Positions 1 through 64,000 of a stretch of 64,000 nucleotides of DNA are shown one piece after another (within the stretch, counting starts at the first letter, position 1; each line of letters starts with the position of its first letter). The stretch covers positions 620,001-684,000 of the forward strand of contig NZ_JACHIP010000005.1 of assembly GCF_014203275.1 (NCBI RefSeq), in the 5' to 3' direction. The DNA comes from Granulicella aggregans. GTDB taxonomy: Bacteria; Acidobacteriota; Terriglobia; Terriglobales; Acidobacteriaceae. The position numbers and the translations under genes are program-made. Under the pieces are notes generated by a model that worked only from the letters and a program-made list of their open reading frames with translations, was not told where the DNA came from and did no database searches.

Positions 1-108
1 CGGCGGTAGTCATTTCGTGTAGTGCGGCAGCAGGTCAGGAGCCCTATACTGGTTCGGATCTCAACTGTAGCCGGATCTGGACTGCTTAGCTTCTACGGGA
101 ACAGACCC

Positions 109-3100
109 ATGCACATCGGAAGGATTCAAGGACAAAAGCTACTTTGGATGGCATCTGCCCTCTTTGCGACATGGTTCGCGTGGGGCGGGTCGGCGTTCCT
201 TTGCGCGCAGAATCTGACGCTCCGGCAGATGGACCATACCGCGTGGACCGCTCGGGACGGCGCTCCCATTGGAGTGAACAGTATTGCGGCTGCCCAGGAT
301 GGAACACTCTGGCTGGCAACTCGCGGCGGGCTCTATCGCTTCGACGGTCTTCATTTCACCGCTTATATACCTCCTGCCGGTGAACCATCACTCCCTTCCA
401 TCGAGATGAGGAGCGTCTACATGGCGCCTGATGGCGCTCTCTGGGTTGCTCCGTGGCTCAAGGGCTTGGTCCGAATCAAAGACGGGCATGTGCGTGTCTT
501 CGACCAGAACGACGGGCTCTCGAGCGACACCGTGGCTCAGGTTTTGCAGGCACCAGACCGCGCCATGTGGGCGCTGAGCGGCGGCGTCCTCTACAAGCAG
601 AAAGGCGATCTATGGCAGGAAGCGTTGCCACAGTCACAGCAGATCGGTGAGGTAGTACATTTTTTCTTCGACCGTGCCGGCACCTTGTGGATCGCGACCA
701 GAAATCTCATCTACTTCGTTGCGAAGGGCACTTCTGTCCCGCAGAAGACGAGTGAAAAAGGCGGCAGTGTCTCGGATTTCATTGAGATGGCGGACGGCAG
801 TTTGTGGATCAATGCGCTTCCACCGGCAGCGGTCATCCGGCGGCTGTCCGTGCCCGGCCATCCCAGCCCATTCCCTCTCAGCTATCCGGTTGAGGCCTCT
901 GGAATCACGCTCGACCCCAAAGGGAATCTCTGGGTAGCGAGCAATCGCAACGGCGTACAACGTGTCGCATCCGATGTCATTCAGCTCCACGACAGAGGAT
1001 CGATACGACCGAACAATCCCGGCGTGCAGAAGTTCGATACGGAGGCGGGACTTAGCGGCCTCGGTGTCTTCACAGTCTTCCACGATGCCAACGGCACAAT
1101 CTGGGCGGGCACGACGCGCGGCCTGGACCGGTTTCGAATGCCCACCCTCACGAAGCTGCCAGACACGAGCATTGAGGGCGATGTAGGAATCACGGCATGC
1201 CCTAACGGTACGGTCTGGATGGGGAGTGGGGACTTCCTTATCTCTGTTACCGGAGAGGCCATTACCCACTACAAGAAAGGCGAGCTGTGGGGACTGTACT
1301 GCGACCGGAACAATACCGTCTGGTTCAACCGCGGAGGCGCGATCGTTCAGTTGCGCGATGGCAAGGAGCAGTCCATTCCGGTCCCGGATCCCAATCTGCC
1401 GTATTGCGTCGTGCAGTTGGCGGGAGATGCGGAGAACCTCTATGCGGACTGCGCGCTTAGCGGTTTATGGCGTCGTTCGAACAATCGATGGACCAGGATA
1501 GAAGCTCCAGGATTTCCCAAAGAATCTCCGATCGCGATCATGCAGGATGCTTCGGGGCGCGTATGGGCGGGCTTCACCGGCAACAGAGTCGGACTTGTCG
1601 ACGGCGCTTCGACGAAGACCTATGCTGTCGACAGTCTTCCCGGCTTAGGAAATGTGCAAGCGATCCTGGTAACGAAGGATGCTGTTTTCGCTGGTGGTGT
1701 GCATGGACTCGCTGCCCTGCGCGACGACCGCTTTCAATCCCTGCTCACGGCTGACTCGGACACTGTGCAGGGCGTCTCCGGTCTCGTTGAAGCGCACAAC
1801 GGAGATATATGGCTCAACGGAGCCCGCGGTGTGTTCCGAATCCCAGCCGGCGAGCTGACCAGGGCGCTCCACTCGGGCAGCTACCGCATGCAGTCCGAAC
1901 GCTTCTCGGGAGACGGCCTCGTGGGGTTTGCCTATCAGGGTTATGAGTTGCCCAGCGCCGTCATCGCACCGAACGGTCGCATATGGATCGCCACTTCATC
2001 CACTGCGGTATATGTCGACCCGGAAAAAATAACTGCCGACACTGTCCCCGCGATCACTTCGATACAAGGCTTCACCGACAATGAATCCCCGCGATACGAA
2101 GCGTTTCCCAAGATCGATCCGGGCACACACACGCTGCGCATCCGCTACTTTGGCGCGCATCTCAACGCTCCAGAACGAGTGACCTATCGGTATCGGCTCG
2201 ACGGCCAGGATCCGGGCTGGCAAGAGGTTGGACCGAGAACTGAAGCGGTGTATACGAACCTCAGGCCGGGTGCGTATACGTTTCACGTGGCTGCCTCGAA
2301 TGGTGAAAATATCTGGAGTGAAGCCCCCTCGCCGCTGAAGTTTGAGGTGCTGCCAGCCTTCTATCAGCGCTGGTGGTTCCTGTCGCTCTGTATCGTTGCC
2401 CTCTTGTTGCTCATCGGAATAGCGTTCCGCATGCGGTTTGAATATGCGACGACACAGATGAAGCGTCGTCTTGAGGAGCGAGCGCAGGAACGGATGCGGA
2501 TCGCTCGCGATCTCCACGACACATTACTGCAGGGAATCCAGGGTCTGATCCTCTGCTTTCACTCCGATATCGAAGAGGTGCCTGAAGATCTTCCAGCGCG
2601 CGGCATGCTGGAGAAGACACTAGACCGTGCGGAGGACGTGATCGCCGAAGGAAGGGAGCGTGTGCGATCACTGCGATCGGAAGAAAGCACAGCGGATGAT
2701 CTGCCAACCGCGCTCGCGCAGGCAAGTGCCCTTGTGCCGTCCAAGGGCGCGGCTTCCATCGAGTTCCTGGTGGAAGGCGAGCCAAGGTCACTAAGAACCA
2801 TCGTCTATGACGAGATCTACTCCATTGGCCGCGAAGCCATCTCGAACGCTCTGCGCCACGCAAACGCCACACGTATCGAAGTGGAGATCTCCTATGGTGC
2901 GATGCACCTCCGCCTGCGATGCCGCGATAACGGCACCGGCATGACTAAACAACAGTTGGAGGCGGGATCACCTGCGGGCCATTGGGGAATAACCGGGATG
3001 AAGGAACGGGCATCTCGGGTCGGCGCGAAGTTAGATATATGGAGTACAGCCGGAGCCGGCACAGAGGTGGAGGTTAACGTACCGGCTGCGACTGCCTACT

Positions 3101-3153
3101 TTGTGAATACGCCAAGAAAGCCTTGGACCATCGGCCTAGGTCCGCGTCAGTAA
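109..3153 (+). CDS. Two-component sensor histidine kinase with periplasmic propeller (Reg_prop/Y_Y_Y)
   Basis: This is an inner-membrane sensor kinase of about 1014 residues. The ATG at 109 is preferred to an in-frame GTG at 22 because a signal sequence starts there (positive end, hydrophobic LLWMASALFATWFAW, then Ala-Gln). The long N-terminal half has repeated W-x-A/G and DGL-type blades typical of Reg_prop beta-propellers. A Y_Y_Y-like Ig fold (YRYRLDGQDPGW, then LRPGAYTFHVAASN) comes before a transmembrane segment (WFLSLCIVALLLLIGIAF). The cytoplasmic part has a HisKA_3 box (RIARDLHDTLLQG, His near residue 803) and a HATPase domain with EAISNALRHA, RDNGTGM and WGITGMKERA. Kinases of this class pair with NarL/LuxR-type regulators; none follows directly, so a partner may lie upstream of the window. 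The ligand is unknown, though carbohydrate is plausible given the surrounding loci. Confidence 0.9.
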   Translation: MHIGRIQGQKLLWMASALFATWFAWGGSAFLCAQNLTLRQMDHTAWTARDGAPIGVNSIAAAQDGTLWLATRGGLYRFDGLHFTAYIPPAGEPSLPSIEMRSVYMAPDGALWVAPWLKGLVRIKDGHVRVFDQNDGLSSDTVAQVLQAPDRAMWALSGGVLYKQKGDLWQEALPQSQQIGEVVHFFFDRAGTLWIATRNLIYFVAKGTSVPQKTSEKGGSVSDFIEMADGSLWINALPPAAVIRRLSVPGHPSPFPLSYPVEASGITLDPKGNLWVASNRNGVQRVASDVIQLHDRGSIRPNNPGVQKFDTEAGLSGLGVFTVFHDANGTIWAGTTRGLDRFRMPTLTKLPDTSIEGDVGITACPNGTVWMGSGDFLISVTGEAITHYKKGELWGLYCDRNNTVWFNRGGAIVQLRDGKEQSIPVPDPNLPYCVVQLAGDAENLYADCALSGLWRRSNNRWTRIEAPGFPKESPIAIMQDASGRVWAGFTGNRVGLVDGASTKTYAVDSLPGLGNVQAILVTKDAVFAGGVHGLAALRDDRFQSLLTADSDTVQGVSGLVEAHNGDIWLNGARGVFRIPAGELTRALHSGSYRMQSERFSGDGLVGFAYQGYELPSAVIAPNGRIWIATSSTAVYVDPEKITADTVPAITSIQGFTDNESPRYEAFPKIDPGTHTLRIRYFGAHLNAPERVTYRYRLDGQDPGWQEVGPRTEAVYTNLRPGAYTFHVAASNGENIWSEAPSPLKFEVLPAFYQRWWFLSLCIVALLLLIGIAFRMRFEYATTQMKRRLEERAQERMRIARDLHDTLLQGIQGLILCFHSDIEEVPEDLPARGMLEKTLDRAEDVIAEGRERVRSLRSEESTADDLPTALAQASALVPSKGAASIEFLVEGEPRSLRTIVYDEIYSIGREAISNALRHANATRIEVEISYGAMHLRLRCRDNGTGMTKQQLEAGSPAGHWGITGMKERASRVGAKLDIWSTAGAGTEVEVNVPAATAYFVNTPRKPWTIGLGPRQ

Positions 3154-3386
3154 TCGGATCTCCAAAGAGCATGTCGAGCATCGATCTCTTCGCCTATATA
3201 ACTGGCTTTAGCTGCACGCGCGACAACGTCTATATTGAGTTCTAATTGGTGCCAAATTGCCGAGGCACTCATCAAGCGGCTTGACTACGTCCGAGAGGCC
3301 CACTTCCCTGGACTGGTTGGAAGTCATGCCCGGATTAGTATCGATAGACGCAGATAGCTCAAATCGCGTTAGGAGAGGGCCGCAGG

Positions 3387-4001
3387 ATGCGAAAAGGGTT
3401 TACCAGAAGACCGAAAGCAGAGGAGCCCGCGGCGGCAAGCCACGACAAAAACTACATCACTCCTGGCGGGATTGAACGCCTGAAAGATGAGCGTCATTTC
3501 TTGCTTACCAAGGATCGCCCGGCCGTGGTGGAGGTGGTGGCGTGGGCCGCGGGCAATGGCGATCGCAGTGAGAACGCGGACTATCAGTACAGCAAGCGAC
3601 GACTGCGGCAGATCGATGGCCGGGTTCGCTTCCTGACAAAGCGAATCGAAGCCGCAGAGGTAATCGATCCGGAAGCTCCGAGAACGGGGCAGCGGGCGAC
3701 AAGGGCGTTCTTCGGAGCCACAGTGCGCTACGCGAATGCCGCGGGGGCAGAGCGAGTGGTAAGCATCGTTGGCACCGATGAAGTCAATCTCGACCGCAAC
3801 CACATCAGTTGGGCCTCACCTTTGGGGCGAGCACTAATGAGAGCGGCAGAAGACGACGAAGTGGTTCTTCATGCGCCGGGAGGCACTGAAACCCTAACCG
3901 TGCTGGAAGTGCGGTACGAGCGCATCTCCGTAGAACTGTTCCGCGTACCACCTGGGTCCGCCGTCTCGACCGAGCGTCCGGAAAAAGTTGAGTCTTTCTA
4001 A
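3387..4001 (+). CDS. greB: Transcription elongation factor GreB
   Basis: Gre factors enter the RNA polymerase secondary channel and stimulate cleavage of backtracked transcripts. The protein has 204 residues, longer than the usual 155-170, because of a basic N-terminal extension (RRPKAEEPAAASHDKN). The coiled-coil domain then begins at YITPGGIERLKDE. The tip and second helix (GDRSENADYQYSKRRLRQID, then RVRFLTKRIEAAEVID) match GreB rather than GreA, and the acidic tip residues are present. The C-terminal FKBP-like domain runs from about FFGATVRYAN to LTVLEVRYE. The start is supported by the purine-rich AGGAGAGGG upstream of the ATG. It stands alone and converges on the phosphodiesterase gene to its right. 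Confidence 0.9.
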   Translation: MRKGFTRRPKAEEPAAASHDKNYITPGGIERLKDERHFLLTKDRPAVVEVVAWAAGNGDRSENADYQYSKRRLRQIDGRVRFLTKRIEAAEVIDPEAPRTGQRATRAFFGATVRYANAAGAERVVSIVGTDEVNLDRNHISWASPLGRALMRAAEDDEVVLHAPGGTETLTVLEVRYERISVELFRVPPGSAVSTERPEKVESF

Positions 4002-4100
4002 ACGCGTTTGTCGACACCGATGTGGCTATCATTTTGACAGACGTGCAGATCTATCTGTAAAAGGAAACAGCCGCGATGAAGGGCCAGCTGAATCCAGACT

Positions 4101-5465
4101 TCAGCGAAGAATCCCGGAGAGTGGAGGCTGCTTTGCATCGGGCAACTGCACCCCCAGAATCTTCGCGATTGTTGGCGCCACCTGGAGGTTTGAGACCGGT
4201 CCAAGCTGGACACCGGATCGAATTGCTGAACCCGATGCGACAAAAAGTGCTTGCATCTCCGGCATAGTGTTGACGTAGCCGTGCTGGCCTCGGACTGGGT
4301 TCGTTCGAATCAACGCACCACTTGTATCGTCACCGAACGCATAGTCCGGAGCTGCGGTCAGATACAGGAGCGGAGCCTGATCCGTGTCAGCTTCTGCTGG
4401 AATGCCCAGCTTACGGGCCTCATCGTTGGTATACACATGCGCGACGCCTTCAACCCCAGAAAAACAGCCCTTCAACTTTGGCAGCAGTTCTGCCCGACGA
4501 TGGGGATCGCGGATATAGAGTGAGGCCGCTCCTCCCTCAGCCTTGATCCAAACCTCGCCTTTATAGCGTCCGTCCTGCTTCTTGAGCAGGCCTTGCTCGA
4601 CAAGCGCAACATTGGGACTGATGGTGTGGGTGTAGGTTGCAAAACCGTGGTCGGAGAGGATGAAGAAGGTCGTGCGGTCCAGGTTGCCCGCCGTGCGCGC
4701 AGCTTCCACAATTCTTCGCAGGCATTGATCCGCAGAGGCATAAGCAGCGTAGGCGGCGGATGTAAGGGGACCGTACTGATGCTGAATGGAATCGGTCTGT
4801 AGTAGATGAAATAGAAGCAGATTTGGCGAGTGCCTTTCTATGATATCGACGGCTGCGTCCGTCCATATCTCATCACGCCACGCAGGAGTGCTCTTGTCAC
4901 CAAAGTGTTCCAATTGTTCACGGGTAACGATGCCTTGAGCGATCAGCTCTTGGGGGATCTCATCCTTCATGTCAGGCTTTTCACCAAACTGCCAGCGAAC
5001 TCCTTTGGCACCGTAGATGGCGACCCAATCCACTTGCCCGGTGGTCAGGCCCTTCTCCGCAGCGGCCTCATAGAGCGTGCGGGCGTGAACTAGCTTCGCC
5101 TTGTCTGTCCATGGTTCGATCTGCGGAGCTCCACCGTCTTCGGGCAGTACGACCAACCCGTTCGCCATGACAAAGTGATGGCTCGCATCCACTCCGGTGA
5201 TCATGGCGGTGTGGTTTGGCCAGGTCACCGTGGGATTGATCGGTTGCATGCCAGTGGAGACAGCACCCGCTGCAGCGAGCGAGCGCAGTGTTGGCATGGG
5301 CAGGCGGGGATCTTCGAGAGCCCGGGCCGGGAAGCCGTCTATCGTAACGACGATCACGATTGGCTGGTGATTGTCGTTACTCGTTGTGTCTTGTGCAGCT
5401 ATGTAAGAGCTTGCGGAGAGAAGCACAACGGATGAGAGAAAGAGGCGCGAGATGAACTGGATCAA
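4101..5465 (-). CDS. Secreted alkaline phosphatase-superfamily phosphodiesterase (nucleotide pyrophosphatase-like)
   Basis: This is a type I phosphodiesterase/nucleotide pyrophosphatase domain protein, probably periplasmic or outer-membrane-facing, cleaving phosphodiester or pyrophosphate bonds. The metal-binding and nucleophile region reads VVTIDGFPARALEDP, then NPTVTWPNHTAMITGVD with the nucleophile-position Thr. Later metal ligands lie in HLLQTDSIQHQYGP, ILSDHGFATY and GQHGYVN. The reading frame is open back to 5558, but that part would be encoded by a perfect hairpin just after the upstream receptor gene. I therefore prefer the TTG at 5465, which starts a signal peptide (LIQFISRLFLSSVVLLSASSY, ending IAAQ) and has an AAGGA-like site ahead of it. 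It is second in the transcript of the receptor at 5559-8963, so its substrate may be imported by that receptor. The substrate cannot be told from sequence. Confidence 0.85.
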   Translation of the reverse strand: MIQFISRLFLSSVVLLSASSYIAAQDTTSNDNHQPIVIVVTIDGFPARALEDPRLPMPTLRSLAAAGAVSTGMQPINPTVTWPNHTAMITGVDASHHFVMANGLVVLPEDGGAPQIEPWTDKAKLVHARTLYEAAAEKGLTTGQVDWVAIYGAKGVRWQFGEKPDMKDEIPQELIAQGIVTREQLEHFGDKSTPAWRDEIWTDAAVDIIERHSPNLLLFHLLQTDSIQHQYGPLTSAAYAAYASADQCLRRIVEAARTAGNLDRTTFFILSDHGFATYTHTISPNVALVEQGLLKKQDGRYKGEVWIKAEGGAASLYIRDPHRRAELLPKLKGCFSGVEGVAHVYTNDEARKLGIPAEADTDQAPLLYLTAAPDYAFGDDTSGALIRTNPVRGQHGYVNTMPEMQALFVASGSAIRSGVQLGPVSNLQVAPTIAKILGVQLPDAKQPPLSGILR

Positions 5466-5520
5466 TGAGGTGTTGTCCTTGCTGGTCTGAAGATCGGGAA
5501 TGACATTTTGAGCAGCTCGC

Positions 5521-5550
5521 AGGTGGAACCGCATCTTTGCGGTTCCACCT
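5521..5550 (-). terminator. Perfect 12-bp stem hairpin after the receptor gene
   Basis: The arms AGGTGGAACCGC and GCGGTTCCACCT pair perfectly around a 6-base loop, starting 8 bases after the receptor stop codon on the minus strand. No T-run follows in that direction, so it may be a weak or partial terminator, or an mRNA-stabilising stem that sets the ratio of receptor to downstream phosphodiesterase. Confidence 0.6.
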
Positions 5551-5558
5551 GCTGGCAA

Positions 5559-8500
5559 TTAGAACAGCAGCTTGAGTCCAAACTGTATTTGTCTCGGGCT
5601 ATTCGCCTGTGAGGTTATCTGTCCGAAAGACGCGTCAGTCACCTTGGTGTCAGGCGAACCGAATTGGACGTGGTTGAAGGCGTTGAACATCTCCGCCCGG
5701 AACTGCACCCTGAGCCGCTCGATCGCCTGGACTTCCTTGAAGAGGGAGAGGTCGGTGCTGTCGAGCCCGGGTGCTCGCAGATTGTTGTAGTAAGCCGGTC
5801 CGTTACCCAGGGTGAAGACTGCGGGCTGGCTGAAATCTGCCGTGTTGAAGTACTTGTTCAAGCGCTTGTGGATGTCGCCTGAAAGTGAGGCATTTTGGAA
5901 GTTGGTGTTGGCGTAGAGAGTTTGAAAGTTGAGGCTCGAAAGCGTGTTGCTCGCCGAGATCTGCAATGGCGTACCGCCTTGGAGAGTCGTGATGCCGTTG
6001 ACCTGCCAGCCCCCGGCGATGAAGTCTTCCCAGTAAGACATATGGCTCCCGAAAGCGTGGCCCCGGCCGACAGGCAGCTCATAAATATAGCTGGCGACGA
6101 AGCGATTGCGAACATCCTGCGAGCTGACTGCGAAATCCGCCATGGGATTGAAGCTGTCCTGGTGAGTCGTTCCATTGTCGAAGTTTCGCGCCCAGACGTA
6201 GGAAGCCTGTACCTGCAGACCCTGATTGAAGCGTTTGTTGAGCCGGAGTTGAAGCGCATCATACTGAGTGTTTCCACCTGCGAGAAAAAGCGGAAGTACG
6301 CTTGAGTACTGAGGAAACTGCTTCAGCAGCTGGCCGCGAGAAGTGGTGGCGGCCGCCAGTGAGCCAGTTGTGATGGTCACAAAGAACGGGTTTGCGATGC
6401 TGTCATTGAGGTGCGATCCGAGGGCCAGGTCCGCGACAGGAAGCTGGTCGAAGTCTATGCCGCCCTCACGGCTCTGCTGCTGCTTGCGGGCACGGTTTGC
6501 AACATACGCGAGCTCGAAGGTCGTATCGCGGGTGATGGTCTGCTGGACGTCAAGGTCCCACTGTTCGGCATAGGGCGTAGGCGTGTTGCGGATAGCGCCT
6601 TCGATCTGTCCTCCAACACCGGTGAGCACACCTGCTGCCGCCCCCGGAGGCGCCTGGAAGCCAGTCGGGAATGGGTTATCGAGGGTGTTATAGGGGGTGA
6701 TCCCGTCGAGCGAACTGACCCACGTGTTCTGGACTCGGAACCCGTAGGGCCCGACCGTTCCGGCTGCCGCCTGTGCGGAGGGACCGTAGACGATGGCCGC
6801 TCCTCCATGCACTACCGTCGTTGGAGTTGCGGCGTACGCAAAGCCAAACCGCGGTGCGACATTGTTGGTATCCATGTTGTACTGATGCCGGCTCTGACCA
6901 TTGACTCCGACAAAGACCAGGCCGCCCCTGGTTCCGGCAAACTGATTGGAGAGAGGCGATGCGACGTTCGGGTCGAAGAAGTTCGTCCGGTTATAGCGCT
7001 CGGTGCGCGGTGTATCCAGGTCGTAGCGGACGCCGAGATTGAGCGTGAGCTTGTGAGTGATGCGCCAATCATCCTGCAGGAACTCTGCGAGGTAGTAGCT
7101 CTGCGAGGCGTCGTTCTTGTAGGCCTGGATGAGGTCGCCCGTGCCGATGCCGAGCAGCATCGACGCGATACCGCTCCCGGTGTTTGCGCTGGCAGTGTTC
7201 GGGTCTGGTCCCTGGGTGAAGTTTGTACCGAAGGAGAAGTTTCCGGAAGCGTCAGCGCTTTCGTGGTCGTTGACCCGGATAAGGCGGCCATCGAAGCCGA
7301 TCTTGAAGGTGTGCGCTCCGCGAACGTAGGTGAGCGAAGAGAGCAGGCTGTACGTCATGAAGGCATTGTGGCGATTGCCGTTGTTTCCGAGACCGGTGTA
7401 TCCGGCCGGCGAGAATACTGGGAAGGTCGGTGTGCCGCCGGCCTGGTCAAGAGTGTCGGGCAGGCCAAGCGTCGAGGCCTGGAATCCAAGGCTTGTGTTG
7501 GCATAGTTGTACAGCGTGCGTGAAAAGCCCAGACGGGTATCGATCAGAGCCTTTTCGTTGAGGGTCAGAGTGTGGCCGAATGTGAAGCCGCGCGCGTAGT
7601 CTTCTCCGTTGATGAGCCCTTCAGCGACCGCGTCTGCAGCGGGGAACAGAGGATTCGGTGCCGAGCCATAGTAGCGGTTCGAGTAGCGGCCGAAGATCTT
7701 CTGCTTCTGGTTGAGTACATGGTCGATGCGGACGTCCCACGCGGTGGTTTGCGTGATCGTGCTTCCGTTGGCGAAGTAGTTGTTCGCGTTCGTGATGGCG
7801 TTGCCGGTGACGTTCGGCAGCGGATAGTAGGCGATGGCCTTGCTCGCAACGCCGCTCATCAGGTTGGTGGGGATGATGTTGCCGGCAAATGCATCCCGGA
7901 TATAGCCGCCCGAGGGATTCGCGCGGGTGGTGAAGGGGTTGTAGATCGTAATCAGCTTTCCATTCGCGCCGAAGGTCTCTGAGAAGTCTCCGCTACGCTG
8001 CGCCACAGTCGGGACGGTCGCGGTGACAGACTGAAATGCGTTCTGTCGCAGTAGCTCGGTTGAAAGAAGAAAGAAGGTCCTGTCGCGAAGAATCGGACCG
8101 GTCAGAACACCGCCGAACTGGTTGCGACGGAACGAAGGTAGCGGCTTCTTGTTCAAATTCGAGAAGTAATCGTTCGCATCAAGATCCGAGTTGCGGATGA
8201 ACTCGAAGAGCGTCCCGTGGAACTGGTTCGCTCCTGACTTGAAGACGACGTTGACGATGCCACCGGCGGTGCGGCCATACTCTGCCGCGTAGTTCTGGGC
8301 CAGCACGCGATATTCGCCGATCGCATCGATCGAAGGAAATACGCCGATGCCGGAGTTGCCATTCACTGTCGGGAAACCCGCTGGACTGCCGTCGACCAGC
8401 ACGTCGGTATAGCCCTGACGCGTGCCGTTGATCGAAAAACTGTTGGAGTTGTAATCATCGCCAGTCGAGCCTGCAAAGCCGGGAACAAGCGTCACCAACT

Positions 8501-8963
8501 GGTACGGGTTTCGGGCGTTCAAAGGCAGACGTCTCAGGGAAGTTCCATTTACCTCATCGCTTACCTGCGAAGACACCGTGTCGAGACCGGAGACATCGGC
8601 ATCAACCGAGACAGTCTGCTGCACCTGGCCGACGTTGAGCACGGCATCCTGGCTGGCATGCTGATTCAGATCAAGCCGGATACCCTTCTGTTCATACCGG
8701 CTAAAGCCGGGAGACGAGACGGTCAACGTATAGGTTCCGGGCTGAAGGTTGAGCAGAGAGTACTCGCCCTTGCCGTTCGCGGTCGCCGCAGTATGGGCAC
8801 CGGTTGCTGTGTTGGCCGCCTCTACGGTCGCGCCGCCAATAGCCGCGCCGCCTCCGTCATGCACGACACCCAGGAGACTCGCACCTGTGTCCTGGCCAAA
8901 GGCCGCATGGCAAAGCATGAGCAGAACGGCCAGTCCCGCATATTGAAGCCACTTAAAATTCAT
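5559..8963 (-). CDS. TonB-dependent receptor with carboxypeptidase-regulatory-like domain (Oar-like), locus 1
   Basis: This outer-membrane receptor of about 1134 residues imports a large substrate using the TonB system. Start at 8963 is supported by AGAGGA upstream and by the signal peptide MNFKWLQYAGLAVLLMLCHA ending FGQ. An Ig-like carboxypeptidase-regulatory domain follows (about residues 25-105; GEYSLLNLQPGTYTLTVSSP, GFSRYEQKGI). Next comes the plug (RRLPLNARNPYQLVTLVPG; GGIVNVVFKSGANQFHGTLF), and then a long beta-barrel ending in the aromatic KLLF typical of barrel C-termini. This architecture is common and multi-copy in Acidobacteriota. It is divergent from the membrane regulator at 9247 and co-directional with the phosphodiesterase at 4101. 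The imported substrate is unknown; linkage to a phosphodiesterase suggests a phosphorylated or nucleotide-like compound, but that is only inference. Confidence 0.92.
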   Translation of the reverse strand: MNFKWLQYAGLAVLLMLCHAAFGQDTGASLLGVVHDGGGAAIGGATVEAANTATGAHTAATANGKGEYSLLNLQPGTYTLTVSSPGFSRYEQKGIRLDLNQHASQDAVLNVGQVQQTVSVDADVSGLDTVSSQVSDEVNGTSLRRLPLNARNPYQLVTLVPGFAGSTGDDYNSNSFSINGTRQGYTDVLVDGSPAGFPTVNGNSGIGVFPSIDAIGEYRVLAQNYAAEYGRTAGGIVNVVFKSGANQFHGTLFEFIRNSDLDANDYFSNLNKKPLPSFRRNQFGGVLTGPILRDRTFFLLSTELLRQNAFQSVTATVPTVAQRSGDFSETFGANGKLITIYNPFTTRANPSGGYIRDAFAGNIIPTNLMSGVASKAIAYYPLPNVTGNAITNANNYFANGSTITQTTAWDVRIDHVLNQKQKIFGRYSNRYYGSAPNPLFPAADAVAEGLINGEDYARGFTFGHTLTLNEKALIDTRLGFSRTLYNYANTSLGFQASTLGLPDTLDQAGGTPTFPVFSPAGYTGLGNNGNRHNAFMTYSLLSSLTYVRGAHTFKIGFDGRLIRVNDHESADASGNFSFGTNFTQGPDPNTASANTGSGIASMLLGIGTGDLIQAYKNDASQSYYLAEFLQDDWRITHKLTLNLGVRYDLDTPRTERYNRTNFFDPNVASPLSNQFAGTRGGLVFVGVNGQSRHQYNMDTNNVAPRFGFAYAATPTTVVHGGAAIVYGPSAQAAAGTVGPYGFRVQNTWVSSLDGITPYNTLDNPFPTGFQAPPGAAAGVLTGVGGQIEGAIRNTPTPYAEQWDLDVQQTITRDTTFELAYVANRARKQQQSREGGIDFDQLPVADLALGSHLNDSIANPFFVTITTGSLAAATTSRGQLLKQFPQYSSVLPLFLAGGNTQYDALQLRLNKRFNQGLQVQASYVWARNFDNGTTHQDSFNPMADFAVSSQDVRNRFVASYIYELPVGRGHAFGSHMSYWEDFIAGGWQVNGITTLQGGTPLQISASNTLSSLNFQTLYANTNFQNASLSGDIHKRLNKYFNTADFSQPAVFTLGNGPAYYNNLRAPGLDSTDLSLFKEVQAIERLRVQFRAEMFNAFNHVQFGSPDTKVTDASFGQITSQANSPRQIQFGLKLLF

Positions 8964-9246
8964 CGGATCCTCTTTCGCACTCGCCAAATTACACATCCAG
9001 CCAATTCAGTCTTTCGGGGACAGAACGTTGAAGCGATTCGTTCTCTCGTTGATGAAGCTAGCGGACGACATTCGGTGAAGTGCAGTGATTTCTCCGTGAT
9101 TGCTCGCATGTTCATCCCGCGCGAAGCAAGGAAAGGGCAAAACCGGCTATGCGAAGATGCGGGACAACAAGGTGAAACGGAGGTGATTTACAGAGCTGTA
9201 ATCGATGCAGCGGTAGGATTGACCCACCGAAGGATCTTGAACTGGT
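8964..9246. promoter_or_regulatory. Divergent promoter region, locus 1
   Basis: This 283-base gap separates the receptor (minus) from the membrane regulator (plus) and must hold both promoters. A dyad TTACAG-AG-CTGTAA sits at 9188-9201, about 45 bases before the regulator start, and could be an autoregulatory operator. I see no convincing -35/-10 pair. Confidence 0.4.
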
Positions 9247-10665
9247 ATGAGCAATGCATCCGTTGACCACCACCCGGAGCTGGAAGCTTCGTCCAGCACA
9301 CTATGGGATGGTGACCCTCGGTATCTGCTTCTTCAGCGCATCCTTGCAGCGCCGGACTTTGTGCGTTCCCCGCAGCTCTCCAAGTTCCTTCTATACGTCT
9401 GCAATGCGACTTTCGAGGGGCGTGAGCAGAACCTGAGCGAGCAGCATATCGGCGTCGAAGTCTTCGGGCGTGAGCCCAACTACGACTCGGCTGCGGATAC
9501 GATCGTCCGCTCCCATGCGCTCCGTCTGCGGCGCAGGCTCGAACAATACTTCCAGAGGGCCGGGCAGCAAGAGCCGATGCACCTCGTCATCCCTCGCGGT
9601 GGGTACGTTCCTTTATTCATCCCGAGGCTGGCTGCTCCGGATCAAGTCGCTCCTAACCCTGTCGCCAACCCCGACGGCATCCGACCCGAGATAGACGAGA
9701 GCCACGATGCGAACGGCGAGGAAGTTCCGAACTTCATCGCGATCGCCGAGCAATCGTCGAATTCTCGAGCGCTTGCAGAGAGCGAAGACCCTGCCGGGTC
9801 ATCTTCACGCACTCTGCGCGGGTACCGAGTTGCGATCGCAAGTTTGGCCCTGATTTGCGTGGGTCTGGTTGGCGTAATGGCGATGCACCTGCGGACCCAT
9901 CTCCCGGTAACGCGGCATCATCTTTTATGGAGCCGGCTATTCACGGAAGATGAGCCTACACAGATCGTTCTCGGCGATTCGGGCCTGGTTCTCTTTCACG
10001 CTGTTGCTCGCGAGTACGTGAGTCTTCATGACTATCTCAGCGGCGATGTCAGCAAGCAGATGCCCTCCATCGCCCATGTCGATCCCGACTTCGCGCAGTT
10101 CCTCTTACATCGCAGGTACACGTCGATGGTGGATGCCACAACGCTCACTCATCTGCTACGTCTGCCCGAGGCGGTGCCCGACCGGACATTGGTTCACTAC
10201 AGCCGGGATATGCACCTCAACGACTTCAAGACAGGCAACGTCATCATGGTTGGCGCGCAGGAGGCCGTACCGTGGGTGGAACTTTTCGAAACGCATATGG
10301 ACTTCCGCTTCAGCATTGAGAATGCGGATAAACACGCTTCCTTTATCAATCGGCACCCGATGCTTGGCGAGGCAACGGAGTATAGCTCAGTTTCGATTTC
10401 AACTAAGGGCAAGGTTTACTCGGTCGTGGCGTTTCTTCCAAATTTGAGCGGTACTGGAAATGTGTTGATCCTGGAAGGGCTATCTATGGCCGGTACAGAA
10501 GCAGCCGTGGACCTAGTTATGGACGATGATCGGTTAATCCCGATCTTAAACAAAGCTCGAAAACCAGATGGATCGATCTACCACTTCGAGATGTTGCTTG
10601 AGAGCGAAGGTCTGGGCGAGGGCGCCGGGCCAGCCCGGGTTGTGGCTATGCATACGCATGACTGA
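9247..10665 (+). CDS. Membrane-anchored regulator-like protein with conserved periplasmic sensor domain, locus 1
   Basis: The protein has 472 residues in three parts. Residues 20-130 form a cytoplasmic domain (FVRSPQLSKFLLYVCNATFE, HIGVEVFGREPNYDSAADTI, VRSHALRLRRRLEQYF, VIPRGGYVPLF). This domain is widespread at the N-terminus of bacterial proteins annotated as adenylate-cyclase- or TolB/TPR-type and looks like a winged-helix DNA-binding fold. One transmembrane helix lies near residues 192-214 (VAIASLALICVGLVGVMAM). The C-terminal part would be periplasmic and contains IVLGDSG, PWVELFE (near residue 342) and FLPNLSGTGN. A paralogue with the same layout is at 22113-23525, also divergent from a TonB-dependent receptor. 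By analogy with ToxR/CadC-type one-component regulators, I infer that it senses a periplasmic signal and controls the adjacent receptor. No catalytic motif was seen. Confidence 0.75.
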   Translation: MSNASVDHHPELEASSSTLWDGDPRYLLLQRILAAPDFVRSPQLSKFLLYVCNATFEGREQNLSEQHIGVEVFGREPNYDSAADTIVRSHALRLRRRLEQYFQRAGQQEPMHLVIPRGGYVPLFIPRLAAPDQVAPNPVANPDGIRPEIDESHDANGEEVPNFIAIAEQSSNSRALAESEDPAGSSSRTLRGYRVAIASLALICVGLVGVMAMHLRTHLPVTRHHLLWSRLFTEDEPTQIVLGDSGLVLFHAVAREYVSLHDYLSGDVSKQMPSIAHVDPDFAQFLLHRRYTSMVDATTLTHLLRLPEAVPDRTLVHYSRDMHLNDFKTGNVIMVGAQEAVPWVELFETHMDFRFSIENADKHASFINRHPMLGEATEYSSVSISTKGKVYSVVAFLPNLSGTGNVLILEGLSMAGTEAAVDLVMDDDRLIPILNKARKPDGSIYHFEMLLESEGLGEGAGPARVVAMHTHD

Positions 10666-10872
10666 CGCTCGCCCTGAGGGCACAACCTTCTCCTTCAACA
10701 GCAAACCAGCTAATTTCCCGGAGCGTGCCAGTCGCCAATGCGCCTTCGATCTGGTTGGGAACTTGGGTTGGCCTGTTAGCGGCAGTTGGGAAACGGACTT
10801 ACCGTTCCTAAGGGTGGCGGCAAAGGCGAATCGCCCCTGCCACCTGTTGGCCCATGGGAACGGCGCGTCTGG

Positions 10873-11646
10873 CTAAACTAAGCCGGTCATATTCGGTTGA
10901 CCATTCGAGGCAGTAATACCCCCATCGACCGGCAGATTCACTCCGTTCACGAACGCCGCATCTTCGCTTGCGAGAAATGCAATCACGCTCGCCACCTCTT
11001 CCGGCTTCGCGCCGCGCCCGATAGGAAGCCGGTCCTTGAATTTCGCGACGAGAGGTTCGTTATTTTCGAAGTCTGCCGTCATCTCGGTCGAGGTCAGGCT
11101 GGGATTGACGGCATTGATACGAACCCCCTGCGACCCTAACTCCAGCGCGAGCGCACGGGTCAGATTCGTGACCGCACCCTTCGCAGCATTGTAAATACTG
11201 CCGCCCCAATCACCGCCGAGCCCCGAGACCGAAGAGACATTCACGATGGAACCCTTCGTCATCAATAGATGAGGGAGAGCGGCTCGGATCGCAAAGTACA
11301 CGCCGTCCACATCAATGCTCATCACCTTGCGCCACTGCTCCGTCGTGCTCTCCAGGATGGGGCCGAACGCGGCGACGCCGGCGTTGTTCACGAGAACATC
11401 GACGCGTCCGAACTTCGCCACCGTGTCCCCCACTAATTTCGCGACATAGGTTTCATCGGAGATATCTCCATCGTGCAGCAGCACCCGCTTGGCGTCGATG
11501 CCACTCGCTGTCTCTGCCAGCTTGTCCTTACGGCGCCCATTGAGAACCACCAGCGCTCCCTCGGCGAGGAAGCGCTTCGCCGTTGCAGCTCCGATGCCTG
11601 AACCGGCGCCCGTCACAATCACTACTTTTCCTTCAAACCGATTCAT
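10873..11646 (-). CDS. SDR family oxidoreductase (3-oxoacyl-ACP reductase/glucose dehydrogenase-like)
   Basis: This is a classical short-chain dehydrogenase/reductase of 257 residues, cytosolic and NAD(P)-dependent. The Rossmann glycine motif is VIVTGAGSGIG at the N-terminus, NNAG is present, the catalytic Ser lies in IVNVSSVSG and the catalytic Tyr-Lys in YNAAKGA. The Arg after the first strand region (LNGRRKDKL) favours NADP(H). The C-terminal LPVDGGITASNG is normal for the family. It converges on the regulator gene to its left. A decayed SDR fragment lies just upstream (11677-11890), so this may be the survivor of a tandem pair. The substrate is not predictable. Confidence 0.88.
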   Translation of the reverse strand: MNRFEGKVVIVTGAGSGIGAATAKRFLAEGALVVLNGRRKDKLAETASGIDAKRVLLHDGDISDETYVAKLVGDTVAKFGRVDVLVNNAGVAAFGPILESTTEQWRKVMSIDVDGVYFAIRAALPHLLMTKGSIVNVSSVSGLGGDWGGSIYNAAKGAVTNLTRALALELGSQGVRINAVNPSLTSTEMTADFENNEPLVAKFKDRLPIGRGAKPEEVASVIAFLASEDAAFVNGVNLPVDGGITASNGQPNMTGLV

Positions 11647-11676
11647 GGTGTCTCCTATTGTTTGCTGCTAGCTCCT

Positions 11677-11890
11677 CTACCAGCCCCCGTTGGCGTCAAT
11701 GATCTGACCCGTGGTGCATCCGTTGCCCGCAAGCACCAAGGAAATCGACGCAATCTACTCGACTTTGCCGAATCGCCCAGACGAAATGAGACTAGGCTTG
11801 ATCCGGTCGTTCTCCCTCAACATGTCCGTTTCAGTCAGGGCCGGGGCGTCTCATTAATGGTAATACCTTCTTTTGTAAGAAGCATGGCGC
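11677..11890 (-). pseudogene. Decayed C-terminal fragment of a second SDR
   Basis: Minus-strand reading gives LTKEGITINE, then after a one-base shift ALTETDMLRENDRIKPSLIS, SSGRFGKVE, an in-frame stop, and IASISLVLAGNGCTTGQII followed by DANGGW and a stop. This is the usual C-terminal third of an SDR, carrying at least one frameshift and one nonsense codon. The catalytic and cofactor regions are gone. It sits between an intact SDR and the GH92 gene. Confidence 0.75.
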
Positions 11891-11908
11891 GTCCATGCAT
11901 CATGCCAA

Positions 11909-14200
11909 TCAATCTCGGCTTGCAGCCATCTCAAAAATGATCTCTCCACCCGATACGAGGTCGAAATAGCTGATCTTGTACCCATTGACGCTGCGGCCGT
12001 TGAGGAGAATCTGTGTCACATATTTTCTCCCTTCTCCGGCACCTTTGGCGGCGATATGCAACCGCTTCCCAGTGGGAAGAAGTACGGTAACATCGTCAAA
12101 CCTGGGCGAGCCGAACCAATACTCGGGAACTCCAGGAGTTACCTGGTAAAAGCCGAGAGCGCTAAGGACATACCATGCGCTCATCTGCCCGGCATCGTCG
12201 TTTCCAGCGAGACCATCGGGTGCATCTTTGTACTCGCTGTCCATTAGGGCGCGAACGTGCTGCTGTGTCTTTCCTGACGCTCCAGATGCGTCATACAGGT
12301 ATGCGATGTGATGGCTTGGCTCGTTGCCATGATCGTAGAAGCCGCCGTCGAAGAGGCGGTCGAGCTTTGCGGTAAATGCCTTGTCGCCGCCTTCTGACTC
12401 GATGAGGCCCGGGACATCTTGGGGAACAAAGAAGGTGTACTGCCACGGCAAACCTTCGGTTATCCATGATTGCTTGCTTGCGGGATCGGATGGCGTGGTC
12501 CAGGTTCCATCCTTGTATCGGCCTCGGGCAAAACCCGTCGTCGGATTAAGAACTTTGCGCCAGTTCTGTCCGCGCCGCTGAAAGAGCCTCGCATCGTCCA
12601 TCTTTCCTAATGCAGCGGCCAACGTGCCGATCATGGCATCGTCGTAGGCATACTCCAGTGTGCGCGAGATTTGCTCATCCTTGTGGAACGCTTCGGGGAT
12701 GTGGTCTTCGAGTGGGATGTATCCAAGTTTCAGATAGGAGTCCAAGCCTCGTCGCCCCTTGCCATCTTTGCCCTCTTCCGGAGAAGGAACCGACACAGCA
12801 TTCTTTCGTATGAGAGAGTAGGCCGCATCGATGTCGAAACCACGCAGCCCTTTCTTGTAGGCGTCGATGATGGTGACCGAGGAGTGGTCGCCAACCATCT
12901 CTGAGGTGTAGCTATTCCAGGCCGGGAAGATGGGAAGATAGCCTCCCTGTTGACCTTTGAGAATCAACGATCGAACCATATCGACCTCCCGATCGGGATC
13001 GAGAATAGTCAGCATCGGGTGCTGAGCGCGGAAGGTGTCCCACATGGAGAAGTCATCGTAATAGACGAAACCTCCCGCGTGTTCGACCTCGCCCTTTCCC
13101 GCGAAACGAGGGTAGCTGCCATCAACATCGCTGAAGGTTCGCGGGTGCAACAGAGCATGATAGAGCGCGGTATAGAAGACGTCCCTCGCCGGGATGTCAT
13201 CCTTCACTTCGATCCGGGACAACTCACTCTCCCATGCAGCCTTGGCCCTCGCCTCGACCGCATCGAAGTTCCAATCGGCGATCTCGGCGCGCAGGTTCTT
13301 GCGAGCCTCATCTACGCTGACGAAGGACGTGCCGATGCGCACCACGATCGTCTCGCCAGCCCGCATCGCCGGAAAGCGAACATACGTGCCGAAGCCGGGG
13401 CGAGTACTTACGGTGGGGAGACTCGCGGCCGCCTTTGCCGCTCCACCAGTTGTAGTCGCAACCTTCGCGACCGGCAACACACCGAGAGGCAGACCATCAC
13501 CGTGCTGCTCCGCAATGCCCTTGCGAATATTAACTCCCGACCAGGCCCCCTCTGCCGTAAAGCTACGGCTGAATTCGACCACGAAGTAGCTGCTGAAGCC
13601 CGCAAGCTTCCCACTTCCGGCGTACTCTCGCCTCACCGGAACTTCGCCCGTTACCTCCTGCGCCTTGTGGTCTACACGAACCCAGCCGTCGCCACCGCGA
13701 GCGTTGTTCTCAATCACAATGGAGCCGTCGCCCTCATGCTGCGCTGTGAACCGCATCATTCCCGATCGTGTTGTTCCCGTGATCTCAGCAAGGACACCCG
13801 CATCCGCAAGATCCACCTTGTAGGAATAGGGCGTCGCACGTTCGCTGGCGCGAGCGAAATGGGACGCTCGATCAACTGCCGAGGTCTTCAGCGCTCCCAG
13901 CGAGGGCATGAGCGTTACGCTGCCGTAGTCAGGCACGCAGCTGCCGCTAAGAAAGTGAGAGCCGCGAAACCCCTGAATCATCGTGTCCGCAAAGTAGTAC
14001 GGCGCTACGCATTTGATCTCCCCGGCGCGCGTCTGTGGAGTCCAGTGGGTCATCGCGAAGGGAACGCCTGTCGCTGGATAGGTCTGGCCCTCGTTCGCCG
14101 TGCCTACCAAGGGGTGGACGTAATCCACCGCACGGCTCTGTCCAAACAAAGAGGACGTCGGAGTGAGTGCAACGAGTAAGAGAAAGATACAAACTTTCAT
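11909..14200 (-). CDS. Secreted GH92 family alpha-mannosidase
   Basis: GH92 enzymes are calcium-dependent exo-alpha-mannosidases acting on alpha-mannose in glycans. The ATG at 14200 follows AAAGG at good spacing; a GTG two codons upstream is less likely. The signal peptide is MKVCIFLLLVALTPTSSLFG. Family hallmarks include HPLVGTANEGQTYPATGVPF near the N-terminus, FRGSHFLSG, YDDFSMWDTFRAQHP, GQQGGYLPIFPAWNSYTSEM, DDAMIGTLA, and GLAGNDDAGQMSAWYVLSAL with GFYQVTPG near the C-terminus. At 763 residues it has normal length. It is the last gene of the minus-strand run GH27-GH28-GH27-GH92 behind the receptor at 18329, so it probably trims mannose from the imported or outer-membrane-bound glycan. Confidence 0.9.
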   Translation of the reverse strand: MKVCIFLLLVALTPTSSLFGQSRAVDYVHPLVGTANEGQTYPATGVPFAMTHWTPQTRAGEIKCVAPYYFADTMIQGFRGSHFLSGSCVPDYGSVTLMPSLGALKTSAVDRASHFARASERATPYSYKVDLADAGVLAEITGTTRSGMMRFTAQHEGDGSIVIENNARGGDGWVRVDHKAQEVTGEVPVRREYAGSGKLAGFSSYFVVEFSRSFTAEGAWSGVNIRKGIAEQHGDGLPLGVLPVAKVATTTGGAAKAAASLPTVSTRPGFGTYVRFPAMRAGETIVVRIGTSFVSVDEARKNLRAEIADWNFDAVEARAKAAWESELSRIEVKDDIPARDVFYTALYHALLHPRTFSDVDGSYPRFAGKGEVEHAGGFVYYDDFSMWDTFRAQHPMLTILDPDREVDMVRSLILKGQQGGYLPIFPAWNSYTSEMVGDHSSVTIIDAYKKGLRGFDIDAAYSLIRKNAVSVPSPEEGKDGKGRRGLDSYLKLGYIPLEDHIPEAFHKDEQISRTLEYAYDDAMIGTLAAALGKMDDARLFQRRGQNWRKVLNPTTGFARGRYKDGTWTTPSDPASKQSWITEGLPWQYTFFVPQDVPGLIESEGGDKAFTAKLDRLFDGGFYDHGNEPSHHIAYLYDASGASGKTQQHVRALMDSEYKDAPDGLAGNDDAGQMSAWYVLSALGFYQVTPGVPEYWFGSPRFDDVTVLLPTGKRLHIAAKGAGEGRKYVTQILLNGRSVNGYKISYFDLVSGGEIIFEMAASRD

Positions 14201-14239
14201 CGACACGCCTTTAGGAAGGAAGCGGTAAGGACAAGCAGG

Positions 14240-15436
14240 CTACTTCGAGAGGCGCAGGATCACAGAACCATGCCGGGGAATGGTGAAATGTGTCGAGTCG
14301 TCGATAGGGCCAAGTTCCTTCGCCGCCCACACATCCCGCGCACTCCAGCCCCTGAACGCGCCTGCCTGTTCCAGATGTAGCGAGATGCCGCGCAGGTAGC
14401 AGCGTTGTTCGCCAAAGTTGAAGATTGCAAGAGCACTTCCACCATCGGCTAGAGGACGAGCCCATATCTCGATCGGGCCTTCGGCGTAGATACGATCCGC
14501 CTGCTTCCCAAGCGTGTCCTGATCGATTGCGAGTATCTCGCGATTCGTCAAGATGGCCTTGATATCGGGCGTAAGTTGCGAGAGATTGTTCCCTGCCAGC
14601 AGAGGCGCGGCCAGCATCGCCCACATGCCCATGTGCGTGTGATTCTCATCGAGGGTGAGCTTGCCGTTACCCACCTCGAGCATGTCCGGATCGTTCCAAT
14701 GACCGGGAGCGGCGTAGCGAGCGAGACCTGCTTGCTCGCGGCCTATGAGCGAGATGCGATCGAAGGTGGGTGTGATGTCGCCCGTCGTGCGCCAGAGATT
14801 GGCGCCTACCTCCGGCCCCCACTGCCACACGGAATCGAAGCCGTATTGGCAGAGGCTATACACGATAGGCCGACCAGTCTTGAGGAGCGCCTGGTGCATT
14901 TTCTCGTAGGCGTCACGCATCATCTTGTACTGGAGGTGCATGGCCTCCGGGCTATCGCCCGGATGTTCCTTGCGCATTACACCGTTGTGAAAACTGCACA
15001 GATCGTACTTGAGATAGTCGATGCCCCAAGAGGCGTAGAGCTGGGCATCCTGCTCTTCGTGCCCGAGGCTGCCTTCAAATCGCGCGCATGTCTTGGGTCC
15101 GGGGGAGCTATAGATGCCGAGCTTCAGCCCCTTGCTATGCACGTAGTCCGAGAGCGCCTTCATGTCTGGGAACTTGTCGTTGCTGTGCAAATTGCCCGCT
15201 TCGTCGCGGGTGCCCTGCCAGGCGTCATCGATGTTGACGTAGACGTAGCCGGCATCGCGCATGCCTGAGGAGACCAGCAGGTCCGCAGCCTGACGAACAT
15301 CCTTGTCCGTCACCTTTTCGGCGAACCAGTTCCAGGAGTTCCACCCCATGGGTGGCGTCGCCGCAAGTTTGACTTGTGCTGACGCGAAGGACGACAGGAG
15401 AGCGAGCGCGAGAAGTGCTGCCATTCGTGAAGGCAT
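14240..15436 (-). CDS. Secreted GH27 alpha-galactosidase
   Basis: A retaining exo-glycosidase of 398 residues that removes alpha-galactose or, in some GH27 members, beta-L-arabinopyranose. It has a signal peptide (MAALLALALLSSFASAQ) and the family entry motif TPPMGWNSWNWF. The nucleophile Asp is in YLKYDLCSFH (about residue 145), the likely acid/base Asp in TTGDITPTFD, and HWNDPDMLEVGNG and WAMLAAPLLAGNNL are also present. The C-terminal beta-sandwich is short (EIWARPLADGGSALAIFNFG). It is seven bases from the GH28 gene upstream and 39 from GH92 downstream, so the genes are very likely cotranscribed. Galactose release fits an arabinogalactan or galactomannan target. Confidence 0.92.
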   Translation of the reverse strand: MPSRMAALLALALLSSFASAQVKLAATPPMGWNSWNWFAEKVTDKDVRQAADLLVSSGMRDAGYVYVNIDDAWQGTRDEAGNLHSNDKFPDMKALSDYVHSKGLKLGIYSSPGPKTCARFEGSLGHEEQDAQLYASWGIDYLKYDLCSFHNGVMRKEHPGDSPEAMHLQYKMMRDAYEKMHQALLKTGRPIVYSLCQYGFDSVWQWGPEVGANLWRTTGDITPTFDRISLIGREQAGLARYAAPGHWNDPDMLEVGNGKLTLDENHTHMGMWAMLAAPLLAGNNLSQLTPDIKAILTNREILAIDQDTLGKQADRIYAEGPIEIWARPLADGGSALAIFNFGEQRCYLRGISLHLEQAGAFRGWSARDVWAAKELGPIDDSTHFTIPRHGSVILRLSK

Positions 15437-15443
15437 AATTTTC

Positions 15444-16862
15444 CTAGCGAATCAATGTGGCGGGTAGACCGGGGCGAGCCGATTTCCCTTTGAAGTTTTC
15501 GAGCTTGAGCCCGGTCACATGCTCAGCTTCGAGCGCGTAGCTGAAGTAGTCGGCATGATGAACGCCCCAACTGGCGCTGCAGTTTCGAAGCACCGCGCCC
15601 TGCACGTTACGTAGAAAGAAGGCAGGCGTATCGTGCTTCTCCAAGCCTCCGGGTTCGTGCATGGGATCATCGGCCCGCGTGGGCCTGTTGTCGAACATGC
15701 CGCCCGGATATTGTGTCCAACGATCGATCTCCACCGAGCAATCTTCCAGCAGCACGTTCTTCACAGGCTGTTCCGGATTAGCGTCGATGCGGAAGCTATT
15801 CTCGGCAACACCGCGCACGTTCTTGAAACGCACGTTGCTCAACGACCCCGTCTTCCCGTCCTTGATCCTGGGCCACACCGTTACTGATGCAGCTTCTCCC
15901 CAGCCCCACCAACGGGCCGCGTGATGTTGTGCCAGGAAGTCGATGTCGCGAAACTCTACGTTCTCGATGTTGCCTGGCTGGCGATGCGTGATCGTCGGTC
16001 CGCGACCGCCGGAGACGATGCGGCAGCGCTCGAAGAGAATCTTCGAGATATCGCCGAAGGTCTCCGTCCCAATCTTCAGGCCGCTGTCCCGGCAGACGAC
16101 CGAGCAGTCGCTCACCGTGATGTTATGTGAGACCCCATAGTCTTCGTCGCCCGTCTGCTGGCTGGTCTTGATGACGATGCCGTCATCCGCGCAGACCAGG
16201 TCGCAGTTTTTGATCTCCATGTCACGGCAGCGGTCGGGATCCATGCCATCGCAGTTCGGTACATCGAGATAGTTGCGAACGCGAACCCCGTCGACCAGTA
16301 CGTGCTCACAGCCAAGTGTGTGCAGGCCCCACTCCGGCGAGTGCCCGAATGATATTCCGGAGATCTCAAGCCCCTTGCAGCCAATCAGATGAAACATCCT
16401 CGGCCTGAAAGGAAGGGGCTCCCAGCGTTCATGAACCGGCGAGTAGTTGCCCATGAACTTCATGCCTTGTCCATCGACATGTCCAGTGCCCGTTATAGAC
16501 AGATTGATTGCGCTGTCCGCATTGATGACACCCCTGTTCTTCTTAAACCCGTAGTGCGCGGCCTCAGGACTGGCAAGTAGGACCGCATCGTCAGCGAGAT
16601 GAAAATTGACGTTGCTCTTCAGCATCAACGCTCCAATCAAAAAACGCTTGCCGCCGGGCACAACGACGCGGCCGCCGCCTGCCGCCGATATCTGGTCGAT
16701 GGCCTGCTGAATAGCTGGGCTATCGAGCGTTACGCCGTCACCGATCGCTCCCAGAGAGAGCACGTTGATCTCGCGCGCAGGCGTTGATTGCGCGAACGAA
16801 GGTAGCCAGTTGAGTCCGGCGATCGAGAGAGAACTGAAGAGGAAGGATCTGCGCGTTGCCAT
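15444..16862 (-). CDS. Exported GH28-like polygalacturonase/rhamnogalacturonase (beta-helix)
   Basis: A right-handed beta-helix hydrolase of the pectin-acting GH28 group. The N-terminus has a twin-arginine-like leader (MATRRSFLFSSLSIAGLNWL) ending in FAQ, then the typical start INVLSLGAIGDGVTLDSPAI and GGGRVVVPGGKRFLIG. The catalytic-region acids are visible as NCDGMDPDRC and CADDGIVIKT. The usual G-H-G step is instead DSGLKIGTETFGD, with THRQPG later, so specificity within or near GH28 is uncertain. It lies between two GH27 genes in one minus-strand operon. A role in opening pectin or rhamnogalacturonan next to galactan side chains is inferred. Confidence 0.8.
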   Translation of the reverse strand: MATRRSFLFSSLSIAGLNWLPSFAQSTPAREINVLSLGAIGDGVTLDSPAIQQAIDQISAAGGGRVVVPGGKRFLIGALMLKSNVNFHLADDAVLLASPEAAHYGFKKNRGVINADSAINLSITGTGHVDGQGMKFMGNYSPVHERWEPLPFRPRMFHLIGCKGLEISGISFGHSPEWGLHTLGCEHVLVDGVRVRNYLDVPNCDGMDPDRCRDMEIKNCDLVCADDGIVIKTSQQTGDEDYGVSHNITVSDCSVVCRDSGLKIGTETFGDISKILFERCRIVSGGRGPTITHRQPGNIENVEFRDIDFLAQHHAARWWGWGEAASVTVWPRIKDGKTGSLSNVRFKNVRGVAENSFRIDANPEQPVKNVLLEDCSVEIDRWTQYPGGMFDNRPTRADDPMHEPGGLEKHDTPAFFLRNVQGAVLRNCSASWGVHHADYFSYALEAEHVTGLKLENFKGKSARPGLPATLIR

Positions 16863-16888
16863 GGTTATCCTGACGTTCGAAAGATGGG

Positions 16889-18247
16889 CTACGGTGTCAG
16901 CTCTAGAAGAATGCAGCTGTGCGCGGGGAGTGTCACATTGATCGAGTCCGAGCGCCCGCGATCTTCATTCGACCATAGCTCCCTGCTCTTATAACTGATA
17001 GCTGGCAAGTTGTAGAAGCTGTAGGTGCGCTTGATCGTCTTATCCCTATCGTTCAGGTTGAAGAGAGCAAGATAGCGAACATCGCCTTTGCCTGCAGCCG
17101 TCCACGCAACCGTGTCTCCTTCGCGAGCCACCTGGCGTTGATCGCGCGCGTACTGGTTCACATCGAGGACATCGCGGTTGGTGAGGAGACTTGTTGTCCA
17201 ATCATCGAGCTTCGTAAGGTTGGCCCCAATAATCAACGGCGAACGCATTACTGCCCACAGCGTGAACATTGTTTTTTGCTCGTCTCGCGTTAAGCGCGTC
17301 TGGCGAGCCTCTCCGTCACCAGGCTGTGGGCCAAGATAACCAATGGGAAGCATGTCGGCATCGGGCCATGCACCGTCATGAGCGTAGGGTGTCCACGCGG
17401 CAGCAAGCTCGAACTGATCATGCACACTGCGCGGCGCATGCCTGGCATTCTTCCAGTAGTCCCAGAGGTCATCGGAGATGCGCCACGTCTGCGCATAGGG
17501 AGTCAACTCTTGTGCGATCCCCGGCGAAACGGGGCCAGGTGAAAGGCTGAGAACGATAGATCGGCCAGTCTTTACGATGGCGTTGTGGATCATCCGAATC
17601 TCGGAGGGCCGGTACGGGTGGTCAGAGATGCAGTCGACCTTGATGAAGTCCACTCCCCAACCTGCGTACTGGGCCATCAGAGAGTCGTACCATGCCTGTC
17701 CGGCCGGCGTATTTCGAACACCCCAATTCGTCGGGTCCCATGGGCAGGGATCGCTGGCGTCAGCGACATCGCTCGCATGGAATTGGCTATTCGCAACGGG
17801 CGTGTTTTGCTTTAATGCCTCGCGCGGAATACCGCGAACAATGTGGATACCGAACTTCAGTCCCTGTGAGTGTACGTAGTCCCCAATTACGCGGAACCCC
17901 TGATTCTTGTCGTCGACGATGGCGGAAGGAAAGCGCTCTGGGACAGGGTTATATCGGCCATTCGCATCGATCTCGTAGGCGACCTTGTCGGGCGTCTTCA
18001 GGTCGAGAGGATTCTTAAGGAACCAACCTTCGTCGATAACAGCGTACTGCCAGCCGTAAGGCTTCAGCGTCCTAGCCATCACGTCCACGTTATCGCGAAA
18101 CTGTGGTTCGGTGATGGTCAAGCCATAGGCGTCCCAGCTATTCCAGCCTAGAGGCGGATGAGGGGCAAGATCTGCCGGAGCCTGTGCGGCAGACGAGAGG
18201 AGCGACCCCAGAGACAAGGTAGATAAAAGAACGAGCCAAAGACGCAA
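16889..18247 (-). CDS. Secreted GH27 alpha-galactosidase/beta-L-arabinopyranosidase-like
   Basis: This is a second, divergent GH27 enzyme of 452 residues. The frame is open from a TTG at 18268, but GAGGAG six bases before the TTG at 18247 makes that the better start; it leads straight into a signal peptide (RLWLVLLSTLSLGSLLSSA). The family motif is HPPLGWNSWDAYG, the nucleophile Asp lies in FIKVDCISDH (about residue 205), and the acid/base Asp in TWRISDDLWDYW. DADMLPIGYLG and SPLIIGANLTKLDD follow. The extra length compared with the GH27 at 14240 is in the loops and C-terminal beta domain. It is the first gene after the receptor terminator and heads the hydrolase operon. Confidence 0.9.
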   Translation of the reverse strand: MRLWLVLLSTLSLGSLLSSAAQAPADLAPHPPLGWNSWDAYGLTITEPQFRDNVDVMARTLKPYGWQYAVIDEGWFLKNPLDLKTPDKVAYEIDANGRYNPVPERFPSAIVDDKNQGFRVIGDYVHSQGLKFGIHIVRGIPREALKQNTPVANSQFHASDVADASDPCPWDPTNWGVRNTPAGQAWYDSLMAQYAGWGVDFIKVDCISDHPYRPSEIRMIHNAIVKTGRSIVLSLSPGPVSPGIAQELTPYAQTWRISDDLWDYWKNARHAPRSVHDQFELAAAWTPYAHDGAWPDADMLPIGYLGPQPGDGEARQTRLTRDEQKTMFTLWAVMRSPLIIGANLTKLDDWTTSLLTNRDVLDVNQYARDQRQVAREGDTVAWTAAGKGDVRYLALFNLNDRDKTIKRTYSFYNLPAISYKSRELWSNEDRGRSDSINVTLPAHSCILLELTP

Positions 18248-18279
18248 CAAGATCTCCTCGTAATGCAATACCAGGGGAA

Positions 18280-18316
18280 GAAAAACCCAGCGTGCATGGA
18301 TTCGCGCACGCTGGGT
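18280..18316 (-). terminator. Rho-independent terminator after the locus 2 receptor
   Basis: An 11-bp perfect stem (ACCCAGCGTGC / GCACGCTGGGT) with a 10-base loop lies 12 bases past the receptor stop. On the minus strand it is followed directly by a run of T (AAAAA on plus at 18281-18285). It lies before the GH27 start at 18247, so downstream enzymes would be made by read-through or their own promoter. Confidence 0.85.
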
Positions 18317-18328
18317 ATTGGGAAAGAG

Positions 18329-21300
18329 TTAGAAGGTGATCTTCGCGGCGATCTGGAGCAGGCGAGCGTCGTTGGCCGTAGCAGTGATGCGTCCAAAGGT
18401 CGAGCTCGAACTGATCGCCGTGTTGGGGTTGGCATAGTTGGGATGATTGAGCACGTTGAAAGCCTCTCCACGAAGTTCAAGCTGCGCGCGCTCGTAGATC
18501 GGGAAGTGCTTGCTGATGGCTGCATCGACATTGGCGAAGCCAGGGCCTCGCGCCTGCAGTGGAGCTTCGTTCCCGAAGGTACCGAGAGGCTGCAGAGCGT
18601 ATGCGGCAGAGTTGATCCACAGCGGCTTCACTCCAGTAGCGGGGAAGAGGTTCTTGGAGTAGAGCTTCTGTCCCGCAACGATGTTCGGCCGGTCCTGACC
18701 AATCGCGGTAAGCGAGCGGTCCGTGCCATCGGTCACGGTGTAGGGCATGCCTGTGCGATAGGTGATCAACGGGCTGAGTTGCCACGCACCCAGAGCGTAG
18801 TTCAAAGCATGCTGGCGGAGCTTCGGTGAGGTTGCCACACCCGAGATCGTGAGGTTATGCGTCGTGTCGAAGTTGCAATTACCGTACTCTGCTGAATGGT
18901 TGTTAGGGTTCTGGGCAGGAGGCGTGTTGTCGCCCGTATAGTTCATGTTCGAGAGGCAGTGCGACCAGGTGTAGTTCGCCAACACGGAGAAGTTGTTCGC
19001 GAAGCGGTGATTGACCGTCGCGATCACGCCGTTGAAGTTGGCCATGCCGTAGTCCGATGTACCGCTGAACGCACCATAGCGAGTTCCCGCCGTCGTGTTG
19101 TTGGCGATCGCCGCGCGGTAAAGGATATAGCGTTGCGACGTGTTGTTCGTCGTCGCCGCCGCACCCGTTGGCGTCGCTGCCGGCGTCGCGTAGTTATATG
19201 GCTGGAAGCCCCATAGATGAATTGTGCTTGTGCCGATGTAGCTCAACGAGGCAAGCCAGTTCGCAGAGACTTGATTCTGATAGCTGAAGTTGTACTGGTG
19301 CATATACGTTCTGCGAAGGTCGCTCGGGTAGTACCCGGTTGAAACGTTCTTTGCGGGAAACGCAGCAGTGCTAGGGGCTGGATACTGGGTCGGGTAAGGA
19401 TTCCCGCCAGTGATCTTCTTCCATGGATCATCGAACGACTTCACCGTATCCGTCTCATTCGTGGAGTTATCCACGGTGAAGGCCTGGGCAGAGGCATTCG
19501 GGGAGTTTCCTGGGAAGCCCGAATCATAGTAGAGCTCAGGGGCCTCGAAGGTCAGCGTGTAGGAACCACGGATGCTTGACTTCCCGTTGCCCTGAGGATC
19601 GAAGGCGAAGCCAAAACGGGGGGAAAAATTAGTGTAGCGGGAGTTGACGAAGCCGGGCTTCACGCCCTTGTCTCCGTAGAAGACGATTCCGGCAGGGGCA
19701 TTCGTGTATATGCTCGAAACCGTGTTCGAAGCGAAGGCCGTTGGGCTGAACTCGCCACCGATGTTGTTCTTCTCGTACTCCGGGAACCATGGCTCCCAAC
19801 GAAGACCTGCGTTAATGGTCAGGTTCTTCGTCGCGTGCCAGGTGTCCTGCGCATAGTAGCCGAAGTAGTTATAGCGGAGATGCGCCGCCGCACCTGGGCC
19901 GTAAGCCTGGGAGAAGGTGTTGGGCGCGCCCAGAAGAAGGTCTGCCAGACCAAGACCAGAGTACGAAGCATTGAAGGTGAATTGGCCGTTTTCGGTATTG
20001 ATACCGCCAAGGTTTAGCTCTTCGTGGATGTAGTCGAAGCCGAGCTGCAGGAAGTGGCTTCCTTTCTGGATCGAGACATCGTCCGCCACCTGGTAGTGGT
20101 TCGTGACGTAGTGGGTCGGGGCACAGCTTCCGCAAGAGGCCGTAAAGGCTCCGCTGACGTTCAGATAGATATAGTTGGGAACCGACGAAAAGACATTCGA
20201 GCCGAGTGTTGCGGGAGAGATGAGGTCTCCCGGTGCCCCACGGGCGATCGCGAGGCGAGTGACCGTTCCACGCAGGGCGTTGGAGATGTTCGGCGAGATG
20301 ACGTAGTTGTCTCCAAGCGTAAGGTACTTACCGCGGTCCTTAAGGCCAGGATTGATGGCGTTAAGCAGATTTCCGTTGAAGAGCGACTTCTGGTAGTAGT
20401 TCGTCAGGAAGTAGCGCGCGAAGACGCTGTGGCGGGAGTTCAGGTTGTAGTCCAGCCGGCCGATCCACTGGTTCTCATCCTGCGGTGCTGGTACGGCATA
20501 TGAAACAAGGCCAGCCGCGTTCTGTGTCTGGGCGACCGGCAGGTATTTCGTCAGAGCCACAGCCGCCGGACTGAATAGAGCCGGGTCAATCGTCGCCGTG
20601 CAGGCTGTCGCGTTGTAGTTGAAACCCGCCGAGGCAAGCAACGTTGGGCAGGTGTTCGAAGCGCTTTGGCTCCGCTGATACTGGAGATAGGGCGTGAAGT
20701 TGCCGGCGAGCATGTCAGTCGTCGGCACAAAAGACGACGTCGTAGCCGGCGCGATGCGCAATGCCGTGCGCTGATAACCGCCAAAGAAGAACAGCTTGTC
20801 GTGGAGGATCGGCCCACCGAAGTATCCGCCAAACTGGTTGCGTTTCAGGTCCGTGTAGCCGTTGATACGGTTGTTCGCGTTCGCGTAGCTGTTGCGGAGG
20901 AACTCGAAGACGCCACCATGCCACTGGTTGCTGCCGGACTTCGTGACGATGTTGACCGCCGCGCTGGGATGTACGCCATATTGAGCGGACATGCCGGTCG
21001 TCTGAACGCTGAACTCCTGCAGCACGTCCGGGAAAGGAAAAGGCATATTCACGTTCGAGAACGAGTCGTTGTGATCGCCGCCATCCAGCAGGTAGTTGAT
21101 CTGGTTGCCCTGACCGCCGGCCACCGCGATGTTCAGGGCTCCGCCGATCGCGCTCGTCCCGGTGCTACCGTAGCTTTTGGTGCTGGTCATGTTGCCGTTG
21201 ACCGTCGGGGCCGACGCTCCAGAGAGAAGCACAAGGTTAGCCGCGTTGCGGCCGTTGAGCGGCAGATCCACAACGCGGCTCTGGTCGACAACGGTCGAGA

Positions 21301-21751
21301 TGGAGGCATCGTCGCTTTGGACCTGGCTCGCCGTTGCGTCCACCGTGACGGTGGTGTCCGTCGAACCGACTGTCAGCGGAGCATCCACCTCGGCGTCGTT
21401 CGAAACCTCGAGAACGACGCCGGTCCGGCTATACGTCTGAAAGCCCGGGGCGGTCACCTTCACCGTATAGGCACCCACGGGCAGATTGGCGAGGACGTAG
21501 TCCCCGGTGGCGGAGGTGACTGCGGTGGCCGTCGCTCCCGAAGCGGTCTGGGTGGCAACCACGGACGCGCCGGGTACGACGGCTCCGGTGTTGTCGGTAA
21601 TCGTTCCGTGCATCTTGGCCGACGAAACAGCTTGGGCAAAGAGCGCCGACGATGGCAGGAAGGCCGTCGAAATTGCAATTGCGGCACCGGTGCATGTCGT
21701 AAAGACTTTTTGCCGCGCCGGCCGGATCAAGTTGTGTAAATCAATGTTCAT
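18329..21751 (-). CDS. TonB-dependent receptor with carboxypeptidase-regulatory-like domain, locus 2
   Basis: An outer-membrane importer of 1140 residues. The frame is open to 21976, but the ATG at 21751 has a strong GGAGG site five to six bases ahead and begins a long signal sequence ending in SSALFAQ. The Ig-like regulatory domain follows (GTITDNTGAVVPGASVVATQ, YVLANLPVGAYTVKVTAPGF), then the plug (VVDLPLNGRNAANLVLLSGA; AAVNIVTKSGSNQWHGGVFE) and a beta-barrel ending AAKITF. Its minus-strand neighbours are four glycoside hydrolases. The region ahead of it contains stacked dyads (21961-22009) and the divergent membrane regulator at 22113. The likely cargo is a galactose/arabinose/mannose-containing oligosaccharide, inferred from those neighbours. 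Confidence 0.92.
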   Translation of the reverse strand: MNIDLHNLIRPARQKVFTTCTGAAIAISTAFLPSSALFAQAVSSAKMHGTITDNTGAVVPGASVVATQTASGATATAVTSATGDYVLANLPVGAYTVKVTAPGFQTYSRTGVVLEVSNDAEVDAPLTVGSTDTTVTVDATASQVQSDDASISTVVDQSRVVDLPLNGRNAANLVLLSGASAPTVNGNMTSTKSYGSTGTSAIGGALNIAVAGGQGNQINYLLDGGDHNDSFSNVNMPFPFPDVLQEFSVQTTGMSAQYGVHPSAAVNIVTKSGSNQWHGGVFEFLRNSYANANNRINGYTDLKRNQFGGYFGGPILHDKLFFFGGYQRTALRIAPATTSSFVPTTDMLAGNFTPYLQYQRSQSASNTCPTLLASAGFNYNATACTATIDPALFSPAAVALTKYLPVAQTQNAAGLVSYAVPAPQDENQWIGRLDYNLNSRHSVFARYFLTNYYQKSLFNGNLLNAINPGLKDRGKYLTLGDNYVISPNISNALRGTVTRLAIARGAPGDLISPATLGSNVFSSVPNYIYLNVSGAFTASCGSCAPTHYVTNHYQVADDVSIQKGSHFLQLGFDYIHEELNLGGINTENGQFTFNASYSGLGLADLLLGAPNTFSQAYGPGAAAHLRYNYFGYYAQDTWHATKNLTINAGLRWEPWFPEYEKNNIGGEFSPTAFASNTVSSIYTNAPAGIVFYGDKGVKPGFVNSRYTNFSPRFGFAFDPQGNGKSSIRGSYTLTFEAPELYYDSGFPGNSPNASAQAFTVDNSTNETDTVKSFDDPWKKITGGNPYPTQYPAPSTAAFPAKNVSTGYYPSDLRRTYMHQYNFSYQNQVSANWLASLSYIGTSTIHLWGFQPYNYATPAATPTGAAATTNNTSQRYILYRAAIANNTTAGTRYGAFSGTSDYGMANFNGVIATVNHRFANNFSVLANYTWSHCLSNMNYTGDNTPPAQNPNNHSAEYGNCNFDTTHNLTISGVATSPKLRQHALNYALGAWQLSPLITYRTGMPYTVTDGTDRSLTAIGQDRPNIVAGQKLYSKNLFPATGVKPLWINSAAYALQPLGTFGNEAPLQARGPGFANVDAAISKHFPIYERAQLELRGEAFNVLNHPNYANPNTAISSSSTFGRITATANDARLLQIAAKITF

Positions 21752-21960
21752 TTGTTGCCTCCGAAGTGTTTCGCGAGGGATACGTTTACTCGTATCTCTC
21801 AATCTCACAAGACCATCGCAAACCGGCCCAATCCTTGCTGCCTTCCCCTCGTGCCCTCTTGGCGCAAAGCTCGGGAAAGATTCATTGATGATGCGCATGA
21901 ACAAGTTCTTCCAGCCCCCGAAGCTTCCGGGCCTGCGATAACGGGTTGCAAGTGAATTTA

Positions 21961-22009
21961 CGGTAAGGGGGCGCATCCCTTACGCCAAAATGGCGGCCTT
22001 TACCGCCAT
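21961..22009. promoter_or_regulatory. Stacked dyads, candidate operator upstream of locus 2 receptor
   Basis: Two adjacent palindromes lie in the 361-base divergent gap: GTAAGGG-7 nt-CCCTTAC (21963-21983) and ATGGCGG-6 nt-CCGCCAT (21990-22009). A GGTAAnGG-like core is readable three times (plus at 21961, minus near 21977-21986 and near 21996-22005). They are about 210-250 bases before the receptor start. Binding by the neighbouring regulator at 22113 is inferred. I see no other gene in 21752-22112. Confidence 0.5.
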
Positions 22010-22112
22010 GCCTGAGGCAAATAAAGCCAGTTAACAGCTCAAGTCTTCACCGTGAGACAGGCGGTTTTCTGGGCTTTCCCGCCAGAATGCTATACTTTTC
22101 TCGCTGAGCCGG

Positions 22113-23525
22113 ATGCAAACGACAGAAATCAATCCGCCTGAAATCTTGTTTCATCCATCCAAAATGGAATGGGATAGGCTACTAGGCCGGGTGCTTGAGA
22201 GCACCCCGTTCCGCCGCTCAGCCCGGCTCCGCGACTTTCTTATCTACGTCGGGAACGAAGCGATCCTGCACGGTACTGACGATCTTCACGAGCAACAGAT
22301 CGGCACGGCGGTCTTCGGACGCTCGCCCTCCTACGACACCTCGCAGGACAATATTGTCCGCGTAAATGCGATGGAGTTGCGGAAGCGAATCGACCTGTAC
22401 TTCGCAAACGAAGGCCAGAACGAACCCGTCATCTTCGAAATCCCTCGCGGAAGCTACAGCCCAATCTTCCGCTTGCGGCGTGACGATGCCAGGGAAGTTT
22501 CACCCGATAGAGAATTCGCTATCGACGATCACCCGGTCGCAACTCCCCTTCCAATGGGAGAGACTCTTTCGCCAGAAGTGCCGGCAGTCACTCCTTCGAA
22601 ATTGTCGTTAGTTGCCCGGGCGCTTCAGAGCCCCATCTCGGGAATTCTTGCCGCCATCATCGTCTGTCTGTCAGTCTGGCTGATCGCCGAAATCAGGATC
22701 AACGAGAAGACTCAAGTCCAACTCCACAAATGGCAGAGCGCTCCAGCCCTTCGCGCCTTCTGGGGTAATTTCTTCGGAAGGAATCTTCCACCAGAGATCG
22801 TCCTTGCAGACTCGTCTTTCGGCTTGGCCCAGGATGTCCTTCACAAGAAGCTCTCTCTGGCGGAGTATCTGGACTACACCTACAGAGCGGCGCAATCCCC
22901 TGAAACCCTGACCAATGATGCGCGTGAACAGGAGCGCAAAGATCTCTCCGCTGTCTTCAATCACAGCTCCGGAAGCATAGGAGACTTTCGTGTTGCGCGC
23001 CGGATTACAGAGCTGGAGACCGGCGACGACGGCACCCGCCTCCTGTTTGCCAGAGAATACGCTGGCCATCGGCTGCGTTGGAACAACACCATCTTCGTCG
23101 GCAGCAGCAGGTCCAATCCCTGGGTAGAACTCTTCGAAGATCGAATCGCGTACCACTTCAAAGAATCCGCAGACTCGACTCCGTCTTTCGTCACCGTCGA
23201 TAGCCCGGTTGGAAATGAGCAGGCCCAGTACCCTATCTCCTCAGACTCTGGCACCAGAACGGCTTACTGCGTGATCGTATTCCTGCCGAATCCGACAAAC
23301 ACCGGGAGCACCCTGATCCTCTCCGGAACAGATTCGCAGGCGACCGAGGCAGGTGGAGACTTCCTGACCAGCGAGGAAAATCTGGAGAAGCTACAGGCTC
23401 TGTTCCAACAAAAAACATTCCCTTACTTCCAGATCCTGCTGCGCATTTCGCGCTCCAACGGAACTCCGCTCGGTTCTGAAATCATCTCCTATCGAATCGT
23501 AAAGAGTAGTGGCCATCAGCATTAA
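22113..23525 (+). CDS. Membrane-anchored regulator-like protein with conserved periplasmic sensor domain, locus 2
   Basis: A paralogue of the protein at 9247-10665, 470 residues. The cytoplasmic N-terminal domain (residues about 15-125) reads FRRSARLRDFLIYVGNEAIL, QQIGTAVFGRSPSYDTSQDN, VRVNAMELRKRIDLYF and FEIPRGSYSPIF. One transmembrane helix is near residues 173-193 (ISGILAAIIVCLSVWLIAEI). The C-terminal, presumably periplasmic, domain shares with its paralogue P-x-x-IVL-(A/G)-DS, NPWVELFE (near residue 336) and FLPNPTNTG followed by LILSG. It is divergent from the receptor at 18329 and ends 15 bases from the convergent GH43 gene. Role inferred: a one-component trans-membrane switch for the arabinogalactan-type locus. 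Confidence 0.75.
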   Translation: MQTTEINPPEILFHPSKMEWDRLLGRVLESTPFRRSARLRDFLIYVGNEAILHGTDDLHEQQIGTAVFGRSPSYDTSQDNIVRVNAMELRKRIDLYFANEGQNEPVIFEIPRGSYSPIFRLRRDDAREVSPDREFAIDDHPVATPLPMGETLSPEVPAVTPSKLSLVARALQSPISGILAAIIVCLSVWLIAEIRINEKTQVQLHKWQSAPALRAFWGNFFGRNLPPEIVLADSSFGLAQDVLHKKLSLAEYLDYTYRAAQSPETLTNDAREQERKDLSAVFNHSSGSIGDFRVARRITELETGDDGTRLLFAREYAGHRLRWNNTIFVGSSRSNPWVELFEDRIAYHFKESADSTPSFVTVDSPVGNEQAQYPISSDSGTRTAYCVIVFLPNPTNTGSTLILSGTDSQATEAGGDFLTSEENLEKLQALFQQKTFPYFQILLRISRSNGTPLGSEIISYRIVKSSGHQH

Positions 23526-23540
23526 TGTTTGCCAGGATGA

Positions 23541-24683
23541 TCAGTGAATTTCCGTAACCGTCGTGGTTCCCTTCTTTATGTCCAGTGCCCAGGGCCTTGG
23601 CGAAGGCAAATGGATCTCACCGTTCCCAATCTGCAGAGGCATCCAGATGTATCGGCTGTCCGGCAGGTTCTTCGGATTCCACCGGTCGCCTACATAAATC
23701 ACGCTCGTCGCTTCCCTTCCCTCGATCTTGATCAACATGCTTGATTGGGAGTCGTATGTATTCGCACTAGGAGGTGCAATGTCCTTGAACTCCGTCCACG
23801 GGCCATTGAGACTCTTCGCGGTTGCGTAGACGTTCGGATTCGGGGCCCAACCTGTCAGGTGAGATCCGATCACGTAATAGAGCCCCTTGTAGTGCACCAA
23901 TGCCCCGCCCTCGAGTGGGGCTTGCACGAAGCTGACTAGCTTCTCCACGTTCATGGAATCATCTGAGAGCTTCGCGATGAAGAAGCCTTTGGTTGGTCGC
24001 GACTCAAAAATCAGGTAGGCGCTCCCATCATCATCGACGAACTGGCCAATATCGCGACTCTCCTCGTTCAACGGACGGAAGCTACGGACATAGGTGTAAT
24101 TTCCATCGACCGTGTCGCTCACGGCTACCGCCACCCTCGCGACCTTATAGCCCGGCCCGTCAAGATGCATATACATCACAAATTTATGGGTCTTCTTGTT
24201 GAAAAAGACTTTCGGTCGTTCGAGTATCCAAGTGCCCAAATGCTCCGGGTCACTTTGCTTCAGCACCTGATTACGAAATTTCCAATGCACTAGATCGCGT
24301 GAAGAATAGCAGGCAACATATCGCTTGTCGGGATCATTGGAGGGTGTGCGGTCTTCGCCAAACCAATAGTAAGTGGCCTCGACTTTTATTATCCCTCCCC
24401 CATGTGCCTCAATCGGCAGTCCACGCTCATCTAGCCATACGCCACCGGGACGAACCAGGTCGTCCTGGGCCACTGCCGGACCCGATAGGGCGGCGTACAT
24501 CAGGCCGATGCCTATCGCGACCGCGACCGCACGAGCAATAGGACTCCTACGCGCACTCCGCTGGATCGAATACACCGCAATCCCTGCGCCATGCGCCGCC
24601 CCTTGCGCAGCACGAGCCTGCCCATCGACCATTCCTCGTAAACTCGCGACCTGCTCATCAGCAAAGATCACATCTATCTCCAT
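23541..24683 (-). CDS. Exported GH43 enzyme, exo-beta-1,3-galactanase-like (subfamily 24 type)
   Basis: A five-bladed propeller glycosidase. The first blade motif PIEAHGGGIIKVEATYYWFG with Glu after it is the signature I associate with GH43 subfamily 24 exo-beta-1,3-galactanases, which trim the backbone of type II arabinogalactan. Further motifs are SSRDLVHWKFRNQVL, ILERPKVFFN (acid Glu candidate), IGQFVDDDGSAYLIFESR, APLEGGALVHYKGLYYVIGS and DSQSSM. The N-terminus is unusual: about 45 charged or Ala/Gly-rich residues precede the hydrophobic export segment (IARAVAVAIGIGLMYAALSG, then AVAQ), and no clear ribosome site supports the ATG at 24683, so the start is uncertain. It is cotranscribed with the small gene at 24720 and converges on the regulator. 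It fits functionally with the GH27 genes. Confidence 0.85.
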   Translation of the reverse strand: MEIDVIFADEQVASLRGMVDGQARAAQGAAHGAGIAVYSIQRSARRSPIARAVAVAIGIGLMYAALSGPAVAQDDLVRPGGVWLDERGLPIEAHGGGIIKVEATYYWFGEDRTPSNDPDKRYVACYSSRDLVHWKFRNQVLKQSDPEHLGTWILERPKVFFNKKTHKFVMYMHLDGPGYKVARVAVAVSDTVDGNYTYVRSFRPLNEESRDIGQFVDDDGSAYLIFESRPTKGFFIAKLSDDSMNVEKLVSFVQAPLEGGALVHYKGLYYVIGSHLTGWAPNPNVYATAKSLNGPWTEFKDIAPPSANTYDSQSSMLIKIEGREATSVIYVGDRWNPKNLPDSRYIWMPLQIGNGEIHLPSPRPWALDIKKGTTTVTEIH

Positions 24684-24719
24684 AGCGTTTGTTGCGAGTA
24701 TGCCCGCAAGATTGACGAC

Positions 24720-25088
24720 CTACCAATAATAAGTTGCAACTACATCAGCCTTGTCCGGCGATTTATTGATGACAGTCGTATTCAGTACGATCTCTTCTTT
24801 TCCCAACCTTTTGGCGAGCATCAGCAAATCAATCGCCTCCGAGTTCGTCAGAAACTCGCCGGCAGCGCGGATGACCGCTTGGGCGATCTTCACCACCACA
24901 ACTAGGATGTAATCCCCGCGCCGTGCGACCGTCAACTGAATTCCGACGACTTCACATCCTATGGTCAACTCTGACGAAGGACCGCTACCGCAACGGGCAG
25001 CCTCGATGACGGCATCTTGCGTCTTACGCTCTGAGAACGCTTGTTGCTTGATGACGGGCCACACGGGATATCCGGAGAAGGACACCAT
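24720..25088 (-). CDS. Hypothetical protein (122 aa)
   Basis: I do not recognise the family. The product is a soluble-looking alpha/beta protein: a strand-rich middle (LTIGCEVVGIQLTVARRGDY, ILVVVVKIAQAVIRAAGEF) and a C-terminal half with an amphipathic helix (SEAIDLLMLAKRLGKEEIVL) and the strand TVINKSPDKADVVATYYW. There is no signal peptide and no Cys/His metal cluster. The start ATG at 25088 has only a weak upstream purine stretch. It is 36 bases upstream of the GH43 start on the same strand and divergent from the GH13 gene, so it may be in the GH43 transcript. Confidence 0.5.
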   Translation of the reverse strand: MVSFSGYPVWPVIKQQAFSERKTQDAVIEAARCGSGPSSELTIGCEVVGIQLTVARRGDYILVVVVKIAQAVIRAAGEFLTNSEAIDLLMLAKRLGKEEIVLNTTVINKSPDKADVVATYYW

Positions 25089-25240
25089 TTTCGGATCCCG
25101 TAACTCGATCAGACCGAATCTTCTCTCCGAAGAACCATTTCTTCACCAAGCATTTTTGTTAAGGTGTTCCGCACTCTCAATTAGTTGTAGCGACCGTCCC
25201 TGGGGGACTGCAATCGAGATGGACAATCGACGAGGTTTGC

Positions 25241-26905
25241 ATGATCAATGATCTTTGGTACAAGAATGCGGTAATTTACTGTGTCTCGGTGTCGACGTAT
25301 CTGGACACGAACGGCGATGGCATCGGCGACTTTCAGGGGCTTATGCGGCGGCTCGACTACCTGCAGGGACTCGGCGTGACGGCTCTTTGGCTGATGCCCT
25401 TTCAACCTTCACCGGGCCGCGACGATGGCTACGATGTAGCAGACTACTACGGCGTCGATCCTCGCTATGGAACACTAGGCGACTTTGTCGAGTTCACCCA
25501 CGGATGCAAGCAGCGCGGCATGCGGGTTTTGATCGACCTTGTGGTGAATCACACCTCAGATCAGCACCCGTGGTTTCAGGCAGCCCGCAGCAATCCAAAT
25601 TCAAAGTATCGCGACTGGTACGTCTGGTCGAAGAAGAAGCCAAAGAACGCCGAGAAAGGAATCGTCTTTCCCGGCGTGCAGCGTTCGACATGGGACAAAG
25701 ATGCCGTGGCCGGCGAATATTACTTTCATCGGTTTTACGAATTTCAGCCAGATCTCAATACCGCAAACCCGGAGGTCCAGGCCGAGATCCTGAAGATCAT
25801 GGGTTTCTGGCTGCAGCTTGGCGTATCCGGCTTCCGCATGGATGCCGTGCCGTTCGTCATCGCAAGCAAAGGTGCCGATGTGGGTGAGAAGCCCGTGGAG
25901 CAGTACGATATGCTCCGTGAATTCAGCCAGTTCCTCACCTGGCGCGAAGGGGAGGCGATCATCCTCGCCGAGGCGAATGTGCTGCCCGGAACGGACATGA
26001 AGTATTTCGGCGAAGCGGGCGAGCGACTTCAGATGATGTTCAACTTCGATGTCAACCAGCATCTCTTCTATGCCTTGGCGAGTGCCGACGCCGGACCGCT
26101 GGTGGAGGCCATGAAAGACACCAAGCCAAGACCGGCCACCGCACAGTGGGGACAGTTCCTGCGCAATCATGATGAGCTGGACCTTGGCAGACTTGAAGAG
26201 AAGCAGAGACAAGCTGTCTTTGCCGCATTTGGACCCCAGCCGGAGATGCAGCTCTACGGGCGCGGGATACGGCGAAGACTGGCGCCTATGCTCGGCGGCG
26301 ACCGACGACGTCTGGAACTGGCCTACAGCCTGATGCTGACACTTCCCGGAACGCCTGTCATTCGTTATGGCGACGAGATTGGCATGGGAGACGACCTGCG
26401 TCTTCCCGAACGTAACTGCGCCCGTACGCCAATGCAGTGGTCCACCGAGCCGAACGCCGGGTTCACGAAGAGCGAGCACCCCATTCTTCCAGTAATCGAC
26501 CACGGACCGTATGGCTTTGAACATGTGAACGCAGCCGATCAACGGCGAGATCCAAACTCGTTGTTGAACTGGATGGAGCGCATGATCCGGATGCGCAAGG
26601 AGGTGCCGGAGATCGGGTGGGGCGACTTCCGCTTCGTGAGTACGGGGACAAAGACGGTACTCGCCATGGAATACGAGTGGCGCAACAACGCGGTCTTATG
26701 CCTGCACAATCTCGAAGGCGCGCCACGAGAGATACGGTTGACCTTGAAACACGATGGCGAAGGCTGTGTGCTGGTAAATCTGCTATCGGGCGACCATAGC
26801 GAACCGAATAAAAAAGGCAGACATACGATCCTGATGGAAGCCTATGGATACCGCTGGTTCCGCGTCTGCGGACTGGACTATCTGTTGAAGCGTGATGAAG
26901 TTTGA
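25241..26905 (+). CDS. GH13 alpha-amylase-family glycosyl hydrolase (trehalose synthase-like)
   Basis: A cytosolic (beta/alpha)8-barrel enzyme of 554 residues without a signal peptide. The opening WYKNAVIYCVSVSTYLDTNG and GDGIGDFQGLMRRLDYLQGL resemble maltose alpha-glucosyltransferase (trehalose synthase) proteins. Conserved GH13 regions are LIDLVVNHTSDQHPWF, GFRMDAVPF (nucleophile Asp about residue 201), ILAEANVLPG (acid/base Glu about 244) and LRNHDELDL (Asp about 311). PVIRYGDEIGMGDDLRLPER and RTPMQWS also match that group. It lacks a fused maltokinase. Likely substrates are maltose or trehalose-type alpha-glucosides; hydrolase versus isomerase activity cannot be settled. It appears monocistronic. 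Confidence 0.88.
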   Translation: MINDLWYKNAVIYCVSVSTYLDTNGDGIGDFQGLMRRLDYLQGLGVTALWLMPFQPSPGRDDGYDVADYYGVDPRYGTLGDFVEFTHGCKQRGMRVLIDLVVNHTSDQHPWFQAARSNPNSKYRDWYVWSKKKPKNAEKGIVFPGVQRSTWDKDAVAGEYYFHRFYEFQPDLNTANPEVQAEILKIMGFWLQLGVSGFRMDAVPFVIASKGADVGEKPVEQYDMLREFSQFLTWREGEAIILAEANVLPGTDMKYFGEAGERLQMMFNFDVNQHLFYALASADAGPLVEAMKDTKPRPATAQWGQFLRNHDELDLGRLEEKQRQAVFAAFGPQPEMQLYGRGIRRRLAPMLGGDRRRLELAYSLMLTLPGTPVIRYGDEIGMGDDLRLPERNCARTPMQWSTEPNAGFTKSEHPILPVIDHGPYGFEHVNAADQRRDPNSLLNWMERMIRMRKEVPEIGWGDFRFVSTGTKTVLAMEYEWRNNAVLCLHNLEGAPREIRLTLKHDGEGCVLVNLLSGDHSEPNKKGRHTILMEAYGYRWFRVCGLDYLLKRDEV

Positions 26906-26963
26906 CCTAAAGATGTAGACGCACTCCGAACGATCTCATCTAAGCCCAAAGAGGGAGGCTGAT

Positions 26964-27342
26964 ATGAAAGTTCTGATGGTCGGTGCGAATGGCAGGTTCG
27001 CGGGTATGGTCTTGCCGGAACTCAAGAGACGTGGCGCGATAGTGCGAGCGCTGATTCGCTCGCAGGAGTTCTAATCCGACGCGGAAGCGTGGTGCCGATG
27101 AATTGGCTATCGGCGATCTGAGCGACGAACCTAGCCTGCGTAAAGCTGCCGAGGGCGCGGATGGCGTGTTCCACATGTCAAAAGCTCTGGGCAGAAAGAT
27201 AGAAGCCGGAGAGATTAACTTTGACGAGTGGGCTCGAGCAGCGAAGATACCGGATGGTCCCGTGAAGGATGGCATGCGGATCATATGCACAGGACCGTTC
27301 TCCATGTTTGGCGGGCGAGGATTACAACAGCGCTTTGCATGA
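26964..27342 (+). pseudogene. Broken NmrA-like NAD(P)-binding gene
   Basis: A good ribosome site (GAGGGAGG) precedes ATG 26964 and the product begins MKVLMVGANGRFAGMVLPEL, RRGAIVRALIRSQE, then hits a stop after 37 codons. The family sequence resumes in another frame as RKRGADELAIGDLSDEPSLR and AAEGADGVFHM. It then jumps to what looks like a late segment (EINFDEWARAAKIPDGPVKD). So there is a nonsense codon, a frameshift and probably a large internal deletion. The layout matches the intact NmrA-type genes at 49177 and 50986. It is not expected to be functional. Confidence 0.8.
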
Positions 27343-27652
27343 GCAACATATGTGTCCCGGCTCTCGCATGCGGGTTGGCATGAACGCTCCCAGCCCATAG
27401 GCGAATAGTAGGCGATACGAAACGAAAGTCATGCAGAGACAAGAGCGGTGCTTTGTGAATGAAGCGGCAGTCTCCTATGGTCGATTTCGAGGGTCCGAGA
27501 TTGCACCAGGCTGGCCGCATTGCACTGTCGAGTGGCCTGTTCAGATCTGCTGCTATCACACCGATTTATATAGCAAGCGTTGTCGTCAACAGGCAACATT
27601 TCAGCGCGTCATGTCGTCATACGTAATATTCGAGCAGTGGCTGGGAGCGAAC

Positions 27653-27892
27653 ATGATCGCGGTATACGGGGTTTGCTGCAAAGTCTGCGACGAGTTCATT
27701 AGTCTGGGGCAGACCGAAAAGAGCAAATGTCTTTCCACTTACCGTCTTACGCCAGTTGACCCCATACTCTGCCCCCACTGTGGCACTTTCTACGTCTATG
27801 AGGAATGGGAACTGATTGATGTCCGCAGGACACCTCTCTCGGACATCTTGAGTTCGGGTTTCGATTCCGTTTTCTCGCAAACACGAAGTTGA
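27653..27892 (+). CDS. Small zinc-ribbon-like protein
   Basis: The frame is open from further upstream, but GGGAGCGA just before ATG 27653 points to a 79-residue product. It has two cysteine pairs: VCCKVCDEF near the start and ILCPHCGTFYVYEEWEL about 35 residues later. That is the spacing of a small treble-clef or zinc-ribbon module. No catalytic domain is present. The neighbours are a pseudogene and a channel gene, so context gives no function. A metal-binding adaptor or regulatory role is only a guess. Confidence 0.5.
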   Translation: MIAVYGVCCKVCDEFISLGQTEKSKCLSTYRLTPVDPILCPHCGTFYVYEEWELIDVRRTPLSDILSSGFDSVFSQTRS

Positions 27893-28254
27893 GTTTCGTT
27901 TCGGCTCCGGTCAACCACTATACCGTCGGGGTTTGAGCATGCATCAACGGCTTTAGACATCCTCGAGATCTCTGGGATGACAGAGTGTGATCTCTCTGTG
28001 TCATCTGTGATGTTCGCGAGGACGGAGCCTTGAGGGAATGGGAGCAGCCTCCCTTGACGCGCATCCATGGTCAGTCTGATCATCACCAGGTTCGATTCGG
28101 TGCTAAGGAAAACGCAGACTCGCGGGAACTTCGGCTCTATATGTCGGGAACCCTAGCGCGTGCGTCCCAAAGGGACACACCGATTGAAAGCAGTTGTGTA
28201 CACATTCGCTCGGACATTAATGTGAGTTGATCAACCTCGGTCTCATTCGCCTTC
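27893..28254. other. Intergenic stretch, no gene seen
   Basis: This 362-base stretch has no convincing coding frame. The notable structure is an imperfect hairpin (GATGACAGAG / CTCTGTGTCATC) within about 27976-28015, which could act as a bidirectional terminator between the small zinc-ribbon gene and the channel gene. Confidence 0.4.
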
Positions 28255-28929
28255 GTGTCGGGGTTATCCTTAGTATTGGCGATGTTTGTCTCTCATCTTC
28301 TGACCATTCCGATAACCACCGTGTTTTCCGTCATCGATTTCGGTGGCGTATTTGCAGGTGCTCTTGGGGGTGCCTTCGCTGCGAGAGAGAACAAGCGCTA
28401 CCAATACGACTTTGTCGGCGTGATGGGGCTCGCGCTCATCTCTGCACTCGGCGGAGGCGTCGCTCGCGATGTATTGCTCAACCACGGCCCTCCTCTTGCC
28501 CTAGTTGACACACGCTACCTATTGGTCGCAATGGTAGGCGGAGCTCTTGGGCTGACGGTCTCGCACAAACGCGCGTGGCTCCGACGCGCGCTCGTCGGTG
28601 TCGATGCGTTAGCGTTGGGGCTATTTGCCGTCGCTGGCTCAGCGCGTGCGCTCGCCGCAGGTCTCAGCTTCCTTCCTGCCCTGCTGCTCGGCGTCACGAC
28701 CGCGGTGGGCGGGGGCTCTCTCAGAGACGTCTTCAGCGGACGTACGCCGCAGGTCTTTGAGCGCGGCGAACCCTACGCGATCGTCGCCGCTGCTGCAAGC
28801 GTCGTGTTTCTCACAGCGGAGCACTGGCTGGGTCTCGGTACCGCTGCCACTGCCCTAGCAGTCGCGTCCAGCTTCATCCTGCGACTCGCTACCATGCGGT
28901 TTCGCTGGAAGACCCACTTGGCCCGCTAG
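28255..28929 (+). CDS. TRIC-like channel / UPF0126 family membrane protein
   Basis: An inner-membrane protein of 224 residues with about seven hydrophobic segments in two repeated halves. Each half carries the glycine-rich family motif: SALGGGVARDVLLNHGPP in the first and TTAVGGGSLRDVFSGRTPQV in the second. This duplicated GGG-x-x-RD pattern is diagnostic of the bacterial TRIC/YicG group, which form trimeric monovalent-cation channels (other members have been linked to glycine transport). The start is uncertain: a GTG at 28255 or ATG at 28279; neither has a clear ribosome site. It stands alone between accessory regions. Confidence 0.85.
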   Translation: MSGLSLVLAMFVSHLLTIPITTVFSVIDFGGVFAGALGGAFAARENKRYQYDFVGVMGLALISALGGGVARDVLLNHGPPLALVDTRYLLVAMVGGALGLTVSHKRAWLRRALVGVDALALGLFAVAGSARALAAGLSFLPALLLGVTTAVGGGSLRDVFSGRTPQVFERGEPYAIVAAAASVVFLTAEHWLGLGTAATALAVASSFILRLATMRFRWKTHLAR

Positions 28930-29249
28930 TCGACCCTAGGCGCGTGATTGCTTCATCTGTAACGAGTCGCCACTTCCCCTTGCCCTGCGGTCGTGGCCAT
29001 ACCGTTGTTTCCACTCCCCGCGAAGCTCCTCGAGCTCGGAATAGACTTAGCGAAATCAACGGAATGAGGCGACATCAGATCTGACAGATTCTTACCCGCA
29101 ATTTCTGATAGGTAGTCGCGGTGGTGCGAACCCAATATCATTTGCGTGTTCAGTATCTAAATCGTTTCCTTCATGCTTCACGTTGCTGGCGCTACAAAAG
29201 AGTGGCCAAATGGCGGCACAGAAAGCCCAGTGACCACGCCCCTTATCCG

Positions 29250-29464
29250 TCATCTCTCCAGCCACGCCTTCGGCGCACGCATCGTCCGTGGCTCGACGCG
29301 GTCGGAACATCATTGCTGTTCAGCAGAAGATGATGCGCCACACGGATATCCGTACGACGATAGGATACGGGGACGTGGTCACGGATGAGATGTTAGTGGC
29401 CGGCGAGAAAGTCGCTCAAATTGCGTCTCACTCAAACGGAGCGCAAGGCTCGCTAACTTATTGA
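29250..29464 (+). pseudogene. C-terminal remnant of a tyrosine recombinase (integrase)
   Basis: Plus-strand translation gives RRTHRPWLDAVGTSL in one frame. After a one-base shift near 29310 it continues AVQQKMMRHTDIRTTIGYGD and VVTDEMLVAGEKVAQIA to a stop at 29464. The RHTDIRTT-x-x-Y block is the conserved His and catalytic Tyr region of phage-type integrases. The rest of the gene is absent. It ends six bases from a tRNA-Asn 3' fragment, the classic arrangement of an integrase at its attachment site. Confidence 0.8.
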
Positions 29465-29469
29465 TTCTA

Positions 29470-29514
<45 letters not shown>

Positions 29515-30024
29515 GGCAGGTGTAGCGCCCGGAGTGCCTTTGTTTTCTTAGGCATAAGTCGGAGTCGAGAGACGTTTTTGGAGTGCTTTCGGCACGCAAT
29601 TTGACGGAGTTTTTGACGGAGTTTTTCACCGAGCAGAGCATTCGCAAAATATCCGAATGCTCTGTTTCCCTCACCCCGTTTTCTGGAAACCTGGTCGTGG
29701 ACAGAACGGACCTGAATTTTTCAATTCGTATAGCGTCGGAAGCCGAGCAGTGAACAGCCTCTAAAAGGCAATCTTCGAGCGGCAACTTGCCGCGTTGCGT
29801 TGAGAGCACCTCCAATGAATAGGTCGGACAAGCATTGCCATATGAGTTTGGAACCTCGACCGCTGCCGCTATCTTCGTCCATGGGTTCTAAGTATTACTT
29901 GTGACGCACGCGCTGCTCGAAGTCGATCTAAGGAACTTCATTCATCGAGATGCTTGCGATGTGTTATCTGACAACGCCTTGGAGGGACACGGGGAGAACT
30001 CATCGTAAGATTCAAATCCTAGAT
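29515..30024. repeat. Gene-poor stretch with a 12-base tandem repeat
   Basis: No convincing gene was seen in this stretch of about 510 bases beside the integration scar. It contains TTTGACGGAGTT repeated directly at 29600-29611 and 29612-29623, followed by a degenerate third unit. The open minus-strand frame running across the tRNA fragment (29453-29815) has no family features and is not annotated. Confidence 0.5.
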
Positions 30025-31605
30025 CTAGCGCTTCGGTTCTTCCTGCAGGCGATAGCGATCGGCGTTTTGCTGTTTCCGCCGATTCTCGCTGCGTGCTTCC
30101 ATCAGCCTTGCTGTCAGGGCTGGGATTTTGGCGGTTTCGCCTGATCGCCGGCGCGCCATGATTTCTTGATAGAGAGCATCCTGGTCGCTTGGATTAAGCG
30201 CAAGAGCCAGCTCTGCCTGCTGAATGGCGAGCGCCGGCTGGTTTGATCGAACGTAGAGTACCGCAAGCAGATCACGTGCGGCCTGGTACTTTGGATCGAG
30301 GGTTACGGCCCGCTTGGCCGCGGCTATCGCTGCCGCAAGCTGTCTGCCGTTCTTCTCATCCTCGGCGTGAGATAGCTGCTCAGCGAGGAGATACTGGAGC
30401 AGCGGATCGTCTTCGCGCTGCTTCGCTTGCGCTTCGAAAAGTGCTAGCGACTCTGCGCTCTGATGCTGTTGGCTTTGCATGATCCCTACCGCATCGACTG
30501 CGAAAGATAGCGTCGGATCCAGCCGGTGCCCCTCATCAAAGTCCGCTATGGCTAGATCGCTTCTGGAGAGCTGGACCTCAAGTACCCCACGCGCCACGTA
30601 AAGTTGAGCCGCCTTGGGATGGCGTTTGAGACCGGCGTCAAGGATATCGATGCCAACCTGAAATGATTGATGAACAAAGGCGATTGTGGCAAAGTCGAGG
30701 TAGTTGTCGATGTCGTCGGGCGACTTCAAGATGGCCTCGCGCAAAAGAGTCACGGCCTCGGGGGTTTCGCCCTCTGCCTCGTGGATCTTTGAAGCGAGCG
30801 CGAGCGCGGGTACTCGTTGGGACTCAGTCAGCAGGGGTGCCAGGGTCGCCAGCGCCTCCCTGCCGGCATTGGTCTTCCATTGCAGGAGGGCTGTGTTGTA
30901 GCGGATCGTCTGGTCGGGATTCGAGATGAGGAGCTGCTGATATATGGTGAGCGCATTCTTGAGGTCGCCAGTGTTGGCGAGACACGCTCCATATCCTTGC
31001 AGGACATCTGGGCGGCTCGGAAAAAGTGCGCTACTTGCCTGATAGTGGCTGAGTGCATCGGAGCACTTTCCCTGAGCTCGAAGGAATGTAGCGAACATAG
31101 CTTGCGCTGTGGTGTCTTGGGGCTGTTCGGCGAGGATGCGTTTAAGCAGAGTAACAGTGCCTGCGGCTCCTTGCGCGTACTCGATCTGCGCTGCCCCCTC
31201 GAGAGCAGGTAAATACGCTGGGCAATAGAGCAGGGCTTTCTGGAAATTCTGAAGGGCGAGTTCAGGCTGGTGCAAGCCAGTATGGGAAATTGCTTCCAAC
31301 GAGAGGAGACTGCAGTCGTGCGGAGCGGTCTTCAGAAGTCTTTCGGCTGCGATGAGAGCGCTCTGATTGTCCCCCTTTTTCAGTAACTCTGTAACCTCAG
31401 TACGATTCCGGGCTGTTCCTTGGGCCCCTGCTACCGACAGGTCCAGGGCAAGAAATGCCAAAGCTGTCGCTAGAAGAAGGAAGTATCGCAAGACCAAGAT
31501 CGTCCGGGAGCACGGTGCTGACCTCTGCTGCCTCAATGAATACGATGACACTTTGCTCTCCAGCGCTCTTGTGCGGCCCTTTTTCCGACTCCCTAAAATT
31601 ATCAA
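30025..31605 (-). CDS. Exported tetratricopeptide-repeat protein
   Basis: A helical-repeat protein of up to 526 residues. After a hydrophobic export or anchor segment (LRYFLLLATALAFLALDLSV, about residues 39-58) it has roughly a dozen TPR units, e.g. SALIAAERLLKTAPHDCSLL, ALQNFQKALLYCPAYLPALE, ALTIYQQLLISNPDQ and LAIQQAELALALNPSDQDAL. Such proteins act as scaffolds, here probably in the periplasm. Its TTG start overlaps the stop codon of the receptor gene (TTGA), implying translational coupling. It may assemble or modulate the receptor complex, but a direct partner is not shown. A later start near the hydrophobic segment is possible. Confidence 0.82.
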   Translation of the reverse strand: MIILGSRKKGRTRALESKVSSYSLRQQRSAPCSRTILVLRYFLLLATALAFLALDLSVAGAQGTARNRTEVTELLKKGDNQSALIAAERLLKTAPHDCSLLSLEAISHTGLHQPELALQNFQKALLYCPAYLPALEGAAQIEYAQGAAGTVTLLKRILAEQPQDTTAQAMFATFLRAQGKCSDALSHYQASSALFPSRPDVLQGYGACLANTGDLKNALTIYQQLLISNPDQTIRYNTALLQWKTNAGREALATLAPLLTESQRVPALALASKIHEAEGETPEAVTLLREAILKSPDDIDNYLDFATIAFVHQSFQVGIDILDAGLKRHPKAAQLYVARGVLEVQLSRSDLAIADFDEGHRLDPTLSFAVDAVGIMQSQQHQSAESLALFEAQAKQREDDPLLQYLLAEQLSHAEDEKNGRQLAAAIAAAKRAVTLDPKYQAARDLLAVLYVRSNQPALAIQQAELALALNPSDQDALYQEIMARRRSGETAKIPALTARLMEARSENRRKQQNADRYRLQEEPKR

Positions 31606-34600
31606 AAGTTGATTCGCGCGCCGAGCAGCATGTTCCGAGCAGGATAAGTACTTCCGCTTTGGCCGAGAGCTCCGTCCTGCACGTTGCTGTCAACGCCCTG
31701 GTAGTTGACTCGATTGAAGAGGTTGAAGGTGTCGAGCCGAAGCTCGAGATTGAAACGTTCCTTGATCGAGGTGACTTTCTTTATCGTGAAGTCGTAGTCA
31801 GCATAGCCTGGATTGCGGAACTGGTTAGGACGTTCGTTGCCAAGGGTACCGATGGCTGGAAGCACAAAATCGCCACACGGAAGAACGGCGCCTGGGCAAG
31901 CACCCAAAACTCCAAGCCCTGTATGGTAAGCGTTACGGTTGTGGCTCTGCTTGTAGGAAGTCACACTTGGGAAGTCGTTATTGTCGCCATCTGCGTTATA
32001 GTCGCCGCTGCCGGGCGCAAATCGCAGGTTGTCGGCTGTTGCCGGGAGATTTATGTTGATCAACTGCGCCTGAAAGGCCGCACCATTCGAGACCGTAAAC
32101 GGAGTTCCGGTCTGGAGGACAGTGATTCCCGCTAGGGTCCACCCGCCAAGAGCACGGCGGCCAAGGGCATTGCCAAACTGTCCGCCTGGGAGCTCATACG
32201 AAGCCCCGACCGAGAGACGGTGCCGGACGTCATAAGGTGAGTTGGCATAGAACTGGTTCGTCGGAGATGCAACGGGATAGTTCTGCCAATCATCAAGCGA
32301 GTGGCCCCAGGTATACGAGGCAGTAAGAAAGCCGCGCCGGGTAAATCGGCCACGTGCGGATGCAATGAGGCCGCTGTAGTTCGCAACCGAGGTGTTGTAG
32401 GAGTAGTTGATATTGCCGAAACTAGAGTTAAGCCGGGTCTGGACCCCAGAACAAGAGCTGGAGGCCTGCGTTGCATCTGTCGCGGGTGTGATCTTGCAAT
32501 TGATGTGCTGTATCAAGTCTCCGTTGAAGATATTTACATCGTTTCCGTATGAGGTATTGTTCGTGTTGCCGCCTGCGGAGATCAGATTGCTTGAGTGAGA
32601 ACCGGCATAGCCAAGACTTATAACGAATCCTGGCGTCAGTTGACGATCGAACGCAAGATTGAAGTTGACGGTGTAGGGGCTCTTTAAATCAGAGGCAACG
32701 CCCGCTACGCCGATCTGTGCTCCGGCAATACCGCCTTTAGCGTCGAGCGGCTGGCCTTGAAATGCTGGATAGGGAAAGCCGAAGGGATAAGTGTTTTGTG
32801 TGCCGAAGCCAAAGATGGGCGCGGCAGTAGAGCCATCGTTACGGAATGTCGGCCGAGCAAAGCCGGGAGGGTTTCCGCTTAGACCATTCTCGGAGTTTCC
32901 AAGAGTGAAGTAATCGTGGAAGAGGCCAACTCCGCCGTGAATAAGGAGCTTGCTATCGTCGGCGGGCGAGAAGGCAAACCCTCCGCGCGGGCTGAAGACG
33001 TAGTTCAGGTCTTTGGGGAAGACGTGACTCTGCGGCGTCATGACGGCATTGGCAACCTGCTCAGCAAAGCTGGCCCCACTGCCAAGATGGAGATTCGATA
33101 GGCCGGTACCCGCTAGAGAGGGGTAAGCGTTGCCGAAGTTGTCGTAACGCAAACCGTAATTCACGGTGAGTCGTTTTGAAACCTTCCAGGTGTCTTCGAC
33201 GAAGGCCCCGCCCGTCGTCTGCGCGTAGCCGTAGTTGTTGGCCTTTGGCTTGCCTGTGAGTGGATCGTAAGAGAGGCCACCCTCAGTGAAGGGTTGGTCA
33301 TTGATTAGGTCTATGAGACTGTTGAACTGGAAGGTGGGCTGTGCAAAGGCTGCTGCGAAGAGGGCGATGTCATCGCCATGGAAGCCCTCGTATCCTGCCT
33401 TGATCGCGTGGGAGCCGTGGACATACGTAAGGACATCACGCCAGTGATAGCTGTGCTGGATGAAGTCGCCAAGAGCAAATCCGGCTCCAAAATTAGTGCC
33501 AATCCCGGTAACGTTGACCACAGGCACAGTGAAGTCACCTGTCGCTGGAGAGAAACCTTCAATGCGGTTGTAGCCCATATAAGCTTCGTTGATCAGGCTG
33601 TTCGAGAATGTGTGGGTCTCGCTTCCTTGAATCGAGAAGATAAAGTACTTACTTGTTGTAGTAAAGTCCGGGCGAGGTGAGGGTCCACCGCTGTTGATCG
33701 TATCGCGGTAGAAGAGGCCATATACCCGGTCTTTCTTGAAGTACTTATCCAGGCGAACGTTATATTGCTTGGAGTTGTTAAACGAACTGGAATTGAAGTT
33801 TCCGTTGTCGATTACTGGGGTGCTGCAAGGGATATTATCGGTGGCAGGCGTGCCGCAGGCAGCCCCGAAGGCTTGAGCGGCGGTGCTCTGGACGCTGGTA
33901 AAGGTCAGGCCGGTTGGCTGATACTTGTTCAGGAGTTGGACCTCCGGGCTATTGGGCCGGACCGCGGTGGCGAAAGCCACAAAGGCGGGATCCTCATATG
34001 TGCGGTTGGAGGTTCCGTTCGAGGCGAGTGAAAGGTAGGGCTCGTAGCCGGCGAAGAAAAAGAATTGATGGTGCGGGAAGACTGGGCCGCCAACGCCGAA
34101 AGAGAGATTGTTGGTGTGATACGGGGCGACGCGAGTTCCCGCCGCTGGGCCATACTCGCCGCGTGCGGCAAGCCCTTGATAGGTGTAGTACTCGCTTGCA
34201 AATCCGTGAATGCTGTCAGTTCCCGACTTGGTCGTGAGAACCGTCTGAATCGAGCTCGCACGTCCGTAATCGACTGTGTAGGTGTTCGTCTGAACGGCAG
34301 CTTCCTGGACGGTGTCGGCGTTTGGGGTGAGATTGACAACCCCAGGACGGATGCTTGAGGTGACATCCAGACCATCGACGATGTATTGATTGGAGTTGGC
34401 GCCGCGCCCATTCGCGCTCGCGTCGACGGAATTCTCCGGATTGAAATTGGTGGCAGTACCCGAACCGAGACCCGTGACGCCTGGGGCGAGGGTGATGAGC
34501 GCAAGAGGATTACGGGCGGCAAGCGGCAATTGCTCGAATGCGGAGGTGTTTAAGGTGAGTTGATTGCGGCTGTCAGATGTGTCGAGCAACGGCTGTTGGG

Positions 34601-34982
34601 CGGAGACCTCCACCTGTGCCGAGACAGCCCCCACGGATAGGATGATCGGGACGTCTCGCGTTTCTGCAGTGCTGAGGGTAAAGGCGGTTTTCGTGGGTGA
34701 GAAGCCGCTAGCGGAGACGACGATAGCATAATTTCCAGGGGAAAGGCTGGAAAAGCGGTAAACCCCGGCGCTATTGACTGCGGCTGTCTGGCCTACTTTA
34801 TTGTCGACATTGGTTAGAGTGACAGTCGCTGAAGATACTGTCGCACCCGTATTGTCCTGGACCGAGCCCTGAACAGCGCTGTTGAACTGGGCGGATGCGG
34901 AGATGACCCCAATTAGAAAGATTGCGATGAGCACAAGAGCAGGACGGCGCGGATTGACGATTGTTTTAGCAACTTGATTCAT
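31602..34982 (-). CDS. TonB-dependent receptor with carboxypeptidase-regulatory-like domain, locus 3
   Basis: An outer-membrane importer of 1126 residues. The ATG at 34982 is chosen because GAGG precedes it and a signal peptide follows (ALVLIAIFLIGVISASAQ). The Ig-like domain contains GSVQDNTGATVSSATVTLTN and YRFSSLSPGNYAIVVSASGF. The plug contains LPLAARNPLALITLAPGVTG, ANSNQYIVDGLDVTSSIRPG and TVLTTKSGTDSIHGFAS. The barrel ends GARINF. It is cotranscribed with the TPR gene and divergent from a sugar-binding lipoprotein/two-component operon and a GH127 gene. A pentose- or arabinose-containing glycan is a reasonable, unproven, cargo. Confidence 0.92.
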   Translation of the reverse strand: MNQVAKTIVNPRRPALVLIAIFLIGVISASAQFNSAVQGSVQDNTGATVSSATVTLTNVDNKVGQTAAVNSAGVYRFSSLSPGNYAIVVSASGFSPTKTAFTLSTAETRDVPIILSVGAVSAQVEVSAQQPLLDTSDSRNQLTLNTSAFEQLPLAARNPLALITLAPGVTGLGSGTATNFNPENSVDASANGRGANSNQYIVDGLDVTSSIRPGVVNLTPNADTVQEAAVQTNTYTVDYGRASSIQTVLTTKSGTDSIHGFASEYYTYQGLAARGEYGPAAGTRVAPYHTNNLSFGVGGPVFPHHQFFFFAGYEPYLSLASNGTSNRTYEDPAFVAFATAVRPNSPEVQLLNKYQPTGLTFTSVQSTAAQAFGAACGTPATDNIPCSTPVIDNGNFNSSSFNNSKQYNVRLDKYFKKDRVYGLFYRDTINSGGPSPRPDFTTTSKYFIFSIQGSETHTFSNSLINEAYMGYNRIEGFSPATGDFTVPVVNVTGIGTNFGAGFALGDFIQHSYHWRDVLTYVHGSHAIKAGYEGFHGDDIALFAAAFAQPTFQFNSLIDLINDQPFTEGGLSYDPLTGKPKANNYGYAQTTGGAFVEDTWKVSKRLTVNYGLRYDNFGNAYPSLAGTGLSNLHLGSGASFAEQVANAVMTPQSHVFPKDLNYVFSPRGGFAFSPADDSKLLIHGGVGLFHDYFTLGNSENGLSGNPPGFARPTFRNDGSTAAPIFGFGTQNTYPFGFPYPAFQGQPLDAKGGIAGAQIGVAGVASDLKSPYTVNFNLAFDRQLTPGFVISLGYAGSHSSNLISAGGNTNNTSYGNDVNIFNGDLIQHINCKITPATDATQASSSCSGVQTRLNSSFGNINYSYNTSVANYSGLIASARGRFTRRGFLTASYTWGHSLDDWQNYPVASPTNQFYANSPYDVRHRLSVGASYELPGGQFGNALGRRALGGWTLAGITVLQTGTPFTVSNGAAFQAQLININLPATADNLRFAPGSGDYNADGDNNDFPSVTSYKQSHNRNAYHTGLGVLGACPGAVLPCGDFVLPAIGTLGNERPNQFRNPGYADYDFTIKKVTSIKERFNLELRLDTFNLFNRVNYQGVDSNVQDGALGQSGSTYPARNMLLGARINF

Positions 34983-35225
34983 AGGGCCTCGTGAAAAGGT
35001 GTCGCATAGCACTTGTTTTCTGTAAGCGGTTACAGCGTTTGTCCATCTTTGACTTGTCGCAAGCGCTCAAGATCTTTTGCTGGATATCTTAACTACGTAT
35101 TCGGAGCCGCGAGAAACATAGCAAGCTGTTTATTCGATCCACAAGTTCCATTGGGCTTAGCCGCAACTAGTACAAATGGACTATCCATCGCCATTGAGCG
35201 CACTGAAGCTTAGAAGAGGTAGAGT
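34983..35225. promoter_or_regulatory. Divergent promoter region, locus 3
   Basis: This 243-base gap lies between the receptor (minus) and the binding-protein/kinase/regulator operon (plus). It must hold both promoters and is the obvious target for the response regulator at 38382. I see no strong palindrome in it. Confidence 0.4.
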
Positions 35226-36233
35226 TTGACGATGGTTCTTTTGAGGGCTCAAAGTTTATCTGGAGCGGGGCTGCTCGCGTTTGCCTCGCTTTTGTGCGTC
35301 TTAGGATGCCGCTCGAATGAGCCGGCGAGTATCGCCGTGGTTCCTCGGACCTCGGGAACGATTCTTTGGGAACCTGAGAATGTGGGCGCCCAAGCAGCAG
35401 CAGCTGAGCTTGGAGAGCGTATCTACTGGAATGCCTCGACGAGAGAAGATGATATCAACGGCCAGATCGCCCTCGTGGATCGAATTCGGTTGGGGAGCCA
35501 CCGTGGCCTGGTGCTTGCGCCGGACCACTCCTTGGCCTTAATTACGCCTGTGCGCCGTGCCTTGGCCAACGGCCTTCCTATCGTCATCGTAGGCTCTCCG
35601 CTACCCATTCCCGCGGGCGATAATCTTACCTATGTCTTGAATGACGAGCAGGAGGGCGGTCGGCTAGCTGCCGTGCGTGTGGCTGAACTAGTTCATGGCC
35701 AAGGACAGATTGCACTTATTGGAGTCAACCCAGATATTGCGGGAGTCGTTCTGCGAGCCAACAGCCTGGAGCTGAACCTGACGGCCCTCTATCCAAAAGT
35801 ACACATTGTTGTTCGCAGAATGGGGACGTTCAACTTCGAGCATGAACAAGAAGGTGCAGAGGAGGTCCTCAAAGAGAATCCAGATCTGGATGTCATTGTA
35901 GCACTCACATCGACCTCGACTCGCGGAGCGATTTCAAGCATTGAGAGCGAACACCCGAGTCGGCTGGTCAGAGTCATAGGATTCGACCCCGATACTATAG
36001 CGTTCGACAATGCGAGTCTTGATTCAGTCATAGTGCAGAATACTCGGAAGATGGGGGATCAAGCTGTTCGTCTGATCCATGCTCGACTCGGCGGCCAACG
36101 CTTCGCGGCGAGTGTAATGCTCCAACCTATACTCGTTACGCGGCAGAATTTTCGTGACCCGGTTTTGCGGGAGATGCTCTACACGAGATGGCGACCAGGG
36201 GCGGCTGATCTGAAGCGGAGTGAAGCACCTTGA
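35226..36233 (+). CDS. Sugar-binding lipoprotein, periplasmic-binding-protein (LacI/RbsB) fold
   Basis: A two-lobed periplasmic binding protein without a DNA-binding domain. The leader ends in a lipobox, SLLCVLGCRS, with the lipid Cys near residue 24. The mature part reads IAVVPRTSGTILWEPENVGA, GLVLAPDHSLALITPVRRAL, GLPIVIVGSPLP, LNDEQEGGRLAAVRVAEL and VRVIGFDPDTIAFDNASLDS, all typical of family 4 binding proteins. No permease or ATPase is near. Instead its stop overlaps the TTG start of a sensor kinase (TTGA), so it is more likely a signalling receptor, in the manner of TorT or ChvE, than a transport component. TTG 35226 (AGAGGT five bases upstream) or ATG 35232 could be the start. Confidence 0.85.
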   Translation: MTMVLLRAQSLSGAGLLAFASLLCVLGCRSNEPASIAVVPRTSGTILWEPENVGAQAAAAELGERIYWNASTREDDINGQIALVDRIRLGSHRGLVLAPDHSLALITPVRRALANGLPIVIVGSPLPIPAGDNLTYVLNDEQEGGRLAAVRVAELVHGQGQIALIGVNPDIAGVVLRANSLELNLTALYPKVHIVVRRMGTFNFEHEQEGAEEVLKENPDLDVIVALTSTSTRGAISSIESEHPSRLVRVIGFDPDTIAFDNASLDSVIVQNTRKMGDQAVRLIHARLGGQRFAASVMLQPILVTRQNFRDPVLREMLYTRWRPGAADLKRSEAP

Positions 36234-38425
36234 TAGCAAGCAGCTCAGCCCGCAGACGAAGATGGTTGCTGCTCCTCAGCGTTACTTCAGTTGCATTGCT
36301 CCTGTGGGGGGCGGCGGCATACCTTCGCAGCTCCAGCCGTGGATTACCCTATCGTGACTCCTTCAAAGACGGGACCGCGGATGAGTGGAAGGCCTTTGGC
36401 GGGACTTGGGAACTTGCAAATGGATCGATGCGGAACGACTCGGACGAACGGGGAGCCAAGCTACTGACCGGCTCGTACAAGTGGTCGGACTATTCGATTG
36501 AAGCGGACGTGATGTTGCTGGGTCTAGGGGGCGACGCAGGTCTCATGCTGCGGTCCAGCGACGAAGAACAGGGCGTGGATGCCTACAGAGGCTACTATGC
36601 TGGTCTTCGCACACTGGATAATTCGCTCATGATTGGGCGAGCCGGATACGGTTGGGAAGAGGTCATGGATAAGTTCGACCTGGATCAACAAGGAGTGCGG
36701 GCCGCGCGATGGTACCACTTGAAGCTGCTTGGTTATGGATGCCAGTTCGCCGTGACAGCGACTCTGCTCCCAGAAGAGGGTAGAGGAACAACCATCGCCA
36801 TCACCGATGAAGACTGTATTCACGAAGGGAGGGCAGGTCTTCGGTCGTACGCCTCTGGCGGTGTGTGGCGCAACGTTACCATTCATCCGGCCTCGCGGGC
36901 CGATCTTGCAGAGATGCTTGCCGCGGCGAGACACGAGGTCAAGCTGGGCGCAAAGCGTCTAAAAAGCGCTCAGAGCCCGTGGGATTTGTATGCATCTTTT
37001 CCAGCTACTGGACCACAGCCGCTTTTTACAGGTCCTAAGGCCCAATTGATCAACACGCTTCGCCTTCCACCGTCGACAGCAGCGCTTACGGCAACAATTC
37101 GGGGGACTGTGGTGCTTGCGTCGCCGGCCCTCTTTGTGCAGGACGCGACGGGGGGTATCTCGGTACAGCAACTGAAGGCACAGGATTTGAAGGTGGGGGA
37201 CGAAGTGCAGGTATCGGGCACGGTGCACGCCAAAGCCTTCAGCCCGACATTGGAGCGGGCAACGGTGCAAGTGCTATGGGAAAACACACCCATGCCCCCT
37301 GTGTCGTTAACGGCGTCACAGGTCGCAACAGGAGAATTCGATGCCACCTTTATCGAAGTGGAGGGGCGGCTGACGGGTAAGAAGCGCGGACCTGACGACA
37401 GCCTCGTCTTCGATCTCGACTCGGGACCACAGTCCTTTCAGGCAGTGATGAACCGGGGACGGGGTGACACTTTGTTCAGCACGCTAAAACCAGGAAGCAT
37501 TTTGCGCTTGCGGGGAGTCGCTGTTTCAGACGGTGCTTATACGCAAAATCTGGTCCCGTTCGCATTGCTGTTGCGCTCGAGCGACGACGCCCTCGTTCTG
37601 GCCGGGCCACCTTGGTGGAACGCGCGTCATGCGTTTGTTGCTGCGGTGGCGCTGCTCTTGATGGCCATGGTCGCCAACTTCTTCTACCACCGGGCCGAGA
37701 GCTGGCGTTTGCGCGCTGTACTCGACGAGCGAGAACGCATGGCCTATGAGATGCACGACACCCTTTCCCAAAGCTTCGCGGGCATCGGCTTTCAGTTGAA
37801 AGCGATTCGCGAGGGGATGCCGGAAAACTATCCGCAGCTTCAGCAACAGTTGGACCTCGCCAGCGACCTTGTACGGCACAGCCACGAGGAGACGCGGCGA
37901 AGTATCGCTGTGCTGCGCCCAGAACAACTCGGGCCTGATGGACTTCTCAGGTCACTCAGAGAGTGTGCTGATCGTCTGGTGGAGGGCGGTTCGGTGGAGA
38001 TTCAAGCGACCTCCTCTGGGGAGCCGGTTAAACTGCCTTTGCGCGTCGCCGACGCAATATACCACATCGGGCTGGAGGCGCTTGCGAACGCGGTACGTCA
38101 TGGCCATCCAACCAGGCTTGATATCAGGCTTGCCTTCGAAAAGGATCTGGTGCAGCTGCGGGTTCTAGATGACGGAGGCGGGTTCCTTGGCAGAGAGGAC
38201 TCTCCAGGTTTAGGAATTCGAAGCATGCGAAAACGAGCTTCCAACATCGGAGCGACGCTTGAGATTTCGAGCCTCTTGGGCGAAGGAACAGAAGTTTGGA
38301 TTTCGTCCGATCTAAACATCCGAGAAGCATCTGGGTTCGGGCCTGGTTTTTCCCCAAAAAATATGTGGAGGCGGATACGTCATGTTGCAGGTACCAGAAG
38401 GCCAGATCCGAATTCTTATCGTTGA
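36230..38425 (+). CDS. Sensor histidine kinase with lectin-like periplasmic domain and OB-fold modules
   Basis: An inner-membrane kinase of 731 residues with an unusual sensor part. After an anchor (WLLLLSVTSVALLLWGAAAY), residues about 40-215 look like a LamG/3-keto-disaccharide-hydrolase-type jelly roll (FKDGTADEWKAFGGTWELAN, YSIEADVMLLGLGGDAGLML, GRAGLRSYASGGVWRNVTI). Residues about 285-435 hold one or two OB-like beta domains (IRGTVVLASPALFVQDATGG, KVGDEVQVSGTV). A second membrane helix lies near 470-485 (FVAAVALLLMAMVANFF). The HisKA_3 box is RMAYEMHDTLSQSFAGIGFQ (His 509), and the ATPase domain has EALANAVRHG, DDGGGF and GLGIRSMRKRA. Its gene overlaps both neighbours. Inferred role: reads sugar occupancy, directly or via the lipoprotein. 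Confidence 0.88.
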   Translation: MIASSSARRRRWLLLLSVTSVALLLWGAAAYLRSSSRGLPYRDSFKDGTADEWKAFGGTWELANGSMRNDSDERGAKLLTGSYKWSDYSIEADVMLLGLGGDAGLMLRSSDEEQGVDAYRGYYAGLRTLDNSLMIGRAGYGWEEVMDKFDLDQQGVRAARWYHLKLLGYGCQFAVTATLLPEEGRGTTIAITDEDCIHEGRAGLRSYASGGVWRNVTIHPASRADLAEMLAAARHEVKLGAKRLKSAQSPWDLYASFPATGPQPLFTGPKAQLINTLRLPPSTAALTATIRGTVVLASPALFVQDATGGISVQQLKAQDLKVGDEVQVSGTVHAKAFSPTLERATVQVLWENTPMPPVSLTASQVATGEFDATFIEVEGRLTGKKRGPDDSLVFDLDSGPQSFQAVMNRGRGDTLFSTLKPGSILRLRGVAVSDGAYTQNLVPFALLLRSSDDALVLAGPPWWNARHAFVAAVALLLMAMVANFFYHRAESWRLRAVLDERERMAYEMHDTLSQSFAGIGFQLKAIREGMPENYPQLQQQLDLASDLVRHSHEETRRSIAVLRPEQLGPDGLLRSLRECADRLVEGGSVEIQATSSGEPVKLPLRVADAIYHIGLEALANAVRHGHPTRLDIRLAFEKDLVQLRVLDDGGGFLGREDSPGLGIRSMRKRASNIGATLEISSLLGEGTEVWISSDLNIREASGFGPGFSPKNMWRRIRHVAGTRRPDPNSYR

Positions 38426-39023
38426 TGACCACCTAGTTGTCCGGGCTGGCCTTGCAAGCATGCTAGGTACTCAAGCGGAGCTGGATCTGATCGGCTCTGT
38501 GCCAAGCGGCGAAGAGGCGCTCAAGGTAATCGAGGAGCGTGAACCGCACGTTCTGTTACTCGACCTGCGCATGCCAGGCATGAGCGGCGTGGACACGCTT
38601 CACGCTTTGAAGGCCGCAGGCAAAACTATCCGCGTCATCATCCTCACCAACTACGAAACCGACGAGGACATCTACCGCGCAGTGCAGGCTGGAGCGCAGG
38701 GATATCTGCTCAAAGATACGTCCCTGCGAGAGATGCTAGAGGCGATTCGAGCGGTGCACGCCGGCAAGCGTTACATCCCTCGACATATTGCGTCGAAACT
38801 TGCTGAGCGCATGGTGCGAACCGATCTAACCGCACGCGAGCTGGAGATTCTAAAGCTGCTGTCTAGGGGGCCTACCAATAAGCAGATCGGGCATGCCTTA
38901 GGAATAAGTGCCAACACTGTTCGGAACCATGTTTTGAAGATCATTGAGAAGCTCGAGGTTTCGGACCGTACGGAGGCGGCGACCACAGCAATTCAGCGAG
39001 GGCTGATTACGAGTGGCGAGTGA
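38382..39023 (+). CDS. NarL/FixJ-type response regulator
   Basis: A DNA-binding response regulator of 213 residues. The receiver domain has IRILIVDDHLVVRAGLASML, the phosphoacceptor Asp in LLLDLRMPGM (about residue 61) and ILTNYETDED. The LuxR-type output helix-turn-helix reads LTARELEILKLLSRGPTNKQ, IGHALGISANTVRNHVLKII and EKL. Its start lies 44 bases inside the kinase gene, so the two are cotranslated. Likely targets are the divergent receptor promoter (34983-35225) and the GH127 gene that follows. Confidence 0.92.
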   Translation: MLQVPEGQIRILIVDDHLVVRAGLASMLGTQAELDLIGSVPSGEEALKVIEEREPHVLLLDLRMPGMSGVDTLHALKAAGKTIRVIILTNYETDEDIYRAVQAGAQGYLLKDTSLREMLEAIRAVHAGKRYIPRHIASKLAERMVRTDLTARELEILKLLSRGPTNKQIGHALGISANTVRNHVLKIIEKLEVSDRTEAATTAIQRGLITSGE

Positions 39024-39190
39024 GCTTTGCTCGCCACGTGCTCGCGTGTCGCAGGTTTGGCCGGTGGGTCATGTGATCTATAGACCGAGTGGGGCAGATA
39101 AGAAGAAACTGTTGAAGCTGAAAGCTTGGCATCGGGCGCGTGGTTTTAGCTGCCGGGCGGTCAAGCCGAATCTATTGGGCCGGAGAAAAC

Positions 39191-41263
39191 ATGACCTTGC
39201 TGGAACGTCGTGACCTACTTAAACTCCTTGCCGGTGCAGCGGCCGGTGTCGCCTTTCAGGAGAAGGCGGCGTACGCAATGGAAACACGAGCCGTCGCCAA
39301 AGACCCAAACGAAACCAAGAGTTCCAAGGGCCCGGGGATGGAGGCGCCTCGGAACGTACGCAAGGCAAGTAAGAACCGCACACCGCTGGCACCGAACGCC
39401 TTCGACATGCTTCCGCTAGGATCGGTCCGGCCTGCCGGCTGGTTGCGCAGACAATTGGAGATTCAAGCCACGGGGCTCGGGGGGCATCTCGATGAGACCT
39501 GGGATGATGTTGGAAGCAACAGCGGATGGTTGGGTGGGACGGGAGAATCCTGGGAACGTGGGCCGTATTTCCTGGACGGCCTAATACCGCTGGCGTACCT
39601 GCTGGACGATGACCGCCTGAAGGCGAAAGCTCAGCGCTATATCGATTGGACTTTGACCCATCAACTGCCGAACGGAATGATTGGGCCGGCTTCTAACGAC
39701 GACTGGTGGCCGCGAATGGTTATGTTGAAGGCGCTGATTCAGTATGAGGAAGCGACCGGTGACCCCCGAGTCATCCCTGTCCTGATGCGCTACTTCGCGC
39801 ACCAGCTCGAGGCTCTTCCTGGACGGCCTCTGCGCGACTGGGGCAAGTTTCGCTGGCAAGACAATGCTCTGGCGGTGATCTGGCTCTATAACCGGAACGG
39901 CGATCCAAAGCTGATTGAATTGGCGCGACTGCTCCATAAACAGGGCTTTGACTGGCAGACAGACTTTGCGGACTTCAAGCACACACAACGCATCACGCCG
40001 GAGATGATCAAGTCCAAGGGGGACGACGGTCTCGGCGATTTTGCTCTCTCAACCCATGGGGTCAACAACGGACAAGCGCTGAAGGCTGCGCCGGTTTGGT
40101 CTGTCGTCTCTGGTCAGGAGACGGACCGCCGGGGGTTAGAGCAGATGCTATCTGCCCTTGACACATACCATGGCCTGCCAAACGGAATGTTCTCCTGCGA
40201 CGAACACTTCGCGGGCAGGGATCCCTCGCAGGGTTCAGAGTTATGCACTGTAGTAGAAACGATGTTTTCACTGGAACAATCGCTAGCTATCCTGGGAGAC
40301 GCATCGTTGGGTGATCGGCTGGAGCAGATTGCTTTCAACGCGCTGCCGGGCACGTTTACCGATGATATGTGGGCCCATCAATATAATCAGGAGCCGAACC
40401 AGGTTGAGGTAAGCCTGCACCAGAAGCCATGGACCACGGACGGTCCTGAGTCCAACTTGTACGGCCTGGAGCCCAACTTCGGTTGCTGTGCGGCAAACTT
40501 CCATCAAGGCTGGCCGAAGTTCGCGGCGAGTCTTTGGATGGCATCGCAGGATGGCGGACTGGTAGCCGCAGCTTACTCTCCGTGCGTTGTGCACACGGTG
40601 CTCGGCGATACTCCAGTCGAGATGGTAGAGGAGACGGAGTATCCCTTTCGCGGATCGATTCGGATTACCGTGAATCCGGAGACGCAGATCAAGTTCCCTC
40701 TTCGGTTGCGCATACCCACCTGGGCGAAGGAAGCCAAGATTACAGTCAACGGTCAGTCGCACCAACCGCCGGCACAAGCGGGATTCGCAAAGATCGATCG
40801 CGTGTGGAAGGCTGGGGATGCGGTTGAGGTGGTGTTTCCGATGGAGCCACGAGTCAAGCGTGGAGGATTCCGAAACTCCGTCTCTGTGGAGCGGGGGCCA
40901 TTGGTCTTCTCGTATCCCATTGGGGAAGACTGGGTAAAGCTGCGCACCCGTGGCATGACGGCTGATTGGCAAGTTTTCCCCACATCGCAGTGGAACTACG
41001 CGTTGGCGATGAACGGAACTAATGCGCATGGCTTGGTTGTTGAAGAACATCCCGTGGGCGGTACGCCCTTCGCGCTAAACGGAACGCCGGTGAAGCTGCA
41101 GGTCACCGCTCGCAAGATGTCAACCTGGCGCGCGGTGGACGGTGTGGCCGATCCTGTACCGGAAAGCCCTGTCACTAGCGATGAGACAGAGGAGACGATT
41201 ACGCTGGTCCCTTACGGAGCAGCAAAGCTGAGAATTACTGCTTTTCCGCACCTTAAGAGTTGA
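39191..41263 (+). CDS. Exported GH127-family beta-L-arabinofuranosidase-like protein
   Basis: A (alpha/alpha)6-barrel glycosidase of 690 residues. ATG 39191, after GGAGAAAAC, starts a Tat-like leader (MTLLERRDLLKLLAGAAAGV ending AYA). Family motifs: PLGSVRPAGWLRRQLEIQA, GLGGHLDETWDDVG, WERGPYFLDGLIPLAYLLDD, DDWWPRMVMLKALIQY, CTVVETMFSLEQ (conserved Glu) and the Cys-rich site NFGCCAANFHQGWPKF. In characterised GH127 enzymes a Cys nucleophile in a zinc-cysteine cluster works with a Glu. Only part of that cluster is obvious here, so activity on beta-L-arabinofuranose is likely rather than certain. It follows the locus 3 regulator by 167 bases. Confidence 0.85.
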   Translation: MTLLERRDLLKLLAGAAAGVAFQEKAAYAMETRAVAKDPNETKSSKGPGMEAPRNVRKASKNRTPLAPNAFDMLPLGSVRPAGWLRRQLEIQATGLGGHLDETWDDVGSNSGWLGGTGESWERGPYFLDGLIPLAYLLDDDRLKAKAQRYIDWTLTHQLPNGMIGPASNDDWWPRMVMLKALIQYEEATGDPRVIPVLMRYFAHQLEALPGRPLRDWGKFRWQDNALAVIWLYNRNGDPKLIELARLLHKQGFDWQTDFADFKHTQRITPEMIKSKGDDGLGDFALSTHGVNNGQALKAAPVWSVVSGQETDRRGLEQMLSALDTYHGLPNGMFSCDEHFAGRDPSQGSELCTVVETMFSLEQSLAILGDASLGDRLEQIAFNALPGTFTDDMWAHQYNQEPNQVEVSLHQKPWTTDGPESNLYGLEPNFGCCAANFHQGWPKFAASLWMASQDGGLVAAAYSPCVVHTVLGDTPVEMVEETEYPFRGSIRITVNPETQIKFPLRLRIPTWAKEAKITVNGQSHQPPAQAGFAKIDRVWKAGDAVEVVFPMEPRVKRGGFRNSVSVERGPLVFSYPIGEDWVKLRTRGMTADWQVFPTSQWNYALAMNGTNAHGLVVEEHPVGGTPFALNGTPVKLQVTARKMSTWRAVDGVADPVPESPVTSDETEETITLVPYGAAKLRITAFPHLKS

Positions 41264-41481
41264 CTCGAAGTGTCCAAGACACCGTGGACGGCCTGGACTT
41301 CAATCACGCTCTTCGTCTCCACGATCGACACGGGCTTTCGATCAGACGGGTAAACCAAACATTCTTCAAGCTCTCAAAGCGCGATTTCGTCGTTAACGTT
41401 ATTAGGCTATTTTGCATGAGCTGACCTCCGATAGGGACCGAGGAGTATACATTTGAAAGCGCCAAGCCCGGCTGGCGTGAC

Positions 41482-42816
41482 TTGAGGGGAATACGTTTGA
41501 TCCGAAGAGAAATGCTTCCACTGTTTGGCTCGCTGCTCCTGACCGTATTCTCAGCTTGCGCCCAGACGACTCTTACGATCGCCACCGTCAACAATGGTGA
41601 CATGATCGTCATGCAGCGTCTTGCGAAGCAGTTTGAGCAGCAGCATCCTGAGATTCGCCTCGACTGGGTAATTCTGGAAGAGAAGATTCTTCGTGAGAAG
41701 ACGACGACCGACGCTGCCGCCCACGGTGGCCAATTCGACATTGTCACGATCGGCCCGTTGGAAGCGCCGATCTGGGGTCGGCGTGGCTGGCTGTTACCGC
41801 TCGAAGACAAGCTGTCCTCTAGCTACGATCTCAATGACCTGCTGAGGCCGATGCGCGATGGAGCCTCTGACTCGGGTCACCTTTATGCCTTGCCGTTTTA
41901 CGGCGAGAGTTCCATGACCTACTATCGCAAAGATCTCTTTCGGCGCGCCGGTTTGACGATGCCATTGCAGCCGACGTATGACGATATCTCGCGCTTCGCT
42001 CAAAAGCTAAATGACCCTGCGCACGATCTGTCCGGCATCTGTCTTCGGGGCAAACCCGGATGGGGTGAGAATATGGGTTACATCTCCACTGTCGCTAATA
42101 CATTCGGGGGGCGGTGGTTTGACGAGTCATGGCGACCTCAATTCGACTCACCCGAGTGGCACGCTGCCGTCAGTTATTACGTCGACCTGCTGCAGAAGTA
42201 TGGGCCGCCGGGTAGCAGCTCGAACGGTTTCAACGAGTCTCTTACCCTCTTCGAAAACGGTCGCTGTGCGATGTGGATTGATGCGACTGTAGCGGCCGGT
42301 TCGCTCTCCAATGCCAAACAATCCAAGGTTGCTTCCACTGTAGGCTATGCGTCCGCGCCGATCGCCACAACCCCGCGTGGCTCGCAATGGCTTTGGTTTT
42401 GGGCGCTTGGTATACCCTCGTCCTCAAAGCATCCCGAAGCGGCTCTGAAGTTCATCGAGTGGGCTACCTCAAAGGAGTACATTCAACTGGTTGCCCAAAC
42501 GAATGGCTGGGAGACAGTCCCGCCCGGCACGCGGGAATCGACATATAAGCAATTACAGTATCTTGATGCAGCACCATTTGCCGGGCTCACCTATCGCTCT
42601 ATCATGGCTGCCGACCCACTGCACCCAACTGAGAAGCCTGTTCCATACACCGGAGTTCAATGCATCGTCATCCCTTCGTTTCCCACGATCGGCAACCAGG
42701 TCGGCCAACTCATCGCAGCCGCCCTCGTCGGTAATATGTCTGTCGATGAGGCGCTTCACAAAGCCCAACTTGCGACGGAACGGGTAGAGCGCCGCGCCGG
42801 ACTTCTCCATCAATGA
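41482..42816 (+). CDS. ABC transporter substrate-binding protein, polyol/sugar type
   Basis: An extracellular solute-binding protein of family 1 (444 residues). It has a leader ending SACAQT and typical motifs: LTIATVNNGDMIVMQRLAKQ, FDIVTIGPLEAPIWGRRGWL, YALPFYGESSMTYYRKDLFR, FENGRCAMWIDATVAAG, WLWFWALGIPSSSKHPEAAL and KFIEWATSKEYIQLVAQTNG. This resembles sorbitol/mannitol-binding proteins of the SmoE type. It is the first gene of a five-gene operon with two permeases, an ATPase and a mannitol-dehydrogenase family enzyme, so a hexitol is the likely ligand. Its stop overlaps the next start (ATGA at 42813). Confidence 0.9.
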   Translation: MRGIRLIRREMLPLFGSLLLTVFSACAQTTLTIATVNNGDMIVMQRLAKQFEQQHPEIRLDWVILEEKILREKTTTDAAAHGGQFDIVTIGPLEAPIWGRRGWLLPLEDKLSSSYDLNDLLRPMRDGASDSGHLYALPFYGESSMTYYRKDLFRRAGLTMPLQPTYDDISRFAQKLNDPAHDLSGICLRGKPGWGENMGYISTVANTFGGRWFDESWRPQFDSPEWHAAVSYYVDLLQKYGPPGSSSNGFNESLTLFENGRCAMWIDATVAAGSLSNAKQSKVASTVGYASAPIATTPRGSQWLWFWALGIPSSSKHPEAALKFIEWATSKEYIQLVAQTNGWETVPPGTRESTYKQLQYLDAAPFAGLTYRSIMAADPLHPTEKPVPYTGVQCIVIPSFPTIGNQVGQLIAAALVGNMSVDEALHKAQLATERVERRAGLLHQ

Positions 42817-43715
42817 CAGCCTCATCCATTCAACCCGAAAACGATGTGTCCTGGCGAGATACTGTTGCGCAGTCAGCGCTGAGACTGCCGGCGATCGTCT
42901 CCTTGTTCATCTGGTCGATCGTGCCGCTCCTCATGACGATCTGGTTCTCGTTCCGTCGTTACAACCTGATGGAACCTGAGAGGACCGGTTTCGACGGTGT
43001 CGGCAACTATCGGTATCTCCTTAGCGATCCCAGCCTGACATCGGCCATTGGCAACACTGTCCTGCTGGTCTGCTCAGTCCTCGTTATCACCATCGGTCTC
43101 GGCACGCTGCTGGCTGTCCTCTACGATCAGGAGTTTTTCGGACGCGGCATCGCCCGCGTTCTTGTGCTAGCACCGTTCTTCATCATGCCGACCGTGAGCG
43201 CACTTCTGTGGAAGAACATGATGATGCACCCTGATTATGGGTTTCTCGCTTTTCTAATGCGATCCGTGGGATTGAAGCCGGTTGACTGGTTTGCCGTCGC
43301 CCCACTCACTTCCATCATCATCATTGTCTCCTGGCAGTGGCTTCCCTTCGCTGTCCTCACCCTGCTTACCGCCGTGCAGTCACTTGATTCTGAACGAAAG
43401 GAGGCGGCACGGATGGATGGGGCAAATGCGTTCAACATCTTCCGATACATCCTGCTGCCACATCTCGAGCGCGCAATCTCCGCCACGGTCATGATCGAAA
43501 CGATCTTCCTGCTTGGCATCTTCGCTGAGATCTACGTGACCACCTCGGGCGGCCCGGGCTTCGCGTCCACCAATCTCTCTTTCCTTATCTATCGCTATGC
43601 TTTGCTTGAATACGACATAGGTGGAGCCTCTGTCGCAGGCCTTGTCGCAATCGTTCTCGCCAACATCCTCGCCTTCTTCCTCATGCGTTCGTTCGCAAGA
43701 AACCTGGACGTCTAG
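42813..43715 (+). CDS. ABC transporter permease 1 (polyol/sugar, MalF type)
   Basis: An inner-membrane permease of 300 residues with about six helices (e.g. LPAIVSLFIWSIVPLLMTIW, TVLLVCSVLVITIGLGTLLA). The cytoplasmic EAA loop that docks the ATPase is EAARMDGANAFNIFRYILLP. It overlaps the binding-protein gene by four bases and is two bases from the second permease. As a pair they form the channel of the predicted mannitol/sorbitol importer. Confidence 0.92.
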   Translation: MTASSIQPENDVSWRDTVAQSALRLPAIVSLFIWSIVPLLMTIWFSFRRYNLMEPERTGFDGVGNYRYLLSDPSLTSAIGNTVLLVCSVLVITIGLGTLLAVLYDQEFFGRGIARVLVLAPFFIMPTVSALLWKNMMMHPDYGFLAFLMRSVGLKPVDWFAVAPLTSIIIIVSWQWLPFAVLTLLTAVQSLDSERKEAARMDGANAFNIFRYILLPHLERAISATVMIETIFLLGIFAEIYVTTSGGPGFASTNLSFLIYRYALLEYDIGGASVAGLVAIVLANILAFFLMRSFARNLDV

Positions 43716-43717
43716 CC

Positions 43718-44542
43718 ATGTCTTCAAAGAAACTCCGCCGAAAGCTTCTGATGACCGCGCTTGGCTGGGCTGTGGCCCTCGTTATTTCGTTCCCGGCCCT
43801 TTGGCTGGTGCTTACCAGCTTCAAGACTGAGACAGAAGCAATTTCGCGCATCCCTCATATCCTGTTTCGTGCGACGCTGGAGAATTATGTCGCCGTCCAG
43901 GAGCGAACCACTTACTTTCACTTCGCCGGCAACAGCGTGATTGTGGCTATCGGCTCAACGATTCTCGCTCTCGCCCTGGCTATTCCGTGCGCGTACGCGA
44001 TGGCCTTCATGCCGACCAAACGTACCCGCGATACGCTACTCTGGATGCTCTCAACGAAGATGATGCCCTCCGTCGGGGTGCTTGTCCCGATCTACCTTAT
44101 TTTCCGCGAGATGAACCTGCTCGACACGCGCACGGGACTGCTCCTCATCAACGCACTTCTGAACCTGCCTATCATCGTGTGGATGCTTTACACCTTCTTC
44201 AAAGAAGTACCCCGCGAAGTGCTTGAAGCCGCACGCATGGATGGCGCGAGTCCGCTCCGCGAGCTCTACGATCTGCTGCTTCCTCTCGCCATGCCTGGCA
44301 TTGTTTCAACCAGTCTCCTCGCAATCATCCTCGCCTGGAACGAAGCCTTCTGGAGTCTTACCCTTACTGCTGCAAAAGCCGCCCCACTGACAGCATTCGT
44401 CGCTTCTTTTTCAAGCCCCGAAGGGCTCTTCTACTCAAAGCTTTCGGCTGCGTCGACCATGGCCATTGCGCCGATTGTTATTCTTGGTTGGCTGAGCCAA
44501 AAACAACTTGTTCGCGGCCTTACTTTTGGTGCGGTGAAGTAA
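43718..44542 (+). CDS. ABC transporter permease 2 (polyol/sugar, MalG type)
   Basis: An inner-membrane permease of 274 residues, partner of the protein before it. The N-terminal helix is ALGWAVALVISFPALWLVLT; the phrase LTSFKTETEAISRIP is characteristic of MalG-type subunits. The EAA loop reads EAARMDGASPLRELYDLLLP and is followed by ILAWNEAFWSLTLTAAKAAP. The substrate is inferred from the operon as hexitol. Confidence 0.92.
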   Translation: MSSKKLRRKLLMTALGWAVALVISFPALWLVLTSFKTETEAISRIPHILFRATLENYVAVQERTTYFHFAGNSVIVAIGSTILALALAIPCAYAMAFMPTKRTRDTLLWMLSTKMMPSVGVLVPIYLIFREMNLLDTRTGLLLINALLNLPIIVWMLYTFFKEVPREVLEAARMDGASPLRELYDLLLPLAMPGIVSTSLLAIILAWNEAFWSLTLTAAKAAPLTAFVASFSSPEGLFYSKLSAASTMAIAPIVILGWLSQKQLVRGLTFGAVK

Positions 44543-44579
44543 GGTAACGAACAGCAGACAGTTACGAACAGGACGCACG

Positions 44580-45674
44580 ATGGCAACCGTAAAGCTGGTC
44601 GAAATTCGAAAAGCATTCGATGCCACTGAGATCATCAAGGGTGTCGATCTCACGATCCATGATCGCGAACTTACCGTTTTTGTCGGTCCTTCCGGTTGCG
44701 GCAAGTCGACACTGCTGCGACTCATCGCCGGCCTCGAAGAGATTACCTCCGGTGATCTTTTTATCGATGGCCAACGTGTCAATGATGTTCCTCCCGCGCG
44801 TCGCGGCCTGGCCCTTGTATTTCAAAGCTATGCACTCTATCCCCACATGAACGTCGAAGAGAACATGTCGTTCTCTCTTAAGATCGCGGGCGTGGACAGG
44901 GATGAACGCAAGAGAATTGTTCTTGACGCCGCGCGCATCCTGAACCTCGAGACGTATCTCGATCGCAAGCCCAAGGAGCTCTCCGGTGGGCAGCGCCAGC
45001 GCGTCGCGATCGGACGCGCCATCGTTCGCAATCCACGCGTCTTTTTGTTCGACGAGCCTTTGTCCAATCTTGATGCCGCTCTGCGCGTCCGTATGCGCCT
45101 TGAACTCACCAAGCTTCATCATCAGCTAGGCGCCACCATGATCTATGTCACGCATGACCAGGTCGAAGCGATGACCATGGCCGATCGCATCGTTGTTCTG
45201 CGAGCCGGCGTGGTAGAACAGGTCGGCACACCGATGGACTTATATCACCACCCCCGCAACCTCTTCGTAGCCGGATTTATAGGTTCGCCGCGGATGAACT
45301 TTCTTGAAGCGACTGTTCAGCAGATCGGGCCGACCGGGGCGGTGCTCGATCTCGGACAGGCAGGAGAACTCCACGTACCGTCCTTCGAACATGCCCCGCA
45401 AGGCAAGAAGCTGACCATTGGTATACGTCCTGAGCACCTTACGCTTGCCACACCAGCTCAGAGCAGCCTTTCCGCGCAGGTGCAGGTTGTCGAACACCTG
45501 GGCAGCGAAAGTTACGTTTATGTTCAAGCCATTTCCGGCGAATCGCTTGTTCTGCGAGTGAATGGTGAAACCACCGTGCGGCCAGACCAGGAAGTTCATC
45601 TCAACCTCAACCCATCGTTCCTCCACTTCTTCGACGCAAATGGCGATGCGATCCCGGCCAAGCGCCTGAGTTAA
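44580..45674 (+). CDS. ABC transporter ATP-binding protein, UgpC/MalK type
   Basis: The ATPase subunit of the importer, 364 residues. Walker A is GPSGCGKST, the Q-loop region VFQSYALYPHMNVEENM, the signature LSGGQRQRVAIGRAIV, Walker B VFLFDEPLSNLD and the switch His in YVTHDQVEAMTMADRIV. The C-terminal TOBE-type domain (about residues 240-364) carries FIGSPRMNFLEA and GIRPEHL, typical of sugar/glycerol-phosphate systems. It lies 37 bases after permease 2. Confidence 0.94.
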   Translation: MATVKLVEIRKAFDATEIIKGVDLTIHDRELTVFVGPSGCGKSTLLRLIAGLEEITSGDLFIDGQRVNDVPPARRGLALVFQSYALYPHMNVEENMSFSLKIAGVDRDERKRIVLDAARILNLETYLDRKPKELSGGQRQRVAIGRAIVRNPRVFLFDEPLSNLDAALRVRMRLELTKLHHQLGATMIYVTHDQVEAMTMADRIVVLRAGVVEQVGTPMDLYHHPRNLFVAGFIGSPRMNFLEATVQQIGPTGAVLDLGQAGELHVPSFEHAPQGKKLTIGIRPEHLTLATPAQSSLSAQVQVVEHLGSESYVYVQAISGESLVLRVNGETTVRPDQEVHLNLNPSFLHFFDANGDAIPAKRLS

Positions 45675-45682
45675 CTAGACCC

Positions 45683-47191
45683 ATGAGACCTAAAACTTCC
45701 ATGCCCCAAACATCTATCAAGCTGACCTCCACGAAACTTGGACTTCTGAACCCCGAGGTCCAGATTCCCACCTATGACCGCCGCCAAGTTAACCCCCACA
45801 CGGTGCACATCGGCGTAGGAAGCTTTCACCGAGCTCACCAAGCGCTCTATCTCGACGAACTGCTGGCTCTTCCAGATACAGAACGTTGGGGCGAGTGCGG
45901 ACTCGGGGTTCTCCCAAGCGACGCCCGCATGCGCGATGCGCTCCAGGGTCAGAACCATCTCTATACGCTCGCAGAACGCAGTGCCGACAAACAATCCGCT
46001 CGTGTCATTGGCTCGATTGTGGATTACATCTACGCGCCGGAAGCAAATGAAGCGGCGGTCGAAAAGATGGCCAATCCCGAGACCCGCATCGTCTCGCTCA
46101 CCATTACCGAGGGGGGTTATTTTATCGATGAAGGCACGGGCAATTTCCTCGTCCAACACCCGAGCATTCAGCACGATCTCGAACATTCAGACGCGCCCTC
46201 ATCATCGATCGGACTTATCGCGGAAGCCCTTGACCGTCGACGCACACGCGGCGTTGCCCCATTCACTGTCATGTCTTGCGACAATCTTCAGGGTAATGGT
46301 CATGTCATCAGCAAGGTTCTACGCGCCTACGCCGGGCTGCGCAAACCTTCGCTCGAAACCTGGATAGAAGCAAATGTCGCTTTCCCCAACAGTATGGTCG
46401 ATCGCATAACCCCGGCAACAACGCGCGCGGATATCGCGTGGCTGGCTACGCGCTTCGGCATCGACGACGCCTGGCCGGTGGTCACTGAGCCGTTCCTCCA
46501 ATGGGTCATTGAAGACACCTTCTCGAACGGCCGGCCCCAGTGGGAGCGAGTTGGAGCACAGTTCACTACCGACGTCGCCTCCTACGAGATCATGAAGATG
46601 CGCCTCCTCAATGGCAGTCATCTCGCCATGGCCTATCTTGGTGCGCTCGCGGGCTTTACATACGTGCAGGACATCATGGCAGATCAGCTGTTTGTCACCT
46701 TCATAGAGCGTTTTATGGAAGAGGTCACCCCCGTAGTTCCGATCATCCCAAACACCTCCGTCCCGGAGTACAAGAAATCTTTGATCGAACGTTTTTCGAA
46801 CCCGACGATCAACGACCAGGTCACGCGCATCTGCTCAGAAGGATCCGCAAAGATTCCAAAATGGCTTCTCCCCTCCATACAGGAGTTACTGGATCGCAAT
46901 CTGAGTGTCGACCTGCTAAGCCTGGTCGTGGCAAGCTGGATCTTCTATCTCGGTAAGGGTGTAGACGAAGCTGGAAAGACCTTGGATATCATCGACGCCC
47001 GCGCCGCTGAGCTCACTGCCATCGCATCGTCCGCAGAGGAAGATCCTTCTCTGATGCTGGGGATTAGTTCTATCTTTGGTGACCGGCTCTTTACAAATGC
47101 GATATTCCAGGAGAAGACCGCAGGTGCATTGCACCTACTTGCCACGGTGGGCGTCGCTGCATCGATGAAACAGTACTTGAAGCGCAATTGA
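45683..47191 (+). CDS. Mannitol 2-dehydrogenase family polyol dehydrogenase
   Basis: An NAD-dependent long-chain polyol dehydrogenase of 502 residues, oxidising mannitol (or D-arabinitol/sorbitol) to the ketose. The N-terminal nucleotide-binding part has VHIGVGSFHRAHQALYLDEL; the catalytic K-x4-N-x2-H motif appears as KMRLLNGSHLAMAYLG. Other family blocks are PFTVMSCDNLQGNG, PNSMVDRITPATT and WVIEDTFSNGRPQWE. It is nine bases after the transporter ATPase and completes the operon: uptake, then first oxidation to fructose or a similar ketose. No fructokinase is adjacent. A second ATG at 45701 is an alternative start. Confidence 0.92.
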   Translation: MRPKTSMPQTSIKLTSTKLGLLNPEVQIPTYDRRQVNPHTVHIGVGSFHRAHQALYLDELLALPDTERWGECGLGVLPSDARMRDALQGQNHLYTLAERSADKQSARVIGSIVDYIYAPEANEAAVEKMANPETRIVSLTITEGGYFIDEGTGNFLVQHPSIQHDLEHSDAPSSSIGLIAEALDRRRTRGVAPFTVMSCDNLQGNGHVISKVLRAYAGLRKPSLETWIEANVAFPNSMVDRITPATTRADIAWLATRFGIDDAWPVVTEPFLQWVIEDTFSNGRPQWERVGAQFTTDVASYEIMKMRLLNGSHLAMAYLGALAGFTYVQDIMADQLFVTFIERFMEEVTPVVPIIPNTSVPEYKKSLIERFSNPTINDQVTRICSEGSAKIPKWLLPSIQELLDRNLSVDLLSLVVASWIFYLGKGVDEAGKTLDIIDARAAELTAIASSAEEDPSLMLGISSIFGDRLFTNAIFQEKTAGALHLLATVGVAASMKQYLKRN

Positions 47192-47221
47192 GCGTTGCAA
47201 GTTCCTTGCGTGAGGAAGCGC

Positions 47222-47760
47222 CTATTCCACCACCGTCGGCTCCATCGACCCGACTCGTATCGTGGTCGGGTACCTCAATGGCTCAACAGTCTTGGCTAAG
47301 GATGCTCCTCTCAATTTCCAACACCTTCGCTTCCTGATTGTTAGTGAAGACGAGACCCTCGTCGACGATGACGTCAGCACGAAACAAAGCACTTTCAACA
47401 GGCTTGACCGGAGTTGGGATGTCGTCACCATAGCGCCAACGACGGATCGTCTCGTTCAGTTCACGCACGCGTGCATTCGTTCGTGCCAGGTAGCAGAAGC
47501 TGGCGGAATCGGCTTCGACCTCAGCCGAGGTGAACGCCTTCTTCATCCAACGCTGCACGGCTTCAGCTGGCGGGAAGATACAGTGCTTGTCCTGATTGGA
47601 GGACGGCACGCACCAGGAACAATCCGCCTCGCCGCCCTCGCTGGCGCGGATGATAAGGGCCGCGGCCAGAATTGAGTTCCCTGCCCGCCTGCCCCATGAG
47701 CGTGGTCAGGTGTGACCGGTTCTGGATCGCAAATGTTTCGCTTGAGAGCGCCGGGCACGC
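47222..47760 (-). pseudogene. Frameshifted remnant of a RecD/UvrD_C_2-type helicase
   Basis: Minus-strand pieces in three frames line up as one helicase C-terminal region: FAIQNRSHLTTLMGQAG, then ILAAALIIRASEGGEADCS and KHCIFPPAEAVQRWMKKAF, then ASFCYLARTNARVRELNETI, RRWRYGD and VIVDEGLVFTNNQEAKVLEI, then after another shift EPLRYPTTIRVG. The block with ARTNARVRELN is the part near motif V of phage- or RecD-like DNA helicases. At least two frameshifts and loss of the ATP-binding N-terminus make it non-functional. It is probably a leftover of a mobile element or phage. Confidence 0.55.
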
Positions 47761-47923
47761 CAGTGGCGCGGCCGGGATGCGGTACCTTGCGGTTGCCGAA
47801 GAGGGCGTTCCGTCCAAGGAAGTAGCGAACGTGGTCGGTCGCCGCCTCAACCTTCCGGTCGTGGCGAAGTCGCCCGATGAGGCTGCAGATGGCCGAAAGA
47901 ATGTAAAGCGAGGGGCCAATCTG

Positions 47924-48880
47924 TCAGGGTCCAGAGGTGGGAGAGTGGGTAAGATCTGTGAAGTATTCCTTTGCTCGACCATCCTTGATTCGCGGGTCGC
48001 GGTCCGTTCCGATGTACTCAGCGAGAAAGTCAAGAAGCCCTTCCACTTTTGGCGTGAGACGCGATGAACCTGAAAAAAGCGCGCACAATGTGATTGGTTC
48101 CGGCTTCCACTGCGGAAGAATCGGGACAAGCCTACTTCGATTGTTCGGGTGCTTTGCCATCCACAGCGGCAGGACAGTAATGCCCAGTCCGTCCAAAGCG
48201 AACGCTAGATTGATGCCTGGGTCACTTGTCACGACGTGAAACGCAATATTTGGACTGAACTGTTTCGATCCGCGGGACAGCTTCCAAACTCCGGACCCCG
48301 CACACTGATGGACGGTGAGTTCGTCGGGTTTGGTAGGACTGCCGGCCGCATTCACGTATGCCGGACTCGCGAAGAGGCCGCGCGCAGTCCCGGGGTAATA
48401 CCGGACTCGCCGCACGGAATCCTTCGGTGCCTTAAGTTTAAAGAAGACGTCCACATCTTCACTTGGTTCCTGATCCCAGCCGAACGAATAGGGCTCAATT
48501 TCCATTTTCAAAGACGGAAAACGGGTGACGAAATCATTAAGCAACGGCGCGAGAATTTCGCGGGCCATCGTCACCGGGCACGCGATCTTGATTGTGCCAC
48601 TTGGATCGGAGCGGCGGGCCTCTAAGAACTCCCCACCATCGGTAAGGGTGCGCAAAGCACGTCGACAGGAGAGAAGATACTCCCTGCCCGCGTCCGTTAA
48701 AACCAATCCTTTTGGCCCCCTTTGTGCAAGAAGAACGCCTAAGTGTCTTTCGAGACGCGTGAGGGACCTGCTCACCGTCGACGCCGGCTGATTCAGCGTC
48801 TTCCCAGCAGCACTCAGCGTTCCTGCTTGCGCGGCAATGACAAAAGTCCGGACGTCGTTGAGGTCAACGTGTTGCGTCAT
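47924..48880 (-). CDS. LysR-family transcriptional regulator
   Basis: A LysR-type regulator of about 318 residues. The frame is open to 48934, but the helix-turn-helix begins right after the Met at 48880 (VDLNDVRTFVIAAQAGTLSA, AGKTLNQPASTVSRSLTRLE), so that start is preferred. The effector domain runs from about SGTIKIACPVTMAREILAPL to the C-terminus (LAFALDGLGITVLPLWM), in the CrgA/DhcR-like subgroup. It is divergent from the NmrA-SDR-hydrolase cluster starting at 49177 and most likely controls it. Confidence 0.9.
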   Translation of the reverse strand: MTQHVDLNDVRTFVIAAQAGTLSAAGKTLNQPASTVSRSLTRLERHLGVLLAQRGPKGLVLTDAGREYLLSCRRALRTLTDGGEFLEARRSDPSGTIKIACPVTMAREILAPLLNDFVTRFPSLKMEIEPYSFGWDQEPSEDVDVFFKLKAPKDSVRRVRYYPGTARGLFASPAYVNAAGSPTKPDELTVHQCAGSGVWKLSRGSKQFSPNIAFHVVTSDPGINLAFALDGLGITVLPLWMAKHPNNRSRLVPILPQWKPEPITLCALFSGSSRLTPKVEGLLDFLAEYIGTDRDPRIKDGRAKEYFTDLTHSPTSGP

Positions 48881-49176
48881 GATGTGCCCCGACAAGTGCT
48901 GATATAAGTGGCGCTTCTTTCCTGAGGGGGTCACAGGCCCTAGGAGTCTATACGTGCGGCGCAGCAGTTTTCTGTATCAAAGAGAACACGTTGACATTAT
49001 CGGTCTTCCCTTGCGCCAGCGCAAAGCCCCTTTGCGTGCATCAGAGCTCCCGGTGCTCCACGTTAGGCATCTGTTTTATAGACGACAAGCAACGGGATCC
49101 TGCCATGGTCCAAGAGTGCGATTTCACGAGAACGAGCACCAATCGGATGTGGTCATCCAGGAAAGGCGAAGAAGAC
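48881..49176. promoter_or_regulatory. LysR/cluster divergent promoter region
   Basis: This 296-base gap between the LysR gene and the first cluster gene is the expected site of LysR boxes. I see AT-rich patches (GATATAAG near 48900, GTTTTATAGACG near 49075) but cannot pick one operator with confidence. GGCGAAGAAG precedes ATG 49177. Confidence 0.4.
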
Positions 49177-50040
49177 ATGAAAGTTCTAGTTACCGGAGCA
49201 ACGGGAAATGTGGGTTCTGTGGTGGTTGCGGAGCTCTTGAAGCGCGGTGCAGAAGTCCGTGCGTTGATTCGCAAACCCGACGCCGCTCAAAAGCTGCCAC
49301 CAAACGTTGAGGTGGCCATCGGCGATTTGCTTGATCCCGTTTTGACAGAAGAAGCGATGAAAGGAGTCGACAAGCTCTTCCTGTTGAATGCTGTCGTCGC
49401 GGATGAGTTGACGCAGGCATTGATCGCATATGGCATCGCGAAACGGATTGGCTTGAAGCATGTGACCTATCTATCTGTTTTCAAAGTGCAGGAGTTCCGC
49501 GACGTACCTCACTTTGCTTCTAAGCTTGCCGTCGAGGGTGCTTTGCGCGAGTTCGGTGTGCCGTACACCATTCTGCGTCCCGGTTATTACATGCAGAACG
49601 ATATTGGCTTGAAAGACGCTCTGACTGGACCAGGCCTCTACCTAATGCCGCTAGGCACCGCCGGTATCGCCGCAGCAGACATGAGGGACATCGCGGAAGC
49701 TGCTGCGATCTCGCTCACAGAAGAGGGTCATGAAGAACAGACCTACGACATCGTGGCTTCGTCGCTTATCAGTGGCCCGGGAAACGCCGCATTATGGAGC
49801 CAACTGCTCGGCAAAGAGGTCAAGTACACGGGGCACGATTTCGACCAGTGGGAAAAGGGCATGCGCGCACGGATGCCTAGTTGGAGTGCTTTCGATCTCC
49901 GCATGATGCTCCAAGGCTATTTCGACCGAGGGTTCGCCTCTACCGAGACAGAAGTTGCGCGTCTGACGAAACTTCTTGGTCATACGCCGCGCAGCTACGA
50001 GGCATTCGCGGCTGAGACCGCAGAGACGTGGAAGTCATAA
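49177..50040 (+). CDS. NmrA-like NAD(P)-binding protein
   Basis: An atypical SDR of 287 residues with an intact nucleotide motif VLVTGATGNVGS at the N-terminus and ALIRKPDAAQKL placing an Arg for NADP(H). It then has VEVAIGDLLDP, KHVTYLSVFKVQEF and YTILRPGYYMQND. Family members act as NADPH-dependent reductases or redox sensors; the lack of a canonical YxxxK is normal. The frame extends upstream to 48991, but the ATG at 49177 is the natural start. It is the first gene of the presumed LysR-controlled cluster and resembles the broken copy at 26964. Confidence 0.85.
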   Translation: MKVLVTGATGNVGSVVVAELLKRGAEVRALIRKPDAAQKLPPNVEVAIGDLLDPVLTEEAMKGVDKLFLLNAVVADELTQALIAYGIAKRIGLKHVTYLSVFKVQEFRDVPHFASKLAVEGALREFGVPYTILRPGYYMQNDIGLKDALTGPGLYLMPLGTAGIAAADMRDIAEAAAISLTEEGHEEQTYDIVASSLISGPGNAALWSQLLGKEVKYTGHDFDQWEKGMRARMPSWSAFDLRMMLQGYFDRGFASTETEVARLTKLLGHTPRSYEAFAAETAETWKS

Positions 50041-50215
50041 CCCGAAGCAGCGGATGGAGTCGCACAACTCCATATCTGGAAGGAATGACGCATGCGTTTT
50101 CCTTCCAACGCTTCACTGTAGGCGGATAAGCGTGCACTGGAGGAGATCGGCGCCTTCCTATGGCAGCCGTTCCATTTCTCAAATTGATTTCCATGCAAGA
50201 TGAGCGAGGTTGATG

Positions 50216-50956
50216 ATGCAACAGGGACGAGTTGTGGTGGTCACGGGAGCTGGCGGAGGCATCGGCAGCAGGATAGTCGATCGATTTCTAGCCAACGGGG
50301 ATCGCCTGATCGGTCTGGATAAGGCAGAAACCTCATTGAAAGAACTTGCCGCCACCCGAAAGGCAGGAGATCAGCTTTCGACATCATGCGTAGATGTGAC
50401 GGACGCGGATGCTGTCGCTGCCTTCGCGAGGCATGTGCAGCAGACCTATGGGCACGTTGACGTACTCGTCAACTGCGCGGGTTTCTATCCCGTCGTGCCA
50501 TTTGAGCAGATGACGCTGACGCAGTGGCAAGAAGTCATCGCAATCAATTTGACCGGAGCCTTCCAGATGACGCACGCGCTACTACCGCTAATGAAGGGCC
50601 AGGGTTGGGGACGGATTGTAAACATCGGTTCCGCGTCGGTGTTCGAGGGCGTTGTCGGGCAAACGCACTATGTGGCTGCGAAGGGCGGCATTGTGGGGTT
50701 GACACGTTCACTCGCGATGGAAATAGGCGACTACGGTATCACCGTCAACATCGTCGCTCCCGGGCTCACCGTGACCGAACCCGTACGCCGCAGCCTGCCC
50801 GAGAAGCTGGTCAACGCACAGAAGGAACTCAGGGCCATCAAGCGGGATGAGCAGCCCCAGGATTTGGCAGGGCCCGTCTTTCTTCTGTGCTCGCCGGATG
50901 CGGATTTCATCTCCGGCCAAACGCTTGTAGTGGACGGCGGGAAGATCAAGCACTGA
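50216..50956 (+). CDS. SDR family oxidoreductase
   Basis: A classical SDR of 246 residues. Motifs: RVVVVTGAGGGIGSRIVDRF, LVNCAGFYPVVPF, the catalytic Ser in IVNIGSASVF, Tyr-Lys in YVAAKGGIVGLTRSLAMEIG, and LVVDGGKIKH at the end. Asp in LIGLDKAETS after the second strand favours NAD(H). Three possible starts (TTG 50210, ATG 50213, ATG 50216) follow GAGG; the last has the best spacing. It is 29 bases from the next NmrA-type gene in the same transcript. Confidence 0.88.
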   Translation: MQQGRVVVVTGAGGGIGSRIVDRFLANGDRLIGLDKAETSLKELAATRKAGDQLSTSCVDVTDADAVAAFARHVQQTYGHVDVLVNCAGFYPVVPFEQMTLTQWQEVIAINLTGAFQMTHALLPLMKGQGWGRIVNIGSASVFEGVVGQTHYVAAKGGIVGLTRSLAMEIGDYGITVNIVAPGLTVTEPVRRSLPEKLVNAQKELRAIKRDEQPQDLAGPVFLLCSPDADFISGQTLVVDGGKIKH

Positions 50957-50985
50957 CAAGGTCAAAGTTTGAAGGAGAACGCACT

Positions 50986-51837
50986 ATGCTAGCCAATCAC
51001 AATCCGCTTAAAGTGCTCGCCGTAGGGGCGGCAGGTCCGTCCGCAAGCCTCGTGGTACCGGAGTTGCTCAAACGGAATGTCTCCGTTCGTGCCTTTGTTC
51101 ATAAGCAACAGGATGGGCCCATAGTACGGAAGCTCGACGTCACCGACATTGTAGTGGGCGAGCTCTCCGACGCCACAGCTGTAGCCAAGGCGGTGGAAGG
51201 GATTGACGCCGTCTTCTATATCGCCCCAGCTGCTCTTGAGAACGAAGCTGAAGTCGGCAAGCAATTTGTTACGGCTGCGAAGCGGGCAGGCGTGCGGCGC
51301 GTTGTGTTTTCGTCCGTGATTCACCCAGTCCTGAGCGAACTCGTCAACCATGCCGACAAGGCGCCGGTGGAAGAGGCTCTTCTCGACTCTGGCATGGAGT
51401 ACGTGTTCCTGCAGCCCGCGATGTTCTTCCAGAACTTCGTCGCAGCCTGGGCGAAGATGAAGGAGAGTGGCGTGTACGGCGAACCATGGTCCTCCGAAAC
51501 CCGCTTTACGCGTGTCGACTACCGCGACGTTGCCGAAGTAGCGGCGATCGCGTTGACCGAGGACCGTCTTCTATATGGCACGTTTGAATTATGTGCCGAA
51601 GGCAATCTCAATCGGCATGATCTGGCTGCTTTGATGGGCGAAGTTGCTGGGAAGCAGGTGAAACCAATCAAGATAGATCTTCCTTCGGAAGCGAATACGC
51701 CAGCGAAGCTCACGCGCATGTTCGATTGGTACGACAAGCATGCTCTGCTCGGTAACAGCACAACACTTAGGGCGATCCTCGGGCGCGAACCTCGCACCTT
51801 GCGATCTTTCTTCGAAGAACTTAACGCACGGGCATGA
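50986..51837 (+). CDS. NmrA-like NAD(P)-binding protein (second copy)
   Basis: This 283-residue relative of the protein at 49177 has a strong ribosome site (GAAGGAGAACG) before ATG 50986. The usual glycine motif is altered to VLAVGAAGPSASLVVPELLK, so the first G-x-x-G-x-x-G is imperfect. Remaining blocks are normal: VRAFVHKQQDGP, VVFSSVIHPVLSEL, YVFLQPAMFFQNF and YRDVAEVAAIALTE, then a C-terminal WYDKHALLGNSTTLRAILGR. Weak or altered cofactor binding suggests a sensor-like role, as in NmrA itself, but this is inference. Confidence 0.83.
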   Translation: MLANHNPLKVLAVGAAGPSASLVVPELLKRNVSVRAFVHKQQDGPIVRKLDVTDIVVGELSDATAVAKAVEGIDAVFYIAPAALENEAEVGKQFVTAAKRAGVRRVVFSSVIHPVLSELVNHADKAPVEEALLDSGMEYVFLQPAMFFQNFVAAWAKMKESGVYGEPWSSETRFTRVDYRDVAEVAAIALTEDRLLYGTFELCAEGNLNRHDLAALMGEVAGKQVKPIKIDLPSEANTPAKLTRMFDWYDKHALLGNSTTLRAILGREPRTLRSFFEELNARA

Positions 51838-51877
51838 CCAACGAGAGTCCTTATCACCTTCATCCAAGGAGCTATCA

Positions 51878-52503
51878 ATGTTCGACACACCGAAGCAGAA
51901 ATTCGAGATGCGCGGACAGTTCACGCCCGAAAATTCCGCTCTTGTCCTCGTCGATTACCAGGTTGGCACCTTGCAGTTGATCCGATCTTCAAGTTCAGAC
52001 GTGTCACTGCGGAATGCAGTCATGCTGGCAACGGCTGCAACCAAGCTCAAGATGCCGATCGTGATGACATCGAGTCAGGAGGATCACATCCAAGGGCCAA
52101 TCTCGCCAGAACTCGAGAGGGCGGCGCCTGACGCATACAACCACCGCGTAAAGAGAGTCGGCATCGTGAATGCCTGGGCCGATCCGAACTTCAGCGGAGC
52201 GATCGAGGCAACCGGGCGCAAGAACCTCATTATGGGAGGCGTTACGACGGACATCTGCCTCGTGTTCCCAAGCATCAGTGCCGTCCAGCTCGGCTATAAC
52301 GTCCAAGCGATTCTCGATGCCTCCGGTAGCTCGTGGGGAATTCAGGAAGAAGTGACTCGCCAGGCATGCAACAAGCAGGCGTCGTGCTGACCACGACCAA
52401 CACAGCGATTGCTGAATTAGTGCAGGACTGGGCTTCACCTGCGGGCAGCGAGTTGATCAAGTTACTCGTCGGCTCAGCGCCAATGATGCAACCGGCAGCC
52501 TAG
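51878..52503 (+). pseudogene. Isochorismatase-like cysteine hydrolase with a late frameshift
   Basis: The core is intact in one frame from ATG 51878: Asp in ALVLVDYQVGTLQLI, then MPIVMTSSQEDHIQGP and the catalytic Cys in GGVTTDICLVFPSISAVQL. After about residue 162 the frame ends early (stop at 52390). The normal continuation, QQAGVVLTTTNTAIAELVQD then WASPAGSELIKLL, is readable in the next frame to a stop at 52503. One base gained or lost near 52360 explains this. The truncated 170-residue product keeps all catalytic residues but lacks the last helix, so it may be inactive or unstable. Whether this is a real mutation or a sequencing error is open. It lies between the NmrA gene and the alpha/beta hydrolase in one run. 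Confidence 0.82.
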
Positions 52504-52513
52504 GAGATTAAAA

Positions 52514-53428
52514 ATGACTCAGACTGGCGCGCTCAAAATGGCATCGTTTCGTAGCGAAACTGCAGTGGTCAACGGAATTCGTCTGCATTACTGGTTAGGA
52601 GGCAACCCGCATGGAAAACCTGTGCTGCTCTGGCATGGATTCCTAGGCACCGCTTATAGCTGGTACAAGGTTATGCCTCTTCTCGCGGACGCAGGCTATT
52701 CGGTTCTAGTGCCGGACATGCGCGGGTATGGTGATTCGGACAAACCATCGGGAACCAAGGGGTATGATGCCCGAGCCCTTGCGGAAGACTTTCGTACGCT
52801 CGTCAAGCAGATTGAGTTCGGTAACGGGCAGAAGCTGCTCCTGGCCGCGCACGACATGGGTGCGCATCCCGCCCTGTTGTGGACCGCAGACTATCCTGAC
52901 GAAATCGCTGGCCTCGTTTACATGGAAGTCCCCACCATGCTCGAAGAATTTTTGTCAAAAGTGATTGTGTATACGCCCGAGGCGATGGCGAAGGGATCCA
53001 TGTGGTGGTGGGTTCTGCCGCTCGCGCCTGGTGTACCGGAGCGACTCATTGTCGGCCATGAGCGTCAGTTTCTGACATGGTTCTATAAAGGTGCCACAGC
53101 AGATCCGGCGTCCATCACCGAAGCATCCATCACGGAAACACTTCGCACGTTTGCCGGCACAGAAGGTGTACTTGGCGCGCTCGGCGTCTACCGCGCCGCG
53201 TTCACCACAATCGAGCAAACGACGCCTCTAAAGAAGAAGAAGGTGGAAATACCAGTCCTTGCCATTGGCGGCGAAAAAGCACTTGGAGCTAAGGTCGCAC
53301 AGATGGTTGAAGCCGTCGCGAAGAATGTGACTTCCAAAGTCATTCCCTCCTGCGGTCACTTTATCCCGGAAGAACAGCCTGCCGAGTTCATGCGTCTCTT
53401 CCAGGAGTTCGCCAGAAAGGTCGACTGA
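52514..53428 (+). CDS. Alpha/beta hydrolase, epoxide-hydrolase/haloacetate-dehalogenase-like
   Basis: A cytosolic hydrolase of 304 residues. The oxyanion motif is LLWHGFLGTAYSW, followed by YSVLVPDMRGYGDSDKP. The nucleophile elbow has Asp rather than Ser (LLLAAHDMGAHPALLW), which is the epoxide hydrolase/dehalogenase pattern. The catalytic His is in IPSCGHFIPEEQP. The cap region includes a Trp run (GSMWWWVLPLAPG). It is ten bases after the cysteine hydrolase frame and two bases before the cupin leader. Detoxification of small electrophiles is a reasonable guess. Confidence 0.88.
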   Translation: MTQTGALKMASFRSETAVVNGIRLHYWLGGNPHGKPVLLWHGFLGTAYSWYKVMPLLADAGYSVLVPDMRGYGDSDKPSGTKGYDARALAEDFRTLVKQIEFGNGQKLLLAAHDMGAHPALLWTADYPDEIAGLVYMEVPTMLEEFLSKVIVYTPEAMAKGSMWWWVLPLAPGVPERLIVGHERQFLTWFYKGATADPASITEASITETLRTFAGTEGVLGALGVYRAAFTTIEQTTPLKKKKVEIPVLAIGGEKALGAKVAQMVEAVAKNVTSKVIPSCGHFIPEEQPAEFMRLFQEFARKVD

Positions 53429-53430
53429 CC

Positions 53431-54117
53431 ATGGCAGGCCTTACCCGGCGTTCTGCCCTCGTGCTTGCCGCAATGGCCTTCGGAGAATTTTCGTTTTCCA
53501 CTCTGTGGGCTTCAGCAGCTTTCGGTAGTCCATCCCTTCCATCGGAGCCTCAAGACTCAAAAAGGAGAACCATTATGTCCGAATCCACCCCGCAGTACCC
53601 GCCTCTTCCACCCGACAATTTGCAACGCACCCTCACGCTCGCACGTCCGGACACCGACCAGACATTACCTCACATCGGCCTCGTAGGCGACACCTATACC
53701 ATTACTGTTTCCGGCGACGAGACCAACGGCCGCTTCTGCGTTATCGATATGCACATTCCGCCGGGCGGCGGCCCAGCACCGCACCGCCATGACTTTGAGG
53801 AAACCTTCATTCTGCTCGAAGGCGAAATGGAGGCGACGTTCCGAGGCAAGAAGTCACTCGTGCGTGCCGGCGATACCATCAACATCCCTGCCAACGCACC
53901 ACACCAATTCCACAACTCTTCGTCGAAACCCGTCCGCCTACTTTGTATCTGCTCGCCCGCCGGACAAGAAAAGTTCTTCCAAGAAGTGGGTATACCCGTC
54001 GCGACTCGCACCGCCGCTCCTCCCAAGCTCGACAAGGAACAGCAGGAGCAGTTCATGGAGAAGGCGAAGGCGCTAGCCCCCAAGTACCACACCGAGTTAT
54101 TGAAAGAGGCCTATTAA
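53431..54117 (+). CDS. Cupin-domain protein with optional Tat leader (two possible starts)
   Basis: The single cupin barrel has the metal-binding motif 1 PHRHDFEETFILLEGEMEAT and motif 2 GDTINIPANAPHQFHN. Two starts are credible. ATG 53431 gives 228 residues with a twin-arginine leader (LTRRSALVLAAMAFGEFSFS), which would export it. ATG 53575 has a much stronger site (AAAAAGGAGAACC) and gives a normal 180-residue cytosolic cupin beginning MSESTPQYPPLPPDNL. The first ATG lies only two bases after the hydrolase stop. Either two forms are made or the leader is a fused leftover of a deleted gene. The role is probably sugar or small-aromatic metabolism; the substrate is unknown. Confidence 0.85.
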   Translation: MAGLTRRSALVLAAMAFGEFSFSTLWASAAFGSPSLPSEPQDSKRRTIMSESTPQYPPLPPDNLQRTLTLARPDTDQTLPHIGLVGDTYTITVSGDETNGRFCVIDMHIPPGGGPAPHRHDFEETFILLEGEMEATFRGKKSLVRAGDTINIPANAPHQFHNSSSKPVRLLCICSPAGQEKFFQEVGIPVATRTAAPPKLDKEQQEQFMEKAKALAPKYHTELLKEAY

Positions 54118-54181
54118 TGAGACCCTCCGCGCCATCGCAAGTTCGAGATTCCCGATGGCATAGTTCAAAATAGAGTCGCAT

Positions 54182-54360
54182 TCAAATGGTCGAAAGCGAA
54201 GCTTTTCCGTCGCCCAACTGCCAGTGCGTGGCTGCGATCATTCTCGGCCACGACTGAAGCACGGTTGAGACATTCTGGGCCAATCCATGCAACTGGGGTG
54301 CGGGTTGTTTCGGACCTTCATTTCGAAGATGAATCATCATGGGACGCTCCGCCTTCATTG
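54182..54360 (-). other. Possible gene remnant in a 297-base gap
   Basis: The gap 54118-54414 has no intact gene. A minus-strand frame reads PAPQLHGLAQNVSTVLQSWP and MIAATHWQLGDGKA before ending. This looks like the N-terminus of a small 'luciferase-family/DUF5519-like' protein, recalled only weakly. It is truncated. Confidence 0.25.
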
Positions 54361-54414
54361 TTGTGCTTGCCCGGCCAGGATGACAACCTGCGCCCGGTAA
54401 GAGATTGTGAGTGG

Positions 54415-55299
54415 TTAGCCCAGGGCCGCCGGTTTCAGTACCTCTCCACACCACCGGTGAAAGCTGGTCGGGGTCCTGTTCTCGGGCATGCGTGCTTCGA
54501 CGTTGTCCATGCCATTGTCCTTCGCGACCAGCATGTCTAGGAGGCCCTGCGCGAAAACCTCGTTCGCTCCGTGTTGGATGAGTTGTGCTTTATAGGCGTC
54601 CCTAGGCACCTGCTGAAAACGGACGTGCTTGCCGAGCACACCCGACATGATGGCTGCCATGTCGTTGAAGGAAAGACCCTGCGGCCCAAGCACAGCACAG
54701 CCGCCCTGGCCCGTCCAGGTCCGATCCAACAGGAACCGTGCACCCATCGCACCAATATCCTTTGTCGCTACCTGAGGTGTCTTCAGGTCCGGATGGCTCG
54801 GCGAGAAGAACATCCCCTGCTGCTTGATGGTCTGCACGTTGTTAAGCATGTTTTCCATCAGCGCCGGGCACCACAGGGCGCGGTAGTCCACTCCGCTCCT
54901 CTCAATCTCTTCATCCTTCGCGAGCGATGCCGTAATCGACCCTGTCTTCTTCGCCAGATCCGTACCTCTTCCCAGCACCGACACATCGACAATTCGTTTC
55001 ACGCCCTGGCTCTTCATTGCCGCGAGCGTCGGTAGGGTGAAGCGGAGGTAATACTCCGTATCGTTGTTATCGGTGAATGAGGGAGGAACAACCAGGAAAA
55101 CGCTCTCCGCACCTTCCAGTGCCTGCCGCATGACGGCTTCATCGTCCAACGAGCCGGTCACCACCTGGACCCTGTTGCGTACCTCTGGCGCCAGCCTTGC
55201 AGGGTATCGCGCGACTACCCGGACAGCCTCACCCGCAGCAAGCAGGTGCGGGATCACTTGCGATCCAATTTTTCCGGTCGGTGTTGTGACAACAATCAT
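54415..55299 (-). CDS. NmrA-like NAD(P)-binding protein (third copy)
   Basis: An intact atypical SDR of 294 residues on the opposite strand. The nucleotide motif is IVVTTPTGKIGSQVIPHLLA, with VVARYPARL following. Later blocks are ESVFLVVPPSFTD, VKRIVDVSVLGRGT, YRALWCPALMENMLNN and ATKDIGAMGARFLLD. It resembles NAD(P)H:quinone oxidoreductase 2-like or azoreductase-like members. It converges on the cupin cluster and is divergent from nothing intact; upstream on its strand is an SDR fragment. Confidence 0.85.
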   Translation of the reverse strand: MIVVTTPTGKIGSQVIPHLLAAGEAVRVVARYPARLAPEVRNRVQVVTGSLDDEAVMRQALEGAESVFLVVPPSFTDNNDTEYYLRFTLPTLAAMKSQGVKRIVDVSVLGRGTDLAKKTGSITASLAKDEEIERSGVDYRALWCPALMENMLNNVQTIKQQGMFFSPSHPDLKTPQVATKDIGAMGARFLLDRTWTGQGGCAVLGPQGLSFNDMAAIMSGVLGKHVRFQQVPRDAYKAQLIQHGANEVFAQGLLDMLVAKDNGMDNVEARMPENRTPTSFHRWCGEVLKPAALG

Positions 55300-55401
55300 A
55301 TTTCCCTCACGTTCATACAGTCTCTTGCCTTAGGTTCTGAAGTTATTTTCAAAATCAACATTCTGCAACGGGGCTATCGTTCAGATCCATACCCGATCGC
55401 A

Positions 55402-55711
55402 TCACCAGGCCAGTTCGCCACTCGTCTCTAGAAACTTACCGGTCGGTGGAGCGTCGAGCAGCGCGAGGCGCACGATCTCCGCGGCCCCTTCTTCCACGGT
55501 CTGCGGACCGCTATGCCCGTTCAGATCCGTTGCCGTATAGCCAGGGTTGACAGAATTTACGCAGATGTTAGCATCGCGGAATTCATAGGCGAGTTGGACG
55601 GTTAACATATTCAGCGCAGCTTTGGAGGCACAGTAGGCCAATACCTTTACCGGAAAGTACTTCCAGTCGGGATCGGTTTGCTGACTAATACAGCCAAGTT
55701 CGCTAGAAACG
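55402..55711 (-). pseudogene. C-terminal half of an SDR
   Basis: Minus-strand reading gives SSELGCISQQTDPDWKYFPV, KVLAYCASKAALNMLTVQLA, YEFRDANICVNSVNPGYTAT and GKFLETSGELAW. It includes the catalytic Tyr-x-x-x-Lys (YCASK; Tyr shown as the residue before Cys) and the C-terminal part. The cofactor-binding half is missing and is replaced at about 55712 by antiporter sequence. It has no start of its own and is presumably non-functional. Confidence 0.75.
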
Positions 55712-56125
55712 ATGTGCGCAGCAGTCGATGATGTCTCCGCTTGGTCACTCCTCGCCATAGCCCTCACCCTGCAATGCGGTGGCGCCAAGCGAGGTAGACT
55801 GCATGCCGCGTTCTTGGAGAATGCGTGCGAGAACCGGGAACGCGGTGATGCTCATCGAGATGCCGAGGAACAGGGTAAACGGCAGACCGCCGATGCCCGC
55901 GGGGGCGAAGCGGATGCGGAGCGAGTGGGCGACGAGCGCTGCTGGCCAAACGCCAGAACGGCAAGCCTCTGTCCTACGAACTGCTCGCGGTAGTCGTCGC
56001 CATCGTCCTCGCATCCGCTGGAGCGACAGATGCCATCGGCGTCCACCCCCTGTTCGGAGCCTTCCTCGCTGGCGTCTGCTTTCCCCGTGTCAAGCTCTGG
56101 CAGACCGAGGCCCACACCCGCCTCG
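55712..56125. pseudogene. Scrambled cation:proton antiporter gene (segments in both orientations)
   Basis: Three pieces of one Kef/Nha-type antiporter are present out of order. The plus strand at 55712-55772 reads CAAVDDVSAWSLLAIALTL. The minus strand at about 55770-55940 reads LRIRFAPAGIGG, LPFTLFLGISMSITAFPVLA and RILQERGMQSTSLGATAL, which in an intact gene comes directly before the first piece. The plus strand from about 55940 reads RQNGKPLSYELLAVVVAIVL, ASAGATDAIGVHPLFGAFLA and GVCFPRV. An internal inversion therefore took place, followed by truncation at both ends. Confidence 0.75.
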
Positions 56126-56127
56126 AC

Positions 56128-56240
56128 GAAGACTTCCCAGCCTCAATGGCTGCGACGGTTTGACGCGTCTTGAATATCAAGCATGCCAAATCCTGCTGAG
56201 TCATTGAGTGTTCCATCCGCATCTCGCGAATGGTGTTGTG
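56128..56240 (-). pseudogene. Truncated XRE-type helix-turn-helix regulator
   Basis: The minus strand reads NTIREMRMEHSMTQQDLACL, then IFKTRQTVAAIEAGKSS, and is then cut where antiporter sequence begins. This is the N-terminal HTH of small XRE regulators whose family pattern is RQT-x-x-x-IE-x-GK. Only about 37 residues remain. Confidence 0.65.
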
Positions 56241-56339
56241 TATACAGTGTGGCGCTGCGGGGCCGGCGTGCATAAACCTTCGCTTACGCAGCACCGCCGC
56301 AGATGCCTTTTGTGGCTTTCTTATCTCGGTGGAAGCCAT

Positions 56340-57029
56340 TCATCTCCGGAGAGGTGCAGATCCAGGAGCGGCTCCCCTAGAGAGCTGGACACCAGTGATG
56401 ATGAACCATACGGCGTGGGTGAGGACAATGGCAGTCATGCCGTGGACGTCGAGACGAACGTGGCCGGCAAGGATCAGAGCGATCAGCAGAATAGGGACAA
56501 CGCAGCCATATAGGGCGATTCGATGACCGAGGCCTCCGTTGCGAAGAGAGGAAACAGACCATAGGACGACAGCGACGGACGTGGCAATGGAATAAATCCG
56601 GGAAAAGGTCTGATTGAACTGAAAGACGGAGACCGTGATGAGATCCCACTGCACCGCATTTACGGGTGTATCGGCGGCCTTATGTAGAAGGATGGTGGGA
56701 ACGATGAATCCGCTTACCGCACCGGCGATGAAGATCGACAGAGCTGCAAAGGCGAAGGTAATAAGGCCAGCGAGAGCGAGGCGATCTGGTGTAGCGGAGT
56801 CATGGCGGTTTTCGTGAGAGGCCAGATGTCGCATAAGGCCAATGGCACCGAGGGAAAGGATGATAACGCTGGCAAGCGCAATCGTATGTGCTACAGCAGA
56901 GGCGAGAGCAAGATGTTCAGCCTGTTGCGAGGTGAGGGGACCTGAGCCGTGAGGATGGATGGCCATGGTTAGGATGTTGCCAACAGACCCAAGGATTAGG
57001 GCCAGTCCGGACTTACGATCATCAGTCAT
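56340..57029 (-). CDS. Hypothetical multi-pass membrane protein
   Basis: A protein of 229 residues with about six hydrophobic helices (e.g. VAHTIALASVIILSLGAIGL, LAGLITFAFAALSIFIAGAV, HRIALYGCVVPILLIALILA). I do not recognise a named family. Conserved-looking polar positions are HPHGSGPLTSQQAEHLALAS at the first loop and FNQTFSRIYSIATSVA. It is divergent from a TetR regulator with an 81-base gap, the usual arrangement for a regulated exporter or membrane stress protein. Confidence 0.75.
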   Translation of the reverse strand: MTDDRKSGLALILGSVGNILTMAIHPHGSGPLTSQQAEHLALASAVAHTIALASVIILSLGAIGLMRHLASHENRHDSATPDRLALAGLITFAFAALSIFIAGAVSGFIVPTILLHKAADTPVNAVQWDLITVSVFQFNQTFSRIYSIATSVAVVLWSVSSLRNGGLGHRIALYGCVVPILLIALILAGHVRLDVHGMTAIVLTHAVWFIITGVQLSRGAAPGSAPLRR

Positions 57030-57110
57030 GTGACGTACTATAGAGCGCGACTCATCTGATCGGACGGCCTTTTCCGGCGTTGATGAAGATACCGAACAAA
57101 GGAGTGTGGG

Positions 57111-57740
57111 ATGTCCGAAAACAGGGTCAACGGAAGCCCGGTAACCAGTCAGCCAAAGGTCGTGCGGACAACTGCGAAGCTGGATCGTCGGGTGCTTCGG
57201 ACTCGGGATACGCTGGGCGATGCCCTAGTGGAGTTGATGCAAGAAAAACCGTTCGATGGGATTACGGTGCAGGAGGTTCTTGACCGGGCGGGCGTAGCCA
57301 GGTCAACCTTTTATAAGCATTATCGCGATAAAGACGATCTGTTTCTAAGCGACGTAGAGGACTTCTTCGCATCCGCCTCCACCATGCTGACACGGACTAA
57401 AGCGGATCTGCGACGACTTGCGCCGATAAGAGAGCTGTTTGCCCACATAGCAGGTGCACGGGAGTTTTACGTGTCGCTGGCAGCATCAGGAATGCTAGAC
57501 GAAGCGAAGGGGCTGGGACGGGGTTTCTTCGCACGGTCAATTGAAGAAAGACTTAGATTGGCCGGAGTTCAATTAACACAGGCCGAGATGAGTCCGACGG
57601 CCCATGCGCTTTCCGGGAGCATGTTTGCCCTGCTGGATTGGTGGGCCGATCACGGAATGAAAATGGAACCGGAAGGTATGGACCGGCTCTTTCATGCCAG
57701 GGCATGGGCTGGAATTAGCAGCACTCCTTCTGAATCGTAG
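57111..57740 (+). CDS. TetR/AcrR-family transcriptional regulator
   Basis: A repressor-type regulator of 209 residues. The N-terminal helix-turn-helix (about residues 30-75) reads RDTLGDALVELMQEKPFDGI, TVQEVLDRAGVARSTFYKHY and RDKDDLFLS, a textbook TetR pattern. The C-terminal ligand domain has no specific signature. It is divergent from the membrane protein at 56340, which it probably represses. Its ATG at 57111 follows GGAGTGTGG. Confidence 0.9.
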   Translation: MSENRVNGSPVTSQPKVVRTTAKLDRRVLRTRDTLGDALVELMQEKPFDGITVQEVLDRAGVARSTFYKHYRDKDDLFLSDVEDFFASASTMLTRTKADLRRLAPIRELFAHIAGAREFYVSLAASGMLDEAKGLGRGFFARSIEERLRLAGVQLTQAEMSPTAHALSGSMFALLDWWADHGMKMEPEGMDRLFHARAWAGISSTPSES

Positions 57741-57815
57741 GTAAGAGGGCAAATAATGAAGGGCCGTTTATCACCCTCGGACTTCAGACACAATGGCTCA
57801 AGCATTGTGTTGGCT

Positions 57816-57855
57816 ACGTCACCCACGACACCTCCGGTTGTCAGGGGGTGATTGC
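57816..57855 (+). repeat. Hairpin repeat, left copy
   Basis: An imperfect palindrome (arms TCACCCACGACA and TTGTCAGGGGGTGA around CCTCCGG). Its last 24 bases (57832-57855) recur perfectly, inverted, at 61367-61390. The two copies flank the IS-containing segment. It could be a REP-type element. Confidence 0.6.
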
Positions 57856-57985
57856 TGGAAACACCGTTCGTCGAGACCAAGCGAGTTCTGATTTTAGAGC
57901 CCTAGTCTCGCGAGCCGACTCGTCGCCAGGCTAGTCGGAGCACAGGGTAAGAACTGCTCTGCCCGATCTTTTGTACCGCGGAGTG

Positions 57986-58357
57986 TTAGTGTAGCGCAGC
58001 TTCTTTTGAGATCAAGTAGCCGCCGTCGAGGGTGTGGGGAAGTGGGAAGCGCACTTTGCTTTCCACTTCTCCATACCCTGTTTTAGTTCCGCCCTGCCAC
58101 GACTCTGGTGCTGGCGGCCGATAGCCCAAGGAGGAGTGTGGCCGGATGGTGTTGTAGTGGATCCTCCAGCGCTCTGCCAGGATCCTGATCTCCTTCATCG
58201 AGTAGAAGATCTCGCCGTTGAGGAACTCGTCACGCAGCTTCGAGTTGAAGCTCTCACAGTAGCCGTTCTCCCACGGGCTGCCTGGCTCGATGTAGAGTGT
58301 CTTGGCACCTGTATTTGCAAGCCATTTGCGCAGATCGCGGGCTACGAACTCAGGACC
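57986..58357 (-). pseudogene. IS3 transposase orfB, 3' part
   Basis: The C-terminal part of the DDE transposase: GPEFVARDLRKWLANTG, the catalytic-Glu region PGSPWENGYCESFNSKLRDE and RIHYNTIRPHSSLGYRPPAP. It joins exactly, in frame, to the 5' part ending at 60011. The reconstructed orfB from GTG 60541 has 300 residues; the open frame extends further upstream over the end of orfA. Confidence 0.88.
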
Positions 58358-60010
58358 GTAGCACCACACGAAGCACTCGGAAGGAAGGGTTGGAGGAAGG
58401 CAGCGAACCGGATCGAGGGAGCGTAGCGACCGAGATCCGATTCGCTGGGCCATGGCTGGCCGTAGGTCTCCTAAGCTGAACGTATACCCACTTTCACTTC
58501 AGGAGAGAACCAGCCATGTCCCTTGTCCAGCCTACTCGACCGTCCACCGTTCTGGTAGCGATCGATATCGCTAAGCTCCGTCATGATGTCCTGATCGAAG
58601 CTCCGGGATGGAAAAGCCGCAAGCGCTTGATCCTACCCAACACCGCAGCCGAGTTCCGACTGTTTGCCGACTTTCTTCATGGCCTAAAGCACCCGGTGCG
58701 CATCGTCTTCGAGGCCACTGGGAACTACCACCGGCCACTGGCGCACTTCCTGCAGGCTGAGGGTTTCCACCTGGAGCTGATCGCTTCGCTTGCTGTGGCG
58801 CGGACCCGCGAAGCCATGCATAACTCCTGGGACAAGAACGACCCGAAGGACGCCCAGGTCCTGCTCCATCTGCTCAAGACCGGCGTAACTCAACACTTCC
58901 ATGATCCGCTCGTGAACCAGATCCATGACTTTCAAGAGCTGTCGCTCACCTATGCGCAGATCTCGCTGGAGAAGACGCGTACCCAGCACCGGCTCTTGAC
59001 CCATTACCTGCCGCTCTACTTTCCTGAGATAGAGCGGTATTACCATGCCACGCGTTCTGAGTGGCTTCTCGCGTTCCTTCAGGTCTTCCCAACGCCTGCC
59101 CTGATTACACGTCTCTCGATGGAAGACTTCGTCCAGCAAGCGTGGACGGTTGTCGGACGCAAGGTAAGTAAACAGCGGCTGCTTGAGGATATCTATCGCA
59201 CGGCACAGTCGTCGATCGGGATACCAGTTGCGGAGAACTCAGAAGCAGTGGCGATGTTCCGAGTAGTGCTTGGGGAGATGATTCGCCTCTGTCAGCTGCG
59301 CGATCAGTTGGAAGAACGGGCTGCATGCCACATGAAGGACAACGCCGACTTCAGGCGTCTCCAACAGATGCCAGGCATCGGTCCTATCCTGGCGCTCACC
59401 ATCCTGGCCGAAGCCGGCGACCTGCGCCGCTTCAACCACCATCGGCAGTTCCTCAAGTTCTGTGGCCTCGATCTCTCGACTCAGCAGTCGGGCCAGTTTC
59501 GAGGAGCGACCAAGCTGTCGAAGTACGGCAACGCACGGCATCGCTGCGCCTTCTGGATGGCTGCCACCGTGGCTGTGAGGTTGCGCGAGAACAGCTTCCG
59601 AGACAAGTTCGAACGATATCTCCGGCGTGATCCTGCCAGTGCAGACCGCAAGCGTATGGCGTATGTCGCCGTTGCCGCCAAGATGGCTCGCGTGGCCCAT
59701 GGGATCATTAAGACCGGTACCGACTTCCGCTGCTTCTATGAGGCAGCGGCACCAAGTGGAAGAGCCGCTTCACCTGGGCCGTCGAGGCCGTAAGGACCTC
59801 GTAGATAATGATCCGGCCTTCCACTTGGTTGAGATTTCATTTTGAGTACAGTGGAGACTGCGCTCTTCGGCAGATCTCGTGTCGCTATGGTCGAACGCTC
59901 AGCCCTTGCTCGTGGAAGCCACTTGGAGGTACAGTCGTCGTCAAGTACATCCCATACGGGATGCTAAGGGATCTTCTCTTCTCTCCAGCTTTTCCTTCCT
60001 GTGTTAGTAC
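58358..60010 (+). mobile_element. IS110-family (IS1111-type) insertion sequence
   Basis: This 1653-base insert sits inside IS3 orfB. The boundaries are set by restoring the host frame; CGT occurs at both junctions (58357-58359 and 60010-60012), so a shift of up to three bases is possible. Subterminal inverted repeats lie at 58379-58395 (GGAAGGAAGGGTTGGAG) and 59983-59999 (reverse complement GGAAGGAAAAGCTGGAG), a trait of the IS1111 subgroup. The transposase occupies 58516-59793. Non-coding ends are about 158 and 217 bases; IS110-type elements can encode a bridge RNA in such a region. Confidence 0.85.
58516..59793 (+). CDS. IS110-family transposase (DEDD type)
   Basis: An intact recombinase of 425 residues. 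The N-terminal RuvC-like DEDD domain begins VLVAIDIAKLRHDVLIEAPG, followed by the Glu in IVFEATGNYHRPLAHFLQAE and the Asp pair in NSWDKNDPKDAQVLL. The C-terminal transposase_20 domain carries LQQMPGIGPILALTILAEAG, FLKFCGLDLSTQQSGQFRGA and LSKYGNARHRCAFWMAATVA with the conserved Ser in the STQQSG region. AGGAGAGAA precedes ATG 58516. The gene is full length without stops, so the element may still be active. Confidence 0.95.
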   Translation: MSLVQPTRPSTVLVAIDIAKLRHDVLIEAPGWKSRKRLILPNTAAEFRLFADFLHGLKHPVRIVFEATGNYHRPLAHFLQAEGFHLELIASLAVARTREAMHNSWDKNDPKDAQVLLHLLKTGVTQHFHDPLVNQIHDFQELSLTYAQISLEKTRTQHRLLTHYLPLYFPEIERYYHATRSEWLLAFLQVFPTPALITRLSMEDFVQQAWTVVGRKVSKQRLLEDIYRTAQSSIGIPVAENSEAVAMFRVVLGEMIRLCQLRDQLEERAACHMKDNADFRRLQQMPGIGPILALTILAEAGDLRRFNHHRQFLKFCGLDLSTQQSGQFRGATKLSKYGNARHRCAFWMAATVAVRLRENSFRDKFERYLRRDPASADRKRMAYVAVAAKMARVAHGIIKTGTDFRCFYEAAAPSGRAASPGPSRP

Positions 60011-60541
60011 GTTGTCTGAGCGTATATGCTGCGGGACACCCTTGATCACCATCACGTCGGCCAGAGCCTCGATCACCTTCGCGCTCGACCAGCGACGCTC
60101 CGGACGTACAAGCAAGCTTTCTCTGGTGTGTTCGTCGATCAGGTTCAGCATCCGGACCGTCCTTCCGTCGTACGTCCTGGCGCTCACGAAGTCGTAGCTC
60201 CAGACATGATTCGCATGCTCGGGCCGCAGCCGCACACACGAGCCATCGTTGAGCCATAAACGGCCTCTTGGCTTCTGCTTCTGTGGAACCTTCAGCCCCT
60301 CGCGACGCCAGATTCTCTCAACCCGGTCCTTACCAACATGCCAGCCTGCGTGACGTAGCAGAGCTGTGATCCGGCGATATCCATAGCGACCATACCGATT
60401 GGCTAAGGTCACGATGGCCTGGGTGAGAGCATCTTCATCCTCTCGCTGTGTCGGCCGGTAGCGCTGCGTGCCGCGTGGCTGCTTCACCACAAGGCACGCA
60501 TGCCGCTCGCTCAGCCCATGCACCTGTCGCGCATGGTTCAC
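60011..60541 (-). pseudogene. IS3 transposase orfB, 5' part
   Basis: The N-terminal part of orfB: HGLSERHACLVVKQP, YGYRRITALLRHAGWHVGKD, VERIWRREGLKVPQKQKPRG and the first catalytic Asp in VWSYDFVSARTYDGRTVRML, with the second in QHIRSDN at the break. The frame is open further upstream (KFLSPERRRCAV), overlapping the end of orfA, as expected for a product made by -1 frameshifting. Past 60011 the frame runs into the IS110 element for 42 codons. Confidence 0.88.
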
Positions 60542-60564
60542 CGCACAGCGACGCCGCTCAGGGC

Positions 60565-60846
60565 TTAGAAATTTCCCTCTGCGATTTCCTTCAGCACCAA
60601 CTTCTCCAGGCTAAGGTTGGCCACGATGCGCTTCAGCTTCGCGTTCTCCTGTTCCAACTCCTTCAGCCGTCGCGCCTGGTCTACCTGCAGCCCGCCATAC
60701 TCCTTACGCCAACGGTAGTACGTCTGGTCCGTGATCCCGGCTTCCTTGCACGCCAGCGACGTCGTCTTTCCGTTCGCAACAGCCACTTCAATCTGACGCA
60801 ATAGGTTCACCACCTGCTCAGGACTATGCTTCTTGCCTCGTGCCAT
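60565..60846 (-). CDS. IS3 transposase orfA (helix-turn-helix subunit)
   Basis: A 93-residue product: KKHSPEQVVNLLRQIEVAVA and TTSLACKEAGITDQTYYRWR form the DNA-binding HTH, followed by a leucine-zipper-like helix (RRLKELEQENAKLKRIVANL). It is intact, but its element's orfB is broken. AGGAGCG precedes the ATG at 60846. A degraded second copy of its N-terminus is at 63306-63396. Confidence 0.9.
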   Translation of the reverse strand: MARGKKHSPEQVVNLLRQIEVAVANGKTTSLACKEAGITDQTYYRWRKEYGGLQVDQARRLKELEQENAKLKRIVANLSLEKLVLKEIAEGNF

Positions 60847-60896
60847 AGAACGCTCCTTTGATCCCAGTTTGTATCAAGTCCACTGGTACAAAAGAA

Positions 60897-61020
60897 GCCG
60901 GGCACTGCAGGTGGACGAAACGTACGTGAGAGTTGGAGGCCAGTGGAAGTACCTGTTCCGTGCTGTTGACAAGCATGGCCGGCTGATTGACTTCCTCTCA
61001 AGCGATGACAAGCTATGTGG
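60897..61020 (+). pseudogene. IS6-family transposase fragment
   Basis: The plus strand reads RALQVDETYVRVGGQWKYLF and RAVDKHGRLIDFLSSDD. The first Asp is the leading catalytic residue of the IS6/IS26 DDE domain (the family form is W-x-x-DETY). Only about 40 residues remain, starting exactly at the IS3 end, so the IS3 insertion or a deletion removed the rest. Confidence 0.75.
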
Positions 61021-61125
61021 CACAGTCGAAGATCGACGCTCTCCCCATTACTGCCTAGTCGGCCGATATCGGGCCTCAACGTCGTCAGACGTACCTATGC
61101 GTAGAGTTTGAGCGGGGCGCAAGTG

Positions 61126-61290
61126 ATGAGACTGTGGATTGTACAGGTGGATAAACTTGCTGAATCGAGCCTCTCCGTCAACCTTTCGGATGGCTCGACG
61201 GTGGAAGTGACGCTCGACGATCTCCTATGGATTCGGTCCCAGAGCGAAGACGATGCTCAAGCCGAGTTGAATTCGTCAAAATGGGATTAG
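61126..61290 (+). CDS. Small hypothetical protein (54 aa)
   Basis: The product reads LWIVQVDKLAESSLSVNLSD, then GSTVEVTLDDLLWIRSQSED. It is a short beta-rich protein with a LSDG-S-T-V-x-V-TLDDLL stretch, like small acidobacterial DUF proteins with a strand-turn-strand-helix layout. ATG 61126 follows GCGCAAGTG; the ribosome site is weak. It lies just inside the right hairpin repeat, so it may be cargo of the flanked segment. Confidence 0.45.
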   Translation: MRLWIVQVDKLAESSLSVNLSDGSTVEVTLDDLLWIRSQSEDDAQAELNSSKWD

Positions 61291-61366
61291 CACGGCTGAA
61301 TGAAGACCGCGGAGCGATAGCTCTTTGTTTCCTGCGTATCGATCGTTCATTGAAACGACGTTATGG

Positions 61367-61407
61367 GCAATCACCCCCTGACAACCGGAGTTGTCGGGGA
61401 TGATTGT
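61367..61407 (-). repeat. Hairpin repeat, right copy
   Basis: The arms CAATCACCCCCTGACAAC and GTTGTCGGGGATGATTG form an imperfect stem around CGGA. The first 24 bases (61367-61390) are the exact inverse of 57832-57855. Confidence 0.6.
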
Positions 61408-61470
61408 TGGCACCGGTGGCAACACTTTTGGGCTTAACCCGACTCGCAACGGGCTTCGTCGGACTTGGGT

Positions 61471-61890
61471 TCAGTCCACCGATCTTCCGACGGCAGGTAG
61501 ATGGGCTCCTGGGGTGCTGATTGCGTATGCCGTACACAACTCGCAGACAGAGACGCGACCAAACCCCTGCAGAGGCTCGTACATAATGAGATCCCTAGGC
61601 TGATCCAGAGGCATTGTCGGCTCAATCCATCGGTGCCTGCATGACAGCAATGGCAGGAGCCTCTCATAAAGGCGCACTGCTGCGGCCTCCTCACCATCGC
61701 TGTCGATACGCTCGACGAGGTTTAGGAACGCCAAAGGCGATAGATCGGCTATGACGAGTTCGGGACTGACGTTGAAGAGGATGTCCTGATATGTGATCGT
61801 CTCCGAGAAGCCGAAAGCCTTCTTCGACAGGGATTGAAGCTTGGTGAGGTCGCGTCGACGTGCCCGAAACGTCCCTAACGATCTGGGCAC
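61471..61890 (-). CDS. Hypothetical protein (139 aa)
   Basis: I do not recognise the family. After a basic N-terminus (RARRRDLTKLQSLSKKAFGF) the sequence has a plausible folded core: ETITYQDILFNVSPELVIAD, LSPLAFLNLVERIDSDGEEA and AAVRLYERLLPLLSCRHRW. The C-terminus is less ordered, with CELCTAYA. The start would be the GTG at 61890. The helical pattern and normal amino-acid use suggest a real gene, but truncation near the C-terminus cannot be excluded. Confidence 0.4.
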   Translation of the reverse strand: MPRSLGTFRARRRDLTKLQSLSKKAFGFSETITYQDILFNVSPELVIADLSPLAFLNLVERIDSDGEEAAAVRLYERLLPLLSCRHRWIEPTMPLDQPRDLIMYEPLQGFGRVSVCELCTAYAISTPGAHLPAVGRSVD

Positions 61891-62184
61891 ATGCGCATGG
61901 ACTCGTAACCCCCTATCTCAGCGGACGAATCTTGCTCTCTCGACGTCAGTTCACACAGTTATTTTTGCGTTCCATGGACCGGCTGCTGCAAGGCCTCACT
62001 TGAAAGAGCATTTGCGATTTCGACTTGGACTTTGTTGAAACAAACGTTTCAGAGAGTACAAGCGCAACACCATGTGCCTTTGTGAAGTTACTCATGCATT
62101 TGCCGGGACAGCTCAGGGAAGGGTGAGGCGTACAATTTCAGTTGACGCGTCGGCGAGTTCGCCTGCTCGCACACGAGGCCTTTG

Positions 62185-62982
62185 ATGCTTTCTAAAGTCC
62201 ATCCATCTTTAGGCATGGACTACTTTGTAGTCTCCCGTCGCCGCGCCTTGGCTTGGGCATCGCTGCTCGCTTCGGGGTTGATAACCAATTTGGCGGCGGG
62301 GGCTCCGATCAAGATGCTACAAGCTAGGGGAATTGGAAGTGATCGAGTCAAGCCGTCAGGCGGGGGCCGTGGTGACGGTCGGACTACGCAGCAAGTCGCA
62401 GCTAACTCTAGCGCTGTCACCGACGTCATCCTGCGCGAGCGCTTGGCCCGGGAGACCCACAACCCAGCGGATGAGGCAGCTTGCTTTCATCCCGATGCAG
62501 TCGTAGAAGTCTCCTGGTTCAAGGGCAGTGCCGCCAAATTTATCGAGGCGGGGAAAAACAACCCCGACACGGAAACCGTCCATTTCGATTCGATGAGCCC
62601 CGGCGCCGTCTGGCTCAAGAACGATCGTGCGATTTCCGACACGGCCTGCGCGGTCCATACCTTCTCGCTATTGGACGGGATCGAGGTCAGCACGACGAGC
62701 TATACGCGCTTGTTGTGGCGGGTCCAGCGGTCTGAGGGACAGTGGCTCATTCGTAGTCTTCGCGGCATTTACATTCGCGATACGCTGATCCCGCGCGATC
62801 CTACCAAGGTGCCGAAATTAGACGAAGAGAAGCTTCGCGGTTTCCGCCCCTCCTATCGTTTCCTTAGTTACATCCTCACCGCGAACGGAGCCCCTGCCCA
62901 CAACGATCTTCCAGGCGTCGATCAACCTGAGGTGGTCGCCGCGCTAAGGGCAGCCGAACGCGAATGGCTGGAACAGGGCTAG
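62185..62982 (+). CDS. Exported SnoaL-like (NTF2-fold) protein
   Basis: A protein of 265 residues. GAGG lies seven bases before ATG 62185, with another Met at 62215 just before a twin-arginine-like leader (SRRRALAWASLLASGLITNL). Residues about 75-215 form a SnoaL/NTF2 cone: DVILRERLARETHNPADEAA, CFHPDAVVEVSWFKGSAAKF, FDSMSPGAVWLKNDRAISDT and LLWRVQRSEGQWLIRSLRGI. SnoaL-like proteins bind small hydrophobic or polycyclic compounds, sometimes catalytically. The C-terminal part of a paralogue lies in the opposite orientation 35 bases downstream. Confidence 0.78.
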   Translation: MLSKVHPSLGMDYFVVSRRRALAWASLLASGLITNLAAGAPIKMLQARGIGSDRVKPSGGGRGDGRTTQQVAANSSAVTDVILRERLARETHNPADEAACFHPDAVVEVSWFKGSAAKFIEAGKNNPDTETVHFDSMSPGAVWLKNDRAISDTACAVHTFSLLDGIEVSTTSYTRLLWRVQRSEGQWLIRSLRGIYIRDTLIPRDPTKVPKLDEEKLRGFRPSYRFLSYILTANGAPAHNDLPGVDQPEVVAALRAAEREWLEQG

Positions 62983-63017
62983 GAGCGGATTGCTCATTTG
63001 TCCATGAGAGACATTGG

Positions 63018-63290
63018 CTATTGGCCAAGCCAATCAAACGCCGCTTTGTAAAGAGCATGGACTCGCTCCGGCTGATCGCCGCCGTAGAGATCGGGAGTCA
63101 TGGAATGGTCACCCAGACTGATGTCGTAAGCCACAAATCGGTGAGGTGCTCTGAACGCGGCAACCTTTTGGTTATCCTCATCCAAAATGGTGCTACGCGT
63201 TGTCGGGTTCAATGTGTCGCGCTCGTAAATGGCGTTCATGAATAAGATTTTCCAGCCCGTCTCACGTCTCTCCAGCTGATAGAGCAACCG
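63018..63290 (-). pseudogene. Truncated SnoaL-like paralogue
   Basis: The minus strand reads LLYQLERRETGWKILFMNAI, YERDTLNPTTRSTILDEDNQ, KVAAFRAPHRFVAYDISLGD and GGDQPERVHALYKAAFDWLG. These align block by block with the C-terminal 90 residues of the protein at 62185 (RDTLIPRDP, FRPSYRFLSY, GVDQPEVVAA). The N-terminal part is lost where IS3-type sequence begins. Confidence 0.75.
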
Positions 63291-63305
63291 CGAAAAAGAG
63301 ACGCC

Positions 63306-63396
63306 AGAGCAGTCGTCTTTCCATTCGCGATCGCGACCTCGATCTGCCGCAACAGATCTACCACCTGCTCAGGCTGGTACTCTTCCCTCGTCCCAT
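63306..63396 (-). pseudogene. IS3 orfA N-terminal remnant
   Basis: The minus strand reads MGRGK and, after a shift, YQPEQVVDLLRQIEVAIANG then KTTALA. It is closely similar to the orfA at 60846 (SPEQVVNLLRQIEVAVANGK). It is cut short at the SnoaL-like fragment and marks an old IS insertion that truncated that gene. Confidence 0.75.
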
Positions 63397-63439
63397 ATGC
63401 TCTCTTTATCCAGTGTCTCTCTTCTCCACTGGCACGCTT

Positions 63440-63736
63440 CAAGCCGGGCACTCCATACCGGAATCGTAACCTGTCCGAGTTGCGATCGGCCAGGGCAGAT
63501 CGAATACAAGTGATCGATCAAGTGCCTCGGAAGAAGCCGAACTCGGCCCATTCATAGCATGAACCATCACTGGCAGCCTCTCTTTTGCCAGTTGCTCCGA
63601 GATGCCCTCATCCAAACCGCCCGATTGTTGGACATGTCCCACAGTTGAAATGTGGCACCCGACAGCCGAGAGAGCTGGCTGGCGTTATCGGCGTTTGTCA
63701 GGATCTATACGAAATTGTCGGTCTGGCAAAGGAAAT
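63440..63736. other. Degenerate stretch before the last gene
   Basis: No gene can be supported in this stretch of about 300 bases. A minus-strand frame at 63439-63642 (GGLDEGISEQLAKERLPVMV) has a protein-like look but no recognisable family, and could be another remnant. Confidence 0.3.
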
Positions 63737-64000
63737 TCAAGGAATCCTGATCGCGACTTTGCCGAAGTGTCCTCCCTCGGCGACATGCGCATAGGCAGCT
63801 TGCGCCTGATCCATGGCAAACGTAGTATCCAAAATCGGTTTGATCTTGTGGTTGGTCATCGCCTTAGCTGCATCGGTCAAATCCGCTACAGGACCTGTGT
63901 TGTTACCCTGCAGTCGAATGCGCTTCTCCATCACGGAACCCACACTGAATGAAACGTCCATCCCGCTCAGGAAGCCGATAATGAAGATTGTCCCAGTCGA
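63737..64000 (-). CDS. Zinc-type/quinone oxidoreductase (MDR family), C-terminal part, runs off the window
   Basis: This is the C-terminal end of a medium-chain dehydrogenase/reductase. The minus-strand frame is open to the window edge and reads STGTIFIIGFLSGMDVSFSV, GSVMEKRIRLQGNNTGPVAD and LTDAAKAMTNHKIKPILDTT, ending FAMDQAQAAYAHVAEGGHFG then KVAIRIP. The last block is the standard substrate-domain ending of NAD(P)H-dependent alcohol dehydrogenases and quinone oxidoreductases. The cofactor-binding and any zinc-binding residues lie outside the window. Confidence 0.85.
   Translation of the reverse strand, partial: STGTIFIIGFLSGMDVSFSVGSVMEKRIRLQGNNTGPVADLTDAAKAMTNHKIKPILDTTFAMDQAQAAYAHVAEGGHFGKVAIRIP

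Follow-up and report, generated by a model that had tools for sequence, protein, structure and literature searches.

Two paralogous membrane proteins of Granulicella aggregans probably act as one-component transmembrane regulators that control polysaccharide-utilisation-type loci of acidobacteria, a reading in which DNA binding, topology, ligand, activation and autoregulation are predicted. Both are encoded in a window of 64,000 nt (the whole stretch of DNA analysed, positions 620,001 to 684,000 of contig NZ_JACHIP010000005.1, GCF_014203275.1), which holds two modules: regulator 1 lies opposite a receptor-phosphodiesterase pair, and regulator 2 lies opposite a receptor-GH27-GH28-GH27-GH92 row (Table 1). 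Both modules were found again in other genera; in Bryocella elongata, L015 contains module 2 up to the limit of its stretch, and Granulicella tundricola has a regulator-receptor pair on pACIX901 next to a xylanase gene. The two regulators can be aligned over most of their length (461 columns, 29% identity, E 3e-50) and share the C-terminal motifs IVLGDS/IVLADS, PWVELFE (in both) and FLPNLSGTG/FLPNPTNTG. A first-pass annotation of this DNA had described the paralogous pair, its common motifs and its divergence from two receptor genes, and all of these hold. Pfam searches (E up to 1) found no kinase, receiver, sigma, anti-sigma or FecR domain on either regulator, comparison of regulator 1 (P0001) with PDB sequences returned nothing below E 0.6, and a scan of viral contigs for additional alignment rows found no relatives. 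Two Granulicella proteins of this type carry the annotation "hypothetical".

Table 1 Features of the two regulator modules, in window coordinates
Feature	Positions	Strand	Basis
Type I phosphodiesterase/nucleotide pyrophosphatase, kept beside receptor 1	4101..5558	-	Pfam, related stretches
Receptor 1, PF25183 + CarboxypepD_reg + Plug; likely start 8963	5559..8996	-	Pfam
Module 1 element, CAGTGATTTCTC core	9083..9099	+	ortholog conservation
Module 1 element, GTGA-N7-GTGA, then TTAC and TGTAA	9171..9204	+	ortholog conservation
Regulator 1 (P0001), 472 aa: winged helix, one TM segment, BcsB/S-layer-like C-domain	9247..10665	+	ORF, paralog alignment, profiles, hydropathy
OmpR-type winged-helix domain, regulator 1, residues 22-125	9310..9621	+	profile; model of the paralog
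Single TM segment, regulator 1, residues 195-213	9829..9885	+	hydropathy 2.58
C-terminal, probably periplasmic, sensor domain, regulator 1, residues 225-472	9919..10662	+	profile, family alignment A4 (82 rows)
Short-chain dehydrogenase, possibly final gene of GH row	10873..11646	-	domain scan; absent from related stretches examined
GH92	11909..14206	-	domain scan, related stretches
GH27 (Melibiase), second copy	14240..15436	-	domain scan, related stretches
GH28 (polygalacturonase type)	15444..16862	-	domain scan, related stretches
GH27 (Melibiase), after receptor 2, same strand	16889..18268	-	domain scan, related stretches
Receptor 2, PF25183 + CarboxypepD_reg; likely start 21751	18329..21976	-	Pfam
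Module 2 element GCAAGTGAATTTACGGTAAGG, closer to receptor	21948..21968	+	ortholog conservation
Module 2 element CAAGTCTTCACCGTGAG, closer to regulator	22040..22056	+	ortholog conservation
TGCTATACT, extended -10-like box before regulator 2 (predicted promoter)	22088..22096	+	ortholog conservation
Regulator 2 (P0002), 470 aa, architecture as regulator 1	22113..23525	+	ORF, paralog alignment, profiles, hydropathy
OmpR-type winged-helix domain, regulator 2, residues 17-120	22161..22472	+	profile and structure model
Single TM segment, regulator 2, residues 174-192	22632..22688	+	hydropathy 2.41
C-terminal sensor domain, regulator 2, residues 214-464	22752..23504	+	profile, family comparison
GH43-type enzyme directly downstream of regulator 2; candidate module member	23541..24683	-	Pfam; absent from related stretches examined

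The N-terminal domain had been thought to look DNA-binding, and this is upheld as regards the fold: a structure model of regulator 2 gives a winged helix, and profile-profile comparison (hhalign) matches the domain to Trans_reg_C, represented by an alignment of at most 29 of 32 hits (two lacked a locus and one was short, and any that contained a stop were also removed). By Pfam score, however, the domain falls outside Trans_reg_C membership. Neither window regulator matched PF00486 at the curated cut-off, a single match was obtained among 10 paralogs (E 0.1, 13.1 bits vs a cut-off of 26.2), and the domain matched no DNA-binding family in Pfam or NCBIfam. Within the N-domain family of the same genome, the winged-helix core is kept and arginines R83, R90 and R92 are invariant or nearly so. 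The domain also occurs in Alphaproteobacteria (260 matching plasmid records, mostly rhizobial), and the annotated plasmid proteins among the matches listed are called hypothetical or TPR protein; naming the domain would matter outside Acidobacteriota.

A single transmembrane (TM) helix lies between the DNA-binding and sensor domains in 88 of 90 proteins, with a second strong segment elsewhere in 5 of the 90, and the one helix per regulator proposed earlier is thereby borne out. The TM-test failure of L025 is due only to N-domain coordinates taken from a spurious second match, and L058 (376 aa) was counted for linkage and left out of the TM count. Lysine plus arginine came to 2.99 inside vs 2.39 outside; of 90 proteins, 47 speak for an outward sensor domain and 22 speak against it. 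Because one TM segment implies a periplasmic sensor domain, the C-terminal domain probably lies outside the inner membrane, a topology predicted from sequence. This domain, which the first-pass annotation could match to no named family, stays below membership level in its likeness to BcsB, S_layer_C and the N-terminal domains of GH115, GH84 and GH67, but can be placed with moderate confidence in the BcsB/S_layer_C/glycosidase-N-domain fold group. An hhalign comparison with BcsB was not significant, and the domain profile found nothing below E 0.6 among PDB sequences. Unlike the cellulose synthase subunit BcsB and the other members of that group, the domain is fused here to a regulator, without enzyme or synthase context. 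A tblastn search of plasmids with the C-domain gave no match, and by profile the domain is present in two Granulicella plasmid proteins. Sister regulators carry other tails, namely malectin or GH16 domains.

Both receptors contain a PF25183 barrel (E 5.1e-224 and 2.3e-203) and a CarboxypepD_reg domain (E 7.8e-18 and 1e-19), in keeping with their earlier description as Oar-type; SusD was not among the module genes scanned. For the longest ORFs, regulator and receptor lie 250 and 136 bases apart. With the receptors starting at downstream ATGs at 8963 and 21751, the distances would be 283 and 361 bases (hand count on translations), which reproduces the 280-360 bases first reported, and the later start of receptor 2 is favoured because the conserved block at 21948-21968 sits upstream of that ATG. 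A third receptor of the window faces a kinase system. The genome as a whole has at least 65 such receptors (65 candidates scored of 95).

The pairing of regulator and receptor is not due to chance. In the same genome, a divergent receptor is found within 3 kb of 6 of the 13 N-domain proteins, where receptor density would lead one to expect ~1.3% (binomial 9e-9). Against the stricter control of ordinary Trans_reg_C hits (4/32), the contrast is weaker (Fisher p 0.02), and both counts are lower bounds, the receptor list having taken the 65 scored candidates of 95; direct reading of the loci put 7 of the 13 divergent from a receptor. Among 91 proteins of this type, 51 are directly divergent from a receptor and 40 are not, and several glycan enzymes are found among the other divergent partners (20 scanned of 28), which makes glycan-utilisation loci, and not just receptors, the apparent common target. 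The ToxR/CadC-like switch for Oar-type receptors put forward in the first-pass annotation thus keeps its fold, its membrane helix and its recurrent divergent pairing, but was too narrow in its target. Of the TPR-tailed relatives, 8 were scanned, and direct divergence from a receptor was seen in none. There are many divergent members of this regulator type per genome.

In both modules, short GTGA-based elements conserved among orthologs lie between regulator and receptor. The second GTGA of the 11-base repeat at 9083-9099 is found in the window only, three orthologs having GAGA, and TGCTAT-CTTT of the box at 22088-22096 is retained in four orthologs. Measured against dinucleotide shuffles, TCAC-N1-GTGA (11/90 vs 0.75 expected) and GTGA-N7-GTGA (13/90 vs 1.25 expected) ranked highest. 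In an unbiased motif search against real promoters, top scores were no higher than held-out controls, and we therefore claim no family-wide operator. For patterns chosen after the fact, in sequences that are partly related, either footprint-derived pattern occurred in 18/88 vs 16/328 (p 1.8e-5), GTRA-N7-GTRA in 20/88 vs 17/328 (p 3.6e-6) and TYAC-N1-GTRA in only 13/88 vs 25/328 (p 0.036). Further copies of the conserved elements were sought across the window, and none was convincing.

In the mechanism we propose, the cytoplasmic OmpR/PhoB-type winged helix would bind GTGA-based repeats in the gap common to the regulator and its divergent gene, while the single helix would span the inner membrane. 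The periplasmic BcsB/S-layer-like domain would sense the glycan, or its oligosaccharides, imported by the cognate receptor and released by the linked enzymes. Occupancy of the sensor may change how the DNA-binding heads dimerise and so switch the receptor-led operon, which the regulator would probably activate while also exerting some control over its own gene.

That regulator and receptor travel in pairs might also mean that the C-domain reads the receptor and not the sugar, for instance by contacting the periplasmic carboxypeptidase-regulatory-like domain (CarboxypepD_reg is on both receptors), as FecR reads FecA. C-domain and receptor distances indeed correlate (r 0.57 over 49 pairs vs a maximum of 0.15 in 1000 permutations; 0.30 after N-domain removal), but among distant pairs only, the correlation drops to 0.23, about the level of the N-domain (0.21). 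We consider receptor reading unlikely: unlike FecR-type cell-surface signalling, the receptors lack an STN domain and the regulators have neither a FecR nor a sigma domain (Pfam, E up to 1), some relatives stand opposite glycan enzymes and not a receptor, and sister regulators have malectin or GH16 domains. We give still less credence to the idea that these are low-scoring ordinary ToxR/CadC members for a general envelope signal (pH, stress), linked to receptors only through receptor abundance. Architecture and fold are alike, receptors are very abundant (at least 65) and ordinary Trans_reg_C hits occur near them too; yet linkage depends on the tail (0/8 TPR-tailed vs 51/91 of this type), the glycan-enzyme modules are conserved, and the many divergent members per genome are easier to reconcile with specific signals than with a single general one. 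It is highly improbable that the N-domain has lost DNA binding and that the protein serves the receptor as a structural or enzymatic partner, since the winged-helix core and its arginines are conserved, the profile matches Trans_reg_C and GTGA elements are conserved in the common gap, even though DNA binding is a prediction and Pfam and NCBIfam have no matching DNA-binding family.

In ToxR and CadC, one-component signalling runs through an N-terminal winged helix of OmpR type, a single membrane helix and a C-terminal outer domain. The glycan-locus regulators proposed here share the winged helix and the membrane helix, with a C-terminal domain predicted to lie outside, but differ in escaping Pfam Trans_reg_C recognition, in their BcsB/S-layer-like sensor and in their linkage to glycan loci. 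A survey of transmembrane regulators, as outlined in its report, found its proteins with a Trans_reg_C-kind Pfam model (PMC10269533), and a Pfam-based survey would probably miss the present ones. They are best read as analogous to Bacteroides SusR/HTCS, yet of different build. SusR is described as a membrane protein that has its sensor in the periplasm and governs a locus for TonB-dependent glycan uptake, its presumed DNA-binding part lying near the carboxy terminus, and SusR-like paralogs form a repertoire, some beside susC/susD-like genes and some only beside glycan enzymes (PMC3878776). Compared with SusR as described there, our regulators are alike in membrane location, predicted periplasmic sensor and a paralog repertoire at receptor or glycan-enzyme loci, and unlike in their N-terminal (not C-terminal) OmpR-like domain, sensor fold, phylum and the lack of SusD in the module genes scanned (PMC3878776). 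Hybrid two-component systems and ECF sigma/anti-sigma pairs are likewise reported to govern glycan-degradation loci via a periplasmic membrane sensor (PMC10766802); our regulators resemble them in their glycan loci and in a membrane sensor predicted to lie in the periplasm, and differ in having no kinase, receiver, sigma or anti-sigma domain.

On a broader claim our judgement is evenly divided: Acidobacteriota may possess a class of glycan-locus regulators invisible to current DNA-binding models, in which a winged-helix-plus-membrane chassis takes exchangeable periplasmic tails (BcsB/S-layer-like, malectin, GH16, beta-propeller), each linked to a TonB-dependent receptor and enzymes of its own. 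Soil is rich in acidobacteria, and among the matches listed from open-licence PMC papers there was no account of the switching of their polysaccharide loci. A regulator class that is uniform and has conserved operator-like elements would allow substrates to be assigned to receptors; if the claim is true, tail and linked enzymes together would reveal the soil polysaccharide imported by each of a genome's dozens of receptors, and the class would supply regulators that Pfam-based surveys probably overlook.

The search for relatives scored at most five candidates per genome, and its counts are lower bounds. Four full-length hits outside the genus and newly seen same-genus ones were left out of the loci set. 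Set apart from the 91 proteins were L088 (a duplicate of L065), L084 and a window remnant (the latter two C-domain only); L082, a broken gene with its N and C pieces apart, was counted as N-domain only. L194 and L195, which are not directly divergent from a receptor, were taken as N-domain only, and the tail scan left out these two and about ten further N-domain proteins. Beyond the 91, both domains are present in L206, L211, L216, L217 and two proteins of L219, with no receptor within these short stretches, and in L183, L200, L201 and L202, all four with a receptor within 1.5 kb and one of them directly divergent from it. The two Granulicella plasmid proteins also lie beyond the 91, one opposite a receptor and the other opposite a glucanase.

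The first-pass annotation had described two related ORFs that each face a large TonB-dependent receptor gene, and pairwise alignment bore this out: regulators 1 and 2 are paralogs, sharing 29% identity over the greater part of each protein (E 3e-50), and a few hundred bases separate the start of each from the start of its minus-strand receptor. Neither had a passing match in a Pfam search, nor any match in an NCBIfam search at E up to 1. Each joins an N-terminal OmpR-type winged helix (N-domain) to a C-terminal, probably BcsB/S-layer-like, predicted sensor domain (C-domain). The strongest hydrophobic stretch lies between these domains in 88/90 two-domain proteins (5/90 have a second strong one), and charge asymmetry leans mildly toward N-in (47 vs 22 against, n = 90); the C-domain is thus likely periplasmic.

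Regulators, receptors and conserved gap elements
Feature	Position	Strand	Basis
Regulator 1	9247-10665	+	ORF, 472 aa
Regulator 2	22113-23525	+	ORF, 470 aa
Receptor 1	5559-8996	-	PF25183 + CarboxypepD_reg
Receptor 2	18329-21976	-	PF25183 + CarboxypepD_reg
Module 1 gap, CAGTGATTTCTCSGWGA	9083		ortholog alignment
Module 1 gap, GGTGAARYGNAGGTGATTTACM, then TGTAAYCG	9171		ortholog alignment
Module 2 gap, GCAAGTGAATTTACRGTRAGG	21948		ortholog alignment
Module 2 gap, AAGTYYTYACNGTRA	22040		ortholog alignment

Variant copies were also seen. In two adjoining two-domain proteins of one relative (L219:2609-3727 and 3734-5848, minus strand), the hydrophobic segments are weak, peaking at 1.24 and 1.67; these are possibly soluble versions. 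One copy is broken, its N and C parts lying in different ORFs (relative L082:4319-5683, minus strand), and another stops early inside the C-domain (relative L020:8155-9360, plus strand). In the window, a 122-aa ORF without an N-domain (24720-25088, minus strand), flanked by a GH43 gene and one of GH13 type (alpha-amylase), matches nothing but the C-domain's end (E 1.2e-4) and is a putative remnant of a third family member.

The regulator-receptor arrangement is real, recurrent and unannotated. We counted how often homologues diverge from receptors, as the first-pass annotation had proposed, in 91 two-domain proteins including both window proteins. By source, 11 come from the window's own genome and 37 from congeneric genomes; 30 belong to different genera in the same family and 11 to different families in the same phylum; the last two are those of relatives L014 and L015, the latter Bryocella elongata. 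A receptor is directly divergent in 51/91, across a median gap of 254 bases (100-420 bases in 43/51), and lies at most 5 kb away in 83/91. Clustering at 50% identity gave 59 clusters; a receptor is divergent in 35 of them and at most 5 kb away in 54. Outside this set, four further proteins all have a receptor within 1.5 kb (1/4 divergent), and around six weak, distant ones the short stretches covered contain none. In the window's own genome, at least 6/13 N-domain proteins have a divergent receptor within 3 kb, far more than the roughly 1.3% expected from receptor density, the receptor set being the best 65 of 95 candidates and linkage counts lower bounds. Since ordinary Trans_reg_C matches near receptors are likewise enriched (at least 4/32), N-domain proteins show a moderate excess compared with regulators at large (p 0.02). 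Two proteins of the two-domain type in Granulicella tundricola are annotated as hypothetical; one faces a receptor that has an endo-xylanase behind it, and the divergent partner of the second is a beta-1,3-glucanase family protein.

Gene order is also conserved. Behind receptor 2, on the same strand and spaced 7-60 bases apart, come GH27, GH28, GH27 and GH92 genes, and this order beside the regulator ortholog is kept in relative L253 and, to GH28, the limit of those stretches, in L014 and L015. A type I phosphodiesterase trails receptor 1, and this trio recurs in four other genomes, in two of which (L249, L252) the receptor match is split in two pieces. Regulator and own receptor stay paired in related modules: across 49 pairs, receptor distances correlated with those of the C-domain at 0.57 (best of 1000 permutations, 0.15) and of the N-domain at 0.51. 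Removing the N-domain lowered the C-domain correlation to 0.30, and distant pairs only gave 0.23, so it reflects mostly joint descent.

Elsewhere in the window, a third receptor-type gene (31602-35012, minus strand) diverges from a periplasmic sugar-binding-type protein (35226-36233), alongside which lies a histidine kinase with a 3-keto-disaccharide-hydrolase-like domain (36230-38425); this locus (31602-38425) has the modules' layout with a kinase as sensor. Close to module 1 is a Reg_prop/Y_Y_Y histidine kinase (22-3153, plus strand), a sensor type known from Bacteroidetes glycan loci.

Aligning the regulator-receptor gaps of four orthologs per module revealed short blocks kept within otherwise poorly conserved sequence in both modules. 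All four elements contain GTGA/GTAA half-sites, repeated at 11 bases in 3/4 in the window sequence, the spacing of PhoB-type sites; in the 9083 element, the second half-site is GAGA in the three orthologs. GTRA-N7-GTRA, a pattern first noticed in the family, occurs in 20/88 family upstream regions vs 17/328 control promoters (p 3.6e-6). Because of that origin, and because an unbiased motif search of family upstream regions scored no higher than held-out controls, the candidate family-wide operator is a lead.

Glycan breakdown is the common theme, with exceptions, of the 20 non-receptor divergent partners scanned (28 in all). They include GH2, GH115, GH27, NAGLU, GH31, two sulfatases, HGSNAT, WbsX, PI-PLC, a GDSL esterase and a GFO_IDH_MocA oxidoreductase; 4/20 are regulatory genes (sigma factor, LysR regulator, response regulator, histidine kinase), and 4/20 had no match. 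Partner also goes with tail among 22 scanned acidobacterial N-domain proteins with other tails (8 malectin, 8 TPR, 5 PD40 propeller, 1 GH16). PD40-tailed proteins are directly divergent from a receptor in 4/5 relatives (L026, L188, L193, L197; L218 is the exception) and TPR-tailed ones in 0/8 (L024, L184, L185, L186, L189, L191, L209, L210), with a receptor nearby in another arrangement in L186, L189 and L210. Among malectin-tailed proteins, the adjacent same-strand gene is a receptor in L207 and L221, a receptor lies about 2.8 kb off on the opposite strand in L222, and the stretches fetched contain none in L187, L190, L192, L196 and L198 (one genome), nor in GH16-tailed L199. These malectin- and GH16-tailed proteins, from other Acidobacteriota, are apparently further carbohydrate-reading regulators, a predicted role.

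A one-component switch is the most economical account: the receptor would let glycan fragments into the periplasm, the C-domain would sense them there, and the membrane-tethered winged helix would then switch the operon that the divergent receptor heads. In the leading alternative, what the C-domain reads is the receptor rather than sugar. However, Pfam found no STN match on either window receptor and no FecR or sigma parts in either window regulator, glycan enzymes stand in for the receptor as divergent partner in some relatives, and sister regulators carry carbohydrate-type tails; we therefore consider sugar sensing the probable reading.

These proteins are a new variation on transmembrane one-component regulators, with predicted function, and very likely serve polysaccharide-utilisation-type loci in Acidobacteriota. 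Nearest in role is SusR of Bacteroides, whose presumed DNA-binding part, unlike theirs, is near the carboxy terminus (PMC3878776, available portion). A survey of transmembrane regulators, as its accessible text describes, found proteins via Pfam DNA-binding models and would thus probably miss proteins like these (PMC10269533). A hemicellulase-control review names catabolite, ECF sigma and hybrid two-component systems, and 'acidobacteri' at word start is absent from its main text as available (PMC10766802). Among the matches listed in open-licence PMC literature, including PMC3174227, the text accessible held nothing relevant on acidobacterial glycan-locus regulators. The N-domain is present on plasmids too: 260 records carry it, most of them from rhizobia (for example L256, Sinorhizobium meliloti plasmid pB), and the annotated ones among the matches listed name it hypothetical or TPR protein.
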